A DNA stretch of 53,973 nucleotides from Verrucomicrobiales bacterium (GTDB taxonomy: Bacteria; Verrucomicrobiota; Verrucomicrobiia; Verrucomicrobiales; V1-33). The position numbers were made by a program, and so were the translations under genes. The notes below the pieces were generated by a model. The model was not told the DNA's origin, searched no databases, and saw nothing but the letters and a program-made list of their open reading frames with translations. Below are positions 1 to 53,973 of this stretch, piece after piece; the first letter of the stretch is position 1, and the number at the start of each line of letters is the position of its first letter. Location of the stretch: NCBI GenBank assembly GCA_018003315.1, contig JAGNEJ010000026.1, positions 1 to 53,973 of the forward strand. Reading direction: 5' to 3'.

Positions 1-56
1 AGTCATCCAACGTTATCAACGTCAAACCAACTCATGAACACCAACTCATCACTCAA

Positions 57-126
57 CCGCCGGATGCGGAACCGCACGTCCGGTGGTGTGGGAGGACGGC
101 GGGGGTAACCCCGCCTCCTACCCGAT
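57..126 (+). mobile_element. 3' end of a group II intron (domains V and VI)
   Basis: Bases 57-86 fold as a domain V hairpin. An 8-bp lower helix (57-64 with 79-86) contains a G-T wobble at 59/84. A two-base bulge (C77 G78) follows, then a 4-bp upper helix closed by the GAAC loop at 69-72. The catalytic triad position reads CGC (58-60) instead of the commoner AGC. Domain VI follows at about 89-123, a GC-rich hairpin with a candidate bulged branch A at 120 and a 3' end of AY type at 125-126. The reverse transcriptase ORF that normally precedes domain V would lie left of the window. The fold was drawn by hand, so the exact 3' splice site is approximate. Confidence 0.65.
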
Positions 127-178
127 GTGCGCCCGGCAGGGCGCAGTCACTTGACGGTTCAAATCCGTCGCACACCGG
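127..178 (+). other. tRNA-like T-arm remnant directly after the intron
   Basis: A perfect 5-bp stem (153-157 with 165-169) encloses the seven-base loop TTCAAAT, as in a tRNA T-arm. It is followed by GCACACC where an acceptor 3' strand would be. Upstream, 129-144 is a GC-rich hairpin whose loop does not fit a normal anticodon loop, and no D-arm or acceptor 5' strand is visible next to it. It may be the 3' exon of a tRNA interrupted by the intron, or a tRNA-derived fragment. It is not scored as a functional tRNA. Confidence 0.4.
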
Positions 179-727
179 GCAAGGGGAATTTTCGCTGAAA
201 ACCAAGATCATCAGCTGCAGGGCAGAATCTGGACGAAACCTGAAGGAGAGCCGTGCACCGAAAAACAAAAACCGAATGCGAGGCATCGGGAGGAACGAGG
301 TGCTTCGCTGATTTCAATGGATGAAGCGGAAAGGCTGGGTTGGTGCGGGTTCATGGTGCTCGACACGGGGAGTGGCGGCTTGCATCCGGCGCGTGCCAGT
401 ATCCCGCCCAGAAATTCCCCGGTCGTTCGTTGACAAACCGCCTCGATCCCAGGGAAAATAGCAAGGGATTCACGAATCGATGCTTGATGCGCAACGGCGA
501 GCTTCGGAACCGATGGTTTGTTGATGCGGAAGCGCTGTGGGAGGCGGCTGCGGCATCTGCTCAATCCCGCACCTTGTCGGGATGCGGATTCTCCGGATTC
601 ATTCCTGTGCGCACCCTGCGTCCGGCATTTCGCAGACCCGCACAAGCGGTGCCGTCGCAGACTCTCAATCACGCGATTCTTGATGCAGGGCAAGAATCCC
701 TTCCCAGCCATGGAGTTAGGTTGTCGA
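179..727. other. Gene-poor leader before the heme-protein operon
   Basis: I see no convincing gene in this 549-bp stretch. Open frames on both strands lack recognisable motifs and have arginine/serine-rich translations typical of GC-rich shadow frames. TTGACA at 430-435 could be a -35 element for the operon that starts at 728, but the bases about 17-19 nt downstream (GAAAATAG) are a poor -10. The stretch may hold the operon promoter and a long 5' leader. Confidence 0.4.
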
Positions 728-2599
728 ATGGGAATAAAAATGCGGATGCTCCAGTTCGTCGCTGGTTTCTCCTTTGCCGTGGCGCTCTATTCGCCCGCTG
801 CCACGCCACCGCATCTTTCCCCAACGGCATTGGCAGCGTCGCCGGACGGACGGACGCTCTACATCGCCTGCGCCACCGCTGGGCAGGTGGCGGTGTTCGA
901 CGCCGTGGCGAGGAAAATTTCCCACAGCATTGCGGTGCCCGATTCGCCGCAGGGGCTGGCAATTTCCCGCGACGGCGCGACGCTTTACGTTGCCTGTGCT
1001 GCTCCCGAAAGCACGGTGTGCGTGGTGGACGTCGCGAAAGGCGAGGTCACGGCCCGGATTTCCGCGGGGCACACGACACTTGCGCCGGTGCTCAGCCCGG
1101 ACGGCAAGCGCCTCTTTGCCTGCAATCGTTTCAACAACGAGGTCGTCTTCTTCGATCTCGCCGCGCGGCAGGTGGTGCAGCGCGTGGCTGTGCCCCGCGA
1201 GCCGTTCGCCGCCGACATTACGCCCGACGGGAAATTTCTCCTCGTCGCCAACCACCTGCAGGCGGGCCGTGGGGACGTGGACGTGGTTGCCGGCTCGATC
1301 AGCGTCATCGACGTGGCGGCAGGCAAGGTCTGCAAAGACCTTCCCTTGCCCAACGGCTCGACGCTGGTGCGGGGGCTCCGGGTATCGCCGGATGGACGCC
1401 ACGCCGTGGTGGCGCATCAGCTTTCGCGCTTTCACCTGCCGACCACGCAGTTGGAGCGCGGATGGGTCAATACCAGCGCTGTCACCCTCATCGACACGAC
1501 TGGCTTGAAGCTCATCAACACGGTGCTGCTCGACAATATCGACGCCGGCGCGGCCAACCCGTGGGCCGTGGCGTGGAGCGCCGATGGCAGATCGTTCTGC
1601 GTCACGCACGCCGGTACGCACGAATTGAGCGTGGTGGATTTCCCGGCCGTGCTGGCAAAGCTGGAGAAATTCCCCGCTTCCGGGGCCGGTCAGAAGCCCG
1701 ACTACACGGCGGCTTCGCGCACTGCTGCCGACGTGCCGAACGATCTCTCGTTCCTCGTCGGCCTGCGCCAGCGCATCAAACTCGCGGACGTGGATCGCGG
1801 GCCGCGCGCCGTCGTGCTCGCCGGTTCGCGGGCCTGGCTGGCAAACTATTTCAGCGACTCCCTGGCCGTCATCGATTGCGCCGCAACCCGACCGGTTCCC
1901 GAAACCGTTTTGTTAGGTTCTCAAAAGGAAATCACAAAAGAACGCCGGGGCGAACTCCTGTTCAACGACGCCAGCATCTGCTTCCAGGGCTGGCAAAGCT
2001 GTTCGAGTTGTCACTCGCACGACGCCCGCGTGGACGGCATGAACTGGGACAACCTCAACGACGGAATCGGAAATCCCAAAAGCGCCAAGAGCCTGCTCAA
2101 CGCACACCGCTCACCGCCGTCAATGTGGCTGGGCGTGCGTGCAGACGCCTTCGTGTCCGTGCGCGCAGGCATCCGTAATTCGATGTTTACGGTGCAGCCA
2201 CCGGAGGTGGCCGATGCGCTTGACGCGTATCTTCAGTCGCTCAAGCCAATCCCCAGTCCGCATCTGGTCAGTGGAAAGCTCAGTCCGGCTGCACTGCGCG
2301 GGCAGGAACTTTTCCTGAGCGACGCCGTGGGATGCGCCGACTGCCACAATGGCGAACTCTACACCGATCAGAAATTTCACGCGGTGGGAACCATCGGGAA
2401 ATTTGACCAGCCTGCCAACCGGTTCGACACGCCCTCGCTCATCGAAGTCTGGCGCAGCGGTCCCTATCTGCACGACGGACGGGCCGCGACGCTGCGGGAT
2501 GTCCTGACAACCTGCAACCAGGAGGACAAGCACGGCGCCACCTCCCAACTGAAGCCGGAGCAAATCCAGGACCTGGTGGAATTCGTCCTTTCCCTATGA
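728..2599 (+). CDS. YVTN beta-propeller fused to a di-heme MauG/CCP-like cytochrome c
   Basis: This is a 623-aa exported redox protein. The ATG at 728 is chosen because it gives a signal peptide (MGIKMRML then a hydrophobic stretch to about residue 22); the open frame itself extends upstream. Residues about 30-400 form YVTN/lactonase-type propeller repeats marked by SPDG, DGKRLF and SPDGRH. Residues about 410-623 are a cytochrome c peroxidase/MauG-like domain with heme sites CSSCH (425-429) and CADCH (536-540) and the family-typical PYLHDGRAATL near the end. The order propeller then di-heme cytochrome is that of a hydrazine synthase beta-gamma (HzsB-HzsC) fusion. Its 3' end overlaps the next gene (ATGA), so it is the first cistron of a five-gene operon. 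Hemes and export are well supported; the substrate is unknown. Confidence 0.88.
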   Translation: MGIKMRMLQFVAGFSFAVALYSPAATPPHLSPTALAASPDGRTLYIACATAGQVAVFDAVARKISHSIAVPDSPQGLAISRDGATLYVACAAPESTVCVVDVAKGEVTARISAGHTTLAPVLSPDGKRLFACNRFNNEVVFFDLAARQVVQRVAVPREPFAADITPDGKFLLVANHLQAGRGDVDVVAGSISVIDVAAGKVCKDLPLPNGSTLVRGLRVSPDGRHAVVAHQLSRFHLPTTQLERGWVNTSAVTLIDTTGLKLINTVLLDNIDAGAANPWAVAWSADGRSFCVTHAGTHELSVVDFPAVLAKLEKFPASGAGQKPDYTAASRTAADVPNDLSFLVGLRQRIKLADVDRGPRAVVLAGSRAWLANYFSDSLAVIDCAATRPVPETVLLGSQKEITKERRGELLFNDASICFQGWQSCSSCHSHDARVDGMNWDNLNDGIGNPKSAKSLLNAHRSPPSMWLGVRADAFVSVRAGIRNSMFTVQPPEVADALDAYLQSLKPIPSPHLVSGKLSPAALRGQELFLSDAVGCADCHNGELYTDQKFHAVGTIGKFDQPANRFDTPSLIEVWRSGPYLHDGRAATLRDVLTTCNQEDKHGATSQLKPEQIQDLVEFVLSL

Positions 2600-3627
2600 A
2601 GACAAGACCACTCGGCAGTTCCGGTTTGCAGGCCTCCGTCGTCGGTCTGGGAACGTGGGTGTTGGGAGGTGGAGCGATTTGGGGTCGGGAGACGGATGAT
2701 GCGGAATCGGTCCGCGCCATTCATGCCGCTCTCGACGCGGGGATCAATCTCATCGATACCGCACCGGCATACGGCTGGGGGCGCAGCGAGGAAGTCATTG
2801 GCAAGGCCATCAAGGGACGACGCGACAAAGCAATCCTCGCGACGAAGTGCGGGCTGTGGACGGATGATGAACGCGGCTCGTTCTTCACGGAGTTCGATGG
2901 GCGCAGCATGCGGCGCAGTCTCCGTCCGGACACGATTGCGATTGAAATCGAACGCAGCCTGAAGCGACTCAATGTCGAGTGCATCGACTTGTACCAGGTG
3001 CATTGGCCGTCGGTCCCGCCGGACTTTACGCCCATCGCGGACACGATGGCTTGCCTCCTCGATCTGCAGGAGGCAGGAAAGATTCGGGCCATTGGTGTTT
3101 GCAATGTGTCGCCCGATGAACTGGAGGAATATCTGCGCTGCGGCGCGATCGTGAGTGATCAATTCCAATTCTCGATGCTGCATCGCGACGCCGAGCGGGA
3201 CATCCTGCCGTTCTGCGCCGAACACGGCATGGCCACGCTCACTTACATGTCGCTTGAACAAGGTCTGCTGACCGGAAAAATCGGCATGGACCGAATCTTC
3301 AAGCCCGAGGAGTTCCGCAGCAACGAGACCTGGAACCCGTGGCTCGCACCGCAAAACCGCCGTCGCGTTCTCGATTTGCTAACGAACTGGAATGAACTGA
3401 CGAAAACCTACGCCTGCACTCTGGCCCAACTCGTCATCGCATGGACCGTCGCGCAGCTCGGCGTGACCCACGCGCTCATTGGCGGGCGCACGGTGGCGCA
3501 GGTGCAGGAGAACGCGCGCGGCGGCGACTTGAAACTGGAACCGGCGGATGTCGAGCGGATGCGCCGTGAAGTCATCGACCTCGGCAACCCGCTGTCCGCA
3601 ACCGCCGACCCCGTCGTCGCTTCATGA
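2596..3627 (+). CDS. Aldo/keto reductase
   Basis: This 343-aa NAD(P)H-dependent oxidoreductase is a (beta/alpha)8 barrel. The catalytic tetrad is visible as Asp54 and Tyr59 (LIDTAPAYG), Lys84 (LATKCG) and His136 (YQVHWPS). The C-terminal half carries the IGGRT cofactor-phosphate loop near residue 295. There is no signal peptide, so it should be cytoplasmic, unlike its exported neighbours. Its start overlaps the stop of the cytochrome gene and its stop overlaps the next start (both ATGA), which implies translational coupling. Family members of this type often act on sugars or aldehydes. Here it may process a product delivered by the exported redox proteins, which is inference. Confidence 0.92.
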   Translation: MKTRPLGSSGLQASVVGLGTWVLGGGAIWGRETDDAESVRAIHAALDAGINLIDTAPAYGWGRSEEVIGKAIKGRRDKAILATKCGLWTDDERGSFFTEFDGRSMRRSLRPDTIAIEIERSLKRLNVECIDLYQVHWPSVPPDFTPIADTMACLLDLQEAGKIRAIGVCNVSPDELEEYLRCGAIVSDQFQFSMLHRDAERDILPFCAEHGMATLTYMSLEQGLLTGKIGMDRIFKPEEFRSNETWNPWLAPQNRRRVLDLLTNWNELTKTYACTLAQLVIAWTVAQLGVTHALIGGRTVAQVQENARGGDLKLEPADVERMRREVIDLGNPLSATADPVVAS

Positions 3628-6332
3628 AATTCCCGCCGCTGGCAATCGCTGCGCTTGCCCTGGCAAGAATCGGTGCAACATCGCTCGCGGCGGTGGAGGA
3701 GGCCGGACCCAATGCGGTCGAGTTTCCGCCGCAGCAGGCGAAGTTCGTGCGCGTTGTCGTTCGCGAAACTTCCGGCGGGGAGGCTTGCCTGGATGAACTG
3801 GAAGTGTATGGCTCCGACGCACAGCGGAATCTTGCGTTGGCAGCTCACGGCGCCAAGGCCACGGCTTCCTCGTGCCTGGCCGGGTATGCGATACATCAAG
3901 TCGCGCACCTCAACGATGGCGGGTACGGCAACCGCCACAGTTGGATTGCCTCCGGCCCGGGGCCGGAGTGGGCGCAGATCGAACTGGAGCGGACGACGGC
4001 GGTTTCGAAAGTGGTTTTCTCGCGAGACCGTGAGAGCCGTTACCATGATCGGGTACCGACGGCCTTCGAGGTGCAGTTGTCTGCCGACGGGCGGCAGTGG
4101 ACGACGGTGCGCCGGATGGGCCATTGGCTGGCACTCCCAGCGGATGCGACCTGGGAGGAGCGGATGCGGTATGCGTTCCTGGGCGAGCAGGCGTCATGGG
4201 GGACAATTGATTCCGCGGATCCTGTCACGCGCGTGTTGCGGCAATTCGAGGAGATGCTTACCCGGTTCTCCGCCCGTGGCATCGACGTGTCGGTTGAGCG
4301 AACGGAACTGGCCCGGTTGTGCCGTGGTCAATCCCAGGTGGCTGCCGCGGATGACACGGCGAAAGAGGCGGCCTACCTCGAAGTCCGTCTCGCCAAGCGC
4401 CGCCTTTTCCTGCGAGACCCCGACCTGGCACCGCTCTCTCGCATCCTCTTTGTCGCCCGCCATCCCTATGAACCATCGCACAATTACAGCGACATCCTCG
4501 ACGCGCAGTGGCGGCCTGGCGGCGGTGTGCGGGTGTTGGAAATCCCGCGGCGCGACGGCCGCCTCGATCCCGCGTCGGCGACGGTGACCACGCTCTTTGA
4601 CGCGAGGGACGGCGTGGCGCGCGACGCGATGGCGGGCTTCGACGCCCGGACCATCTACTTCGCTCACCGCAGTTCGCCGGAGGGTTACTTTCATCTGTTT
4701 TCCGTCAATGCCGACGGCGGCGGTGTGCGCCAGATCACGGACAGGCTGTTCCACGATTTCTATCCCTGTCCGTTGCCGGATGGCGGACTAACATTCATTT
4801 CCACGCGCTGCAAAGCGCGCTTCCTGTGCTGGCGTCCGCAGGCCTTTGTGCTCTTCCGCATGGACGCCGAGGGCGGCAACATCCGCCCGCTCTCGTTCGC
4901 CAACCTCAGCGAATGGGCACCCTCGGTGATGCGCGACGGCCGTATTCTCTGGACTCGCTCCGAGTATCTCGACAAAGGCGCGGACTTCGGCCACACGCTC
5001 TGGGCCATCCGGCCCGATGGCACGCATCCGGAACTCGTTTTCGGCAACAATACGCGTTACTGCTACATGAACGGGCGCGAGGTGCCGGGCTCCGGAGAAT
5101 TGTGCGCCACGCTGATCTCGCACGGCGGCGACCTCAACGGCCCCATCGCACTGATTGCGCCCGACCTGAGCCGATCCAATCCCGAAGCGGTGACGAACAT
5201 CACTCCGGATTCGAAGCCGCACTTCAACATGAACTGGGCGCGGCAGCAGTGTTTTCGTGATCCGGTGCCCATCGCACGCGATTATTTCCTCGTCAGCCAC
5301 GCACCGCATCAACACTTCGGCCTTTACGTCATCGACCGCTGGGGCAATCGCGAACTGCTGCACCTTGACCCCACCATTAGCAGCGTATGCCCGACACCGT
5401 TGCAGCCGGTACCCGCGCCGCCGCACCTTGCCTCCGGGCCGCCGCCGCCGGCCGCAGACGAAGGCGAGTTCATCGTCGAGGATGTCTATGCCGGGCTGGG
5501 TGCCGCGGTGCCGCGCGGCAGTGTCCGGCATCTGCGCGTTTGCCAGGAAGTGCGTGCTGATTTGGAAAAGTTGGCCACCGGGGAATACCGCAAGGACCAT
5601 CCGCCGTTCGAGAGCTTCTACGCGTCGCCCACGGACCGGGTGCGCGGTCCTAACGGCTGGCCCACCTACGTGGCCAAGGCGGCCCTTGGCCTGGTGCCGG
5701 TCGAAGCGGATGGCTCGGTGCGTTTTGATGCCCCAGCGGGCAAGGTGCTCTATTTCCAGTTGCTCGACGAAAACCTCAACGAAGTGCAGCGCATGAGAAG
5801 CGTGGTTCAGCTTCAGCCGGGCGAACGACGCAGCTGCATCGGTTGCCATGAGCAGCGGGCTGCGGCCACACCCGTTGCCTCCACGCTGGCGATGCGACAT
5901 CCACCGCGTCGAATCGAGCCGCCCTCCTGGGGTGCGGCTCCCTTCGATTACGCCAAGGTGGTGCAGCCGGTGTGGGACGCACAGTGCGTCCGCTGCCATG
6001 ACCGTCGTGATGCGCGCAAATTTGACCTCACCGGCACGCTGGACGCGGACCGCGTGCCGGCATCCTACCACACCCTCATCACGCAGGGCTGGGTGCATTA
6101 TTTCGACATGGCGTGGAGTCTGCCGCACCACAAAGCCGAGCCGCTCACCTTCGGCACGGTCAAGAGCCGCCTATGGCCGGTGCTGGACCGCGGGCACCAC
6201 GGCGTGGTGCTCACGCGCGACCAGATGCACCGGGTGAAGTGCTGGATTGATCTCAACTGCCCGCTTTGGCCTGACTATCTACAGAGGGAACTGCGTCCGG
6301 AATCGGCGCAGCAGACCGCCGACAATCAATGA
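3624..6332 (+). CDS. HzsA-like di-heme protein with N-terminal F5/8C module
   Basis: This 902-aa exported protein has a short signal peptide (residues 1 to about 22). Residues about 30-155 resemble a discoidin/F5/8 type C carbohydrate-binding module (FVRVVV..., LDELEVYG, WAQIELERTTAVSKVVFSRD). A long TolB-like propeller follows at about 260-620, with repeats such as MDAEGGNIRPLS, MRDGRILWTRS and IRPDGTHPELVFG. The C-terminal part has two heme motifs 50 residues apart, CIGCH (738-742, preceded by PGERRS) and CVRCH (788-792). This is the layout of the hydrazine synthase alpha-subunit family, which is common and uncharacterised in Planctomycetes and Verrucomicrobia. It is the first of three tandem paralogues. 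The start overlaps the reductase stop. Confidence 0.82.
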   Translation: MKFPPLAIAALALARIGATSLAAVEEAGPNAVEFPPQQAKFVRVVVRETSGGEACLDELEVYGSDAQRNLALAAHGAKATASSCLAGYAIHQVAHLNDGGYGNRHSWIASGPGPEWAQIELERTTAVSKVVFSRDRESRYHDRVPTAFEVQLSADGRQWTTVRRMGHWLALPADATWEERMRYAFLGEQASWGTIDSADPVTRVLRQFEEMLTRFSARGIDVSVERTELARLCRGQSQVAAADDTAKEAAYLEVRLAKRRLFLRDPDLAPLSRILFVARHPYEPSHNYSDILDAQWRPGGGVRVLEIPRRDGRLDPASATVTTLFDARDGVARDAMAGFDARTIYFAHRSSPEGYFHLFSVNADGGGVRQITDRLFHDFYPCPLPDGGLTFISTRCKARFLCWRPQAFVLFRMDAEGGNIRPLSFANLSEWAPSVMRDGRILWTRSEYLDKGADFGHTLWAIRPDGTHPELVFGNNTRYCYMNGREVPGSGELCATLISHGGDLNGPIALIAPDLSRSNPEAVTNITPDSKPHFNMNWARQQCFRDPVPIARDYFLVSHAPHQHFGLYVIDRWGNRELLHLDPTISSVCPTPLQPVPAPPHLASGPPPPAADEGEFIVEDVYAGLGAAVPRGSVRHLRVCQEVRADLEKLATGEYRKDHPPFESFYASPTDRVRGPNGWPTYVAKAALGLVPVEADGSVRFDAPAGKVLYFQLLDENLNEVQRMRSVVQLQPGERRSCIGCHEQRAAATPVASTLAMRHPPRRIEPPSWGAAPFDYAKVVQPVWDAQCVRCHDRRDARKFDLTGTLDADRVPASYHTLITQGWVHYFDMAWSLPHHKAEPLTFGTVKSRLWPVLDRGHHGVVLTRDQMHRVKCWIDLNCPLWPDYLQRELRPESAQQTADNQ

Positions 6333-9300
6333 ATCTCACCATGGACACCGCTTCGTTCAAGGCAGGACTCAGACGAACAATAGCCGTCGTTGCGTTGGTT
6401 TCCGCTCTGCGCGCGGTTGGTGCAGAACCGCCGGCGAACTCCTTCACACTCGATGCATGGACCTTCGAGCGGGGCAATGCGCGGACCTTCATCGACGATT
6501 GGGCCGATGCGGGACCGATGATCGCTTACGGTGGGAGTTCACCGGTGGTGGTCGAGTATGATTTCGACCTGCCCTCGACCGGCGACTGGACGCTGCATCT
6601 GAATTACGCCGCCGCGAACGCCCGGCCCGTGAAGGTGTTTATCGACGGAAAACCGCTCGGCGAAGGCTGCCGCGCCGCCACGGGTGGCTGGAACACGAGC
6701 CAGGCGAAATGGGAGGCGACCGCCCGGTTCTCCGCGGTCGCAGACCGGCACACGCTCAAGCTCGAACGAGCCGGTGATTTTCCCCACATCGTCGGTCTGC
6801 GCTTCGCCGCGGCCGCGCCGTTGCCGGCCGGTTGGAAGCCGCATCGTCCCGCGGCGCGGAAACTCGAATCGCCACCCTCGCAGTTGGCCGGACGGGTGGA
6901 TCCGGTGGCCCTGCGGCTGGCCATCGAGGATTTGATCGCAACCTTCGGGGAGAAGTATCCGAACGGTCGCGAGTATTTGCGACAGTTGGAAAAGCTGGAG
7001 CGCGAACCGGCCGGCGAATCCCCACTCCGCGCCCTGGCCCGCGAGGCGCTGTTGGCGAATCCCCTCCTGGATTGTGACCGCGTTTTGCTCGTGCATCGCA
7101 AGACGCACGCGCCCGCCCGAAGCGCCGAGGGCCGTTCGCTCGGCGCCGGCGCGTCCAACTGGTCCACCGCCGACAACCTGCCTCGTCAGGGTGAGTTCGA
7201 AGACACGCTGGCCATTCTTTCCGAACTGCGTGGTGAACCGAAGATCGTGCCGCTGTTCCGACCCGCGAACGGCGAAACGCTCATCGATCCGGTGCTGCAC
7301 TTCGATGCGGACCGCGTGGTGTTCGCGATGAACGGCGCGAAGGAAAAGAACTGGCGGCTCTGGGAACTGCGCTTCGGCGAGGACGCGCCGCACCAGATCA
7401 CGCCCGACCACGGTGCGGACGTCGGGCATTTCGATCCGTGCTATCTGCCGGACGGGCGGATCATTTTCGCCTCGACTGCGGCCTACCAGGGATTGCCCTG
7501 CGTGTTCGGAAGTGACTTCATGACGTGCCTTTACCAGTTTGATCCGAAGACCCGGCAGACCCGCCAGATCACCTTCGAGCAGGACAGCGACTGGTGTCCG
7601 ACCCTGCTGCCCAATGGCCGCGTGATGTATCTGCGCTGGGAATACACCGACCAGTCGCACGCCAACTCGCGCATTCTGTTCCACATGAACCCCGATGGCA
7701 CCGACCAGCGCGAGTTTCGCGGCAGCGGGTCATGGTTTCCAGGTTCGTTCTTTTACGCGAAGGCCATTCCTGGCGAGGCACATCAAATCATCGGCATCGC
7801 CAGCGGACATCACGGCACGGCACGTTCCGGGCGGCTGCTCATCCTGGATCCCAGCCGCGGTCGGCGCGACGCCGAGGGCATCGTGCAGGAGATTCCGGGG
7901 CGCGGGAAGCCGGTCGAGCCCATCGTGCGCGACCGGCTTGTGGACGGTGTCTGGCCGCAATTCCTCATGCCCGCGCCGTTGAGCGCCAAGTATCATCTGG
8001 TCACAGCCAAGCTGGGGCCCAATTCGCTTTGGGGCCTCTACCTTGTGGACGTGTTCGACAACGTGACCCTCATCAAGGAGGTCGAGGGCGCAGCGCTCCT
8101 GTGGCCCGCTCCCGTGCTGCGGCGCGAACGGCCGCCGGTGATTCAGGACCGCGTCAAGCCGGAGACCGACGAATGCACCGTGTTCGTCGCCGACGTGAAC
8201 GAGGGGCCTGGATTGCAAGGCATCCCACGCGGAACGGTGAAGACGTTGCGCATCATCGAATACTATTTTGCCCGGCGCGGAATGGGCGGGCTTTACGGGA
8301 CGTTGGGCGCGGACGGGCCGTGGGACATCAAGCGCATCCTCGGTACGGTGCCGGTCGAGCCGGACGGTTCGGCGCAATTCGTGATGCCGGCAAACACGCC
8401 CGTGTGCGTGCAGCCGCTCGATGCGCAGGGCCAGGCGCTCCAACTCGAACGCAGTTGGTTCGTCGGCATGCCGGGCGAACGGGTGTCGTGCATCGGCTGT
8501 CACGAAAGCCAGGATGCGGCGGCGGTGAGCCGTTCCACCGCCGCGATGCGGCGCGCGCCGTCGCGGATTGATGACTGGTTCGGTCCGGCGCGCGGGTTCA
8601 GTTTCGAACGCGAAGTGCAGCCGGTGCTCGACCGGCATTGCGTGGGTTGCCACGACGGTTCGGCGCAGGCCGCCGCGCCATCGCTTCAAGGCGGCCAGCC
8701 GCTCAAGGACTGGAAGACGCAGCTTTCCGGGCACTGGCCGGGCGGTGGGAAGTTCACGGTGAGTTACTGGGAACTGCAACGCTGCGTGCGGCGGCCAGGG
8801 ATCGAGGGCGATCGCCGCATGTTCACGCCCATGGATTACCACTTCAGCACGACCGAGCTGGGACAACTGCTGCGCAAAGGCCATCACGGTGTGGCGCTGG
8901 ACGCCGAGGGCCATGAGCGCCTCACCGCCTGGGCCGATTTGAACGCACCGTTCTACGGAACCTGGGGCGAGATCCCCCCGTTCACCAGCGGCTACGGCCA
9001 CTTGAATGGAGAGCAGGTCGTTTCGGCCGGGGCACGTGCGTTGGAACTGCGTCGCCAGTTCGTGCCCATGGGGCCGTTCCCGGATTACGAGAAGATTCCC
9101 GAGACGCCGCGCTACGGCGAGGCGGCGCCACCGATGGCGCAGAATTCCAAACCGGCGCATGCACCGACGCCTGTCGGGGTGGAAGCGCCTCATCGCGCTC
9201 CCGGCGTGGAAGCCGACGCGGCGAAGCAGACCACCGTCACATTGGCTCCCGGGGTCACGCTTGAATTGGTGTGCGTTCCCGGCGGGCGATTCCTCATGGG

Positions 9301-10132
9301 CTCGACCCGTGGCCATGCGGACGAAACTCCGACAGCCGAAGTCGCGGTGAAATCTTTCTGGATGGCGCGCTTCGAGACGAGCAACCGGCAGTTCCGCCAG
9401 TTCGACTCCGCGCACGAGAGCCGCACGGAAGATCGCCACGGCTATCAGTTCGGTGCCGTTGGTTACGATCAGGACCTGCCCGATCAGCCGGCGGTGCGGG
9501 TGTCTTGGGAGGAGGCGATGGCGTTCTGCCGCTGGCTTTCACACCGCACCGGATCCCGGTTCACGCTGCCAACCGAGGCGCAATGGGAATGGGCCTGCCG
9601 CGCCGGCAGCGCGAAACCCTTTTCGTTCGGGGCCATTGACGCGGATTACTCGCGCCACGCCAACCTCGCAGACCGCCGCCTGCGCGACTTCGCCGCCGAC
9701 ACTTCGCTTGACCACTACGCCGCGCAGCGCCCGATGAAGAACCCAAACCGCTTCGACGACTGGCTGCCCCGGGATGATCGATACGACGACGGCGGTTTCG
9801 TCACCGCATCGGCCGGCCAGTACGAACCCAACGCCTGGGCTTTGCACGACATGCACGGCAACGCCGCCGAGTGGACGCTCTCCGCCTACCGCCCCTATCC
9901 GTATCGCGACGACGACGGGCGCAATGCCATCGAGGGCGCTGCGCGCGACACCGAGCGCGTGGTCCGCGGCGGTTCGTGGCGTGACCGGCCGTTCCGCGCC
10001 ACCTCGAGCTACCGGATCCCGTATCGCCAGTATCAACGCGTGTTCAACGTCGGCTTCCGCATCGTGTGCGAGGGCGGCATCACCAACCCAGGCGGAGAGA
10101 AACTCTCTGCCGACCGTCGAGAGACTCCATGA
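6329..10132 (+). CDS. HzsA-like di-heme protein with N-terminal binding module and C-terminal SUMF1 domain
   Basis: This is a 1267-aa exported protein (signal to about residue 33, cleavage near VGA-EPP). Residues about 40-165 form a beta-rich module resembling carbohydrate-binding domains. A propeller/HzsA-like core follows at about 240-700, then CIGCH (721-725) and CVGCH (771-775). After a proline-rich linker, residues about 967-1257 are a formylglycine-generating-enzyme-like (SUMF1) domain: PGGRFLMGS, LPTEAQWEWACRAG, HGNAAEWT, VRGGSW, NVGFRIVCEG. The segment after RGGSW lacks the two cysteines that bind copper in true FGE, so sulfatase-activating activity is unlikely; ligand binding or another oxidation is possible. 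It is coupled by ATGA overlaps to both neighbours. Confidence 0.82.
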   Translation: MNLTMDTASFKAGLRRTIAVVALVSALRAVGAEPPANSFTLDAWTFERGNARTFIDDWADAGPMIAYGGSSPVVVEYDFDLPSTGDWTLHLNYAAANARPVKVFIDGKPLGEGCRAATGGWNTSQAKWEATARFSAVADRHTLKLERAGDFPHIVGLRFAAAAPLPAGWKPHRPAARKLESPPSQLAGRVDPVALRLAIEDLIATFGEKYPNGREYLRQLEKLEREPAGESPLRALAREALLANPLLDCDRVLLVHRKTHAPARSAEGRSLGAGASNWSTADNLPRQGEFEDTLAILSELRGEPKIVPLFRPANGETLIDPVLHFDADRVVFAMNGAKEKNWRLWELRFGEDAPHQITPDHGADVGHFDPCYLPDGRIIFASTAAYQGLPCVFGSDFMTCLYQFDPKTRQTRQITFEQDSDWCPTLLPNGRVMYLRWEYTDQSHANSRILFHMNPDGTDQREFRGSGSWFPGSFFYAKAIPGEAHQIIGIASGHHGTARSGRLLILDPSRGRRDAEGIVQEIPGRGKPVEPIVRDRLVDGVWPQFLMPAPLSAKYHLVTAKLGPNSLWGLYLVDVFDNVTLIKEVEGAALLWPAPVLRRERPPVIQDRVKPETDECTVFVADVNEGPGLQGIPRGTVKTLRIIEYYFARRGMGGLYGTLGADGPWDIKRILGTVPVEPDGSAQFVMPANTPVCVQPLDAQGQALQLERSWFVGMPGERVSCIGCHESQDAAAVSRSTAAMRRAPSRIDDWFGPARGFSFEREVQPVLDRHCVGCHDGSAQAAAPSLQGGQPLKDWKTQLSGHWPGGGKFTVSYWELQRCVRRPGIEGDRRMFTPMDYHFSTTELGQLLRKGHHGVALDAEGHERLTAWADLNAPFYGTWGEIPPFTSGYGHLNGEQVVSAGARALELRRQFVPMGPFPDYEKIPETPRYGEAAPPMAQNSKPAHAPTPVGVEAPHRAPGVEADAAKQTTVTLAPGVTLELVCVPGGRFLMGSTRGHADETPTAEVAVKSFWMARFETSNRQFRQFDSAHESRTEDRHGYQFGAVGYDQDLPDQPAVRVSWEEAMAFCRWLSHRTGSRFTLPTEAQWEWACRAGSAKPFSFGAIDADYSRHANLADRRLRDFAADTSLDHYAAQRPMKNPNRFDDWLPRDDRYDDGGFVTASAGQYEPNAWALHDMHGNAAEWTLSAYRPYPYRDDDGRNAIEGAARDTERVVRGGSWRDRPFRATSSYRIPYRQYQRVFNVGFRIVCEGGITNPGGEKLSADRRETP

Positions 10133-12954
10133 AAATACCATCCAACCAATTCAATGCGCTGCTGATCACGGCCACGCTGCTGACCTTTTCCGCTTCCGCC
10201 CCGGCGGCCCCGCCCGGGTGGCAACAGGAGTTGGAGGAAGACTGGCTGCTGCAGGCGCAGCTTGAGGCGGAAGGGCAGCGTGCGGCCAAGGTCACCACGC
10301 GCGACGATGCTTCGGGCGGCTGCGATGGAGTGACCAATGGAAAATGGGGTTTTCACACCCGCGAGCAGGAGAATCCGTGGTGGCAGGTGGATCTCGGCGA
10401 ACGGTTGCCCCTGGCCCAGGTGCGCGTGTGGAATCGCGCGGACAATGACGGTGCCGCCGCTCGCGCCGCGCGATTCCAGATTCTGCTCTCCGACGACGCG
10501 AAGGGCTGGCGGCGGGCCTATCAACACGACGGAACGGTGTTCCACGGCTATCGGATGCCGGATCGCTGGCCATTGGTGGTAACGCTCACGAACGCCGCAG
10601 CGCGTTTTGTCCGCATCCAGCTTCCGGGCAAAACATTTCTGCACCTGGACGAAGTGGAAGTCATCCGCGCCGGCAAGGGGGAGAACTTGGCGCGGAACAA
10701 GCCCGCTGACCAAAGCAGCGTCAGCCAGTGGTCCGTGGCCCATCGCGCCGCGAAGGAGTTGGACTGGACCAGCGCGACCACGAAGGTGCTGGAGCGGCAT
10801 CGGGGTGACGCGCGCTTCGATGCACTCAGGGCTGATCTGGTCGCCCTTGCTCCCGGCAGTTCCGCTGAGCCGCTTTACCTCCGCGCCCGCGCGCTCCAGC
10901 GCCAAGTCGCTCTCGCCAGTCCGCTCCTGGACTTCGACACGATCCTGTTCACCCGACGCGTGCCCGGAAGCTACAGCCACATGAGCGATCAGTATTACGG
11001 CTGGTGGTCGCGTCCGGGCGGCGGCATCTACCTGCTCAGGAACTTCAAGAGCAGCGAGCCGGAAACGGTTTGTCTCACCGACGCGCATTTCAAGGAGCCG
11101 GGCAGTTTCCTCCGTCCCGCGCTGAGTTACGACGCGAAGAAAGTTCTCTTTGCCTGGTGCAAACATTATCCGGCGCTGGCGAAGGAGAAGGACAAGCTCA
11201 ACAAGGCCAACGTGCCCGAAGACGCGTTCTACCACGTCTTTGAGATGGACCTCGACGGTTCCGGCGTGCGGCAGCTCACCCACGGCAAGTATGACGACTT
11301 CGACGCGCGCTATCTGCCGGACGGCCGCATCGTGTTCCTCTCCACGCGGCGCGGCCAGGCCGTGCAGGTGAACAAACGCACGGCGGCGGCCACTTTGGCG
11401 CAGAACGATCTGCCCGACTGCTACGTGCGCTGCGGCGGTGACGCGGAACGGCCCGTGGCGGTTTACACACTCCACACGATGAACGGCGACGGCGGCGACC
11501 TGACGCCCATCTCGCCTTTCGAGATGTTCGAGTGGGAACCGAGCGTCGCGCCCGACGGGACGATTCTCTACTCGCGTTGGGACTACGTGGACCGCGACAA
11601 CATGCCTTACATGAGTCTTTGGGCCATCAACCCCGACGGCACGAACGCGCGGCTCGTCTATGGCAACTACACCCAGTCTCCGCACTGCACCTTCGAGCCG
11701 CGCGCGGTGCCCGGTTCGCGCAAAATCATCTTCACCGCCAGCGGCCATCATTCGCAGACGATGGGCAGCCTCGTGCTGCTCGACCCGGCCATCGGCACCG
11801 AAGGCAGCGCGCCCATCGAGCGCCTCACGCCCGACACGCCGTTCCCCGAAATCGAAGGCTGGCCGGCCGCGTTCTATGCCAATCCGTGGCCGCTTTCGGA
11901 GCGCACGCACCTCGTCGCCTGGGGCGTCGAAAAGAACATGCGTGAAGGCCATCAACGTCCGGCCAACGGCATGGGCATCTACCTCTTCAACGCCGACACC
12001 GGCCTCGAACTTCTCTCCCGCGTCCCTGACATTTCCTCGATGTATCCGATTCCGGTGAAGGCCCAGACGCCGCCGCCAGCGCTGGCCAGCACGTTGAATT
12101 GGGACGGGCCGCAGGAAGGAAAATTCCTGGTCAGCGACGTGACGCGCGGTCTTTCGACCGTGAACCCCGGCGACATCAAGGCGCTGCGCATCGTGGCCAT
12201 CCCGGCCAAAACGCAGCCGTCGATGAACCAGCCCGTCATGGGCCTCACCCGCGACGATCCGGGCAAGGCCGTGCTCGGCACGGTGCCGGTCGAGGCGGAT
12301 GGCTCGGCCTACTTTCGCGCGCCGTCGGGCGTGGCGCTGTTCTTCCAGGCGCTCGACACCGAAGGCCGCGCCGTGCAAACGATGCGGAGCGCGACGCACG
12401 TTCAGCCCGGCCAGACGTTGAGCTGCACCGGCTGCCATGATTCCCGCAAGGACACCCCGCCGCCCGCTCGCGCACCGCTGGCCTCGCTGCGCGCGCCTTC
12501 GAAGATCACGCCCGGCCCGGACGGATCCTGGCCGTTGCGCTTCGACCGGCTCATCCAACCCGTGCTGGACGCACACTGCGTGCGTTGCCACCGCAAGGAT
12601 TCATCGGATGCCGTCGCCGCGAAATTCGATCTCACATTGGACAAGGCCTACAGGACGTTGGCCGATCACGGCCGGCCCAGTCTGCGCGATCTGGTGCTCG
12701 CCGCCTATCGCGAAGGTGTTTCGACTGAAGGCAAAAATCCCGCCCAGCGCAGTGCGCTGCTGGCGCTGCTGGCGACGCCCGATGGCCACCACGGCGTGAA
12801 GCTCTCCCGCGCCGATCTCGACCGCTTCACCACCTGGCTCGACACCTACGGCCAGCACACCGGCGCGTTCAGCCCGGAGCAGGAGGCGGATCTGGAACGG
12901 CTGCGCGGTGAATGGAAGGAGTTGCTTACAGCCACCACAGGAGACCGCCCATGA
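10129..12954 (+). CDS. HzsA-like di-heme protein, third tandem paralogue, with F5/8C module
   Basis: This is a 941-aa exported protein. The ATG at 10129 overlaps the upstream stop and gives a clean signal peptide (MKIPSNQF... to APAA); the frame is open further upstream but without a signal. Residues about 45-185 look like an F5/8C module (WWQVDLGERLPLAQVRVWNR, FVRIQLPGK, LDEVEVI). A TolB-like propeller at about 260-620 contains MDLDGSGVRQLTHG, YLPDGRIVFLSTRR and INPDGTNARLVYGNY. Heme motifs are CTGCH (766-770) and CVRCH (817-821), spaced as in the two preceding paralogues. It is the last complete cistron; its TGA lies inside an ATGA that begins an aborted next frame. Confidence 0.82.
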   Translation: MKIPSNQFNALLITATLLTFSASAPAAPPGWQQELEEDWLLQAQLEAEGQRAAKVTTRDDASGGCDGVTNGKWGFHTREQENPWWQVDLGERLPLAQVRVWNRADNDGAAARAARFQILLSDDAKGWRRAYQHDGTVFHGYRMPDRWPLVVTLTNAAARFVRIQLPGKTFLHLDEVEVIRAGKGENLARNKPADQSSVSQWSVAHRAAKELDWTSATTKVLERHRGDARFDALRADLVALAPGSSAEPLYLRARALQRQVALASPLLDFDTILFTRRVPGSYSHMSDQYYGWWSRPGGGIYLLRNFKSSEPETVCLTDAHFKEPGSFLRPALSYDAKKVLFAWCKHYPALAKEKDKLNKANVPEDAFYHVFEMDLDGSGVRQLTHGKYDDFDARYLPDGRIVFLSTRRGQAVQVNKRTAAATLAQNDLPDCYVRCGGDAERPVAVYTLHTMNGDGGDLTPISPFEMFEWEPSVAPDGTILYSRWDYVDRDNMPYMSLWAINPDGTNARLVYGNYTQSPHCTFEPRAVPGSRKIIFTASGHHSQTMGSLVLLDPAIGTEGSAPIERLTPDTPFPEIEGWPAAFYANPWPLSERTHLVAWGVEKNMREGHQRPANGMGIYLFNADTGLELLSRVPDISSMYPIPVKAQTPPPALASTLNWDGPQEGKFLVSDVTRGLSTVNPGDIKALRIVAIPAKTQPSMNQPVMGLTRDDPGKAVLGTVPVEADGSAYFRAPSGVALFFQALDTEGRAVQTMRSATHVQPGQTLSCTGCHDSRKDTPPPARAPLASLRAPSKITPGPDGSWPLRFDRLIQPVLDAHCVRCHRKDSSDAVAAKFDLTLDKAYRTLADHGRPSLRDLVLAAYREGVSTEGKNPAQRSALLALLATPDGHHGVKLSRADLDRFTTWLDTYGQHTGAFSPEQEADLERLRGEWKELLTATTGDRP

Positions 12955-12995
12955 ACATCAGAGAATTTCCCGCGGGGAATTCGGCAGGGCGTTGA
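12939..12995 (+). pseudogene. Orphan ribosome-binding site and start of a missing sixth cistron
   Basis: AGGAG at 12939-12943 sits 7 bases before an ATG at 12951 that overlaps the preceding stop in the same ATGA arrangement used at every other junction in this operon. The frame ends after 14 codons (TGA at 12993-12995), and from 12958 on it runs antisense through the helicase gene. This suggests the operon once continued and was cut at about 12955. The near-perfect 20-base palindrome at 12963-12982, centred on CCCGCGGG, lies at this junction inside the helicase coding sequence. Confidence 0.4.
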
Positions 12996-15033
12996 GGAAC
13001 TGTTTGCCGTACATTTTTGTCAGGACGCGGTTGTCGAGCAGGACGGCGATGCCGCTGTCCTTTCTGGTGCGGATGAGGCGTCCGATGCCCTGGCGCAGTT
13101 TGAGAATTGCCTCCGGGACGGAGAATTCGGTGAAGGCGTTGCCGCCGCGGTTTTCGATGAGTTCGATGCGGGCGGCCGTCAGCGGATGATCGGGTACGGC
13201 GAAGGGCAGCCGGGTGATGATGACATTGGACAGGGCTTCCCCCGGTACATCCACGCCGGTCCAGAAACTTTCGGTGCCGAAGAGAACACTGTGGATGTCA
13301 TCCTTGAAATCCTGCAGGAGCTGGTGGCGCGGTTTTCCCTTGCCCTGGACCAGCAGTTCCCAGCCCTGACGCGAAAAGAAGCGCTGCATCCTTGAGGCCA
13401 TGGTTTCCAGCAGCCGGTAGCTGGTGAAGAGCACAAAGGCGCGTCCGGAAGAGAGTTTCACGAAATGTTCAATCCACTGCTCCAGCGCATCCTCGTAGCC
13501 GGGCTGGTTCGGTTCCGGCATTTTCCTGACAAGGTAAATGCGCATCTGCCGGGGGTAGTCAAACGGGCTGCCGATTTCCAGACTGCGCACCCGTTCCGCT
13601 CCCACGCGGCGGCGGAAGTAGCGCAGTCCGGCTTCGCCCGCGCCCAGCGTGGCGCTGGTTAGGATGCAGGTTTTTTGACCGTTGAAGAAAACCTCGCGCA
13701 GCAGCGGGGCCACGTCGATGGGCGCCCCGTGCAGCGCCAGGTTTTGCCCCTGCTGCCCGGTTCGCTCCACCCAGTAAACCCGCCCCTTGCCGGACAGGCC
13801 CAGAAATTCTTTCAACGCTCCACGGGTTTCTGCAACGCGCCGCGCCATGTCCGCCAGTTCCGGGAGGGAGTTTTCGTTCTGGGTTTTGTCATCCATGAGC
13901 AGGCGCAGCCGCTCCAGCAGCCGGGTGAGCTGACTGCCTAACGTATCCGCCACCAGTCCCGGCTGCCGCACGCGGAATTCCCTGCCCGCCGGAGCGAACC
14001 GGCAGGCCTGCTCAAGGCTGTGGAAAAATCCGTCCACCGCCTGGAGAAGGTCGGCAACTTCGCGGACGCCGTCTGCGTTTCGCAGCACCGTGAGGAGACC
14101 TTTTTGTGTTCGCGGATTGTAGAGTCGCTGCAGGTCGAAACGCAATCCGCTCTGGGAAACGTGCATGCCGAGCTGCCGGGCGGCCACGTTCTCCAGGGTG
14201 TGCGCTTCGTCCATGACGACAAAGTCGTTGGGAAACAGAAATCCTTCGCCTTCGGCTCCCATCATTTCCGTGCCCGCCAGCAGCGTGAAGAACAGAGTGT
14301 GATTGACCACGATGACATCGGCCTCCAGCAGTCTGCGGCGCGCGGACTGGTAGAAGCAGCGGGTCTCCGGACCGCAGGTGCGGGGTGAGCAGGCGGACTG
14401 TTCGCTGCATACCTGGGCCCACACGGATGGGGTGGGCGTGAAGTCCAGGTCGCTCAACGTGCCGTCGCTGGTGTCCCGGGCCCAGTCGCGGATGCGGTGG
14501 AGTTCATCGGTCTCGCCGGTGGTGAAGAGGTCGGCCGTCTGGCGCAGGGCGCGTTCCAACCGGCGGGTGCAGAGGTAGTTCTGCCGCCCTTTGAGCAGCA
14601 CCGCGTGGAATCCGCGAAATGCTTCCGGAACTGCCTTGCGAACCAGGGGCAGATCCTTGGAAATGAGCTGTTCCTGCAGGTTGATGGTGTGGGTGGAAAT
14701 CACAGCCCGGCGTCGCTGGCGCAGGGCGAAGAGCACGGAGGGAATCAGATAGGCGAGCGACTTTCCAACCCCGGTGCCGGCTTCGATGATGACGGGACGG
14801 TGCGCCACCATGGCCTCCGCCACTTCCATTGCCATCTGTTGCTGCTCGCGCCGGAATTCAAAGTCCGGAGACTTGGCGAGCCAACCGTGCCCGGAAAAAA
14901 CCAGTTCCATTTCTAGAGCGAAGTCGGAGGGATCGTCACGGTCATCCTGCGGGAAGCGGTCACTGCCACGAGGCTCCTCGGCGGGATCAGAGTCTTCGTC
15001 TTCGTCAAAAGGATGGCGTCGGCGGCGGGGCAC
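12958..15033 (-). CDS. DinG/YoaA-type ATP-dependent DNA helicase
   Basis: This is a 691-aa XPD-like superfamily 2 helicase. Walker A is EAGTGVGKS (84-92) and the Walker B box is DEAH (275-278). Cysteines at 155, 209, 215, 220 and 226 lie where the family binds its 4Fe-4S cluster. C-terminal motifs include VLFGTESFWTGVDVPG and QGIGRLIRT. The first 45 residues are acidic and basic low-complexity, so an internal start (for example MELVFSG) is possible. Only 3 bp separate its stop from the stop of the convergent heme operon, with no room for an intergenic terminator. The family unwinds DNA with 5' overhangs and forked or R-loop structures in repair and replication restart. Confidence 0.88.
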   Translation of the reverse strand: MPRRRRHPFDEDEDSDPAEEPRGSDRFPQDDRDDPSDFALEMELVFSGHGWLAKSPDFEFRREQQQMAMEVAEAMVAHRPVIIEAGTGVGKSLAYLIPSVLFALRQRRRAVISTHTINLQEQLISKDLPLVRKAVPEAFRGFHAVLLKGRQNYLCTRRLERALRQTADLFTTGETDELHRIRDWARDTSDGTLSDLDFTPTPSVWAQVCSEQSACSPRTCGPETRCFYQSARRRLLEADVIVVNHTLFFTLLAGTEMMGAEGEGFLFPNDFVVMDEAHTLENVAARQLGMHVSQSGLRFDLQRLYNPRTQKGLLTVLRNADGVREVADLLQAVDGFFHSLEQACRFAPAGREFRVRQPGLVADTLGSQLTRLLERLRLLMDDKTQNENSLPELADMARRVAETRGALKEFLGLSGKGRVYWVERTGQQGQNLALHGAPIDVAPLLREVFFNGQKTCILTSATLGAGEAGLRYFRRRVGAERVRSLEIGSPFDYPRQMRIYLVRKMPEPNQPGYEDALEQWIEHFVKLSSGRAFVLFTSYRLLETMASRMQRFFSRQGWELLVQGKGKPRHQLLQDFKDDIHSVLFGTESFWTGVDVPGEALSNVIITRLPFAVPDHPLTAARIELIENRGGNAFTEFSVPEAILKLRQGIGRLIRTRKDSGIAVLLDNRVLTKMYGKQFLNALPNSPREIL

Positions 15034-15278
15034 GGTGTGGAAGCGGGGATGGGGTGGGGGAAATCCGCCGACAGTGTGACTGCGGATGCCGCTTTGTTCC
15101 AGCAGGAAACCATCGGCTTCCTTGACGACGATTTGTTTTCCTCCTACCCTGCACGGATGAGTTGGATTTCAGTCTGCTCCCCTGACGGAAATTCCACCGG
15201 CAGCAGGACAGGGAACGCGGTGGTCAGGCCAAGGCAGACAGACCGCGCCTTCGAGGCTGTTGATATCGCAAAAATTGA

Positions 15279-15773
15279 ATGGAAATGAAGCCATTGCATC
15301 AGGTGGTCCCGTGGATTCTGGTCGGGTTTGCCGCGGTGGGGGCGGCGTGCATTTTCCTGCTTCCGCGCAAACCCCAGGAAGCTGGCAATGGCGGTGGAGG
15401 TGTCTCCGATGCAGCATTGCAGATCAAGGAAATCACCGTCCGCCGCAGCGGCGATTCCGCATTGCTGCGCCTGCAGGTATTCTGCAAAAATGCCTCTGAC
15501 TCCGTGTTGCGGCTGGATGCCCGGGCGGTAAAGCTCCACTCCGCAAGCGGGGAGCAGGCTCCTGCCTACATCCGTCCCTTTCTGCCGGTGACGGCCATTC
15601 CGGCGCAGGGTGAGGGACGTGGAGAGTTGCGTTACTGGGTTCCGCTGGGATTGCTTGCGGATTCTCTGACCCTGACCGGAGCGGGCGGCACCGCGGTGGT
15701 GACCGCGGCAGGAACGGTAAGCGCGGAGGCATTTGCGGAAGGTCAGGAGGTGAGCGTGCCTGTTCCGGAATGA
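15279..15773 (+). CDS. Hypothetical single-pass membrane protein
   Basis: This 164-aa protein has one N-terminal membrane segment (about residues 10-30, VVPWILVGFAAVGAACIFLL), a Gly-rich linker, and a predicted beta-rich extracytoplasmic domain of about 115 residues. I recognise no family. A second in-frame ATG two codons in (15285) may be the real start, and neither has a strong ribosome-binding site. It is preceded by 245 bp with no other gene and followed by the ROK kinase on the same strand after a 124-bp gap that holds a hairpin. Confidence 0.6.
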   Translation: MEMKPLHQVVPWILVGFAAVGAACIFLLPRKPQEAGNGGGGVSDAALQIKEITVRRSGDSALLRLQVFCKNASDSVLRLDARAVKLHSASGEQAPAYIRPFLPVTAIPAQGEGRGELRYWVPLGLLADSLTLTGAGGTAVVTAAGTVSAEAFAEGQEVSVPVPE

Positions 15774-15837
15774 CAGCTTTTGGCAGGGAACAGTTGCCAT
15801 ACGAAAACTCCGTGGTTTTCTTCATTGGAAAGCGAAG

Positions 15838-15862
15838 CCGGGTCTCATTTCCCGCGACCCGG
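15838..15862 (+). other. Inverted repeat upstream of the ROK kinase
   Basis: CCGGGTC (15838-15844) pairs perfectly with GACCCGG (15856-15862) around an 11-base loop. There is no T-run after it, so it is a poor intrinsic terminator. It could be an mRNA leader hairpin or a protein-binding palindrome for the kinase gene that starts at 15898. Confidence 0.35.
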
Positions 15863-15897
15863 TCCCTAACCACTCCCACCCGGCAACCAATTAAGTT

Positions 15898-16839
15898 ATG
15901 GCGCAAGAACACCCACCACTCGCGATCGGCATCGACATGGGCGGCACGTCCGTCAAGCTCGGCGTTTGCCGGGGATCGGAACTGCAGTTTCATGCGAATC
16001 CGATTCAAACGGAGGAGCATCAAGGGGCGGAGAGCCTGCTTGAGGCGATGACCCAGGCGATCTTTGAACTGCAGCGCGCTTATCCGGACATCCGAGCCGT
16101 GGGGGTGGGAGTGCCGGGCTTCACGGATGTCACCAGGGGCATGGTGCACCAGTTGACGAACGTTCCGGGATGGAAGCAGGTGCCGCTGAATTCCGTGCTC
16201 ACCGAGGCTGTCGGCCTGCCCTGCTTTGTGGAAAACGATGCCAACTGCATGGCATTTGCCGAATTTAAATACGGGGCGGGAATCGGCAGCACCAACATGG
16301 TCGGAGTCACGCTGGGCACGGGTGTCGGCGGCGGCCTGATCATCAACGGGCAGCTTTTTCACGGTTCCGCGAGCGTGGCAGGGGAGATCGGCCAGATGAG
16401 CATCGACTACCGCGGCAAGGATGGGACCTATGGCAATACCGGCGCTTTGGAGGAGTATCTGGGGATCCGGGAGATCACGGACCGGGCGGTGGAACTGTAT
16501 GCAGCCAGCGGAAATCCGCGGGACCAGGAACAGTGCGAACCCGAGAAGCTCGCCGCTGCGGCCACATCAGGGGACGAGGTGGCCCGGCAGGTGTGGGATG
16601 AATTCACCACGAAACTCGCCTGCGGACTGGCCAACTGCGTGTGGCTGCTCAACCCCGATGCCATCGTGATCGGCGGGGGCATTGCCAAGGCTGGAAATCT
16701 GATCTTCGATCCGCTGCGCCGCAAACTGTCAGCCCAGCTCCACGAGTCGTTCTGCACGGGAATGAAAATCGTCTCCGCCAAGTTTGGAAACGAGGCAGGC
16801 ATCATCGGCAGCGCAGCCGTTGCCCTGGAACGAGTCTGA
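15898..16839 (+). CDS. ROK-family sugar kinase (glucokinase-like)
   Basis: This 313-aa protein probably phosphorylates a hexose or aminosugar with ATP in the cytoplasm. The phosphate-binding loop GIDMGGTSVKLGV lies at residues 8-20, the ROK glycine signature VGVTLGTGVGGG in the middle, and NPDAIVIGGG near the C terminus. The usual ROK zinc site is absent: the metal-binding His is Gln166 (GEIGQMSID), and the Cys-x-Cys-Gly-x-x-Gly-Cys cluster is replaced by DGTYGNTGALEEY. The catalytic Asp of ENDAN is kept, so it is probably active with an unusual zinc-free substrate loop. Confidence 0.9.
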   Translation: MAQEHPPLAIGIDMGGTSVKLGVCRGSELQFHANPIQTEEHQGAESLLEAMTQAIFELQRAYPDIRAVGVGVPGFTDVTRGMVHQLTNVPGWKQVPLNSVLTEAVGLPCFVENDANCMAFAEFKYGAGIGSTNMVGVTLGTGVGGGLIINGQLFHGSASVAGEIGQMSIDYRGKDGTYGNTGALEEYLGIREITDRAVELYAASGNPRDQEQCEPEKLAAAATSGDEVARQVWDEFTTKLACGLANCVWLLNPDAIVIGGGIAKAGNLIFDPLRRKLSAQLHESFCTGMKIVSAKFGNEAGIIGSAAVALERV

Positions 16840-16868
16840 CCCACCGGTGGGAAGCCGTCAGGTCCGTC

Positions 16869-17768
16869 TCAGAGGGCGGGACGCACCGCAAGAGCTTCGG
16901 CGATTTCACGCCGCGCCTGCTCCAGTTCCGTTCCGGCGAGTGGCAGCCGCGGCGGACGGACCGCCGCGCTTCCCATGCCTACCGCTTCCTGGCACAGTTT
17001 GATGAGCTGGACAAACTTCGGCACGGTATCCATGCGCAGCAGCGGCAGAAACCATTGGTTCAGGGCAAATGCCTCCTGCCATCTGCCGCTCAGAGCCAGG
17101 TTGAACAGAGCGACGCTTTCCCTCGGGAACGCGTTGACTTGACCGGCGACCCAGCCCACCGCACCGGCCGCCACGCCCTCCACCAGCGCGTCGTCCACCC
17201 CCACGGTTATGGTCAGGCGGCTGCCCAGTTCCGCCTTGATGGCAGTGACGCGGCGGACGTCTGCACTGCTCTCTTTGACTGCGTGAAGATTGGCATGTTC
17301 AGACGCAAGCTCCGCGATTTGCCAGGGCACAAAATCCGTCCTGTAGGCAATGGGATTGTTATAAAGCATGCAGCTCAGCGGGGTTGAGGAAATGACTGCG
17401 GCGACATGCGCCTTCATTTCCCGCCAGTCGGTGCTGTAAACGTAAGGGGGCAGCACCATCAGTCCCGTGCCGCCTGCACCCTCTACCGCCCGGGCAAGCG
17501 CCACCGCCTCCTGGGTGGAAAGAGCCGCTGTTCCGGCCATGACCGGCACGCGGTGCCCCACTGCATCCGTCAGGGTTTTCACTACGGCCACTTTTTCCTC
17601 AAATGTCAGGGTGGCCGCTTCGCCCAGGGAGCCGCAGGCCACCAGCCCGGTGCAGCCGGCATCGATCAGCCAGTTCGCATGTTTGGCGAGAAAGGCGTGA
17701 TCCACGGATCCGCTGCTGGTGAACGGAGTGGTGATTGCGGGCATGACGCCCTTCCAGTCTGGTTTCAT
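16869..17768 (-). CDS. DapA-family lyase, probable hydroxyproline-pathway deaminase
   Basis: This 299-aa Schiff-base lyase of the dihydrodipicolinate synthase/N-acetylneuraminate lyase family shows GSLGEAATLTFEEK (46-59), Tyr136 (LYNNP) and the Schiff-base Lys165 (HAVKESS). The gene starts 28 bp after the stop of a proline-racemase-family epimerase on the same strand. This pairing is typical of trans-4-hydroxy-L-proline catabolism, where the DapA-like enzyme is 1-pyrroline-4-hydroxy-2-carboxylate deaminase acting towards alpha-ketoglutarate semialdehyde. Lysine-pathway DapA is less likely in this context. The D-hydroxyproline dehydrogenase expected between the two steps is not in the window. 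Confidence 0.85.
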   Translation of the reverse strand: MKPDWKGVMPAITTPFTSSGSVDHAFLAKHANWLIDAGCTGLVACGSLGEAATLTFEEKVAVVKTLTDAVGHRVPVMAGTAALSTQEAVALARAVEGAGGTGLMVLPPYVYSTDWREMKAHVAAVISSTPLSCMLYNNPIAYRTDFVPWQIAELASEHANLHAVKESSADVRRVTAIKAELGSRLTITVGVDDALVEGVAAGAVGWVAGQVNAFPRESVALFNLALSGRWQEAFALNQWFLPLLRMDTVPKFVQLIKLCQEAVGMGSAAVRPPRLPLAGTELEQARREIAEALAVRPAL

Positions 17769-17796
17769 GGGGATGGGTTGGGAGGTGAAAATCGTG

Positions 17797-18795
17797 TCAG
17801 GGTGAAATGCCGTTGCGGAACGGATCGGCCGGATCGAAGAGAATCCGGGCTTCTCCGTTCACGAAGGCGCGGCCAGTGATCGTAGGAATGATCATGCCGT
17901 TCTCAATGGATACTTTTCCCTCGAATTCCGTGTCCAAAATGCCGGCCTGCCGCCAGGCCGCGCCGGGCTGGAGCAGTCCCTTGCTGAAAAGACAGGCAAG
18001 TTTCGCGCTGGTGCCGGTGCCGCACGGGCTGCGGTCATAAACGCCGCCCGGACAGAGCACGAAATTTTTGCTGTGAGCCTCCGAACCGGGTGCCGCCGGG
18101 CCGAACAGTTCCACATGGTCAATTTCCCTCCCGTCGTCACCGCGGCATCCGGCTGCCCTGGCCGCTGCCAGCGCTTCCCTGGAAAACGCCATCAGCCGTG
18201 GGGCATTTGCCAGGGTGATTTCCAAGCCGTGGTTCTCTATGAGCAGAAACCAGTTTCCTCCCCAAGCGATGTCTGCATAAACCCGGTGGAACCCGGGCAC
18301 ATCCAGTTGCACTTCCCCCAGACGGTAACTTGGCACATTGCGCAGCCGGATTCGCCCATCTTCAAGCAGACGGGCGGTGACCACTCCCACCGGTGTTTCG
18401 ATGTTGACGTCTCCGGGCGTCAGGCGGCCCAGATGGCGCAGGGTTTCGATCACCCCCATCGTGCCATGTCCGCACATCTTGAGATAGCCGACGTTGTTGA
18501 AAAAAATGACCCCGCAGTGATTTTCGGAATACTGCGCGGGCAGTAGCAGAGCCCCGACCATGACGTCCGACCCCCTCGGCTCCAGAATGATGGAGCGGCG
18601 CAGCCAGTCGTGCTTCGTTTGCAGGAAGGCGAGCTTTTCCGCCAGGGTTTCCCCCTCCAAATCCGGTGCCCCACCCACAACCACCCGGGTTGGTTCTCCT
18701 GCGGTATGCGAATCGATCAGATGAAGATGCACTGTGGATGGTTGATGGTGAATCGCCCGGGACAGCGGCGGAGGCTGCGCGGTTTGCAGTGGCAT
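17797..18795 (-). CDS. Proline racemase family, probable 4-hydroxyproline 2-epimerase
   Basis: With the start at 18795 this is a 332-aa enzyme with both catalytic cysteines of the family: Cys108 in KMCGHGTMG and Cys258 in DRSPCGTGTSAK. The N-terminal LIDSHTAGEPTRVV is diagnostic for the family. The frame is open to an ATG at 18906, but those 37 extra residues are low complexity and exceed the usual length of about 310-335 aa, so the internal start was chosen; no start has a good ribosome-binding site. Having Cys at both catalytic positions indicates racemase/epimerase activity rather than dehydratase. It is upstream partner of the DapA-family gene and divergent from tRNA-Ser. Confidence 0.85.
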   Translation of the reverse strand: MPLQTAQPPPLSRAIHHQPSTVHLHLIDSHTAGEPTRVVVGGAPDLEGETLAEKLAFLQTKHDWLRRSIILEPRGSDVMVGALLLPAQYSENHCGVIFFNNVGYLKMCGHGTMGVIETLRHLGRLTPGDVNIETPVGVVTARLLEDGRIRLRNVPSYRLGEVQLDVPGFHRVYADIAWGGNWFLLIENHGLEITLANAPRLMAFSREALAAARAAGCRGDDGREIDHVELFGPAAPGSEAHSKNFVLCPGGVYDRSPCGTGTSAKLACLFSKGLLQPGAAWRQAGILDTEFEGKVSIENGMIIPTITGRAFVNGEARILFDPADPFRNGISP

Positions 18796-18948
18796 CGTGG
18801 CGACATTTGGCGGACTTGCAATGCCGTGCATGGAGGCCGGTTGCGCCGCGGTTTTTTCTTCTCCAGGAGCGTGTAAACTCCCAAAGTTTCCCAGTTGCAC
18901 CCGCATTCATCCCGGGTAATTTCCCGTTTCCGTTTCCCGACCCGATTT

Positions 18949-19036
18949 GGACAGATGGCAGAGTGGTCGAATGCGCACGCTTGGAAAGCGTGTGTGCGCT
19001 AATACCGCACCGAGGGTTCGAATCCCTCTCTGTCCG
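18949..19036 (+). tRNA. tRNA-Ser (anticodon GGA)
   Basis: The 88-base cloverleaf has acceptor strands GGACAGA (18949-18955) and TCTGTCC (19029-19035), a discriminator G, an anticodon arm CACGC-TTGGAAA-GCGTG giving GGA, the long variable arm expected of a class II serine tRNA, and a T-arm GAGGG-TTCGAAT-CCCTC. CCA is not encoded (CTC follows), so the 3' end must be added enzymatically. It is the only complete tRNA gene in the window. Confidence 0.97.
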
Positions 19037-19060
19037 CTCCCTGCAACCAAGGAGTTGCTT

Positions 19061-19750
19061 TTGCAGCAGGGATTGCGGAGGCGCAATTTTCGCATTTTCA
19101 GCCGTTTGAACCTGCCATCCTATCCATACATCATCACGCGGGATTCCTTCCCGATTCCTCCCGGCGAGTTCGATGCCTACATTTTCGACTGCGATGGCAC
19201 GCTGGTGGATTCCATGCCGCTGCACCTGACGGCGTGGCGGAAGGCCTTGGAACAAAACGGATTTCCACCCGACCAGTTCACGCTGGAAATGCACCATGGC
19301 TTTGCCGGTATGCCGGGACCGGCCATTGTGGAGCAGCTCAACGAGCGCTTTGGCACAAACCTGGACCCCGGGCGGACAGAGCAGGACAAGGTGGCGTGGT
19401 ATCTGGAACACCATGGGAGCGTGCTTCCGGTGGAACCCGTCGCGGCATTTGCCAGGGCCAATGCCGGGCGTGTCCGCATGGGAGTGGCCTCCGGAAGCGA
19501 TGCCCGGCTGGTGCATTCGTGCCTGCAGACACTGGACCTGCACCATTTGTTTCACCCTGCCATAGTGACCCCGGACATGGTGCGGCATGGAAAGCCCGAG
19601 CCTGACATGTTTTTGCTGTGTGCCGAGATGCTAGGTGCTGCTCCGGAGCGCTGTCTGGTTTTTGAGGACGGTCACCTGGGCATGCAGGCGGCGGCGGCAG
19701 CGGGCATGCAGGCGGTTTTTATTTCCCTGCCGGATGCCTGTGGAGCATAA
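19061..19750 (+). CDS. HAD-superfamily phosphatase, beta-phosphoglucomutase-like subfamily
   Basis: This cytoplasmic phosphotransferase has motif I FDCDGTLVD, a four-helix cap (MPLHLTAWRKALEQNG), motif II VASGSDARL, Lys motif HGKPEPDMF and motif III VFEDGHLGMQAAAAAG. The open frame runs back through the tRNA gene, so the true start must be after 19036. TTG at 19061 is preceded by AAGGAG at 19049-19054 and is preferred, but no ATG lies between the tRNA and motif I, so the N terminus is uncertain. It may share a transcript with tRNA-Ser. The substrate is probably a small sugar phosphate. Confidence 0.82.
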   Translation: MQQGLRRRNFRIFSRLNLPSYPYIITRDSFPIPPGEFDAYIFDCDGTLVDSMPLHLTAWRKALEQNGFPPDQFTLEMHHGFAGMPGPAIVEQLNERFGTNLDPGRTEQDKVAWYLEHHGSVLPVEPVAAFARANAGRVRMGVASGSDARLVHSCLQTLDLHHLFHPAIVTPDMVRHGKPEPDMFLLCAEMLGAAPERCLVFEDGHLGMQAAAAAGMQAVFISLPDACGA

Positions 19751-19768
19751 GTCGGCGGCGGCCTGACA

Positions 19769-22498
19769 TTACTGTTCTTCTTCTTCTTCTTCTTCGTCCT
19801 CCTGCTCGGCGCGGCCTGCGGCCCACTCTGGATAGGCTTCGGAGCGGCGCACGCTGCGCCACAGAATGCGGTTGAGGACATCCTCCGGGCAGGCGTCGAG
19901 CTTGTGCAGGGGGAGCGACATGGAGACGATCGCGTCCTGCCGGTTCACGGGATCGGTGATCTCTGCCAGTGGCGGGTTCATTTCATCCAGCGGATGCCGG
20001 TTTGGCACGGCCTGCCATGGGGTGAAGTCTGGCGTGTCCGTGAAGCAGTCGAACAGCGGCGTGGCAATGGCGTCGAGTTCATGCATGGGCTTGAGTCCGA
20101 GGATGAGTTCGATGGTGCGCAGAATGCTTGTCTGGTTGTACTGGGTGCGGATGACGCTTCCGCGTTTTGTCCAGGGACTGGCGACGTAGGCGGTGGTCCG
20201 ATAGGCGCTGACGTGATCCCAGCCGTTTTGCGGGTCGTCCTCGATGGCCAGGATGCAGGTGTCTTTCCAGAAGCGGCTGCGGCTGACGGCTTCGACGATT
20301 TTTCCGAAGGCCAGGTCATTGTCGGCAACCTGTGCCGCCGGAGTGGGGAAGCCGGGCAGCGTGGCGCTGGTGTGGTCGATGGGAAGACTCATGATCATCA
20401 GGTTGGGCATTTGTCCGGTGGCTTCCCATTCCTTCAATTCCTTCAGAAACGCGGCGGTCCTGACCTGGTCGGGAATTCCCTTTTCCCAAGCAGCGAAATG
20501 CTCACAATTGATGGACCGCAGCGTGGCCAGGGTGGCGGCCGAACCGGTCACGATTTCCCCGGCCCCGCTGAGATAATCCTGCCAAATGTCGCTCCACTGA
20601 GGACGCTCCTTGCGGGCCGGATCCGCCCAGTGGAGCCGGATGTCGCCGAATTCACCATAGATGCGCACCGAGCGACCTGCTTTCAGCGCCTGGTCCCAGA
20701 TAAACCCGGTGGGAGCCCATGCCAGGGAGTCGGCATTGGCGGGTTCTGATCCGTCCGGGTAACTGCGCGGCCAGCCGGAAAAGGACCGTTCCAGATAGTC
20801 GGTGGTGATGGCGCTGCAACTCCAGTTATGGCCGTCGGCGCTCAGGACGCCGGAGCAGTAGGTGTTGTCCAGCAGGACAAAATCGCGGCACAGTTTGTGC
20901 TGGTTCGGAGTGACCCGTTCACCGAAAATGCACAGTGACGGGTCCCCATTTCCCTCGGGCATGTCACCCAGCACCTGGTCATAGGTGCGGTTTTCCTTGA
21001 TGACATAGAGCACATGCTTGAAAACGCTCGGTTCCCCGTGCCGCTCCGGCACCGGCACGGGCTTTCTTCCGGAGCGCGGCCGCAGCAGGGCGGTGCGCAG
21101 GGCCGGACCGCGGGCATTGCGCAGCACCGTCTGCGTGTGGGATGCCAGGTCTTCCTTGGATGCCGGCAGGTCCATGATGGAAAGGGTTCCGAACTGGGCT
21201 CCGGAAATGAAGGCTCTGGGTTCGCCTTCTGGAATTCGCTTCCAGGAGCCCAGGCCTTTCATGTTCGCCACAGCCAGACGCCGACGTTTCTGGTCGAAGA
21301 CGATTCCCCCCGGGTACCACGCGGTGGGCAGCAACCCTTCCAACTCGCTTCTGCCCGGTTCGAAGTCCACGATGGTCACGGCATTCTGCGTTCCGTTGCA
21401 CACGTAAAGCTCCCTGCCGTCGGCACTGAATACCAGGGCCGTCGGGGATGCGCCAAACAGGTCGGCCGGAGTGCGTTTCGGCCAGATTTTTTCCACCACC
21501 GCATCCGTGGCCGTGGATACAACGGTGACAAAATCATCCGCGGCGCAGGCACAGGCGACGTGGCTGCCGGCGGGATGCACGGCGAGGGCCGAGGCGTGAC
21601 GACCGGTTGCGATTTCCTTCAGCAACCGACCGCTGGCGAGGTCGAAAATGGAAATTGAACCTTCCTTGGCGACGGTCGTTTCGGGATCGATGCGCACCTC
21701 CATGCCTCGGCCCGCCTGGGCGACAGCGTCGCCCGGTTGGGGACGGCGTCCGCCCCAGTTGCTCACGTAGAGTTTTCCTGCCGCCAGCGCCACATCATAC
21801 GGGGCAACTCCGGCGTCCAGCACTCGCAGGGTTTTGCCGGAAGCGGTGTCGATTTCCGCCACCCGGTTGGACAGGTTCAATGCAACATACAGTCTGGAAC
21901 CGTCCGGCGAAACCGTGAGGCCGCTGGGAATTTCTGCCTTGCGGCGCGGGGCCTCCGCCGGTGGCAGGGGAATGGTGAATGAGGGAGCCACCGTGCCGTC
22001 CTCCCGCACCGCGAATACTTTGATGCTGCCGTTGACGTTCGACAGATAGAGCCGCTCTCCGTTCGGAGAAAAAACCAGCCCGGTGAAGCTCAGTTTCGCA
22101 CTTTTGTCAGGCTGGAGGATGTTTTCGGAGGCGGACGCCGGCGCCGCCTGATCTTCCGCGGGCAGCGCCACTTCCTGGAGGATGCGGCCGGTGCCGGGGT
22201 CCACACACACCAGCCGTGCGGCGGTTCCTGCAGCCACTAACAGACGGCCGTTCGGACTCAGCGCCACGGCATTCGGACGCAGCCCGGGCAGTTCCACCTG
22301 GATGCCCAGCGGTGTCAGGACATGATTGTCCGGCGTGACATGGCGCGGGGCATCGCCCGGCTGAAATGGGCCGACGGGCTCCACGGAGACCCCGTAGTCC
22401 GGCGGTGGCGTGCTGCTCTTCCACAGGCCAAGCATGGCCAGAGCAGCCAGCCCCCAGGCTGCCAGCGACTGGGCGAACGACGTTTGATAGGATTTCAT
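19769..22498 (-). CDS. YncE-like beta-propeller fused to a phosphoesterase/alkaline-phosphatase-like domain
   Basis: This is a 909-aa exported protein. The ATG at 22498 is preferred because it gives a signal peptide (MKSYQTSF then ...AAWGLAALAMLGLW); the frame opens 13 codons earlier. Residues about 50-430 are YVTN propeller repeats (LSPNGRLLVAAG, FSPNGERLYLSN, VSPDGSRLYVALN). Residues about 490-830 are a phosphoesterase domain related to acid phosphatases and phospholipase C (HVLYVIKENRTYDQVLG, SADGHNWS, IMSLPIDHTSAT, IEDDPQNGWDHV). The protein ends in a poly-Glu tail. Such fusions are common in Acidobacteria and Verrucomicrobia and are uncharacterised. The gene is convergent with the HAD gene (18 bp apart) and divergent from the SGNH esterase. 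Confidence 0.85.
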   Translation of the reverse strand: MKSYQTSFAQSLAAWGLAALAMLGLWKSSTPPPDYGVSVEPVGPFQPGDAPRHVTPDNHVLTPLGIQVELPGLRPNAVALSPNGRLLVAAGTAARLVCVDPGTGRILQEVALPAEDQAAPASASENILQPDKSAKLSFTGLVFSPNGERLYLSNVNGSIKVFAVREDGTVAPSFTIPLPPAEAPRRKAEIPSGLTVSPDGSRLYVALNLSNRVAEIDTASGKTLRVLDAGVAPYDVALAAGKLYVSNWGGRRPQPGDAVAQAGRGMEVRIDPETTVAKEGSISIFDLASGRLLKEIATGRHASALAVHPAGSHVACACAADDFVTVVSTATDAVVEKIWPKRTPADLFGASPTALVFSADGRELYVCNGTQNAVTIVDFEPGRSELEGLLPTAWYPGGIVFDQKRRRLAVANMKGLGSWKRIPEGEPRAFISGAQFGTLSIMDLPASKEDLASHTQTVLRNARGPALRTALLRPRSGRKPVPVPERHGEPSVFKHVLYVIKENRTYDQVLGDMPEGNGDPSLCIFGERVTPNQHKLCRDFVLLDNTYCSGVLSADGHNWSCSAITTDYLERSFSGWPRSYPDGSEPANADSLAWAPTGFIWDQALKAGRSVRIYGEFGDIRLHWADPARKERPQWSDIWQDYLSGAGEIVTGSAATLATLRSINCEHFAAWEKGIPDQVRTAAFLKELKEWEATGQMPNLMIMSLPIDHTSATLPGFPTPAAQVADNDLAFGKIVEAVSRSRFWKDTCILAIEDDPQNGWDHVSAYRTTAYVASPWTKRGSVIRTQYNQTSILRTIELILGLKPMHELDAIATPLFDCFTDTPDFTPWQAVPNRHPLDEMNPPLAEITDPVNRQDAIVSMSLPLHKLDACPEDVLNRILWRSVRRSEAYPEWAAGRAEQEDEEEEEEEQ
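19775..19795. repeat. (TTC)7 trinucleotide tract
   Basis: Seven perfect TTC units lie at the very 3' end of the propeller/phosphoesterase gene and encode seven consecutive Glu residues before the final Gln and stop. As a 3-bp unit, copy changes would only lengthen or shorten the acidic tail and would not shift the frame. Confidence 0.9.
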
Positions 22499-22691
22499 GC
22501 AGGAGGCAGTCATGCATGCGCACTGGAATTCCGGCAAGCATCAGCCCCTCCCTTCAATCCGCGGGAACAGGAAGTTGCAATTTTTCATGGCGTGGACTTT
22601 TCTGGCACGAAATGCTACCTCTGGAGCCACCCTGGGCGGCAGGCCGCAATGCCCCGCGGGGGCACCGAACGGCCACCCCATTGATTTTTCC

Positions 22692-23954
22692 ATGCTTTCA
22701 TTCCGTGCCGTTGGTTTCCTTCTCTGGGCGCTCCCTGTCGCTGGCACGGCAAGCGGCGAGGAATGGAAGTTTGCTTTCACCCCTGCGGCGGCCCGGCCTG
22801 GATTCACCCTGGCAGGAGGAGACCTCCGATTTGAAGCGGGGCAGGGGTTTGGATTTGTGCAGAGGGAGGGTGCTCCCCCTGTCTTCGCCGTCGCGGTGCC
22901 GGAGGGCAACTACGACGTAACCGTGCGGCTGGGCCACCCGCAGGAGGCGACGGAAACCACCCTGCGTGCGGAAGCGCGGCGACTCATGCTGCACAGCGTG
23001 GCCACGCAGGCGGAGCAGGAAGTGACGCGGACCTTCACGGTGAACGTGAAGCGCCCGGACATTGCCGGTGGCGGCAGGGTGTCCGTGGACAACAGGGAAA
23101 AGGGCGCCCCGAACTGGGATGAGGTGCTGACCGTGGAAGTCCAGGGACGCGCTCCGGGACTGGTGTCCATGGAAATCAAGCCCGCACCGAATGCCCTGAC
23201 CATTTTTCTTGCCGGTGACTCCACCGTCAACGACCAGCCGCAAGGCCCGTATTTTGGCTGGGGCCAAATGTTGCCGCGTTTTTTTCAGCGTGGTGTGGCC
23301 GTGTCCAACCATGCCCAGTCAGGCCTGGCGCTCCATTCCTTCGAGCGCCAGCAGCGGCTCCGGAAAATCCTCACCATGATGAAGCCGGGTGACTATCTTT
23401 TCATCCAGTTCGGTCACAATGATCAAAAAGACAAGGCGGAGGGAGCCGGACCGTTTACAACCTACAAGAGCAATCTGAAACGTTTCATCGATGCCGTTCG
23501 GAAAAAGGGCGGCTTTCCGGTGCTGGTCACGCCCATGGAGCGTCGGCGCTGGACGCGCGGCACCCTCCAGACAACGCTCGACGCCTACGCCGAGGCCGTG
23601 CGGCAAACCGGTGCGGAGGAACAGGTTCCCCTCATTGACCTTCAGGCCATGAGCATTGCCCTCTACCGTGCCCTGGGGCCGGACGGGTCGAAGCGGGCGT
23701 TCGTCCATTATCCTGCCAATGCTTTGCCGGGCCACCCTGAAGCGATCAAGGATGACTCCCACCACAGCGCCTTCGGCGGTTACGAACTTGCCCGCTGCGT
23801 GGTCGAAGGAATCCGCCAGGCGATTCCTGCGCTCGCCGCCAAACTCGCTGCGGATGCTGGCGTATTCGATCCTGCCAGACCCGATGATCCCGCCACACTC
23901 AGCCTCCCGATGAGTGCGGTCCATGATCCGGTCGAAAAGCCGGCCGGAAATTGA
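22692..23954 (+). CDS. SGNH-fold carbohydrate esterase, rhamnogalacturonan-acetylesterase-like
   Basis: This is a 420-aa secreted esterase. The start at 22692 gives a signal peptide (MLSFRAVGFLLWALPVAGTASG); the frame is open to 22497 but would overlap the divergent gene. A beta-rich N-terminal domain (about 25-165) precedes the SGNH domain, in which block I is LAGDSTVND with the catalytic Ser, block III is FGHNDQKD, and the C-terminal Asp-x-x-His is in DDSHHSAFGGYELARC. This arrangement is typical of enzymes that deacetylate pectic rhamnogalacturonan. The natural substrate here is inferred from the family only. Confidence 0.87.
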   Translation: MLSFRAVGFLLWALPVAGTASGEEWKFAFTPAAARPGFTLAGGDLRFEAGQGFGFVQREGAPPVFAVAVPEGNYDVTVRLGHPQEATETTLRAEARRLMLHSVATQAEQEVTRTFTVNVKRPDIAGGGRVSVDNREKGAPNWDEVLTVEVQGRAPGLVSMEIKPAPNALTIFLAGDSTVNDQPQGPYFGWGQMLPRFFQRGVAVSNHAQSGLALHSFERQQRLRKILTMMKPGDYLFIQFGHNDQKDKAEGAGPFTTYKSNLKRFIDAVRKKGGFPVLVTPMERRRWTRGTLQTTLDAYAEAVRQTGAEEQVPLIDLQAMSIALYRALGPDGSKRAFVHYPANALPGHPEAIKDDSHHSAFGGYELARCVVEGIRQAIPALAAKLAADAGVFDPARPDDPATLSLPMSAVHDPVEKPAGN

Positions 23955-24149
23955 ACGGAAGCCAGGAAAACGCGATCCCCGACGGACGGAAAAATAAGAT
24001 TTCCCATTGCGGGATTTTTTTCGCAACCTCCCCGCATCCGCGTGGTTTCTCTCCTCCGCATGCCTGTCTGGTCCCAAATCCGATTTTTCTCCGAAGCCGT
24101 GCCATCGGCCCTGTCCGGATGTGAAGTGACGACGTCGGCCCGGATTTCC

Positions 24150-24716
24150 ATGTGGGAGGATCTCGTCAGGAATGTCAAAGGCGGAGACGAAGGTGCGGCC
24201 CGCGCCCTGGTCGAGCACCTTTACCCGCAGGTCATCCGCATCATCCGCGGGTGCATTCCCCAAAATCAGGATGAGCAGGATGTCGCCCAGGAAGTGTTTT
24301 TCAAAATGTTTGCCCGGCTGGAGCAGTTTCGCGGGGACCAGCCGTTTCCCCATTGGGTCTCGCGTATTGCCAGCAACACCTGTCTGGACCTGCTGCGTCG
24401 GCACAAGAGGCGTCCGGAAGTGCGCTTTGCCGACCTTTCCCAGGTGGAGGCCGACTTGCTGCAATCCTCGCTGCAGCAGGAAGAGCCCGCCGTTGCGGCC
24501 TCGGCAGAGGGTTCTGAACTGGTGGACAGGCTGCTGGCTACGCTGAAGCCCGCCGAGCAGACGGTGCTGCGGTTGCTGGACCTGGAGCAGAAATCCGTGC
24601 AGGAAATCTGTAACCTGACCGGCTGGGGGGCGTCGAAAATCAAAGTGACGGCGATGCGGGCCCGGCGTAAACTGGTGGCAACCCTGCGGCGTCTCGAAGC
24701 TGCATCCAACCGATGA
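24150..24716 (+). CDS. RNA polymerase sigma-70 family (ECF-like) sigma factor
   Basis: Region 2 is clear (DEQDVAQEVFFKMFARLEQFRG, then HWVSRIASNTCLDLLRRHKRR), and so is region 4, a helix-turn-helix with LKPAEQTVLRLLDLEQKSVQEICNLTG. With the start at ATG 24150 it is 188 aa, the usual ECF length; the frame is open to 24042, so the N terminus is uncertain. The stop overlaps the start of a small membrane protein (ATGA at 24713), and two further membrane-anchored proteins follow. This is the layout of an ECF sigma factor with its membrane regulator and extracytoplasmic sensors. Confidence 0.87.
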   Translation: MWEDLVRNVKGGDEGAARALVEHLYPQVIRIIRGCIPQNQDEQDVAQEVFFKMFARLEQFRGDQPFPHWVSRIASNTCLDLLRRHKRRPEVRFADLSQVEADLLQSSLQQEEPAVAASAEGSELVDRLLATLKPAEQTVLRLLDLEQKSVQEICNLTGWGASKIKVTAMRARRKLVATLRRLEAASNR

Positions 24717-25000
24717 ATTCCGAACCCCCGACCACATGGCAAAAACTCGGCGCTGCCCGGCGTCGGCAGGTGGAACAGGACCGCCTGTTGCGCGGGGACG
24801 CCGCTCCGTTTGGTTTTGCTTCACGGGTGGTCGCTCGATGGCAGGACCTGGTGCGTTCGGAACGGATGGCGCTGTGGCGGCGCTGGTCGCTTCGCGCTGT
24901 CGTCTGCTCCCTGGTGCTTCTCATTCTCACGGTGGTGTGGAATCGCAGGTCGGAAGCCGCGCCGGCAGCCTTGGAGGTGCCGCAACTTTCCCCTCCATGA
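24713..25000 (+). CDS. Small single-pass membrane protein, candidate anti-sigma factor
   Basis: This 95-aa protein has a charged cytoplasmic N-terminal part of about 55 residues, one membrane segment (about 58-77, RAVVCSLVLLILTVVW) and a short outer tail. It shows no recognisable zinc anti-sigma motif (no His-x3-Cys-x2-Cys). Its position, translationally coupled to the sigma gene by an ATGA overlap and to the next gene by another, makes an anti-sigma or sigma-tethering role the simplest guess. I recognise no family. Confidence 0.7.
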   Translation: MNSEPPTTWQKLGAARRRQVEQDRLLRGDAAPFGFASRVVARWQDLVRSERMALWRRWSLRAVVCSLVLLILTVVWNRRSEAAPAALEVPQLSPP

Positions 25001-25452
25001 GCCGGCTTAAAGACAGCCTGTTGCTGGGGGGAACCCTGTCCGGATTGTTTGCCGCGGGGGTGGGGGCGGGATATTTTGTGGCGAAGCATCCCGCGACTCC
25101 GACGGACCCCCAACCGGCTGCACCGCCGAAGATCGTTGCCAAGGACTGGTGGTCGAAATCGCTGGAGACGCTGAGCGGAAACCTGCACCTTTCCGACGCC
25201 CAGCGGCAACGGGTAGTCCCACTGCTCCAAGCCACGGCAGACCGGATTTTTTTGAATCGGGACCGGGCGCTGTTCCAGATGCATCTGCAGTTGCTCGACT
25301 TCCACGACGTGCTCCAGCGGGAACCTAACCTGCTCGATGAGGACCAGCAGCAGCAGTTGGCCAGGCTGCGGGAGGCGCTGCGCAGGCGGATCACCGGCCA
25401 GTTCAGCCACCTCACCGCTGACTCCGTTCCGGAGACGGCATCCTCTCCCTGA
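24997..25452 (+). CDS. Membrane-anchored periplasmic helical protein, Spy/CnrX-like
   Basis: This 151-aa protein has an N-terminal anchor (about residues 8-28) and a periplasmic, mostly helical domain with LHLSDAQRQRVVPLLQ and a Gln/Leu-rich stretch (LLDEDQQQQLARLREALRRR). The pattern of an L-S/T-x-x-Q-like motif plus amphipathic helices recalls the Spy/CpxP/CnrX/RsiX-sensor group of periplasmic stress and metal sensors; this resemblance was judged by eye. ATG 24997 overlaps the preceding stop. It probably senses envelope or metal conditions for the sigma factor two genes upstream. Confidence 0.7.
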   Translation: MSRLKDSLLLGGTLSGLFAAGVGAGYFVAKHPATPTDPQPAAPPKIVAKDWWSKSLETLSGNLHLSDAQRQRVVPLLQATADRIFLNRDRALFQMHLQLLDFHDVLQREPNLLDEDQQQQLARLREALRRRITGQFSHLTADSVPETASSP

Positions 25453-25458
25453 CATTGC

Positions 25459-26268
25459 ATGAAACATCCTCCTAACATCCGATGGCTGTTGCTGGTTGCA
25501 GGTGCGACCGTGGGGCTCCTCGCTGCGTGGATGTTTCCTGGAGCCTGGCGGGGCACGGTGCGGCCCGCCGTTGCGCCCGCCGTCGGAAATCCATCTCCAG
25601 GGGGCCCGGAAGTTGCCTCGCAGCGGAATCCGGTTAGCGGAAACCGCGCTGAACTGCCGCCGTCGGTGAATGTTTCGCCTGCGAAATCAGCGGCCACAGG
25701 GCACCGGACCAGCGCGGGATCCCTGCTGCCTCCGTCGGCCCGCGGGCAGGTCGAGTCCGCCCCCACCGTGGCGGAACTGCATGCCCGGGCGGCCAGGGTG
25801 GAACAGGAGGCGAATCATGAATTGGAGCGGCTGGTGCCGCTGCTGAATCTCAGCGAGCCGCAGCAGGATCGGATTTTTCAAAAACTGGCCCGAAACTCTG
25901 CGTCCTGGCATCCTGCGCTTTCGGTCATCAGCGAATCGCCTGCGGGGAACACCAAACGTCCACCGTCAGCCAGCGGCGGAACCACCGCCAACAGTGGAGG
26001 GGGGACGCCCACTGCCGGTGCTGAAACCACGTCCGGCACGGCTCCGGTTGTCGCGAAAAATGAATCGGCTAGTTCGACTATCGTGGATGAGATCCTCAAC
26101 GAACTGACTCCCGAACAGCAGGCTCAGCTGCTCAAGGATGATCTGGACAACCGCGAATGGTGGGCGGAAGCCATTGTCGGCATTGAGGAAATGATGGACG
26201 CCGCAGAGCCTGAGGTCACGCCGGTGCCGGACAAAACCATCGACGGTTCTGCGGTCATTCAGGACTGA
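25459..26268 (+). CDS. Membrane-anchored periplasmic protein with LTPEQQ-type helices
   Basis: This 269-aa protein has an N-terminal anchor (about 9-28), a Pro/Ser/Thr-rich linker (about 30-105), a helical stretch with ELERLVPLLNLSEPQQDRIFQKL, a second Gly/Thr-rich linker, and a C-terminal helix ILNELTPEQQAQLLKDDL. The two LxxxQQ-type motifs repeat the feature seen in the preceding gene, so the two may be divergent relatives that work as a pair. It starts 6 bp after that gene, making it the fourth member of the sigma operon. I recognise no named family. Confidence 0.68.
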   Translation: MKHPPNIRWLLLVAGATVGLLAAWMFPGAWRGTVRPAVAPAVGNPSPGGPEVASQRNPVSGNRAELPPSVNVSPAKSAATGHRTSAGSLLPPSARGQVESAPTVAELHARAARVEQEANHELERLVPLLNLSEPQQDRIFQKLARNSASWHPALSVISESPAGNTKRPPSASGGTTANSGGGTPTAGAETTSGTAPVVAKNESASSTIVDEILNELTPEQQAQLLKDDLDNREWWAEAIVGIEEMMDAAEPEVTPVPDKTIDGSAVIQD

Positions 26269-26374
26269 GGCGTTGGGGGTTGCTTGCGACCGTGCGGATT
26301 TCGTGCGTTCAGCCTGCGTCCAAAATGCTCGCGATTGCGCAGCGGCGGCATCTGTGCCTTGATGCCCCAGCTTC

Positions 26375-28714
26375 ATGTCCGCCAGGAATTCCTCATCCCA
26401 TTTCACCCCCGTAGGAAAACATCGGGTCGCCATCACCGGAGCGGGAATCATTACGGCCATGGGCAACGGATGGCGCATCAATGCCGATGGATTTCGCGCC
26501 GGACGCACGGCGTTGAAAAAAATTTCCCTGTTTGATGCCTCCCGCTACCGGGTGGACCGGTCCGGCGAGGTGGACCTGCCGGCGCAGCTGCCGCCCGGCC
26601 ATTGCCTGACGCGCCGCCAGGTGGCGCGGCTGGAGCGCGGGGTGAAACTGCTGCTGCACGCCGCCATGGAAGCATGGGGACAGGCAGGCCTGGCAGCGGA
26701 GCGTTGCAGTGAACCCATTCCCATCTGCCTGGGCACTTCCGCCGGTGCCATGGCAGTGGGGGAAGATTACTACAGGCAGGCGGTGCAGAGGCCCGCCCGC
26801 CATGCCGGGCAACTGACCCGCATCCGCCAGTATCAGATTCAAACCCAGGCGCTGCTGCTGGCGGAGGCACTGGGTGTTTCCGGATCGCTCACCATCGTTT
26901 CCAATGCCTGCGCCAGCGGCGCTAACAGCATCGGCCATGCCTTCGAGCAACTGCACGAAGGCAGAGCCGGGGTCGCCATCGCCGGCGGCTATGATGCCCT
27001 GTGCGAAATGGTCTTTGCGGGATTCGATTCCCTGCAGGCATTGTCCACCACCCAGCCGCGACCGTTCGATGCCGACCGCGACGGTCTGGCGCTGGGAGAA
27101 GGTGCCGGAGTGTTCATTCTGGAAACGTTCGAACATGCCGCGGCGCGCGGCGCGGAAGTTCTGGGAGAACTCTGCGGTTACGGCGCAGCCACGGATCTGC
27201 ACCACCTCACCCAGCCACATCCGGACGGCGATGCCGCTCTGCGCAGCATGACCCGCGCCTGTGAAGTGGCCGGGCTCAGCCCAAGCCAGATCGGTTACAT
27301 CAACTCCCACGGGACGGGCACGCCGCTCAATGATGTGGCCGAGGCCCGCGCCATCGTCCGCTGGGCCGGGGAACACGCTGCATCCATCGCCGTCAGCAGC
27401 ACCAAGGCGGCGATTGGTCACTTGTTAGGCGGGGCAGGCAGCGTGGAGGCGGTCATCTGCCTGATGGCCCTGAGGGAAGGCTGGCTGCCGCCTACGATCG
27501 GAATTCAAACTCCGGATGCTTCCTGCAGGTTCGACCTTGTCCGCACGCCGCGCAATCAGGCGGTGGATTTTGCCCTGACAAATTCGTTCGGATTTGGCGG
27601 CGCCAATGCCACGCTCATTTTCGGGAAATCTGCCGCGGAGAACCGGACCCGCCTCCAAGCTGCGGCAGCCAGGGGACCGGAGCGCCCCGTCTGCATCCGG
27701 GGGATTGGCGCGGTGAGTCCGGCGGGGTGGAGTGCGTTGGAATTGGCAGACTGTGTCCTGGGCGGGGTGCCAGTGGCCTCGCCTGTCGTCACGCGCACCG
27801 TGGGGGCGCTTCCCGTGGCCATGCGGACGGTGCCGCCCGCTCCGCCACTTGCCTGCCTGCGCGAGTCGCGAATGCGCCGGGTGAGCCCCATTTCGCGTTT
27901 TGCGGTGGCGGCAGCATTCGAAGCATTGGGCGAGGAGCGCCGTGCGGCCGTCAAGGCCGGCAGTCTGCGCCTGGGCATTGTGTTTTCCATTGCCAATGGG
28001 TGCGTCAGCTACAGCCGCCGGTTTTATGCCGAGGTGCTGGCAAACCCGGAGATGGCGAGCCCCATTCTGTTTCCGGAAACGGTGTTCAATGCGCCGTCCA
28101 GTCATCTCGGCACCCTGCTGGGGACTTCGGAGATCAATTACACGCTGGTCGGGGATTCCAGCGGGTTCAGCGCCGCACTGCGCGTGGCATCGAACTGGCT
28201 GGAGGAGCGCAGGGTGGACGGGGCTTTGGTGGTCTGCGCGGAGGAATGTGACTGGGTCAGTTGCGAGGCCGCGGTGCTGCACGACCACCGCCTCATCCTG
28301 TCCGAGGGGGCGGCCGCCGTTTATCTGGAGACGGGAGGTTCGGAATGCCGGATCCAGCGGCATCCGCCGGACCAATTGTATTCGGCAGCATTCCCCATGC
28401 AGGTTGCCGCAGAGACGGTGGCAGGACAGTTGTTTCCTGACATGACAGGAAACTGTGTGCTCTGCGATGGAGAAACCGGCGCTGCCCTGTCGGACGCCGC
28501 GGAGTCCGCCGCGTGGCGGATGTGGCTGGGCGCCCGGCTTTCCGCGCGGCGCATTCTCGGCGAAGGACTGGGAGCCAGTGTCGGCTGGCAAACCGTACTC
28601 GCGGTGGAGGCGCTGCGCCGCGGACTTCATGACCGCGCCTGTGTTTCCGCCGTCGGTCCCATCCAGCAGGCTGGGGGATTTTTGCTCTGTCAGGGAGGCG
28701 GATCGTCCGTCTGA
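26375..28714 (+). CDS. Ketosynthase fused to a cysteine-less ketosynthase-like (chain-length-factor-type) domain
   Basis: This is a 779-aa cytoplasmic protein. Residues about 15-420 are a complete FabF-type 3-oxoacyl-ACP synthase with the Cys179-His312-His349 triad (SNACASG, HGTGTPLND, KAAIGHLLGGAG). Residues about 430-779 are a second, degenerate ketosynthase fold (FNAPSSHLGTLLG, then VGDSSGFSAAL), where Ser595/Ser596 lie about where the nucleophile would be and the second catalytic His region is not recognisable. The pairing resembles the KS plus chain-length-factor heterodimers of type II polyketide and aryl-polyene systems, but in one chain. No acyl carrier protein or other biosynthetic gene lies beside it; uvrC follows 56 bp downstream. 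Confidence 0.85.
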   Translation: MSARNSSSHFTPVGKHRVAITGAGIITAMGNGWRINADGFRAGRTALKKISLFDASRYRVDRSGEVDLPAQLPPGHCLTRRQVARLERGVKLLLHAAMEAWGQAGLAAERCSEPIPICLGTSAGAMAVGEDYYRQAVQRPARHAGQLTRIRQYQIQTQALLLAEALGVSGSLTIVSNACASGANSIGHAFEQLHEGRAGVAIAGGYDALCEMVFAGFDSLQALSTTQPRPFDADRDGLALGEGAGVFILETFEHAAARGAEVLGELCGYGAATDLHHLTQPHPDGDAALRSMTRACEVAGLSPSQIGYINSHGTGTPLNDVAEARAIVRWAGEHAASIAVSSTKAAIGHLLGGAGSVEAVICLMALREGWLPPTIGIQTPDASCRFDLVRTPRNQAVDFALTNSFGFGGANATLIFGKSAAENRTRLQAAAARGPERPVCIRGIGAVSPAGWSALELADCVLGGVPVASPVVTRTVGALPVAMRTVPPAPPLACLRESRMRRVSPISRFAVAAAFEALGEERRAAVKAGSLRLGIVFSIANGCVSYSRRFYAEVLANPEMASPILFPETVFNAPSSHLGTLLGTSEINYTLVGDSSGFSAALRVASNWLEERRVDGALVVCAEECDWVSCEAAVLHDHRLILSEGAAAVYLETGGSECRIQRHPPDQLYSAAFPMQVAAETVAGQLFPDMTGNCVLCDGETGAALSDAAESAAWRMWLGARLSARRILGEGLGASVGWQTVLAVEALRRGLHDRACVSAVGPIQQAGGFLLCQGGGSSV

Positions 28715-28770
28715 TCCGTTTCCCGGACTTGATTTGCGCTGGGCCGGAGTGATTTTTTCGAAACCCGCCG

Positions 28771-30354
28771 ATGTCCCTGCACGAGAAACCAGACTTGCCG
28801 AAAAAGCTGCACGATGTGCCGCACCATCCGGGCATTTATCTGATGCGGGACCGGCTCAATCATGTCATCTACGTCGGGAAGGCGAAAGATCTGCGCAAAA
28901 GGCTCAGCCATTACTTCACGCCCGCCCGCAGCCGACGGGCAGACTTGAAAACCCGCGCACTCATCGACAGCATCTGGGACTTTGAGTTCCATCCCGTCCG
29001 CAATGAAGCGGAGGCCCTCCTGCTGGAAGGCAAGCTCATCAAGGAATTCCGGCCAAAGTACAATGTCAGCTTTCGTGACGACAAACGGTTCCTGCTGCTG
29101 AAAATCCATTTGGACGAGCCCTGGCCGCGCTTCCAGCTCAGCCGGATGCGCAAGGAGGATGGCGCCCGCTACTTTGGCCCGTTTGCCCATTCCGGGAGCC
29201 TGCGGACGGCGCTCAACCAGGTGCTCAAGGAGTTTGGCATCCGCACCTGTCGCCCACTACGGCCCGGCGAAAATGACTACCGGCACTGCCATAATGATGT
29301 GATCAAGAACTGCTGCGCCCCGTGCATTGGCAGGGTGACCCGCGAGGAGTATCTCCACCGGGTCGAAAAGGCCTGCGCGGTGCTGGATGGAAGGAGCAGG
29401 GATTTTCTGGACGACATGGAATCCGAAATGCGCCGGGCCGCCGAAAAGCTGGACTTCGAATGCGCGGCGCGGCTGCGGGACATGCTGGCGGATTTTCGCC
29501 GCACCGTGGAGCCGGTCCGCCGGTTTGTCAGGGGACGCGGCGTGCCGGGCGGGAACATTTCCCCCATGGACGATCTGGCGGAGTTGCGCGAGGCGCTGGG
29601 ACTTTCCTGCCCGCCGCTGCTCATGGAATGCTTTGACATCTCCAACATTTCCTCCGCCCATATCGTCGCCAGCATGGTCCGCTTCAAAAACGGTATTCCT
29701 GACAATCAGAACTACCGCCGTTACCGCATCCGCACCGTCGGCAGCCAGAATGATTTCGCCTCGATGGCGGAAGTCGTTCGCCGCCGCTACAGCCGCATTT
29801 TGCTGGAAGGACGACGCCATTTCGGAGGAGAGGATGCGGACGTCAACCAGGAAGAACCCCTGGAGGCCATGCGGCGGCTTGAGGATCGGGAGGAACCGGA
29901 GGGACGGGCATCGTTTGTCAGACTTCCGGATTTGGTGATTGTGGACGGGGGACGCGGGCAGCTTTCCAGCGCGGTGGCGGAACTCCAGCGGCTCGGGCTG
30001 CAGCACCTGCCGATCATCGGCCTCGCCAAGGAAAACGAGGAAATTTACCGTCCCGGCTGCGCGGTGCCGCTGGTTCTGCCGCATGAAACGGGTGCGCTGA
30101 AACTGTTGCAGCGCATCCGCGACGAAGCCCACCGGTTCGCCAATGGCTATCACCAACTGCTGATGAAGCGCCGCGTGGAGGAAAGCATTCTGGATGACTG
30201 CCCCGGCATCAGCGAATCCCGCAAGCGCGGGCTTTTGAAACGATTCGGATCCGTCTCCCGGCTTCGCCGTTGCACGGCGCAGGAACTGGCCGCCGTGCCG
30301 GGCATCAGTGCCAAACTTGCCGGAGAAGTGCTGGATTTTCTGCAGACGCATTGA
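28771..30354 (+). CDS. uvrC: UvrABC excinuclease subunit C, shortened
   Basis: This is the 527-aa nuclease subunit that makes both incisions in nucleotide excision repair. The N-terminal GIY-YIG domain (PGIYLMRD...VIYVGKAKDLRKR) makes the 3' cut. Cysteines in TCRPLRPGENDYRHCHNDVIKNCCAPC match the Fe-S cluster region. The UvrB-binding UVR motif lies at about 200-236. The RNase H-like domain for the 5' cut keeps its acids in MECFDIS (Asp289), NDFASM and VDGGRGQL and its His in RDEAHRFANGYHQ. A helix-hairpin-helix region ends the protein. Compared with the roughly 600-aa family, about 100 residues between the UVR motif and ECFDIS are missing, while flanking domains are intact. Confidence 0.95.
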   Translation: MSLHEKPDLPKKLHDVPHHPGIYLMRDRLNHVIYVGKAKDLRKRLSHYFTPARSRRADLKTRALIDSIWDFEFHPVRNEAEALLLEGKLIKEFRPKYNVSFRDDKRFLLLKIHLDEPWPRFQLSRMRKEDGARYFGPFAHSGSLRTALNQVLKEFGIRTCRPLRPGENDYRHCHNDVIKNCCAPCIGRVTREEYLHRVEKACAVLDGRSRDFLDDMESEMRRAAEKLDFECAARLRDMLADFRRTVEPVRRFVRGRGVPGGNISPMDDLAELREALGLSCPPLLMECFDISNISSAHIVASMVRFKNGIPDNQNYRRYRIRTVGSQNDFASMAEVVRRRYSRILLEGRRHFGGEDADVNQEEPLEAMRRLEDREEPEGRASFVRLPDLVIVDGGRGQLSSAVAELQRLGLQHLPIIGLAKENEEIYRPGCAVPLVLPHETGALKLLQRIRDEAHRFANGYHQLLMKRRVEESILDDCPGISESRKRGLLKRFGSVSRLRRCTAQELAAVPGISAKLAGEVLDFLQTH

Positions 30355-30434
30355 AGCAAACGCGCGCCGCTGCAGAGTAACTGCCGGGCTTGCCGCTGCC
30401 GCTTGCTGCGTTTTGTCAGGGTGGTCGGTTCACT

Positions 30435-31529
30435 TTACAGCCAGTTCTTCCGCTTGAACCACCAGAGCATTCCGAAGGCCACTCCGATGAACACGCACCA
30501 GATGGCCGGATAGGCCCAGACGGTTCCCAGCTCCGGCATGTGTTCAAAGTTCATGCCATAGACTCCGGCCAGAAAGCTCAGCGGCAGGAACACGGTGCTG
30601 ATGGCGGTGAGCACCTTCATGACCTCGTTCATGCGCTGCGCGAGGTTTGCCTGGTAGAATTCCCGGATGGAGACGACGGATTCGCGCAAGTGATCCGCCG
30701 TTTCGATGGCGTGCCAGGCGTGATCGTAAAGATCCCGAATGAACGGCTGCAATTGGGACGAGAGCAGCGGGCTTTCGCTGCGCTGCAGGCCGATGGCCAC
30801 CTCCCGGATCGGACGGACGGTGCGGTAGAGATAGTTCACCTTGGAGCGCAGCGAATGGATCTCCCGCATCGTGACCGATCCGTGCACTTCGCGGGACAGA
30901 CTTTCATCGATCCGCGCCGCTTCATCCTCCAGGCTGTCCAGCGCCAGCAGATAATGGTCCAGAATGGCATCGAGCAGGGCCCACGCCAGATAGTCCGGCC
31001 CGCTGGAACGCAGTCGTCCCTTGCCGTCCTTCAGTCTGGCTAGAATCGGATCGAAAATGGGGCTGGGCGCTTCATGAAAGCTGATGAGCACCCGCCTGGT
31101 GATGAGCATGGAAAACTGCTGGATGTCAAACTGCTGCGGCCCATCAACGACGCTGACCAGCCGGGCGGCGACAAACAGATACTCGTTGAAGTCATCCACC
31201 TTCGGCTGGTGCTGGGTGTTGAGGATGTCCTCCTGGATGAGCGGGTGGATTTCGTAGGCTTCCAAAAGCTGTCCGATTTTTTCCGTTTCATGCAGGCCCG
31301 TCACCATGATCCATGCCGGACTGTCCCGGCCTTCGAAGGCAACGCACTCGGCGGCTTCCGTGGCATCAAATTCACGGACTCCCTCGTGGGAATAGTCGAT
31401 GACGCGCATCCTGACATGGTCCACGCGGCGCTCCCCCACATGCACCAGGGTGCCTGGGGATGCTGCCGGGGCGCGGGGATCGCGGCGGTGGCGCAGGCCG
31501 GGAATCAGGTTCAGGGCATTGAAGGGCAT
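30435..31529 (-). CDS. corA: CorA-type magnesium/cobalt transporter
   Basis: This 364-aa inner-membrane channel is a homopentamer in the family. It has a long acidic/helical cytoplasmic domain with the stalk helix (about 250-300), two C-terminal membrane segments and the signature YGMNFEHMPE between them, ending in the basic tail FKRKNWL. Length and motif are normal for the family. The M48 protease gene lies 15 bp upstream on the same strand, so the two may be co-transcribed. Confidence 0.95.
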   Translation of the reverse strand: MPFNALNLIPGLRHRRDPRAPAASPGTLVHVGERRVDHVRMRVIDYSHEGVREFDATEAAECVAFEGRDSPAWIMVTGLHETEKIGQLLEAYEIHPLIQEDILNTQHQPKVDDFNEYLFVAARLVSVVDGPQQFDIQQFSMLITRRVLISFHEAPSPIFDPILARLKDGKGRLRSSGPDYLAWALLDAILDHYLLALDSLEDEAARIDESLSREVHGSVTMREIHSLRSKVNYLYRTVRPIREVAIGLQRSESPLLSSQLQPFIRDLYDHAWHAIETADHLRESVVSIREFYQANLAQRMNEVMKVLTAISTVFLPLSFLAGVYGMNFEHMPELGTVWAYPAIWCVFIGVAFGMLWWFKRKNWL

Positions 31530-31544
31530 CGGAAGCTCAGAGTT

Positions 31545-32576
31545 TCAGCGTCCTGACGGACGGGAGTTGTCGGATGCTGGCCCCACCCGGTTCACGGATT
31601 GCTGCGGCCCCTCCAACTGACCGGCTTTGACGGCCTCGATGACCTGCTTGATGTGCTCGATGCGGTTGCCAGGATCCGGATGAGTGCTCATGAACTCAGG
31701 CTGACGCTGGCCGCCGGATGCCTCCTTGAGCACTTCCATGACCTTGATGAGCCCCTGCGGATCATACTTGGCGTTGATCATGAACTGCACGCCCAGGGTG
31801 TCGGACTGGGTTTCATCATTGCGGCCATAGCGCATGTTGACCATGGCCCCGATCACCTGCGCCATTCGGCCGTGGTCCTGGCCGTCGGAAGTCAGCACCG
31901 CCCCGGACTGGGCGATGCCGCCGATGAGCTTGGCCTTGGCCATCTGCTGGGCGGAATGGCGTCCGATGACATGCCCGATTTCGTGTCCGAGCACTCCCGC
32001 GATTTCATCCTCGGTCTCCAGGCGTTTGAAGAGTCCATAGGTAAAAAACACCTGTCCACCGGGCAGAGCGAAGGCGTTGATGGTTTCGGGATCGCGCAGC
32101 AGGTGGAATTTCCACTGGTACTGATTGAACACCGGAGCCCAGTCACCCACGGCATTGGCGCGCAGCAGCTTATTGCCGACCTGGGAAACAAAATCGCGCA
32201 GTTGGGGGTCCGGATGTTCGCCGCCATGCTGGGCGATCATTTCCGGAGCCGCCTGCAGGCCCAGGGGGACATCCTGTTCCGGTTTCCACGGGACGCGGTG
32301 GGTTTCATCCGTCACCGGGTTGTGTTCCTGATAGGTGCTGCTGAAGTAGGTGATGACCGCACCGACCGCGAACACCAGCGCCATGAGCAGTTTGGGGTTC
32401 TTCAGCAACGAGCCGAGCAGTCCGCCTGCAAGCCCTGCTGTCGGGCCGCCGCGGGGATCCATTTGGGGATCGCCCCCGGCATCCTCCTCCGGTTCGGTGG
32501 GTTCTTCCTGCCGCCTCCATCGGAAAGGCGGATTCTGCTGGGGACGTTCGTCTGGAGAGTTGGGGTCGTAGCTCAT
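31545..32576 (-). CDS. M48-family zinc metalloprotease, membrane anchored
   Basis: This 343-aa protein has a proline-rich acidic N terminus, one membrane segment (about 68-88, LLMALVFAVGAVITYFSS) and an M48 peptidase domain with the zinc motif HEIGHVIGRHSAQQ and a downstream Glu in the DETQSDTLG region. FALPGGQVFFTYGLFKRLETEDE, before the zinc motif, is typical of M48 BepA/LoiP/Oma1-like enzymes. It probably degrades misfolded envelope proteins. It is divergent from hisA, 57 bp apart, and upstream of corA. Confidence 0.9.
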   Translation of the reverse strand: MSYDPNSPDERPQQNPPFRWRRQEEPTEPEEDAGGDPQMDPRGGPTAGLAGGLLGSLLKNPKLLMALVFAVGAVITYFSSTYQEHNPVTDETHRVPWKPEQDVPLGLQAAPEMIAQHGGEHPDPQLRDFVSQVGNKLLRANAVGDWAPVFNQYQWKFHLLRDPETINAFALPGGQVFFTYGLFKRLETEDEIAGVLGHEIGHVIGRHSAQQMAKAKLIGGIAQSGAVLTSDGQDHGRMAQVIGAMVNMRYGRNDETQSDTLGVQFMINAKYDPQGLIKVMEVLKEASGGQRQPEFMSTHPDPGNRIEHIKQVIEAVKAGQLEGPQQSVNRVGPASDNSRPSGR

Positions 32577-32607
32577 GATTGGTGGGCTGATTTTTGCGGA
32601 TGCGGAC

Positions 32608-32613
32608 TATAAA
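32608..32613 (+). promoter_or_regulatory. Candidate -10 element upstream of hisA
   Basis: TATAAA lies 20 bp before the hisA ATG, in the 57-bp gap between the divergent M48 protease and hisA genes. No good -35 hexamer is seen at 16-18 bp upstream. It is suggested by position and sequence only. Confidence 0.3.
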
Positions 32614-32633
32614 AGTCAAATCCACCGTGCTCC

Positions 32634-33419
32634 ATGACGAATTTTCGCCCCTGCATCGATCTTCACGACGGAAAAGTGAAACAAATTATCGGCGGCACGC
32701 TCTCGGATGACGCGACCGGCCTGGTGACGAATTTTGTCAGTGCAGAGTCTGCCGCGTATTTTGCGGACCTCTACCGCCGCGATGGACTCAAGGGCGGCCA
32801 TGTCATCATGCTCGGCAAAGGCAATGAGCAGGCGGCCCGGGAAGCTCTGGGCGCTTATCCTGGCGGCCTGCAGATCGGTGGTGGCATTACCATCGCCAAT
32901 GCGTCCGACTGGCTGGCTGCCGGGGCCTCACACGTCATCCTGACATCGTGGCTGTTTTCCCAGGACGGGAGTTTTCTGCCTCGCCGGCTTGAAGTGCTGG
33001 CCCGGGAAATTGGCCCGGAGCGCATCGTCGTGGATTTGAGCTGCCGACGGGATTCGGAGGAAGGCTGGACGGTGTGCATGAATCGCTGGCAAATGTGGAC
33101 GGATTTCACCATCAGTCCGGAACGGCTCGCTCCGCTCTCGGATTTCGCTGCGGAACTGCTGGTCCACGCCGCTGATGTGGAGGGACGGCAGGCTGGCATG
33201 GATCATGACCTCATAGCCCGACTGGCGGACTGGGCTTCGCTGCCGGTGACCTATGCCGGCGGGGCCCGCAGTGTGGGGGATCTGGCCGCCGTGGAGCGGC
33301 TCAGCAGAGGACGCGTGGACCTCACCATTGGCAGTGCCCTGGACATTTTCGGCGGGCCGCTGGCCTATGCCGACTGCGTTGCGTGGAACCGGGCGGCGGC
33401 GCAGCGGAGCAGTGGCTAG
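32634..33419 (+). CDS. hisA: Eukaryotic-type HisA (HIS6-like) ProFAR isomerase
   Basis: This 261-aa (beta/alpha)8 enzyme would convert ProFAR to PRFAR, the fourth step of histidine synthesis. The sequence follows the yeast His6 pattern much more closely than usual bacterial HisA: CIDLHDGKVKQIIGGTL at the start, HVIMLGKGNEQAAREAL, VILTSWLFS, RIVVDLSCR, MNRWQMWTDF, HAADVEG, VTYAGGARSVGDL and DLTIGSALDIFGG. The catalytic Asp pair corresponds to Asp9 and the Asp of HAADVEG. No other his gene is nearby. The GmhA-type gene follows 90 bp downstream on the same strand. Confidence 0.93.
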   Translation: MTNFRPCIDLHDGKVKQIIGGTLSDDATGLVTNFVSAESAAYFADLYRRDGLKGGHVIMLGKGNEQAAREALGAYPGGLQIGGGITIANASDWLAAGASHVILTSWLFSQDGSFLPRRLEVLAREIGPERIVVDLSCRRDSEEGWTVCMNRWQMWTDFTISPERLAPLSDFAAELLVHAADVEGRQAGMDHDLIARLADWASLPVTYAGGARSVGDLAAVERLSRGRVDLTIGSALDIFGGPLAYADCVAWNRAAAQRSSG

Positions 33420-33509
33420 CATTCATGCATCCCGTGAAGCATCAAGACGTGGTTGCGGGGCGGCGGCAGGCACACTACCATTCCGCCGCCCGCTTCCAGG
33501 CCACCATCC

Positions 33510-34085
33510 ATGCTAGACGCCCACATTGACCGATCCATTGCCGCCCTGAATTCCATCCGCCCTCTGGCTGCCGAGGCCAAGCGGGCGGTCACGCTGCTGG
33601 CCGAATGCCTGAGCAATGGCGGAAAAGTCCTCATGTGCGGGAACGGCGGCAGCGCGGCGGAAGCGGCGCACTTTGCCACCGAACTGCTCTGCAGGTTCGA
33701 ACGCGACCGGCCCTCCCTGCCCGCGCTCAACCTGAGTGCAGACGGAAGTTTCCTGACAGCCACTGGAAATGACTACGATTTCAGCCGCATCTTTTCGCGC
33801 CAGGTGGACGGGCTTGGCAAAAAGGGGGATCTGCTGGTGGCATTCACCACCTCCGGAAATTCAAAGAACGTGGTTCGCGCGATGGATGCCGCCAAGGGGC
33901 GCGGCATGAAGGTGATTGGTTTTCTGGGCCGCGATGGTGGCGAGGCGAAGGGGCTCGCGGACGTGGCCCTGGTTGTTCCTGGTAATGCAACGGCTCCCAT
34001 TCAGGAGGCGCACCAGGTGCTGCTGCATTATCTCTGCGCGGAGATGGAGCAGGTCATGTTCCCGGGGCTGCATCGTCAGGACTGA
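33510..34085 (+). CDS. gmhA: SIS-domain phosphoheptose isomerase (GmhA-like)
   Basis: This 191-aa sugar isomerase shows CGNGGSAAEAAHFATEL, GNDYDFSRIFSRQVDGLG, FTTSGNSKNVVRAM and the C-terminal QEAHQVLLHYLCAEME, together the pattern of sedoheptulose-7-phosphate isomerase for heptose (LPS core) precursors. The ATG at 33510 gives the family-typical N terminus; the frame opens 19 codons earlier. It follows hisA at 90 bp on the same strand and is convergent with the next gene (7 bp between stops). Confidence 0.87.
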   Translation: MLDAHIDRSIAALNSIRPLAAEAKRAVTLLAECLSNGGKVLMCGNGGSAAEAAHFATELLCRFERDRPSLPALNLSADGSFLTATGNDYDFSRIFSRQVDGLGKKGDLLVAFTTSGNSKNVVRAMDAAKGRGMKVIGFLGRDGGEAKGLADVALVVPGNATAPIQEAHQVLLHYLCAEMEQVMFPGLHRQD

Positions 34086-34092
34086 GCCGCTG

Positions 34093-35280
34093 CTACATTT
34101 TCGGAACGTAAATGTCCAGTTCCGGTGCGGGGGGCAGTGCACCGTCGATCTGCTGCACGGTGTTGGCCAGCGAGGGGTAATTGGCCAGCGGAACCAGTTC
34201 TACGATCAGCCGTTTTCCCTTCTCCCAGTCGCGGCACGGCTGGATTTTCCGCTCCCAGACCACCGGGTGCGCGACCCTGATTTTTTGATGATCGTAAGCG
34301 CCGTGGAACACGCGAACCACTTCATATTCGTAGATGCCGAACGCCCGTTCGTAGGTGATTTCCGAGGGAGTGGCAAATTCCGACTTTTTTGTCAGGCGGA
34401 TTTCCACGGTCACGGCGTTGTCCGGTGCGGCCTCGATCACCTTCGCCCTTCTCACCTCGATCCGGTCGGCTTCCTCCGCCTCCTTGTCCGATGATTTTAC
34501 CGGTCCGGCTTTCCTGGGGGCGCCTGGCCGCGCTGCTTTTGGCGCTGTCTGTGCGGTATTGCGGGCGGCGGGGCGTTCCACTCCTGCGTATTTCAGAAAA
34601 TCCGCGGCCACCATTTCCGCCCATGCTGCTGCCTCGGTGGGACCGTAATGAATGCCATCCGTTCCGGGATAAGGATCGGAAAACTTGGTGACGGCATAAC
34701 TGTCGAACAGTCGCCCTGATTTCTGCACGACCCGTTTCATGATGCCGAGCATCGACTGCTGGACATCCGCCGAAAAACGGCCCGGATGCGAACTCGGCGG
34801 CGTGATCCAGTAAAGTTTCTTCCCGCGGCTGGTCACTGCCGTGCACATTTTCTCTACCAGTTGCTCCACCTCCGCGGCCCCCTGCCCGTCTCCCTTGCGG
34901 CGTGAAAGCAGCGTGGAATAAAGATTCGCCCCAGTTTGAACGATCACAATGTCAGGGCGGTATTGTTCGATCAAATCCTCCACCTTCGGCACGGGGTCGA
35001 TCACCTTGACCCGTTTGTTGATTTTGGAAGTTCGTGCCCAGTGGCCAATGTCACAGGAAATGGGGTCGAATTCCCTCAGCCAGTAATAGGGAGTCGCCCC
35101 GCCGGTGACATCGGTGTAAACTGCAAGCCCGCATTCCCTCAGCCGCTTGTCCAGCGTGGTGCCAAATGCCCCCAGACTCATGCTGTCCCCAAGAAACAAC
35201 ACCCGCTTGGCCGCCGCAGAAACCGTTCCTATTCCCGCCAGCAGCAGAATGAGCAATGAGCATGCAAGCGGACGGTTCAT
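34093..35280 (-). CDS. Secreted SGNH/GDSL hydrolase-like protein
   Basis: With the start at 35280 this is a 395-aa exported protein (MNRPLACSLLILLLAGIGTVSAA). The SGNH blocks are FLGDSMSLGAFG (nucleophile Ser), a block III with Asn in VQTGANLY, and a C-terminal Asp-x-x-His in DGIHYGPTEAA. After about residue 245 come a charged linker and a beta-rich C-terminal domain of about 120 residues (VRVFHGAYDHQKIRVAHPVVWERK) that I do not recognise. It may act on cell-wall or extracellular polysaccharide esters; the substrate is unknown. Confidence 0.8.
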   Translation of the reverse strand: MNRPLACSLLILLLAGIGTVSAAAKRVLFLGDSMSLGAFGTTLDKRLRECGLAVYTDVTGGATPYYWLREFDPISCDIGHWARTSKINKRVKVIDPVPKVEDLIEQYRPDIVIVQTGANLYSTLLSRRKGDGQGAAEVEQLVEKMCTAVTSRGKKLYWITPPSSHPGRFSADVQQSMLGIMKRVVQKSGRLFDSYAVTKFSDPYPGTDGIHYGPTEAAAWAEMVAADFLKYAGVERPAARNTAQTAPKAARPGAPRKAGPVKSSDKEAEEADRIEVRRAKVIEAAPDNAVTVEIRLTKKSEFATPSEITYERAFGIYEYEVVRVFHGAYDHQKIRVAHPVVWERKIQPCRDWEKGKRLIVELVPLANYPSLANTVQQIDGALPPAPELDIYVPKM

Positions 35281-35557
35281 TTGATAGGAAATGGATTGCA
35301 CCATAGCCGCCGCACGGAGTTCGACAAGGTTCCAGGCGGGAAATTTTGGCTGACCGGGGAAAGCTGTCAGTGTGTGTGGTCGGCCTCCACCCGCTTCCCG
35401 GTCTCACGGCAGCGGCATGGGAAAATCGGATGTTCGAAAAAAATTTCTGAACGGATTTCACAAAATCTGCGTCCGAATGTGGTGTTCACAGAAGAAAACA
35501 ATGACGCAGGGCGCTGCATTCGTGCTCTGCCATCCATACCACCCATTTCCTCCGACC

Positions 35558-35803
35558 ATGCCAACTGCTGTTCTGCCTTCCATTGCCGACTGGCGTTCGA
35601 TGCCCGAACTCTGCCGGGATATTCCGTGGCGCAGTCCCCCCGCGGATTCCGCGATGCTTTGCGAGGCGATGGTGGACGGAAAGGCGTGGCAGGTCCGCAT
35701 CAATGAATTCACCGAGGAGGCGCTGTATTCGCTGCTGATCGGCGGCAGGGAGATCACCCGGTTTGACGACTGGCCGGGGTTCTGGAAATGGCCGGGGCAG
35801 TGA
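35558..35803 (+). CDS. Small hypothetical protein
   Basis: This short acidic, Trp-rich protein is 81 aa from the ATG at 35558 (IPWRSPPADSAMLCEAMVDGKAWQVRINEFTEEALYSLLIGG, DDWPGFWKWPG are its features, given here as separate marks). The composition looks like a real folded protein and not a shadow frame, but I recognise no family and see no strong ribosome-binding site; an earlier ATG at 35501 is possible. The 277 bp before it, up to the SGNH gene, hold no other visible feature. Confidence 0.55.
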   Translation: MPTAVLPSIADWRSMPELCRDIPWRSPPADSAMLCEAMVDGKAWQVRINEFTEEALYSLLIGGREITRFDDWPGFWKWPGQ

Positions 35804-35826
35804 TCCCGCCGCCCGCAGCGAATCGG

Positions 35827-36354
35827 CTAGTCCTTTTTCCGGTCGTTCCGCTCGCGGGATGACGGTTTGCCTTCCTTCCTGCCGCCCTTGGCATCTCCGG
35901 CGGGTTTTTCATCCTCCACCACCCGCACTTGTGCCGGGTCCTCCAGCTTCATCTGAAAGCGGTTGTTGTGCTGGGTAATCGTTCCCGTCACCTCGATCGT
36001 CTTTCCGCGGTAAATGGCCGCCGGGTGACCGTTGGGAAATTTGGGATAGGCGTCGGCCCAGGTGACGATCGTGAAATAGCCGCCTTCAAGGTCGAGGAAA
36101 TTCATGCTCTTGGACGGAACTCCCTTGCCGTCCCATTCGTTGGTCCGGATGACCTTGCCGCGCATTACCACTTTGCGTTGGTCGTTGGCCCGGATCGCAT
36201 CGATGTCCCGGGAACTCACTACCGTCAGTGCGCTTGCTTCTGCGGCAGGCGCAGCAGCGGGCGCACTGTCAGCCGGTTTTTTGTCCTCAGCCGGAATGTG
36301 GGTGGCCGTGGCAAGTGCGGCGCAGACTGCGAACAGGCGGGAGATTGTTTTCAT
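35827..36354 (-). CDS. Exported OB-fold-like protein
   Basis: This 175-aa protein starts at 36354, where a signal peptide begins (MKTISRLFAVCAALATATHIPA). An Ala/Pro linker precedes a beta-rich domain with KVVMRGKVIRTNEWDGKG, FLDLEGGYFTIVTWAD and GKTIEVTGTITQHNNRFQMKL, the pattern of an exported OB-fold/tRNA-anti-codon-like domain. The tail is Lys/Glu/Arg-rich. Function is unknown; related exported OB-folds in PVC bacteria have been annotated only as nucleic-acid-binding-like. It lies directly downstream of bioB on the same strand. Confidence 0.72.
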   Translation of the reverse strand: MKTISRLFAVCAALATATHIPAEDKKPADSAPAAAPAAEASALTVVSSRDIDAIRANDQRKVVMRGKVIRTNEWDGKGVPSKSMNFLDLEGGYFTIVTWADAYPKFPNGHPAAIYRGKTIEVTGTITQHNNRFQMKLEDPAQVRVVEDEKPAGDAKGGRKEGKPSSRERNDRKKD

Positions 36355-36389
36355 GGATCGGATATGGCAGGTGAAGGGATTGGCGTCCG

Positions 36390-37394
36390 CTAGCATTTAG
36401 AGCACACCGCGGACTCGGACGGGCGGTTTCCTGCCGCTGCGGGCGGCATCAGGGCTGGGTCAGGCTCCAGTGGAGTGAGTTCAAGTTCCCGCAGGAGCTG
36501 CTGGTCCTCGCGCATTCCGGGATTGTCGGCGGTCAGGAGTTTGTCGCCGTAGAAAATGGAATTGGCACCCGCAAAAAAGCAGAGCGCCTGGGCCTCGCGG
36601 GAGAGCCGCTTCCTGCCCGCAGAAAGGCGCACTTTGGATTTTGGCAGGGCGATGCGCGCAGTGGCGATCATCCGGACAATGTCGAAGACATCCACTTGAT
36701 CGGAATCTGCCAGAGGTGTGCCCGGCATGGGCATGAGGCTGTTGATGGGGACGCTTTCAGGCGGGGGATTGAATTCGCTGAGCACTTCCAGCATGCGGAG
36801 GCGATCCGCCTGCGTTTCCCCCAGGCCGAGGATGCCGCCGCAGCAGACGGACATGCCCGCGTCCTGCGCGTGGCGGATCGTGTTCAGCCGGTCCTGAAAC
36901 GTGTGGGTGCTGACGATGTTTGGATAGTGTTCCGGCGAGGTGTCGATGTTGTGATTGTAGGCGGTGACGCCGGCATCCCGGAGCTGACGGGCTTCCTCCG
37001 CGCCGAGTTCGCCGAGGGTGACGCAAATTTCCATACCGAGGCGAGAAACGTCCCGGACCACATCCAGCACCTGTTCAAAGCGCTGGGTGCCGGTGCGCAC
37101 CCCGCGCCAGGCGGCTCCCATGCAAAAGCGGGTGGCCCCACTGCGTCGGGCAGCTTCCGCCCGTTCCAGGACGTCGGCCTTGTCCATGAGCTGCTCCCGC
37201 TCCACGCCGCTGTCGTAGCGCGAGCTTTGCGCGCAGTAGGAGCAGTCCTCGCTGCACCCGCCGGTTTTGATGCTCAGCAGCGTGCAAAGCTGCACCTCGC
37301 CTGCGGGCCAGTGGGCCTCGTGGACGGAGCGGGCCTGCTTCAGCAGGTCGAAGAATGGCTGGTGATATATGCGGTGCAGTTCAGAAAGTTTCAT
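36390..37394 (-). CDS. bioB: Biotin synthase
   Basis: This 334-aa radical-SAM enzyme inserts sulfur into dethiobiotin. The SAM cluster cysteines are Cys47, Cys51 and Cys54 (GGCSEDCSYC), and the second cluster is supported by YNHNIDTSPEHYPNI and GGILGLGE. The C-terminal FFAGANSIFYGDKLLTADN is typical of the family. Length is normal. No other bio genes are visible in the window. Confidence 0.96.
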   Translation of the reverse strand: MKLSELHRIYHQPFFDLLKQARSVHEAHWPAGEVQLCTLLSIKTGGCSEDCSYCAQSSRYDSGVEREQLMDKADVLERAEAARRSGATRFCMGAAWRGVRTGTQRFEQVLDVVRDVSRLGMEICVTLGELGAEEARQLRDAGVTAYNHNIDTSPEHYPNIVSTHTFQDRLNTIRHAQDAGMSVCCGGILGLGETQADRLRMLEVLSEFNPPPESVPINSLMPMPGTPLADSDQVDVFDIVRMIATARIALPKSKVRLSAGRKRLSREAQALCFFAGANSIFYGDKLLTADNPGMREDQQLLRELELTPLEPDPALMPPAAAGNRPSESAVCSKC

Positions 37395-37536
37395 GCGGCG
37401 GCGCTGTCCTTAACCCACGCTGAGTCACGGCTCAACCGCGATCTTCCAACTCGTGCAGCCCCGGTTATTTTCACTGCAATTTCGGCTTTTCTCAGGTGCA
37501 AACCACCCTGAGAGTCCGCCTTTTCCATCGCCCCCC

Positions 37537-38757
37537 ATGAAACTGAAAGCCTTTCTAGGACTGCTCCCACGCCAGGAATTCGTAACCGAGGTGGCCGCCG
37601 TGCCGTATGACGTTGTGGACACCCGTGAAGCCCGCGAACTTGCCGCCGGGCATCCGCTGAACCTGCTGCACGTGGACCGCGCGGAAATCGACTTGCCGAA
37701 CGATGCGGACCCCTACGGGGATGCCGTCTATGAAACGGCACAGCGGAACTTCCAGCGTCTCATCGCCGAAGGCGTGCTGGTCAGGGAGACATCCCAGTCC
37801 ATTTACCTCTATCAGCAAGAAATGAACGGGCGCAGGCAGACCGGAGTTCTGGCGGCGTGCAGCGTGCAGGACTATGCCGATGACATCATCCGCAAGCACG
37901 AAAAAACCCGCAAGGTCAAGGAGGACGACCGCACCCGCCTCGTCGATGCCCTCAGTGCCCACACTGGTCCCATTTTCCTGACATTTCGCGACCAGGAACC
38001 CATTCAAGCGCTCATCGACGCCACCCTGCGGAACACTCCGCATTTTGACTTCACGGCCGCCGATGGCGTGGCCCACCGCCTCTGGCGGGTGGAGGATCCC
38101 GGGGCCTTCGTCACGGCCTTCGGCCAAGTCCCGCTGGCCTACGTGGCGGATGGCCACCACCGCAGCGCCAGCGCCTGGCGGGTGGGCACGCAGCGGGCGG
38201 CTGCCAATCCGCACCACGATGGTTCGGAGGACTACAACTGGTTTCTGGGCGTTCTTTTTCCCGCCAGCCACCTGCAAATTCTGCCCTACAACCGCCTTGT
38301 TCTAGACCTCAATGGCCACACCGCTGCGGGGCTGCTGGAGCAGATTTTAGCAGCGGGATTTTCCGTAACTCCCGCGGCCGCGCCCACCCCTGACCGGCCG
38401 GGAAATGTCCATCTCTACCTGGGCGGGACATGGCACCGCATTGGGTGGGATGCCGCCTCCATTTCCGACCCGGTCAAAAGTCTGGATGTCAGCGTGCTCC
38501 AAGACCGCATCCTCGCTCCCCTCCTGGGCATTGATGATCCGCGCACAAACGATCGCATCGAATTCGTTGGCGGCATCCGGGGGACGGCGGAACTCGAACG
38601 CCGGGTGGACTCCGGAGCGGCCGCAGCGGCATTCTCCTTGTTTCCGGTCACGGTTGAACAACTGATGGCGATCGCTGACGCCGGCGAAATCATGCCGCCC
38701 AAAAGCACTTGGTTCGAACCGAAATTGCGCAGCGGCCTAGTGATTCAGACATTCTGA
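37537..38757 (+). CDS. DUF1015-family protein
   Basis: With the start at ATG 37537 this is a 406-aa cytoplasmic protein. The family signatures are AVPYDVVD near the N terminus, DPYGDAV, YLYQQE, and the conserved YVADGHHRSASA with its paired histidines. The family is widespread in bacteria and sometimes found near serine or phosphoserine metabolism genes, but has no agreed function. It is divergent from bioB. Its stop lies 6 bp before an insertion-sequence remnant, but the C terminus looks complete. Confidence 0.88.
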   Translation: MKLKAFLGLLPRQEFVTEVAAVPYDVVDTREARELAAGHPLNLLHVDRAEIDLPNDADPYGDAVYETAQRNFQRLIAEGVLVRETSQSIYLYQQEMNGRRQTGVLAACSVQDYADDIIRKHEKTRKVKEDDRTRLVDALSAHTGPIFLTFRDQEPIQALIDATLRNTPHFDFTAADGVAHRLWRVEDPGAFVTAFGQVPLAYVADGHHRSASAWRVGTQRAAANPHHDGSEDYNWFLGVLFPASHLQILPYNRLVLDLNGHTAAGLLEQILAAGFSVTPAAAPTPDRPGNVHLYLGGTWHRIGWDAASISDPVKSLDVSVLQDRILAPLLGIDDPRTNDRIEFVGGIRGTAELERRVDSGAAAAAFSLFPVTVEQLMAIADAGEIMPPKSTWFEPKLRSGLVIQTF

Positions 38758-38763
38758 AAAAAT

Positions 38764-39064
38764 TTGCCAGCGCAGGGAGACACCACCCTGACCAAAGTGA
38801 AGTATCTGTGGCCGACCACCCCCCTGAATTTGAGTTCCGAGAAACGCACCCGCTTCAAAGCCAGCCTGACGCGATGGCTCAACGGGTTTGCCCACCCCAT
38901 CAGCAACGCCCTGGCTGAAGGCTACAACCGCGTGATCCAAGCCCTCAAATCCGCCGCCCGAGGTTTCCGCAACTTCCCACACAACCGCGTCCGCATTTTC
39001 TTCCTCCTCGGAAAACGCGACATCTCCCTGCCGTGAAAATTCCCACACGAATCCGGGAAGGGCC
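38764..39064 (+). pseudogene. ISL3-family transposase C-terminal remnant with right terminal repeat
   Basis: Ninety residues resemble the C terminus of ISL3-family transposases (YLWPTTPLNLSS, ALAEGYNRVIQALKSAARGFRN, RIFFLLGK). The N-terminal and central parts, including the first catalytic Asp residues, are missing, and the region between LNLSS and RWLNGF looks internally shortened. Bases 39033-39064 (a C/A-rich stretch reading TTCCCACACGAATCCGGGAAG) resemble the terminal inverted repeat usual for this family. No left repeat was found, so the element is not mobile by itself. The next 140 bp to the downstream gene hold nothing I recognise. Confidence 0.65.
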
Positions 39065-39207
39065 ATTCCAGGAGCGGCAACGTCTCAACGAAACGTTCAA
39101 TGGGCCAGCCACGCGGCGGAAGATGTCAGAGGTGGCCGAAGCTGCCAAGGCGATTGAAGTGGATGGCGGGCGGGGCAAAGCGCCCAAGGTCCGACCACAG
39201 AGTTGTG

Positions 39208-40392
39208 TCAGGGAATCCGAAACAGGTGCACGGCGTAGCCGACAAACGGAGCTTCGAATGTTCCCCGCGTCACCGGTATCTGCCGGGATTCCCCCAGAAC
39301 CTCGGCGGAGGCGGAGGCTTTGATTCCGCGCAATTCAAAGCGGACATTCGCCGGAGCCGGCCCAAAATTGGCCGCAAACAGATAGGTGGCATCCTTCCGG
39401 CGTTTCACCATGGCGGCGACGGACGAGTTCGCAGGAGTGATGCTCAGAATGTCAGTCAGGGTGGGGCTGTTGAGCACAGGTGCCAGGTCCCGGATTTGAC
39501 GATTGAGTGCCGTGACCGCGGTGAGCGTCACGGGATCCTCCAGCAGGGCTGATTCCTTGAAGGACGGCTTGAATTGATGGACAAAGTAGATGAGGCCGCG
39601 GGAACCGCGGATGATGGCCATCCATGCTTCTGCGTGAATCTGTGCCGGACTGGCCTTGCGCCCCACGCCGCCGATGTCGGTGCATTCGATGCAGGTCCAC
39701 ACCGGCTTGGCGCCTCCGCTCCACTTCACCAGGCGCTCCACGCCCCGCGGTACGTATTCCAACTTGCCGGTGATTTCCGGGGTTTCGTGGACCACCGGGT
39801 AAATGTCGAAGGAGGCAATGTCGCAGCCCTTGAGGTATCGGACGTAGTCTTCAGGGTGGTTTCGTCGCACGCCGCGTCCGATGTAATTGTCATAGGCAAC
39901 GCCCTGACCAAGATTCAACAGCACCGGCCGGGTGGCGTCGGCCTTGCGCATTGCGTGATAGTGTTCCACAATTTTCTCTGGCAGGATCGGCGGTCCGTAA
40001 CCTTTTCCTCCGGGGAGCGCCTGGGCATTGTCCGGCTCGTCCCCATGCATCCATGCGGCAATCAGCGGATCATTCCGATGTGCCAGACCTGTCTCGTTTT
40101 GATCGCAGATCACCGGCATTCCTGCTTTTTTCAATGCCTGCAATTGGGCATCCGTCGGTCCCTGCCACAATCCCACATACAGATTGATGCCCGCTTCCTT
40201 GAACTTCGCGGCATTGCGCGGCTGCTGCAGCCAGACTGCGACGGGGAAAAAGGAATCATCCACCGGGCGGCCATCCGGAGCAAACAGGCGGGTTTCGGTC
40301 TGCGGTTTCGGCGGCTCTGCCGCGCTGCCGCTGATGTTTGCCGACCATGCGGCAAAGCCCAAAAGAAGTGCAGGAATCCGGCCAGTGATCAT
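39208..40392 (-). CDS. Secreted TIM-barrel glycoside-hydrolase-like protein
   Basis: This is a 394-aa exported protein (signal residues 1-25). The body reads as a (beta/alpha)8 glycosidase-like fold: FFPVAVWLQ, GINLYVGLWQGP, AWMHGDEPDN with an acidic pair at the usual position, LLNLGQGVA, SFDIYPVVHE, VWTCIECTDIGG and AEAWMAIIRGSRGLIYFVHQ. A short beta-sandwich C-terminal domain follows (TYLFAANFGPAPANVRFELRG). It resembles GH42-type or beta-galactosidase-like proteins of PVC bacteria, but I cannot assign a GH family. The substrate is probably a polysaccharide fragment. Confidence 0.75.
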   Translation of the reverse strand: MITGRIPALLLGFAAWSANISGSAAEPPKPQTETRLFAPDGRPVDDSFFPVAVWLQQPRNAAKFKEAGINLYVGLWQGPTDAQLQALKKAGMPVICDQNETGLAHRNDPLIAAWMHGDEPDNAQALPGGKGYGPPILPEKIVEHYHAMRKADATRPVLLNLGQGVAYDNYIGRGVRRNHPEDYVRYLKGCDIASFDIYPVVHETPEITGKLEYVPRGVERLVKWSGGAKPVWTCIECTDIGGVGRKASPAQIHAEAWMAIIRGSRGLIYFVHQFKPSFKESALLEDPVTLTAVTALNRQIRDLAPVLNSPTLTDILSITPANSSVAAMVKRRKDATYLFAANFGPAPANVRFELRGIKASASAEVLGESRQIPVTRGTFEAPFVGYAVHLFRIP

Positions 40393-40456
40393 GAGGGGAA
40401 TGGTCCGGCACGATGCTCCCGATTGTCAATTTCGCATTCGTGCAGCCGGTCCGCCA

Positions 40457-43400
40457 TCAGGGAACATACAGCCCGATCCACCGGAGGCTTCCGGAATCGC
40501 TTCCGGTCAATTCAAACAGTGCGGGTTTGCCTGGTTCCAGCCAGCGCAGGGGGACTGAAATAGTTAGTATTCCGCAGGCGTCTTCAGCGTTTGCCTCCAG
40601 GACGCGCCACTGGCCGACCACGGAACCGTCCGCACTGCGCCACGAGGAATTGGCCAGGGAAGCCGCAAGATTCAATGCCACCCGACGGTTGATGCGGAGA
40701 TGAAAATTCCCCGCTGGCTGGGAGACATACCCCATGCCTGCGGCAAAACGAAACGTGGCGGAATCCCCTCCAGCGGCAACCGGAGTGCTTTCCCAGGCCA
40801 GTTCCTGCTCGCCATTCAGCGCGCGGCAGCAATGCAGCGGAAGGCTTCCCATCCAACTGGAATAGGTCTGCGAGGCACCGGATTTGATGATTTTGCCGAG
40901 ACGCAGCGGGCTGCTGTCCAGAAAGGTTTTCCGCGCTGCGGCGGTCTGTGCGGGTGTCGCGCTGGCCCATGCGGCAGGTCCTCCAGAACGCAGCCATGCA
41001 TGCAGATCCGCCATGTCCTGCGGAGCCAGGAGCTTTTCCAGTCCTTCGGGCATCAGGGAAACACCCAGCGGCTGAATGCGCGCCACCTCTTTGCGCAGCA
41101 GGGTTTCGGCGATTCCCGCTGGCTGCACCACCACCAACCCGGTTGCTGTTTCCTCCCGAATGATGCCCGCGCGGGTTCGCCCGTCCGTGGTCACGACTTC
41201 GCAGGCGAGATGCGCGGGTTCGATCACCGCATTGGGATCGACGATGGCCATTACCAGATCCAGCACGGGTTTGGCGCGGTAGGCGGCGATGTCAGGACCA
41301 ACCGCGTGTCCGATGCCATTCGCAGCATGGCATGTGGCGCAGTTTTTTTGAAACACTGCCTCGCCAGCTTCCAGATTTCCGGACAATCCGGCCGTGGCCG
41401 CGTAGGGCTTCATCCGATCCCCCACGCTCGCCGTGGATCGCGCGGGGAAGAGCCCGGCAGCCTCGGGAAGCACGCGGATCACCGCCTGCTGATCCACCAG
41501 CGGAATCTCCGCGGGAAGCAGGCGACCCGCTCGCACCGCCTTCACCAGCAGCGGATTCCACTCCCGGCGGCTGCTCAGTGCATGGACAATGGCGCTCCGC
41601 ATCGCCGGAGTGCCCGCTTGGAGAAATTCCGTTAGTCGCTGCCCGTTATTTGCGCCGCCGCGCCGGGTGACGATCTCCAGCACCGCCGTCGCACCGGTAT
41701 CACCAAAAATTCCCAGCAGCGCCTCGTCCGGCAGACCGATGGCACCCAGCAGGCGCAATGCGTCAGGATCCCCCTCGCTCATGGCCGCTTTGCCGCGGGC
41801 CTCCAGCAAGTTCTTGCGAGGGCCATCCATGTGTTCCTTCATTTTCTCACACAATTCCGCCAGCAATCTCAGCGGTGCCTCCGGACTGGCCAGCAGCAGA
41901 TCCAGTGCAGCGTCAGGATGCTTCACGGAGGCGGCAAAGCCAGCGATCAATTCCTGACGTCCGGGCGTCTGCGCAGGCGCCTGCAGCATCCGTTGCAAGC
42001 ATGCTTCAGCGCAGTCGGCTGCGGAACTGAACACCGCTGCGCGGATCCAGGGATCCCCACCATGTGTCAGGGCAATCGACGAAAGCTGGTCCGGGTTCGT
42101 CGAGGCAAGCGCCGCCGCGGCGGCGACTTTGGGAACTGGATCGGAAATGACCGGAGTCAGGTCCACACGGTATTTTCCTGCCAGGCGTGCGGCGATTTCC
42201 CTGACATGGGCGTCCCCGTCTTTCAGTGCGGCGGAAATCTCCTGGGCCGTCAGCGATCCGATGCCATCGCGCACCGCGAGCGCCTGGCCGCGAACCTGGG
42301 GAATGGGGCTTTGCAACAGGGCGGCAAGGCCGGACGAACGGCCCCGGAGCAGGATTTCCATGTGGACCCGGTCGCGTTCCGTTCCGTTGCGAGTGGCCAG
42401 CGCAGCCGCCAGATCGGCGTCGGAAAGCGCCGTCAAGTCGCGGACGGAACGCAGGGGTTTTCCCGGCACTTTCAGACGGTAAATCCGTCCGCGATCACTG
42501 CCGGCGCGGAGGTCCAGTCGCTTCTGGCGCTCCTCCGGGATCCAGGTGGGGTGCTCGATGACAAACCGGTACATGTCCACGATCCACAGGGCTCCATCCG
42601 GTCCGGTTCGGGCCTGGACAAAGCGGCTCCAGTTGTCTCTGCTGGAAAAAAATTCCCGCTGCGGTTCGTCTGGTGCCCTGCTGCCACTGAAGGTCACGCC
42701 ATCGTCCGCCAGCACCGTGCGGCGAACCAGATTATGAACGGGTTCGCAGGTAAAGGCATTGCCGGAATACGCTTCACCGAGCCAGTCATCGCGATAAATG
42801 GCCACGCCACAGCCTGATGTGGTGCGGTTGGCCATGTGCGGCTCGTTATAGCGCTCCAGAGTCCTGCTGGTGGGAAACAGCGGACCTTCACCGGTTTTGG
42901 CGAGGGGATTCACCCGGGCTGCTGGGGGGGCAACGTGCGCATTTCGCTGCAGGGGGCCATCCGGCAGCGGATAGTGCCAGAGCAGCGTGGAATTGTCGCA
43001 CCCAAACCAATGATCCCAGTCGTCGCGCGGGCGCCCCTGCTGGGTTTTGCCGGAGGCGGCTTCGATGACTCCGGACGCCGGATCGAAGCGGAAGTCGCGC
43101 CCTGACAAATCGATGTTGCCCGGGGTGATCCGCCCGCCGATCAGCCCGCCGCTGCCGTGAATCCAGTTGTCGAGCCCAAGGGCCAGTCCATTGACCCGCG
43201 CGTTGTAGTTTTCGGTGGACCAACCGCTGTAGCGCTTCTCCACCCGGTCGGCGCGGCCGTCGCCGTCGGTGTCCTCCGCCCAGAGGATGTCCGGCGCCGC
43301 GCAGACAAATGCACCGCGCCCACGGCAGAGGAAACCGGTGGGAAATTTCAGCCCGTCGAGAAACACCTGGGCCTTGTCAGGAAGGCCGTCGCCGTTGGTG

Positions 43401-44959
43401 TCGGTGAGGATTTTCAGGCTGCTTCCCGCCTTCCAGTTTCCGTCCACGCCTTTTGGATAGTCGCTGAGTTCCAGCACCCAGAGGCGTCCACGGGCATCCC
43501 AGTCGATGCAAATGGGATCGGCCACCAGCGGTTCGGCGGCCACCAGCTCAATTTCCAAGCCGCCGCCGACACGCAGGCTCGCTTGCGACTCCTGCGGCGG
43601 CAGCGCGGGCGGCATCTCGCGCTGCGTTTCGGTTAGGCGATACGATCCTGGCAGCAGCGATGCTGCGGCATTTTCAATGATCTGTTCTGTTTCCGGAGCC
43701 AGCCGGGCCGGGCGGTCGTAATACCACAGCGACTCCTGGGCCTCATATCCACCTTCCTCCAAAATGCGGCGGCTGGGGATGTAGCAGGGCACGTCATTGG
43801 CATAGGCGGTCACCCACAGACGGCCCCCATCAAATCGGTCCTTCAGCCAGCGCGAGTAGTCCACCACCACCTCGCCGGCCAGAAAAACCATCGCCAAATC
43901 ATCGCCAAAGCACCACGTCTGCACGGTGTAGGGCAGTTTCTCCAGCAGCGTTTCGCCGCGGTCCAGCTTCTCCAACTGACGTTTCGCATGATAGCCCACG
44001 ATGCCGCCCTGCCCGGCCCGCTGTTGCCATTGCTCGCGGGTGGGTGGCGGGGCAAACGGCAATTCGATCCGCTCCAGCCGGCACACCGGCGCCGCCGTCA
44101 GCGGGCGCATCCGGTTCCTGACAAGTCCTGCGGCCTCCACCGAAAGCTCCCTGCCGTGTTCCGCAGCAAGCTCAATCTTTCCGCGTGGAGAGGGATTGGC
44201 ATCCGCTCCCGTACCAACCGTAATCAGGGCCACCGCGCCGGGAAATTGATTCTCCAATTCCACCTGGGCGCATCCTGACCAGTCTCCGTGCACCACGTTG
44301 GCGTCTCCCAGCGTGGTGCAATGGCAGGCGTAGTTGGCGACGATGGCCAGCGGTTTTCCCGTGTCACGGTCGCGGGCACAGAGCACGGGCAGGGCATGAT
44401 CCACCGGACCGCCACGAGTGCGGCGGTTGGCGGCGAAGCACACGCGGCCTTCATTCCATTCCAGCGTTGCCGCCCGCTGCGCCCGGATGGCATCCAGCGC
44501 CACGGTTTTGAGTTTTTCTGTCAGGATTTTTGCATAGGCAACGATGCGCTCCCGCTGTTCCGGAGTGTCATTGCCCACGAAAATGTTTGGGGCGAACCGG
44601 GAGAGCATCGGGCCGTTGTGGGTATGCGAAGAGCAGACGGCCAGGTTTTCGCGCGGCAGGGCGGCCTTCTCCCGCAGCCATGTCGCCACTTCCTCCACGA
44701 TGTCCGCAGTGACTCCGCAGTTGTCCACGCCGATGAGCACCAGCGGAGGCTTTCCGGTGGTGGAAATGGCCAGGGCTTTCGCCCAAAGCCGCTGGGCCAC
44801 TTCCTGAGTTTCCGAGGTCCGGCTGGCATACCCTGTCAGGCGGATCGCCCCTTCCGGCGTGATGTCCTGCCTGGCCGCTCCCGCTTTGAAATCCTCACCA
44901 AAAATCCACCCGGCGGTGAAGGACATGACCAGCATTGCGCATCCGAGAATCCGTTTCAT
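40457..44959 (-). CDS. Neutral-ceramidase-like domain fused to PVC dehydrogenase, HEAT repeats and cytochrome c
   Basis: This is a 1500-aa exported protein starting at 44959 (MKRILGCAMLVMSFTAGWIFG). Residues about 24-440 resemble neutral/alkaline non-lysosomal ceramidase (AGAARQDITPEGAIRLTGY, CSSHTHNGPMLS, NYACHCTTLG with its metal-binding histidines). Residues about 465-880 are a PVC-type membrane-bound-dehydrogenase propeller (LEIELVAAEPLVADPI, DTNGDGLPD, NGLALGLDNWIHGSGG). HEAT-like repeats span about 900-1170. A mono-heme cytochrome c domain has CATCH at 1207-1211, followed by a beta-sandwich C terminus. Each half is a known family; the fusion couples a hydrolase to an electron-carrying dehydrogenase. 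It is divergent from the sulfatase 104 bp away. Confidence 0.85.
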   Translation of the reverse strand: MKRILGCAMLVMSFTAGWIFGEDFKAGAARQDITPEGAIRLTGYASRTSETQEVAQRLWAKALAISTTGKPPLVLIGVDNCGVTADIVEEVATWLREKAALPRENLAVCSSHTHNGPMLSRFAPNIFVGNDTPEQRERIVAYAKILTEKLKTVALDAIRAQRAATLEWNEGRVCFAANRRTRGGPVDHALPVLCARDRDTGKPLAIVANYACHCTTLGDANVVHGDWSGCAQVELENQFPGAVALITVGTGADANPSPRGKIELAAEHGRELSVEAAGLVRNRMRPLTAAPVCRLERIELPFAPPPTREQWQQRAGQGGIVGYHAKRQLEKLDRGETLLEKLPYTVQTWCFGDDLAMVFLAGEVVVDYSRWLKDRFDGGRLWVTAYANDVPCYIPSRRILEEGGYEAQESLWYYDRPARLAPETEQIIENAAASLLPGSYRLTETQREMPPALPPQESQASLRVGGGLEIELVAAEPLVADPICIDWDARGRLWVLELSDYPKGVDGNWKAGSSLKILTDTNGDGLPDKAQVFLDGLKFPTGFLCRGRGAFVCAAPDILWAEDTDGDGRADRVEKRYSGWSTENYNARVNGLALGLDNWIHGSGGLIGGRITPGNIDLSGRDFRFDPASGVIEAASGKTQQGRPRDDWDHWFGCDNSTLLWHYPLPDGPLQRNAHVAPPAARVNPLAKTGEGPLFPTSRTLERYNEPHMANRTTSGCGVAIYRDDWLGEAYSGNAFTCEPVHNLVRRTVLADDGVTFSGSRAPDEPQREFFSSRDNWSRFVQARTGPDGALWIVDMYRFVIEHPTWIPEERQKRLDLRAGSDRGRIYRLKVPGKPLRSVRDLTALSDADLAAALATRNGTERDRVHMEILLRGRSSGLAALLQSPIPQVRGQALAVRDGIGSLTAQEISAALKDGDAHVREIAARLAGKYRVDLTPVISDPVPKVAAAAALASTNPDQLSSIALTHGGDPWIRAAVFSSAADCAEACLQRMLQAPAQTPGRQELIAGFAASVKHPDAALDLLLASPEAPLRLLAELCEKMKEHMDGPRKNLLEARGKAAMSEGDPDALRLLGAIGLPDEALLGIFGDTGATAVLEIVTRRGGANNGQRLTEFLQAGTPAMRSAIVHALSSRREWNPLLVKAVRAGRLLPAEIPLVDQQAVIRVLPEAAGLFPARSTASVGDRMKPYAATAGLSGNLEAGEAVFQKNCATCHAANGIGHAVGPDIAAYRAKPVLDLVMAIVDPNAVIEPAHLACEVVTTDGRTRAGIIREETATGLVVVQPAGIAETLLRKEVARIQPLGVSLMPEGLEKLLAPQDMADLHAWLRSGGPAAWASATPAQTAAARKTFLDSSPLRLGKIIKSGASQTYSSWMGSLPLHCCRALNGEQELAWESTPVAAGGDSATFRFAAGMGYVSQPAGNFHLRINRRVALNLAASLANSSWRSADGSVVGQWRVLEANAEDACGILTISVPLRWLEPGKPALFELTGSDSGSLRWIGLYVP

Positions 44960-45063
44960 GGACGGAAGTTTTCCGGCTTGAACGGCGGCTGACAAGCCCA
45001 AACCACGTCGCGGGGAATCCCAAGGTTGCGTAATGCACCGGGGCGCTTCATGCTGCCATTGCC

Positions 45064-46434
45064 ATGAAAACCCTTCTGCTTCTGTCGCTGCTGCTGGCGG
45101 TTTGTTTCGACCAAACTTCCACTGTCAATGGAGCGGAAGCCCCGGTGAAACCGAACATGATTTTCATCCTCAGCGACGATCTCGCCCAAGGGGACCTCGG
45201 CTGTTACGGGCAGAAGCACATTCTTACACCAAGGCTGAACCGGATGGCAAAGGAAGGCACCCGCTTCACCCAGGCCTACTGCGGCACGGGTGTCTGCGCG
45301 CCGAGTCGGGCCTCCCTCATGACCGGCCTGCACTGCGGGCATTGTCCGGTGCGCGGGAACTGGGAAATCAAACCCGAAGGCCAACTTCCCTTGCCCGCGG
45401 AGACGACGACGGTGGCACAAATTTTGAAATCGGCCGGTTATGTCACCGCCTGCATCGGCAAGTGGGGAATGGGCATGTTCGACACCACCGGCAGCCCCTT
45501 GAAAAAGGGATTCGATCATTTCTTCGGCTACAACTGTCAGCGCCACGCTCATTCCTATTTTCCAGCCTATCTTTACCGTGATGCCGAGCGTTTTGCGCTG
45601 CCTGGCAACGATGGCCGCGGTGTGGGGAAAACCTATGCGCAAAACCTCATTCAGGCAGATGCATTGGCGTGGCTGCGCTTGCACCGGGACGTTCCCTTTT
45701 TTCTGTTTTATGCGGTCACCCTGCCGCATGCCCGGCATGAAATCGATGACTTGGGCGTCTATGCGCAGGAGCCCTGGACTCCACAGCAGAAGGCCTACGC
45801 CGCACAGGTTAGCCGCCTGGACCGGGATGTCGGAGAAGTGCTGGATTTGCTGTGCGAATTGAAGCTCGAACGCAAAACCCTGGTCATTGTTTCCGGTGAC
45901 AATGGCTCTTCGTTCGATCCCGCTTCCGAACTGGGGCAGCGCTTTGACCAGGCGGCCAATGGCCTGCGCGGATTCAAGCGCAGCCTGTATGAAGGAGCAC
46001 TGCGCCAGGCGACTCTGGCCTGGTGGCCGGGGGTGGTGCCGCCCGGTCGGGTCACCGATGAGCCCTGGGCGTTCTGGGATTTCCTGCCCACGGCAGCGGC
46101 GCTTTCCGGCGCCCGGATTCCCTCCGACTGCCAGACCGACGGCCTGTCACTGGTGGGCCTGCTCAAAGGCGGCAAGGCTCCGCAGCGCAGCCATTTTTAC
46201 TGGGAACTGCATGAGGGAACTCCGCTCCAGGCCGTGCGCTTTGGAAAATGGAAGGCGGTAAAAAACGGACCGAAGGCGGCCATGGAACTTTATGACATCG
46301 AAGCGGATGAAGGTGAGAAAACCAACGTTGCGCAAGCGCATCCCGAACTCGTAGCCAAGGCCGTGGAACTGATGCAATCCAGTCATGCCGATTCCCCCAA
46401 CTGGCCGCTGACCGGCAAATCCGGCGGAAAATAG
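45064..46434 (+). CDS. Type I sulfatase (arylsulfatase family)
   Basis: This 456-aa exported hydrolase (signal residues 1-23) desulfates an unknown organic sulfate. Metal-binding Asp38-Asp39 is in [10 protein letters not shown]. The formylglycine motif is Cys78-Ala-Pro-Ser-Arg82 ([12 protein letters not shown]), and further family marks are IGKWGMG and [10 protein letters not shown]. The Cys needs conversion to formylglycine by an FGE enzyme; the SUMF1 domain in the heme operon lacks the FGE cysteines, so the activator must be elsewhere. It is divergent from the ceramidase/dehydrogenase gene and may be co-regulated with it. Confidence 0.93.
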
Positions 46435-46488
46435 CCCGCAGGCCCGGGGATCGGATGCGTGCAACGCAGGACGCCGCCGCTCCGGCGA

Positions 46489-49344
46489 TCAGTGAAAAAA
46501 TGGATAGACGACCCGGAATCGGAACATCTGGTTTTCCGACTGACCGGGCGGAGGATTGGCGTGGTAGAAACCCGGAGCGGATGGACTGGAAGACGGAACC
46601 GCAGCGGGTGCGACACCCCAAACGATCCCGTCCAGACTGCGCTCAATGCTCACGGCAACATCGTTGAAGTCTCCCCGTTCGCCCACCCACGGGCGCTGGG
46701 AATTCCACTGAAACCAAGCGATGCCGCTGTCCTGAAGCATTTGAAACCGCTCGCCATGCGGCCCGGAGCCTGACAGCGGATTGCCCCCGCCGGCGAATTC
46801 CATCACGTTGGGCCGTCCGTCCCCGTCTGGATCGTCCCATGGTCCGCTGAACGTTCGCAGGCCGGGAATGCTGTTTTTTCCGAGCCAGCGCTCATAGCCG
46901 CCGAAACGGAAGGTGGTGACGCGATCAACCAGAGGCGAAGCCACCGCGAGGCCGACATTGTCAAAGGCCACCGCACTTCCGAATCCCTCCCCTGCGGTGG
47001 GCCAGCCAGGAAAGAGTTTCCTGCGCTGGTTGAAAATGGCGCCGTCATTTTCAAAAAAGATCTCCACCGCACCTGCGGTGTTCTCACCAGGGGAACCAAT
47101 GACCGCGACGCCATCATTCAGGGCAACACTCATGCCGTAGCCGGACTGGGGTGCCCCGTTGGGGAAGAAATTCTTCTCATGATACCAGAGGTCCGTGTAA
47201 GGGTTGCGAGAGAAGAGGAATGCCCCGCCAAGATTGGAACCGAAGAGCGGCGGCGTGGTGCCAACGAGCAGGCGAAGGGAGCCATCGGAGGCCTGCCCCA
47301 GCGCAACATCGACGCCAAAGAGCCCGCGGGACGGATCCGGAGGGGCTAGAACGTTCCGTATCGTGAATCCCACCGTGGAGCCGCTGCGTTCCCACACCGC
47401 GACCATCCCTTGGGGATTGCTGCTGACGTCTTCCGCAGCCCAGCCTCCCGCCGCCAGCGTGCTTTCGGTGGCGTCGATCGTGGAACCAAGCAGGGCATCG
47501 TGGTCAGCGGGCAATGTGCCGCGATAGGTGCTGAAGTGGCTGAAGAATGTGGGATTGGAGGGCGTGGTGGCACGAAAATGCACGACAGCACCGGTGCGCA
47601 CGGTGGCACTGCCCTGACCGAAGGCCCGGGGTGTGCCGACGAAGATGTCTGCGCCGGATGGCGTGATGGCGACGGCGTCCGCGAAACCTTCGCCCGCGTT
47701 GATGCCGGGAGGACGGGTCAGTTGCGCGAGAATGGATCCGCCCCGCATCACCAAAACCTGATCGACCCCCGGTGCGCTCGCCACCACAAGTCCGTTCTCC
47801 GCCACGTCCACATCCGTGCCAAAGCGCGCACCAGTCACTGGCGGAGATGGACGCACAGTGCTTGTGCGCTTCCAGTCATTTTTCAGGACGTGACTGCGTT
47901 CGTAGAGGTGCACGGCGCCGCCATTGTCCGCTTCGAAGGAGTCCTCCGGATCCCCCACCGCCATGAGCAACCCGGAAATGGACACCTTGCTGCCAAACCG
48001 GCCCGGATTGGCAGAGGGTGCGGAAATGCTCTTGGTCAATCCCCACGCGCCGGTGCCTCCCGCATTTTGTTCATGCACCTCCAGCACCTGCGGCGTCACT
48101 TGTTCCGTCGGCGAGGCGGAGGCTCGACTCCGTGCAGCGAAGACCCCGGCAGCAGCCTGCAGGCTGGGGGAGGGCAGCGTATCTCCCTCATCCAGAAAAA
48201 CCGGTGATCCCACCGGCGTTTCCTGTTCCAGAATGCCAGCCCCGCGATAGACCGCTACATAGCCCTGACTGGCTCCCGGAAAAACGGCATCCGGCCCAAG
48301 CTGGCGAACCAGGGTCACGGCATAACGATCCGTGCCGCACGCCTTGATTTGAACGGCAAACAATCCCGCGACCGCACCGGTGTGATTCACGAAATGCTCC
48401 AGCGTCCAGCTTCCTCCGGATGCGGACGGTGGGACGACCGCGTGGGGGGAATTCTGCGAGGGGGTGGCGGAGCGCCGCGCGGCAAAAACGGCCCGGCCGC
48501 CGCTGAGAGCTGGTGTGCCATAGAAAAAGAGCACTCCCGCCAGATTCGAAGGACGCAGCGTGCCCACCCGGCCCCAGAAATTCACGCCGTCCTGGTCCTT
48601 CCGGTAGGCATGCAACAGCAGGCCGGTGCCGGACTCCTGCCCGGTGACCAGCAGCAGATTCCCCTCCAGCTGGACGCTCCCGGCAAATGGTACCATGCCG
48701 AATGCAGGAAGTGGATTTGTCAGGGTGACAAAAGTGCTCCAGGAATTGGGCGAGGGATTGTCCCGCAAGTGCATTGTGACGCGGCGGACTCCGGCTGCAT
48801 CCTGCTCGACGAGCGCCAGCCAGTCGCCGGAGAAGGCCATGGAAAGCAGGGCCGTGGAACTGGCCATCTTCGGCACGGTGGCCAGCAGACCCCAGGCATC
48901 CGCACCCCCGAGGCTGCGCTGGTAAAGATAGGCAGCATCACGCGCCAGCACTGCCACCACGTCCCCGCCGTTGTGGGCTACCCCTTGTCCGAATCCTGCA
49001 GGACGGGCTGCAGGTATGGCAATGGTGGTCCGGAGCCCCCAGCCTGGAGCAAGATTTTTGTCGTAAATGAACACCGGACCGGCCGCCCCCGAAAGGTTCG
49101 CTGCGCCCACCACCAGCGTATCCGGTGACATGGCCACGGAGTTTCCAAAATCATCACTCCGCGGCTGAAGGATGGTGGTCAATGGCACTGGAGGAGAATC
49201 CGCCAGCGCGATGGGACAAACAATGAACGCGAGAGCGAACCCCATCAATGCACCGACAATCCGGACGGATGGAGTGGTGTGGTTCATGGAGAGATCACAC
49301 GAAAGCATCCCATTGCTTCCTTGGTCATGGTTGGCTTCATTCAT
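46489..49344 (-). CDS. Large exported FG-GAP repeat protein
   Basis: This is a 951-aa protein. The ATG at 49344 is chosen because GGAGG lies 6 bases upstream; the hydrophobic signal (VGALMGFALAFIVCPIALA) begins about 30 residues in. The rest is FG-GAP-type repeats forming a propeller surface (FGNSVAMSPDTLVVGAAN, RFGSKVSISGLLMAVGDPED, RFGTDVDVAENGLVVASAPG, GYGMSVALNDGVAVIGSPGEN, GFGSAVAFDNVGLAVASPLV). The C-terminal part carries DDPDGDGRPNVMEFAGGGNP, a calcium-binding-like segment common in secreted Verrucomicrobia proteins. It is probably a cell-surface or matrix protein. No partner genes are adjacent. Confidence 0.8.
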   Translation of the reverse strand: MNEANHDQGSNGMLSCDLSMNHTTPSVRIVGALMGFALAFIVCPIALADSPPVPLTTILQPRSDDFGNSVAMSPDTLVVGAANLSGAAGPVFIYDKNLAPGWGLRTTIAIPAARPAGFGQGVAHNGGDVVAVLARDAAYLYQRSLGGADAWGLLATVPKMASSTALLSMAFSGDWLALVEQDAAGVRRVTMHLRDNPSPNSWSTFVTLTNPLPAFGMVPFAGSVQLEGNLLLVTGQESGTGLLLHAYRKDQDGVNFWGRVGTLRPSNLAGVLFFYGTPALSGGRAVFAARRSATPSQNSPHAVVPPSASGGSWTLEHFVNHTGAVAGLFAVQIKACGTDRYAVTLVRQLGPDAVFPGASQGYVAVYRGAGILEQETPVGSPVFLDEGDTLPSPSLQAAAGVFAARSRASASPTEQVTPQVLEVHEQNAGGTGAWGLTKSISAPSANPGRFGSKVSISGLLMAVGDPEDSFEADNGGAVHLYERSHVLKNDWKRTSTVRPSPPVTGARFGTDVDVAENGLVVASAPGVDQVLVMRGGSILAQLTRPPGINAGEGFADAVAITPSGADIFVGTPRAFGQGSATVRTGAVVHFRATTPSNPTFFSHFSTYRGTLPADHDALLGSTIDATESTLAAGGWAAEDVSSNPQGMVAVWERSGSTVGFTIRNVLAPPDPSRGLFGVDVALGQASDGSLRLLVGTTPPLFGSNLGGAFLFSRNPYTDLWYHEKNFFPNGAPQSGYGMSVALNDGVAVIGSPGENTAGAVEIFFENDGAIFNQRRKLFPGWPTAGEGFGSAVAFDNVGLAVASPLVDRVTTFRFGGYERWLGKNSIPGLRTFSGPWDDPDGDGRPNVMEFAGGGNPLSGSGPHGERFQMLQDSGIAWFQWNSQRPWVGERGDFNDVAVSIERSLDGIVWGVAPAAVPSSSPSAPGFYHANPPPGQSENQMFRFRVVYPFFH

Positions 49345-49546
49345 GCAAAACCTCCATCGCGAAACAGTATCGCCGCTGGCAATTTTGTAAAGATATGGCA
49401 TTGCCTAACAGCCACCAGCCGGTTCCGGCGATCAGGGGACCGGCGCGAAAAGCCGAGACTGGTCAGCAGCACCGCCCGCGTCACTCTGTCAGGACGCCCG
49501 CAAATAAGCAGCGGGAGTCATGCCCCGAGTTCACCCTGACTGTGGA

Positions 49547-50440
49547 TCAATCCCCCTCGGCACCCATGGGTGCGGCGCGCGCTTCCGGATCGGCAGTGGA
49601 TTCCGGTTGAGCGGCATCCACCGGCGGGGCTTTCTCCGGGTTTTCCGGCTCCGCAGCTTTCGGACGGCGGCCTCTTTTGGGTTTCGCCTCGGCGTCCTCG
49701 CCGGTGCCAAATGGGAGTTCCTGCTGCAGCGCCACGGCATTCTCGGGATGCGGCGCTTCCTCGGGTTCCGGCAGTTTCACGGCGCGCAATTCGGCGGCAT
49801 TGGGCAGTTCATCCACGGACTTGATGCCGAAATGATCCAGAAACAGATCCGTGGTTTCATAGAGCAGGGGACGCCCTGGCAGATCCGCTCTTCCGGAGAT
49901 GCGGATGATGTTCCGGTCCAGCAGCGTCTGCATGGGGCCGTCCACACTAACGCCGCGCACCGCTTCAATGCTGGCCTTTGTCACCGGCTGGCGGTAGGCG
50001 ATGATCGCCAGCGTTTCCAGTGCGCTGGGCGTGAGCCGCTGCGGTTTTTTTTCGGGAAACAACTGACGCACCCAAGGGGCGTATTCCGGACGGGCGGCGA
50101 TGCGCCATCCGGTGGGCCGTTCGGCCAGGGTGAAGGCGCGTCGGGATTCCTCATAGGTGCGGATGAGCCGGACAATCACCGCAGTGATCTGTTCTTCGGT
50201 GACTTCGCCATACCGCACCAGCGCCGCGGTCAACGGATCAACTGGCCCGGCTGATTCCACCGGATTTTCCGCTTCACCAGCCCCATCTCCCTGAGCGGTT
50301 TGCACCACGGTTTCCTCCTCAGTCATCCGCTCCCGGGCGGCCGCGGCGGCGGTGCTGCCGAGCACCCGTGCGATTTCCCGTGCGGATACGCCATCCGGGG
50401 AGGCAAAGATGAGGGCTTCAACGATGTGTTCCAATTCCAT
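49547..50440 (-). CDS. scpB: Segregation and condensation protein B
   Basis: This 297-aa protein is the winged-helix kleisin-associated subunit of the Smc-ScpAB chromosome condensation complex. It starts LEHIVEALIFASPDGVSAREIARVLG, and RPTGWRIAARPEYAPWVRQLF, QRLTPSALETLAIIAYRQPVTKASIEAVRGV and LPGRPLLYETTDLFLDHFGI are typical. A poorly conserved insertion of about 40 residues (31-70) sits in the first winged helix, and an acidic/Pro-rich tail of about 80 residues contains KPKRGRRPK, a basic AT-hook-like patch. It lies 30 bp downstream of scpA. Confidence 0.93.
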   Translation of the reverse strand: MELEHIVEALIFASPDGVSAREIARVLGSTAAAAARERMTEEETVVQTAQGDGAGEAENPVESAGPVDPLTAALVRYGEVTEEQITAVIVRLIRTYEESRRAFTLAERPTGWRIAARPEYAPWVRQLFPEKKPQRLTPSALETLAIIAYRQPVTKASIEAVRGVSVDGPMQTLLDRNIIRISGRADLPGRPLLYETTDLFLDHFGIKSVDELPNAAELRAVKLPEPEEAPHPENAVALQQELPFGTGEDAEAKPKRGRRPKAAEPENPEKAPPVDAAQPESTADPEARAAPMGAEGD

Positions 50441-50470
50441 AGGTCAACGGGTGCTGGCGCAGGCCATCGG

Positions 50471-51220
50471 CTAGGTGTTTTCGTTGCGGATGAGGGTGAT
50501 TTCACCGAGCAGACTGTCCTGGGAAATGCGGAACTGCCGCAGTTTGATCAGCTCCAGCATCGCCACAAAGGTCACGATGATTTCATCCCGCGAACTGGCG
50601 GCGGCGAACAGGCTGAAAAAGCGCACCTGTTCACCGGGCGGCACCGAGGTCAGCAGAAATTCAATCTTGTCCGCGACCGTCCACCGGTCATCCACGATTT
50701 CGTGCAGGGTCGGGGTCTTTTTCTCCTCGGAAAACCGGTCGAGCACTCCCTGAAAGGCGCGGATAAGGTCGAAGATGCTGACCTCCGGAAACGGTTCCAC
50801 CCCGTCATCGGCAATCATGCCTTCCGGAGCTTCCGGCACGGCGGGGAAAAACGTCTCGTTCTGCATGGCCCGGCGCTGCAGGAAGCCGGCGGCATCCTTG
50901 AATTTCTTGTATTCAATGAGCTGGCGGATCAGCTCCCAGCGGGGGTCCTCCTCGTCCGCATCGGCGTCAGGCAACTGCACCTGTTTGGGCAGCAGCGTCC
51001 GGCTCTTCAAATACATCAGGTTGGCAGCCATCACGATGAACTCGCCCGCGAGGTCGATGTTCAGCAGTTTGAACGTGTCCACATACTCCAGAAACTGCCT
51101 GGTGACGCGCTCGATGGAAATATCGCAGATGTCCACCTCGTCCTTCTTGATGAGGTAAAGAAGGAGATCGAGCGGACCCTCGAACATGTCCAGCCGGACT
51201 TTGTAGTTCTCTTCAACCAT
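50471..51220 (-). CDS. scpA: Segregation and condensation protein A (kleisin)
   Basis: This 249-aa kleisin subunit bridges Smc heads. The N terminus (VRLDMFEGPLDLLLYLIKKDEVDICDISI) and AGEFIVMAANLMYLKSRTLLP are diagnostic, and the C terminus has the winged-helix SmC-binding part (IVTFVAMLELIKLRQFRISQ). Start at 51220. It is followed by scpB after 30 bp in the usual order, so they form an operon. Confidence 0.94.
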   Translation of the reverse strand: MVEENYKVRLDMFEGPLDLLLYLIKKDEVDICDISIERVTRQFLEYVDTFKLLNIDLAGEFIVMAANLMYLKSRTLLPKQVQLPDADADEEDPRWELIRQLIEYKKFKDAAGFLQRRAMQNETFFPAVPEAPEGMIADDGVEPFPEVSIFDLIRAFQGVLDRFSEEKKTPTLHEIVDDRWTVADKIEFLLTSVPPGEQVRFFSLFAAASSRDEIIVTFVAMLELIKLRQFRISQDSLLGEITLIRNENT

Positions 51221-51381
51221 GCGGAAAAATCAACGGGCGCGGGGGCGGAAAAAATGGGGAGGGCGCACCTACTCCACCCTCCGCAGCCGTGCAAGGGAAG
51301 TTGTCGTTTGCCCTTGTCTGCGCCTTGCAGGGCAATCCGCGCCGGCACCGTCCCGAAGGACTGTCAGGCAGAGCGGGTCCG

Positions 51382-53211
51382 CTACCGCTCCAGCCGGGGA
51401 TTCGCCCAGATTGTCCAGGTGCTGTGGTTGCTGCCCCGACAGGTGATCTTCAATTCCAGCTTGCTGATGCCGGAGACATCGACGGCGCATGAAGCTGGTG
51501 CGCCATCAGCCCGCAATTCGCCCGATTTCCAAAGTTCCCGTCCGTCACCGAAAATGGATGCCTGCACTCTTCCCCTGGCTCCTTCCAGAAAGGCAACGTC
51601 GCCGGCGAATTTTTTCCAGTGCCCACCCAAATCATAGGTGAATTGCGAATCCGCATGTGCCCACAATCCGGTTGTCACCAATCCCGAATGGATCAGGAAA
51701 GGCTCACCGGAATCCCGCCGGTCGAAATGCACGCCTCCCCAGCCGGTTTTGGCGGAAGCGGGTGCCGCATCGGATAGCACCAGCGACGTGATCCCTGCGG
51801 GAACATCCTTTGGCAGCGGCTTTCCGCTGGCGGCATCCGGCTTGGACAGTCGCTCGTGGGCTTCTGCGAAACGGGGTCCCCACGCTTGGAGCTTTTCGGG
51901 AGTGAGGACGCCGGATTTCCGGGCTTTGACAAATTCCGTCAGGGCAAGTTTTTCCCTGGTGCCGGTGATGTCATAGCCAGGGCCTCCGGTGAACCGCACC
52001 GGCAGCGAAAACCCTCCGGATGACCAGACGGAAGCCGTCGCCGTGCCATTGGCAAAAACGGTCACGATGTTCACTTGGGCCGGAACATTTTTTTTCCGGG
52101 GCGGCGGAAGGGTGAGAGTGACCTGACCGTCGGCTTGCGGAATGCCCGCCGCGATTTCTGAATCGTAGTCGGCACCGCCCTCGCCGTCCGCATAGGCAAG
52201 CACTGCATGCACGGGCAGGGATGGTTCGATGCGAAAAGTCACCCTGAGCGAGGCATTTTCCGCGGTGAGCTTCCAATTGCTGTAGGCGACGGTTCCCTTG
52301 CGGTCCATGCCGCGGACAATGCCGGAAAACTGCGGATGCGCCGCCAGCTTCAAGGCATGAGGGAGGGACAGAAACGACCCCTTGCTCTCCCCGCGGATTT
52401 CCTCGCCGTAGGTCCGGTTTCCGTCCCCCATGAGCGCCGTACCGCGCGCCGCCTCGGCTGCCGCAGATGCCCGGCAATGCGGCAGACCCAGAGCGTGCCC
52501 CAGTTCGTGACAGACTCCGCCAATGAAAATGCTGTTGTATTTTCCCAGCGAAATATGCCCGTATTGCCCATCGTGGAGGTGCTGCTGCTTCTCCCCCAGC
52601 AGCGCGGCGTCCAGCAGTGGGGAATCCAACTGCCAGGCGGTGCCATGCTGGCTGTTGCCGGATGCGTAATAAGGACTGTGGTGGCTCATGCGCCGTTTTT
52701 CCGGATCCCAGTCGGCCAGGTTGCAAAAAATGACGATGGTCTCCTTGTCGCCATCGATCTGCCCCTGTTCCTGGAGCGCCTGCAGGGCATCTTTTCGGAT
52801 CGCCTGCCCGTCGGAAGGGTCGGTTTCGCTGCATTCGGCGGATTTCAGCGAGCCCTTGGCCCTGTAAATCTTCACCAGTCCGTCGGTGCCCGTTTCCAGC
52901 TGAATGGTGCGCCCCGCAAAACCCCAGGCGGCCATTTCGCGGCGGTAGAACTCTTGAATGTGCTTCATCACCCGGGAAAGCCGGGCCTCGTATTCGGGCA
53001 AAGGTTCGCGGTCAGCAGGCGACCAGTAAACAATGCGGCAGACACGAGCGGTGCGCGGGGCGTCTTTTTCCCACGATGTCAGCACCGCCCTGGCCCTGGC
53101 CATATCATCAACCGTCGGCTCGCCCGGAAGCAGCGGGCGCAGTGGTTCTTCACCGCCCGTGAGGACGGCGACAGGCAGAACGAAAAGGAATGCGAGCAAT
53201 GGGCGCAACAT
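51382..53211 (-). CDS. Secreted metzincin-type metalloprotease with C-terminal NPCBM domain
   Basis: This is a 609-aa exported protein. ATG 53211 begins a signal peptide (MLRPLLAFLFVLPVAVLTGG); the frame is open 151 codons upstream without recognisable sequence. The zinc motif HELGHALGLPH (235-245) is the extended metzincin form with three histidines, preceded by a Cys. Residues about 470-609 are an NPCBM domain (VLSDAAPASAKTGWGG, LIHSGLVTTGLWAHADSQFTYDLGG), which binds glycans. It probably cuts glycoproteins or matrix proteins while bound to a polysaccharide. ScpA lies 161 bp downstream. Confidence 0.85.
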   Translation of the reverse strand: MLRPLLAFLFVLPVAVLTGGEEPLRPLLPGEPTVDDMARARAVLTSWEKDAPRTARVCRIVYWSPADREPLPEYEARLSRVMKHIQEFYRREMAAWGFAGRTIQLETGTDGLVKIYRAKGSLKSAECSETDPSDGQAIRKDALQALQEQGQIDGDKETIVIFCNLADWDPEKRRMSHHSPYYASGNSQHGTAWQLDSPLLDAALLGEKQQHLHDGQYGHISLGKYNSIFIGGVCHELGHALGLPHCRASAAAEAARGTALMGDGNRTYGEEIRGESKGSFLSLPHALKLAAHPQFSGIVRGMDRKGTVAYSNWKLTAENASLRVTFRIEPSLPVHAVLAYADGEGGADYDSEIAAGIPQADGQVTLTLPPPRKKNVPAQVNIVTVFANGTATASVWSSGGFSLPVRFTGGPGYDITGTREKLALTEFVKARKSGVLTPEKLQAWGPRFAEAHERLSKPDAASGKPLPKDVPAGITSLVLSDAAPASAKTGWGGVHFDRRDSGEPFLIHSGLVTTGLWAHADSQFTYDLGGHWKKFAGDVAFLEGARGRVQASIFGDGRELWKSGELRADGAPASCAVDVSGISKLELKITCRGSNHSTWTIWANPRLER

Positions 53212-53800
53212 GAAGATGCCGGTTGGGGTTGTGCGGTCCGAGAATGCCGGACCAGGCGACTGGTAACAAGCAGAGGTTTCGGAGAAAACGCAACTGCGAT
53301 CAGGGTTCGTCCCCTGCGCACGGCAATATCTGAAGCAGATGGACTTGGGAAATTGTGCTGCACCATTGGCGGGTCCGCGGGGAGGCGAGACGGCCTTGAA
53401 ATTGCCATCGGATGGCAGCACCGGGCTGGTCTTCGACGCTTTCACTGTCACAGTATCCGCGGAGGCCGCCTCGTGGCTGGAGGCGGAAGACTTCCTGGGC
53501 AGTTTCAAGCCGACCGGCCAAAGCGGCATCCCGATCATTCGCGTGATCAGACAGCCGGTCGCGCTCGTGCAGCGGGCGGCTTGCGCCTTCCGTTGCCCCT
53601 GCGCACCGGAAAAGAAGAAGAGTCTGTGCATCGGCGACGCGGGAGCCGGGCAGCGCTCTGCCACCCAGCAGTCCCCAGCCTGAACGCCGTCCGCCCCGGC
53701 CCAGTGGGAAAAATTCAGGGATGAGGAGCCTCAAAAGCTTGCGTCCCCTCGGCAGCAATCCATTTGCCCCAAAAGAGCACCTCGTTTCGCCTGGCGTTGG
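53212..53800. other. Gap without a convincing gene
   Basis: This 589-bp stretch between the metzincin gene and the edge transposase has open frames on both strands (for example + 53339-53683), but none has a recognisable domain, a good ribosome-binding site, or compositional support. It should contain the promoter of the metalloprotease gene. I see no clear hairpin terminator or repeat. Confidence 0.4.
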
Positions 53801-53973
53801 TCACTCGCTCTTCAGATCCCGCAGCGCATAGAGTCGGGCCCCGCGCTCCAGCATTCGCAGCCGCCGCGCACTGCTGGTCCGTTTCGCGCCAAACCGTTCC
53901 CGCGCACCGGCGAACACCGCATCGACAAAATCCCGGCTCCCCACCACCGCCCCCGCCGTGAAATGCCGCACCC
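53801..53973 (-). CDS. REP-associated tyrosine transposase (IS200-like, RAYT), C-terminal part, cut by the window edge
   Basis: Reading the minus strand from the window edge gives VRHFTAGAVVGSRDFVDAVF, then GARERFGAKRTSSARR and a final YALRDLKSE with stop at 53801-53803. The pattern T-x-G-x-V-x-GS-x-x-FV followed by R-x-RFG-x-KR and L-RDL is characteristic of the C terminus of RAYT/Y1-type transposases in many Gram-negative bacteria. The His-x-His catalytic part would lie beyond 53973. No REP palindrome is evident beside it. Confidence 0.75.
   Translation of the reverse strand, partial: VRHFTAGAVVGSRDFVDAVFAGARERFGAKRTSSARRLRMLERGARLYALRDLKSE

Follow-up and report, generated by a model that had tools for sequence, protein, structure and literature searches.

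A HIS6-type HisA in a Verrucomicrobiales bacterium belongs to a subfamily that occurs in several bacterial phyla and appears to trade places with ordinary HisA

The window (the whole stretch of Verrucomicrobiales DNA that was analyzed, 53,973 nucleotides in length) carries an uninterrupted open reading frame on its plus strand that begins with ATG and encodes a protein of 261 amino acids. Profile matches, a sequence search of the PDB, and the predicted fold identify this gene as a hisA of the HIS6 type. The gene, one residue codon discussed below, and the two genes that flank it are as follows:

31545-32576, minus strand: M48 peptidase gene, a divergent neighbor outside the feature, identified by profile matches
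32634-33419, plus strand: hisA of the HIS6/TIGR02129 type (ProFAR isomerase), 261 amino acids, a (beta/alpha)8 barrel
32658-32660, plus strand: Asp9 codon; in the alignment this residue matches the Asp mutated (D57N) in Medicago structures 9fcf and 9fcg
33510-34085, plus strand: gmhA-like sugar isomerase gene, the next gene downstream, outside the feature, identified by profile matches

The gap between hisA and the ATG chosen for the gmhA-like gene is 90 bp; the list of open reading frames begins the latter gene at TTG 33453, and its product scores below the curated cut-offs of its best-matching models. A scan for promoters and terminators was uninformative, with no promoter-like site on the plus strand in the interval that separates hisA from the M48 gene. 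We compared nine window proteins (HisA included) with 163 loci whose flanks varied in length, many being of 1.5 kb only, and some of which represent the same genome twice. In this survey, a conserved neighborhood with gmhA was unsupported: homologs of the window's neighbors were near the HIS6-type gene in 2 of the 163 loci, one having gmhA and the other bioB. One Verrucomicrobiales contig has a bioB homolog (71%) on the opposite strand, about 4 kb beyond its HIS6-type gene; the corresponding distance in the window is about 3 kb. To look for a fusion to HisIE, the HIS6-type genes of the 163 loci (two of which are the window) were extended to their farthest ATG; the additional N-terminal sequence amounted to at most 162 amino acids, and exceeded 60 amino acids in 11 loci.

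The protein scored 355.4 bits (E = 2e-106) against TIGR02129 (hisA_euk), passing the curated cut-off of 229.3, and residues 2-253 were matched to positions 1-255 of this 255-position profile. Against TIGR00007, which models ordinary HisA, it scored 56.6 bits and did not reach the curated cut-off of 228.95. The original prediction had called the gene HIS6 type, as opposed to the usual bacterial HisA, on the basis of motifs, all of which are present in the translation of 32634-33419, and the contrast between 355 and 57 bits bears this out. The profile scores and the rooted tree (described later) place the protein outside TIGR00007, the opposite of the placement that the original prediction had named as refuting it, and rule out that a canonical HisA had been mistaken for the HIS6 type. 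The closest sequences in the PDB were Medicago HISN3 (9fcf, E = 2.6e-75; 51.0% identity) and yeast HIS6 (2agk, E = 1.8e-73; 50.6% identity), followed by a next match at 1.1e-7. The hisA gene is genuine, correctly typed, and routine in its lineage, and it belongs to a family that has already been named and annotated.

An AlphaFold2 model of the window protein, built with 27 sequences, had a mean pLDDT of 93.7 and a pTM of 0.91. The first three structures ranked by Foldseek were 9fcf, 9fcg, and 2agk, with TM-scores, normalized by query, of 0.92, 0.93, and 0.85 and E-values between 3.8e-34 and 1.1e-28 (3.5e-15 for the next chain); the predicted fold is, thus, that of HISN3/HIS6. In the alignment of 114 HIS6-type rows, the Asp9 column contains D in 113, and the sole N is that of the Medicago D57N mutant chain, indicating that Asp9 is the residue that crystallographers changed (ProFAR/PrFAR complexes). 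This column is also D in three bridging proteins (discussed later) and in six rows of ordinary HisA. Seven other residues, Q17, H178, E183, Y207, G209, G210, and G233, are present in 114/114 HIS6-type rows; S234 is present in 113, and Asp181, two residues before Glu183, in 112. Where the HIS6 type has H178, Q17, Y207, and S234, the six aligned rows of ordinary HisA have T, R, A/V, and K, respectively, and the column of Glu183 is occupied in ordinary HisA by the D of the (R/T)DG motif, which is the second catalytic residue of that enzyme.

As a HisA, the protein would act at step 4 of histidine synthesis, at which the barrel would open the sugar ring of ProFAR and rearrange the molecule to PrFAR, for subsequent use by a separate HisF/HisH pair; Asp9 would be the conserved catalytic acid/base. 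We infer that the enzyme most likely performs this standard ProFAR-to-PrFAR isomerization. The window protein shares with yeast HIS6 (2agk) and Medicago HISN3 (9fcf/9fcg) the subfamily model, about 51% identity, the predicted fold, the Asp, and the invariant columns, but differs from them in having a bacterial host, and does not have the four-residue insertion that the Medicago row carries near residue 23. Ordinary bacterial and archaeal HisA (TIGR00007) is a related barrel that has Pfam PF00977 and one Asp column in common with the window protein; it differs in that the window protein gets only 57 bits against its model.

The genome to which the window belongs (5.09 Mb in 155 contigs, 96.5% complete, with an estimated contamination of 2.56%) was searched for a second HisA, a check that the original prediction had suggested. 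None was found by either protein search or TIGR00007 search. The other strong TIGR00007 match, on contig C115 (126 bits), is HisF, which scores 380.8 bits to TIGR00735, and the remaining TIGR00007 matches had E-values of 0.017 or higher. The hisF gene comes after a leuD gene on C115, and HisH is encoded on contig C145 (188.9-189.2 bits). No his genes were detected among the eight other open reading frames scanned near hisF (E≤1e-15), or among the eight scanned near hisH (E≤1e-10). The window's hisA had been described as standing apart from other his genes, and it is indeed separate from those that we located; however, hisF and hisH are also apart, on two further contigs, and because the located his genes are scattered, a lone hisA is not special in this genome.

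We determined how the two HisA types are distributed among 387 sampled genomes of the Verrucomicrobiota. TIGR02129 matched in 161 genomes (E≤1e-20), 160 of them above the cut-off, while TIGR00007 matched in 204 at a best E≤1e-57, with 195 above the cut-off. No genome had both types, compared with about 85 expected if the two were independent (161×204/387). Neither type was found in 22 genomes, one of which (G107) has a TIGR00007 match at 4.6e-48. The types also alternate at the genus level: among genomes of genus code g2, 15 carry the HIS6 type, four the TIGR00007 type, and four neither, and in genus code g26 each type is found in two genomes. In one genome of the same phylum, two TIGR02129 matches of equal score lie about 1.2 kb apart (G157:C42:48040-48789 and 49977-50726), which may reflect tandem duplication or a repeat in the assembly.

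Outside the Verrucomicrobiota, each sample was built around a center genome that had been picked for having the gene and that is counted among the positives. On this basis, the genomes with a match above the cut-off numbered 91 of 100 in the phylum-level sample centered on a Fibrobacter genome, 12 of 199 in that centered on a Pirellulaceae genome, 7 of 188 in that centered on a Myxococcales genome, and 5 of 249 in that centered on a Paenibacillus genome; a class-level sample centered on a gammaproteobacterium gave 1 of 274, the center genome itself. The best 80 of at least 579 confirmed loci, which had been sorted by how similar they are to the query and, therefore, form no census, comprised 50 from Verrucomicrobiota, 12 from Fibrobacterota, seven from Pseudomonadota, four from Bacillota, two from Planctomycetota, one each from Kiritimatiellota, Lentisphaerota, Spirochaetota, and Myxococcota, and one unplaced; these phyla are those of the record titles, which can be wrong for binned genomes. 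Among 14 named control genomes, M. jannaschii alone matched TIGR02129 in the Verrucomicrobiota search, below the cut-off, and none of the 14 matched in the searches of the other phyla, which used a stricter E-value. The idea that a eukaryotic-type enzyme is an oddity in a bacterium, thus, finds no support: the HIS6 type is common in the Verrucomicrobiota sample, almost universal among the sampled genomes of the Fibrobacter phylum, and, by record title, present in at least seven phyla besides Verrucomicrobiota and Fibrobacterota.

Sixteen carriers of the HIS6 type, from nine phyla by title, were examined further. TIGR00007 was above the cut-off in none of them. Fifteen have a HisF-like match besides the HIS6-type gene (the sixteenth shows the HIS6-type gene only), located on another contig in 14 genomes and about 0.8 Mb away in one; the two HisF-like matches that were checked are both hisF. 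In gammaproteobacterium MOLA455, hisF adjoins ribA. In Bacilli, hisA is usually located between hisH and hisF. In Paenibacillus sp. PL91, the genes hisG, hisD, hisB, hisH, hisF, hisIE, and a hisJ-like gene follow each other in this order on one strand, and the 83-bp gap between hisH and hisF (L184 (G390:C26:24000-36000), 5715-5797) contains no hisA; the HIS6-type gene of this strain is on a different contig from the his cluster. These patterns suggest that the HIS6 type is a subfamily of bacterial HisA and that gene displacement exchanges it with ordinary HisA: an incoming HIS6-type gene would spread alone and take over, and the old hisA would be lost. The displacement mechanism is suggested by the distribution and by one clear cluster case, and the direction of transfer is likewise inferred. 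We place at roughly 0.9 the probability that the window encodes the sole ProFAR isomerase found in this genome, and that it belongs to a HIS6 subfamily that is bacterial in its diversity, interchangeable with ordinary HisA, and subject to displacement as a lone gene.

A quick rooted tree of 104 rows, with six ordinary HisA rows as the outgroup, placed the HIS6-type rows together with a small bridging group opposite ordinary HisA. This group consists of three HisA-like proteins from the Pirellulaceae-phylum sample:

L161:4001-4699, plus strand: bridging HisA-like protein
L162:2792-3487, minus strand: bridging HisA-like protein
L163:3190-3882, minus strand: bridging HisA-like protein

The bridging proteins, found in 3 of the 199 genomes, branch outside the clade formed by all 95 HIS6-type rows (SH-aLRT 99); they score 151-168 bits against TIGR02129 and 98-108 bits against TIGR00007, both below the cut-off, and all three have Glu in the Asp181 column. 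They are, possibly, a third HisA type. Yeast HIS6 was located within a set of 63 rows (97) that is otherwise bacterial, and Medicago was located outside this set, at the base with bacterial rows, where the branching order is unsupported.

The original prediction had offered either ancient gene exchange or a bacterial source of the eukaryotic gene, and the nesting of yeast among bacteria favors the bacterial source; Medicago, which falls in the same clade, is in the unsupported part of the order. We consider it distinctly improbable that a eukaryote was the donor of the gene to this bacterium or its lineage. The family model does have a eukaryotic name, and its description is said to suggest a eukaryote-to-bacterium transfer for Fibrobacter, whose HisA belongs to the same TIGR02129 subfamily as the window protein. 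In addition, yeast HIS6 shares the sub-clade of the window protein (see below), and the base of the HIS6-type clade in the rooted tree, which has just two eukaryotic rows in total, includes Medicago, so an early eukaryotic branch would be compatible with that tree. However, the bacterial sequences are diverse, coming from nine phyla by record title; each eukaryote is nearer to some bacterium (62% and 58%) than to the other eukaryote (45%); and yeast is inside supported, otherwise bacterial rows, while the bridging group outside the whole subfamily is itself bacterial. Eukaryotic contamination of the assembly can hardly explain the contig: although the assembly is a draft of 155 contigs with 2.56% estimated contamination, the contig carries uvrC, corA, gmhA-like, and bioB genes, the GC content of the gene region (0.62) is inside the range of the window (0.59-0.67), the nearest relatives among the matches listed are from Verrucomicrobiota, a bioB homolog is similarly placed in one other Verrucomicrobiales contig, and 36 of 44 other genomes of the same order have the HIS6 type. 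It is also unlikely that the protein has another role, as an orphan or in a side reaction, in a bacterium whose histidine pathway may be incomplete. In favor of such a role, a profile search of this genome did not find hisD (TIGR00069), though hisA, hisF, and hisH are present. The same search matched in 13 of 14 control genomes and did not match in Bacillus subtilis, which we take to have hisD, indicating that either the search or that assembly can miss a real hisD; further, at 96.5% completeness in 155 contigs, an assembly gap may lie behind the absence, and an incomplete histidine pathway is a possible reading of it as well. Against another role are the presence of HisF and HisH in the genome and the mutual exclusion of the HIS6 type and ordinary HisA across the 387 genomes, which suggests that the two share one role.

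We then asked how many times eukaryotes acquired the HIS6 type, using a careful, unrooted tree of 62 rows, which were selected by hand once the first tree was available. This tree divides the subfamily (100/97) into (i) sub-clade A, with 25 bacteria and Medicago, and (ii) sub-clade B, with 34 bacteria, yeast, and the window protein. The position of the window protein within sub-clade B is without support, as are the nearest bacterial relatives of yeast and of Medicago. Fibrobacter-type rows L050 and L173 make up a separate branch within sub-clade B, while L171 and L172, from the same phylum, are in sub-clade A. Medicago and yeast share 45.2% identity; the best bacterial match of Medicago is L172, from the phylum of the Fibrobacter genome (62.2%), and that of yeast is L139, from the phylum of the Pirellulaceae genome (58.0%). 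These sequences make it slightly more probable than not that the HIS6 type is a bacterial family with two sub-clades from which eukaryotes took the gene at least twice, the plant line from A and the yeast line from B; the probability is limited by the sampling of one fungus and one plant, the long branch of yeast, and the unsupported order at the base. A single eukaryotic uptake, with yeast and plant set apart by long branches or convergent sites, is a less probable alternative. Yeast has the longest end branch, there are but two eukaryotic sequences, and when the nine columns with the clearest separation of A and B were removed, one eukaryotic clade was no longer rejected (AU p = 0.145), while a quick tree kept the split at 95. 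Conversely, yeast and Medicago were together in 0% of 200 bootstrap trees, and forcing them together cost 65.4 log-likelihood units (AU p = 0.001). Removal of the ten columns of a signature segment (YxxVTDRW in A, WxxAMNRW in B) gave an AU p of 0.0006 and left the split at 98/90. The value of 0.145, moreover, came from deleting the very columns in which support for the split lies, a procedure that is biased against it, yet shows how much depends on them. Independently of any model, Medicago follows A at seven of these nine diagnostic columns and B at one, yeast follows B at eight and A at none, and the window protein follows B at six and A at two.

The analysis adds evidence that bacteria are a natural home of the family and that, in the genomes sampled, it and ordinary HisA exclude each other, along with an indication that fungi and plants got the gene separately. 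Two forms of a core enzyme never occur together in the 387 genomes sampled from one phylum, and replace each other even among members of a genus. If eukaryotes did take up the gene twice, the "eukaryotic" enzyme would represent one alternative HisA borrowed from bacteria on two separate occasions. The label "eukaryotic-type" is called into question, and where fungal HIS6 and plant HISN3 came from becomes directly testable. A 2024 paper reportedly describes the structure and evolution of Medicago HISN3, and may cover part of the distribution. Judged by title or the start of the abstract, no treatment of HIS6-type distribution was found in the literature searched, which lies largely outside the subscription journals. 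Excerpts of earlier work address neighboring questions: his gene fusions and hisA/hisF duplication are treated in PMC1963479, and a HisIE fusion is hinted at for some Gammaproteobacteria and Spirochaetia in a portion of PMC8102479. For plants, a table in PMC2530860 gives one histidine gene, from Chloroflexi, that is not HISN3, and a part of PMC10978614 describes HISN2 and HISN6 as likely horizontally transferred and HISN5 as cyanobacterial.

Elsewhere in the window, three big adjacent open reading frames on the plus strand (3624-12954) each have a hydrazine synthase alpha middle domain (PF18582, Pfam), and also carry F5/8 type C or FGE-sulfatase domains. On the minus strand (40460-45001), an open reading frame of 1514 amino acids matches a ceramidase N-terminal domain, DUF7133, and cytochrome c.
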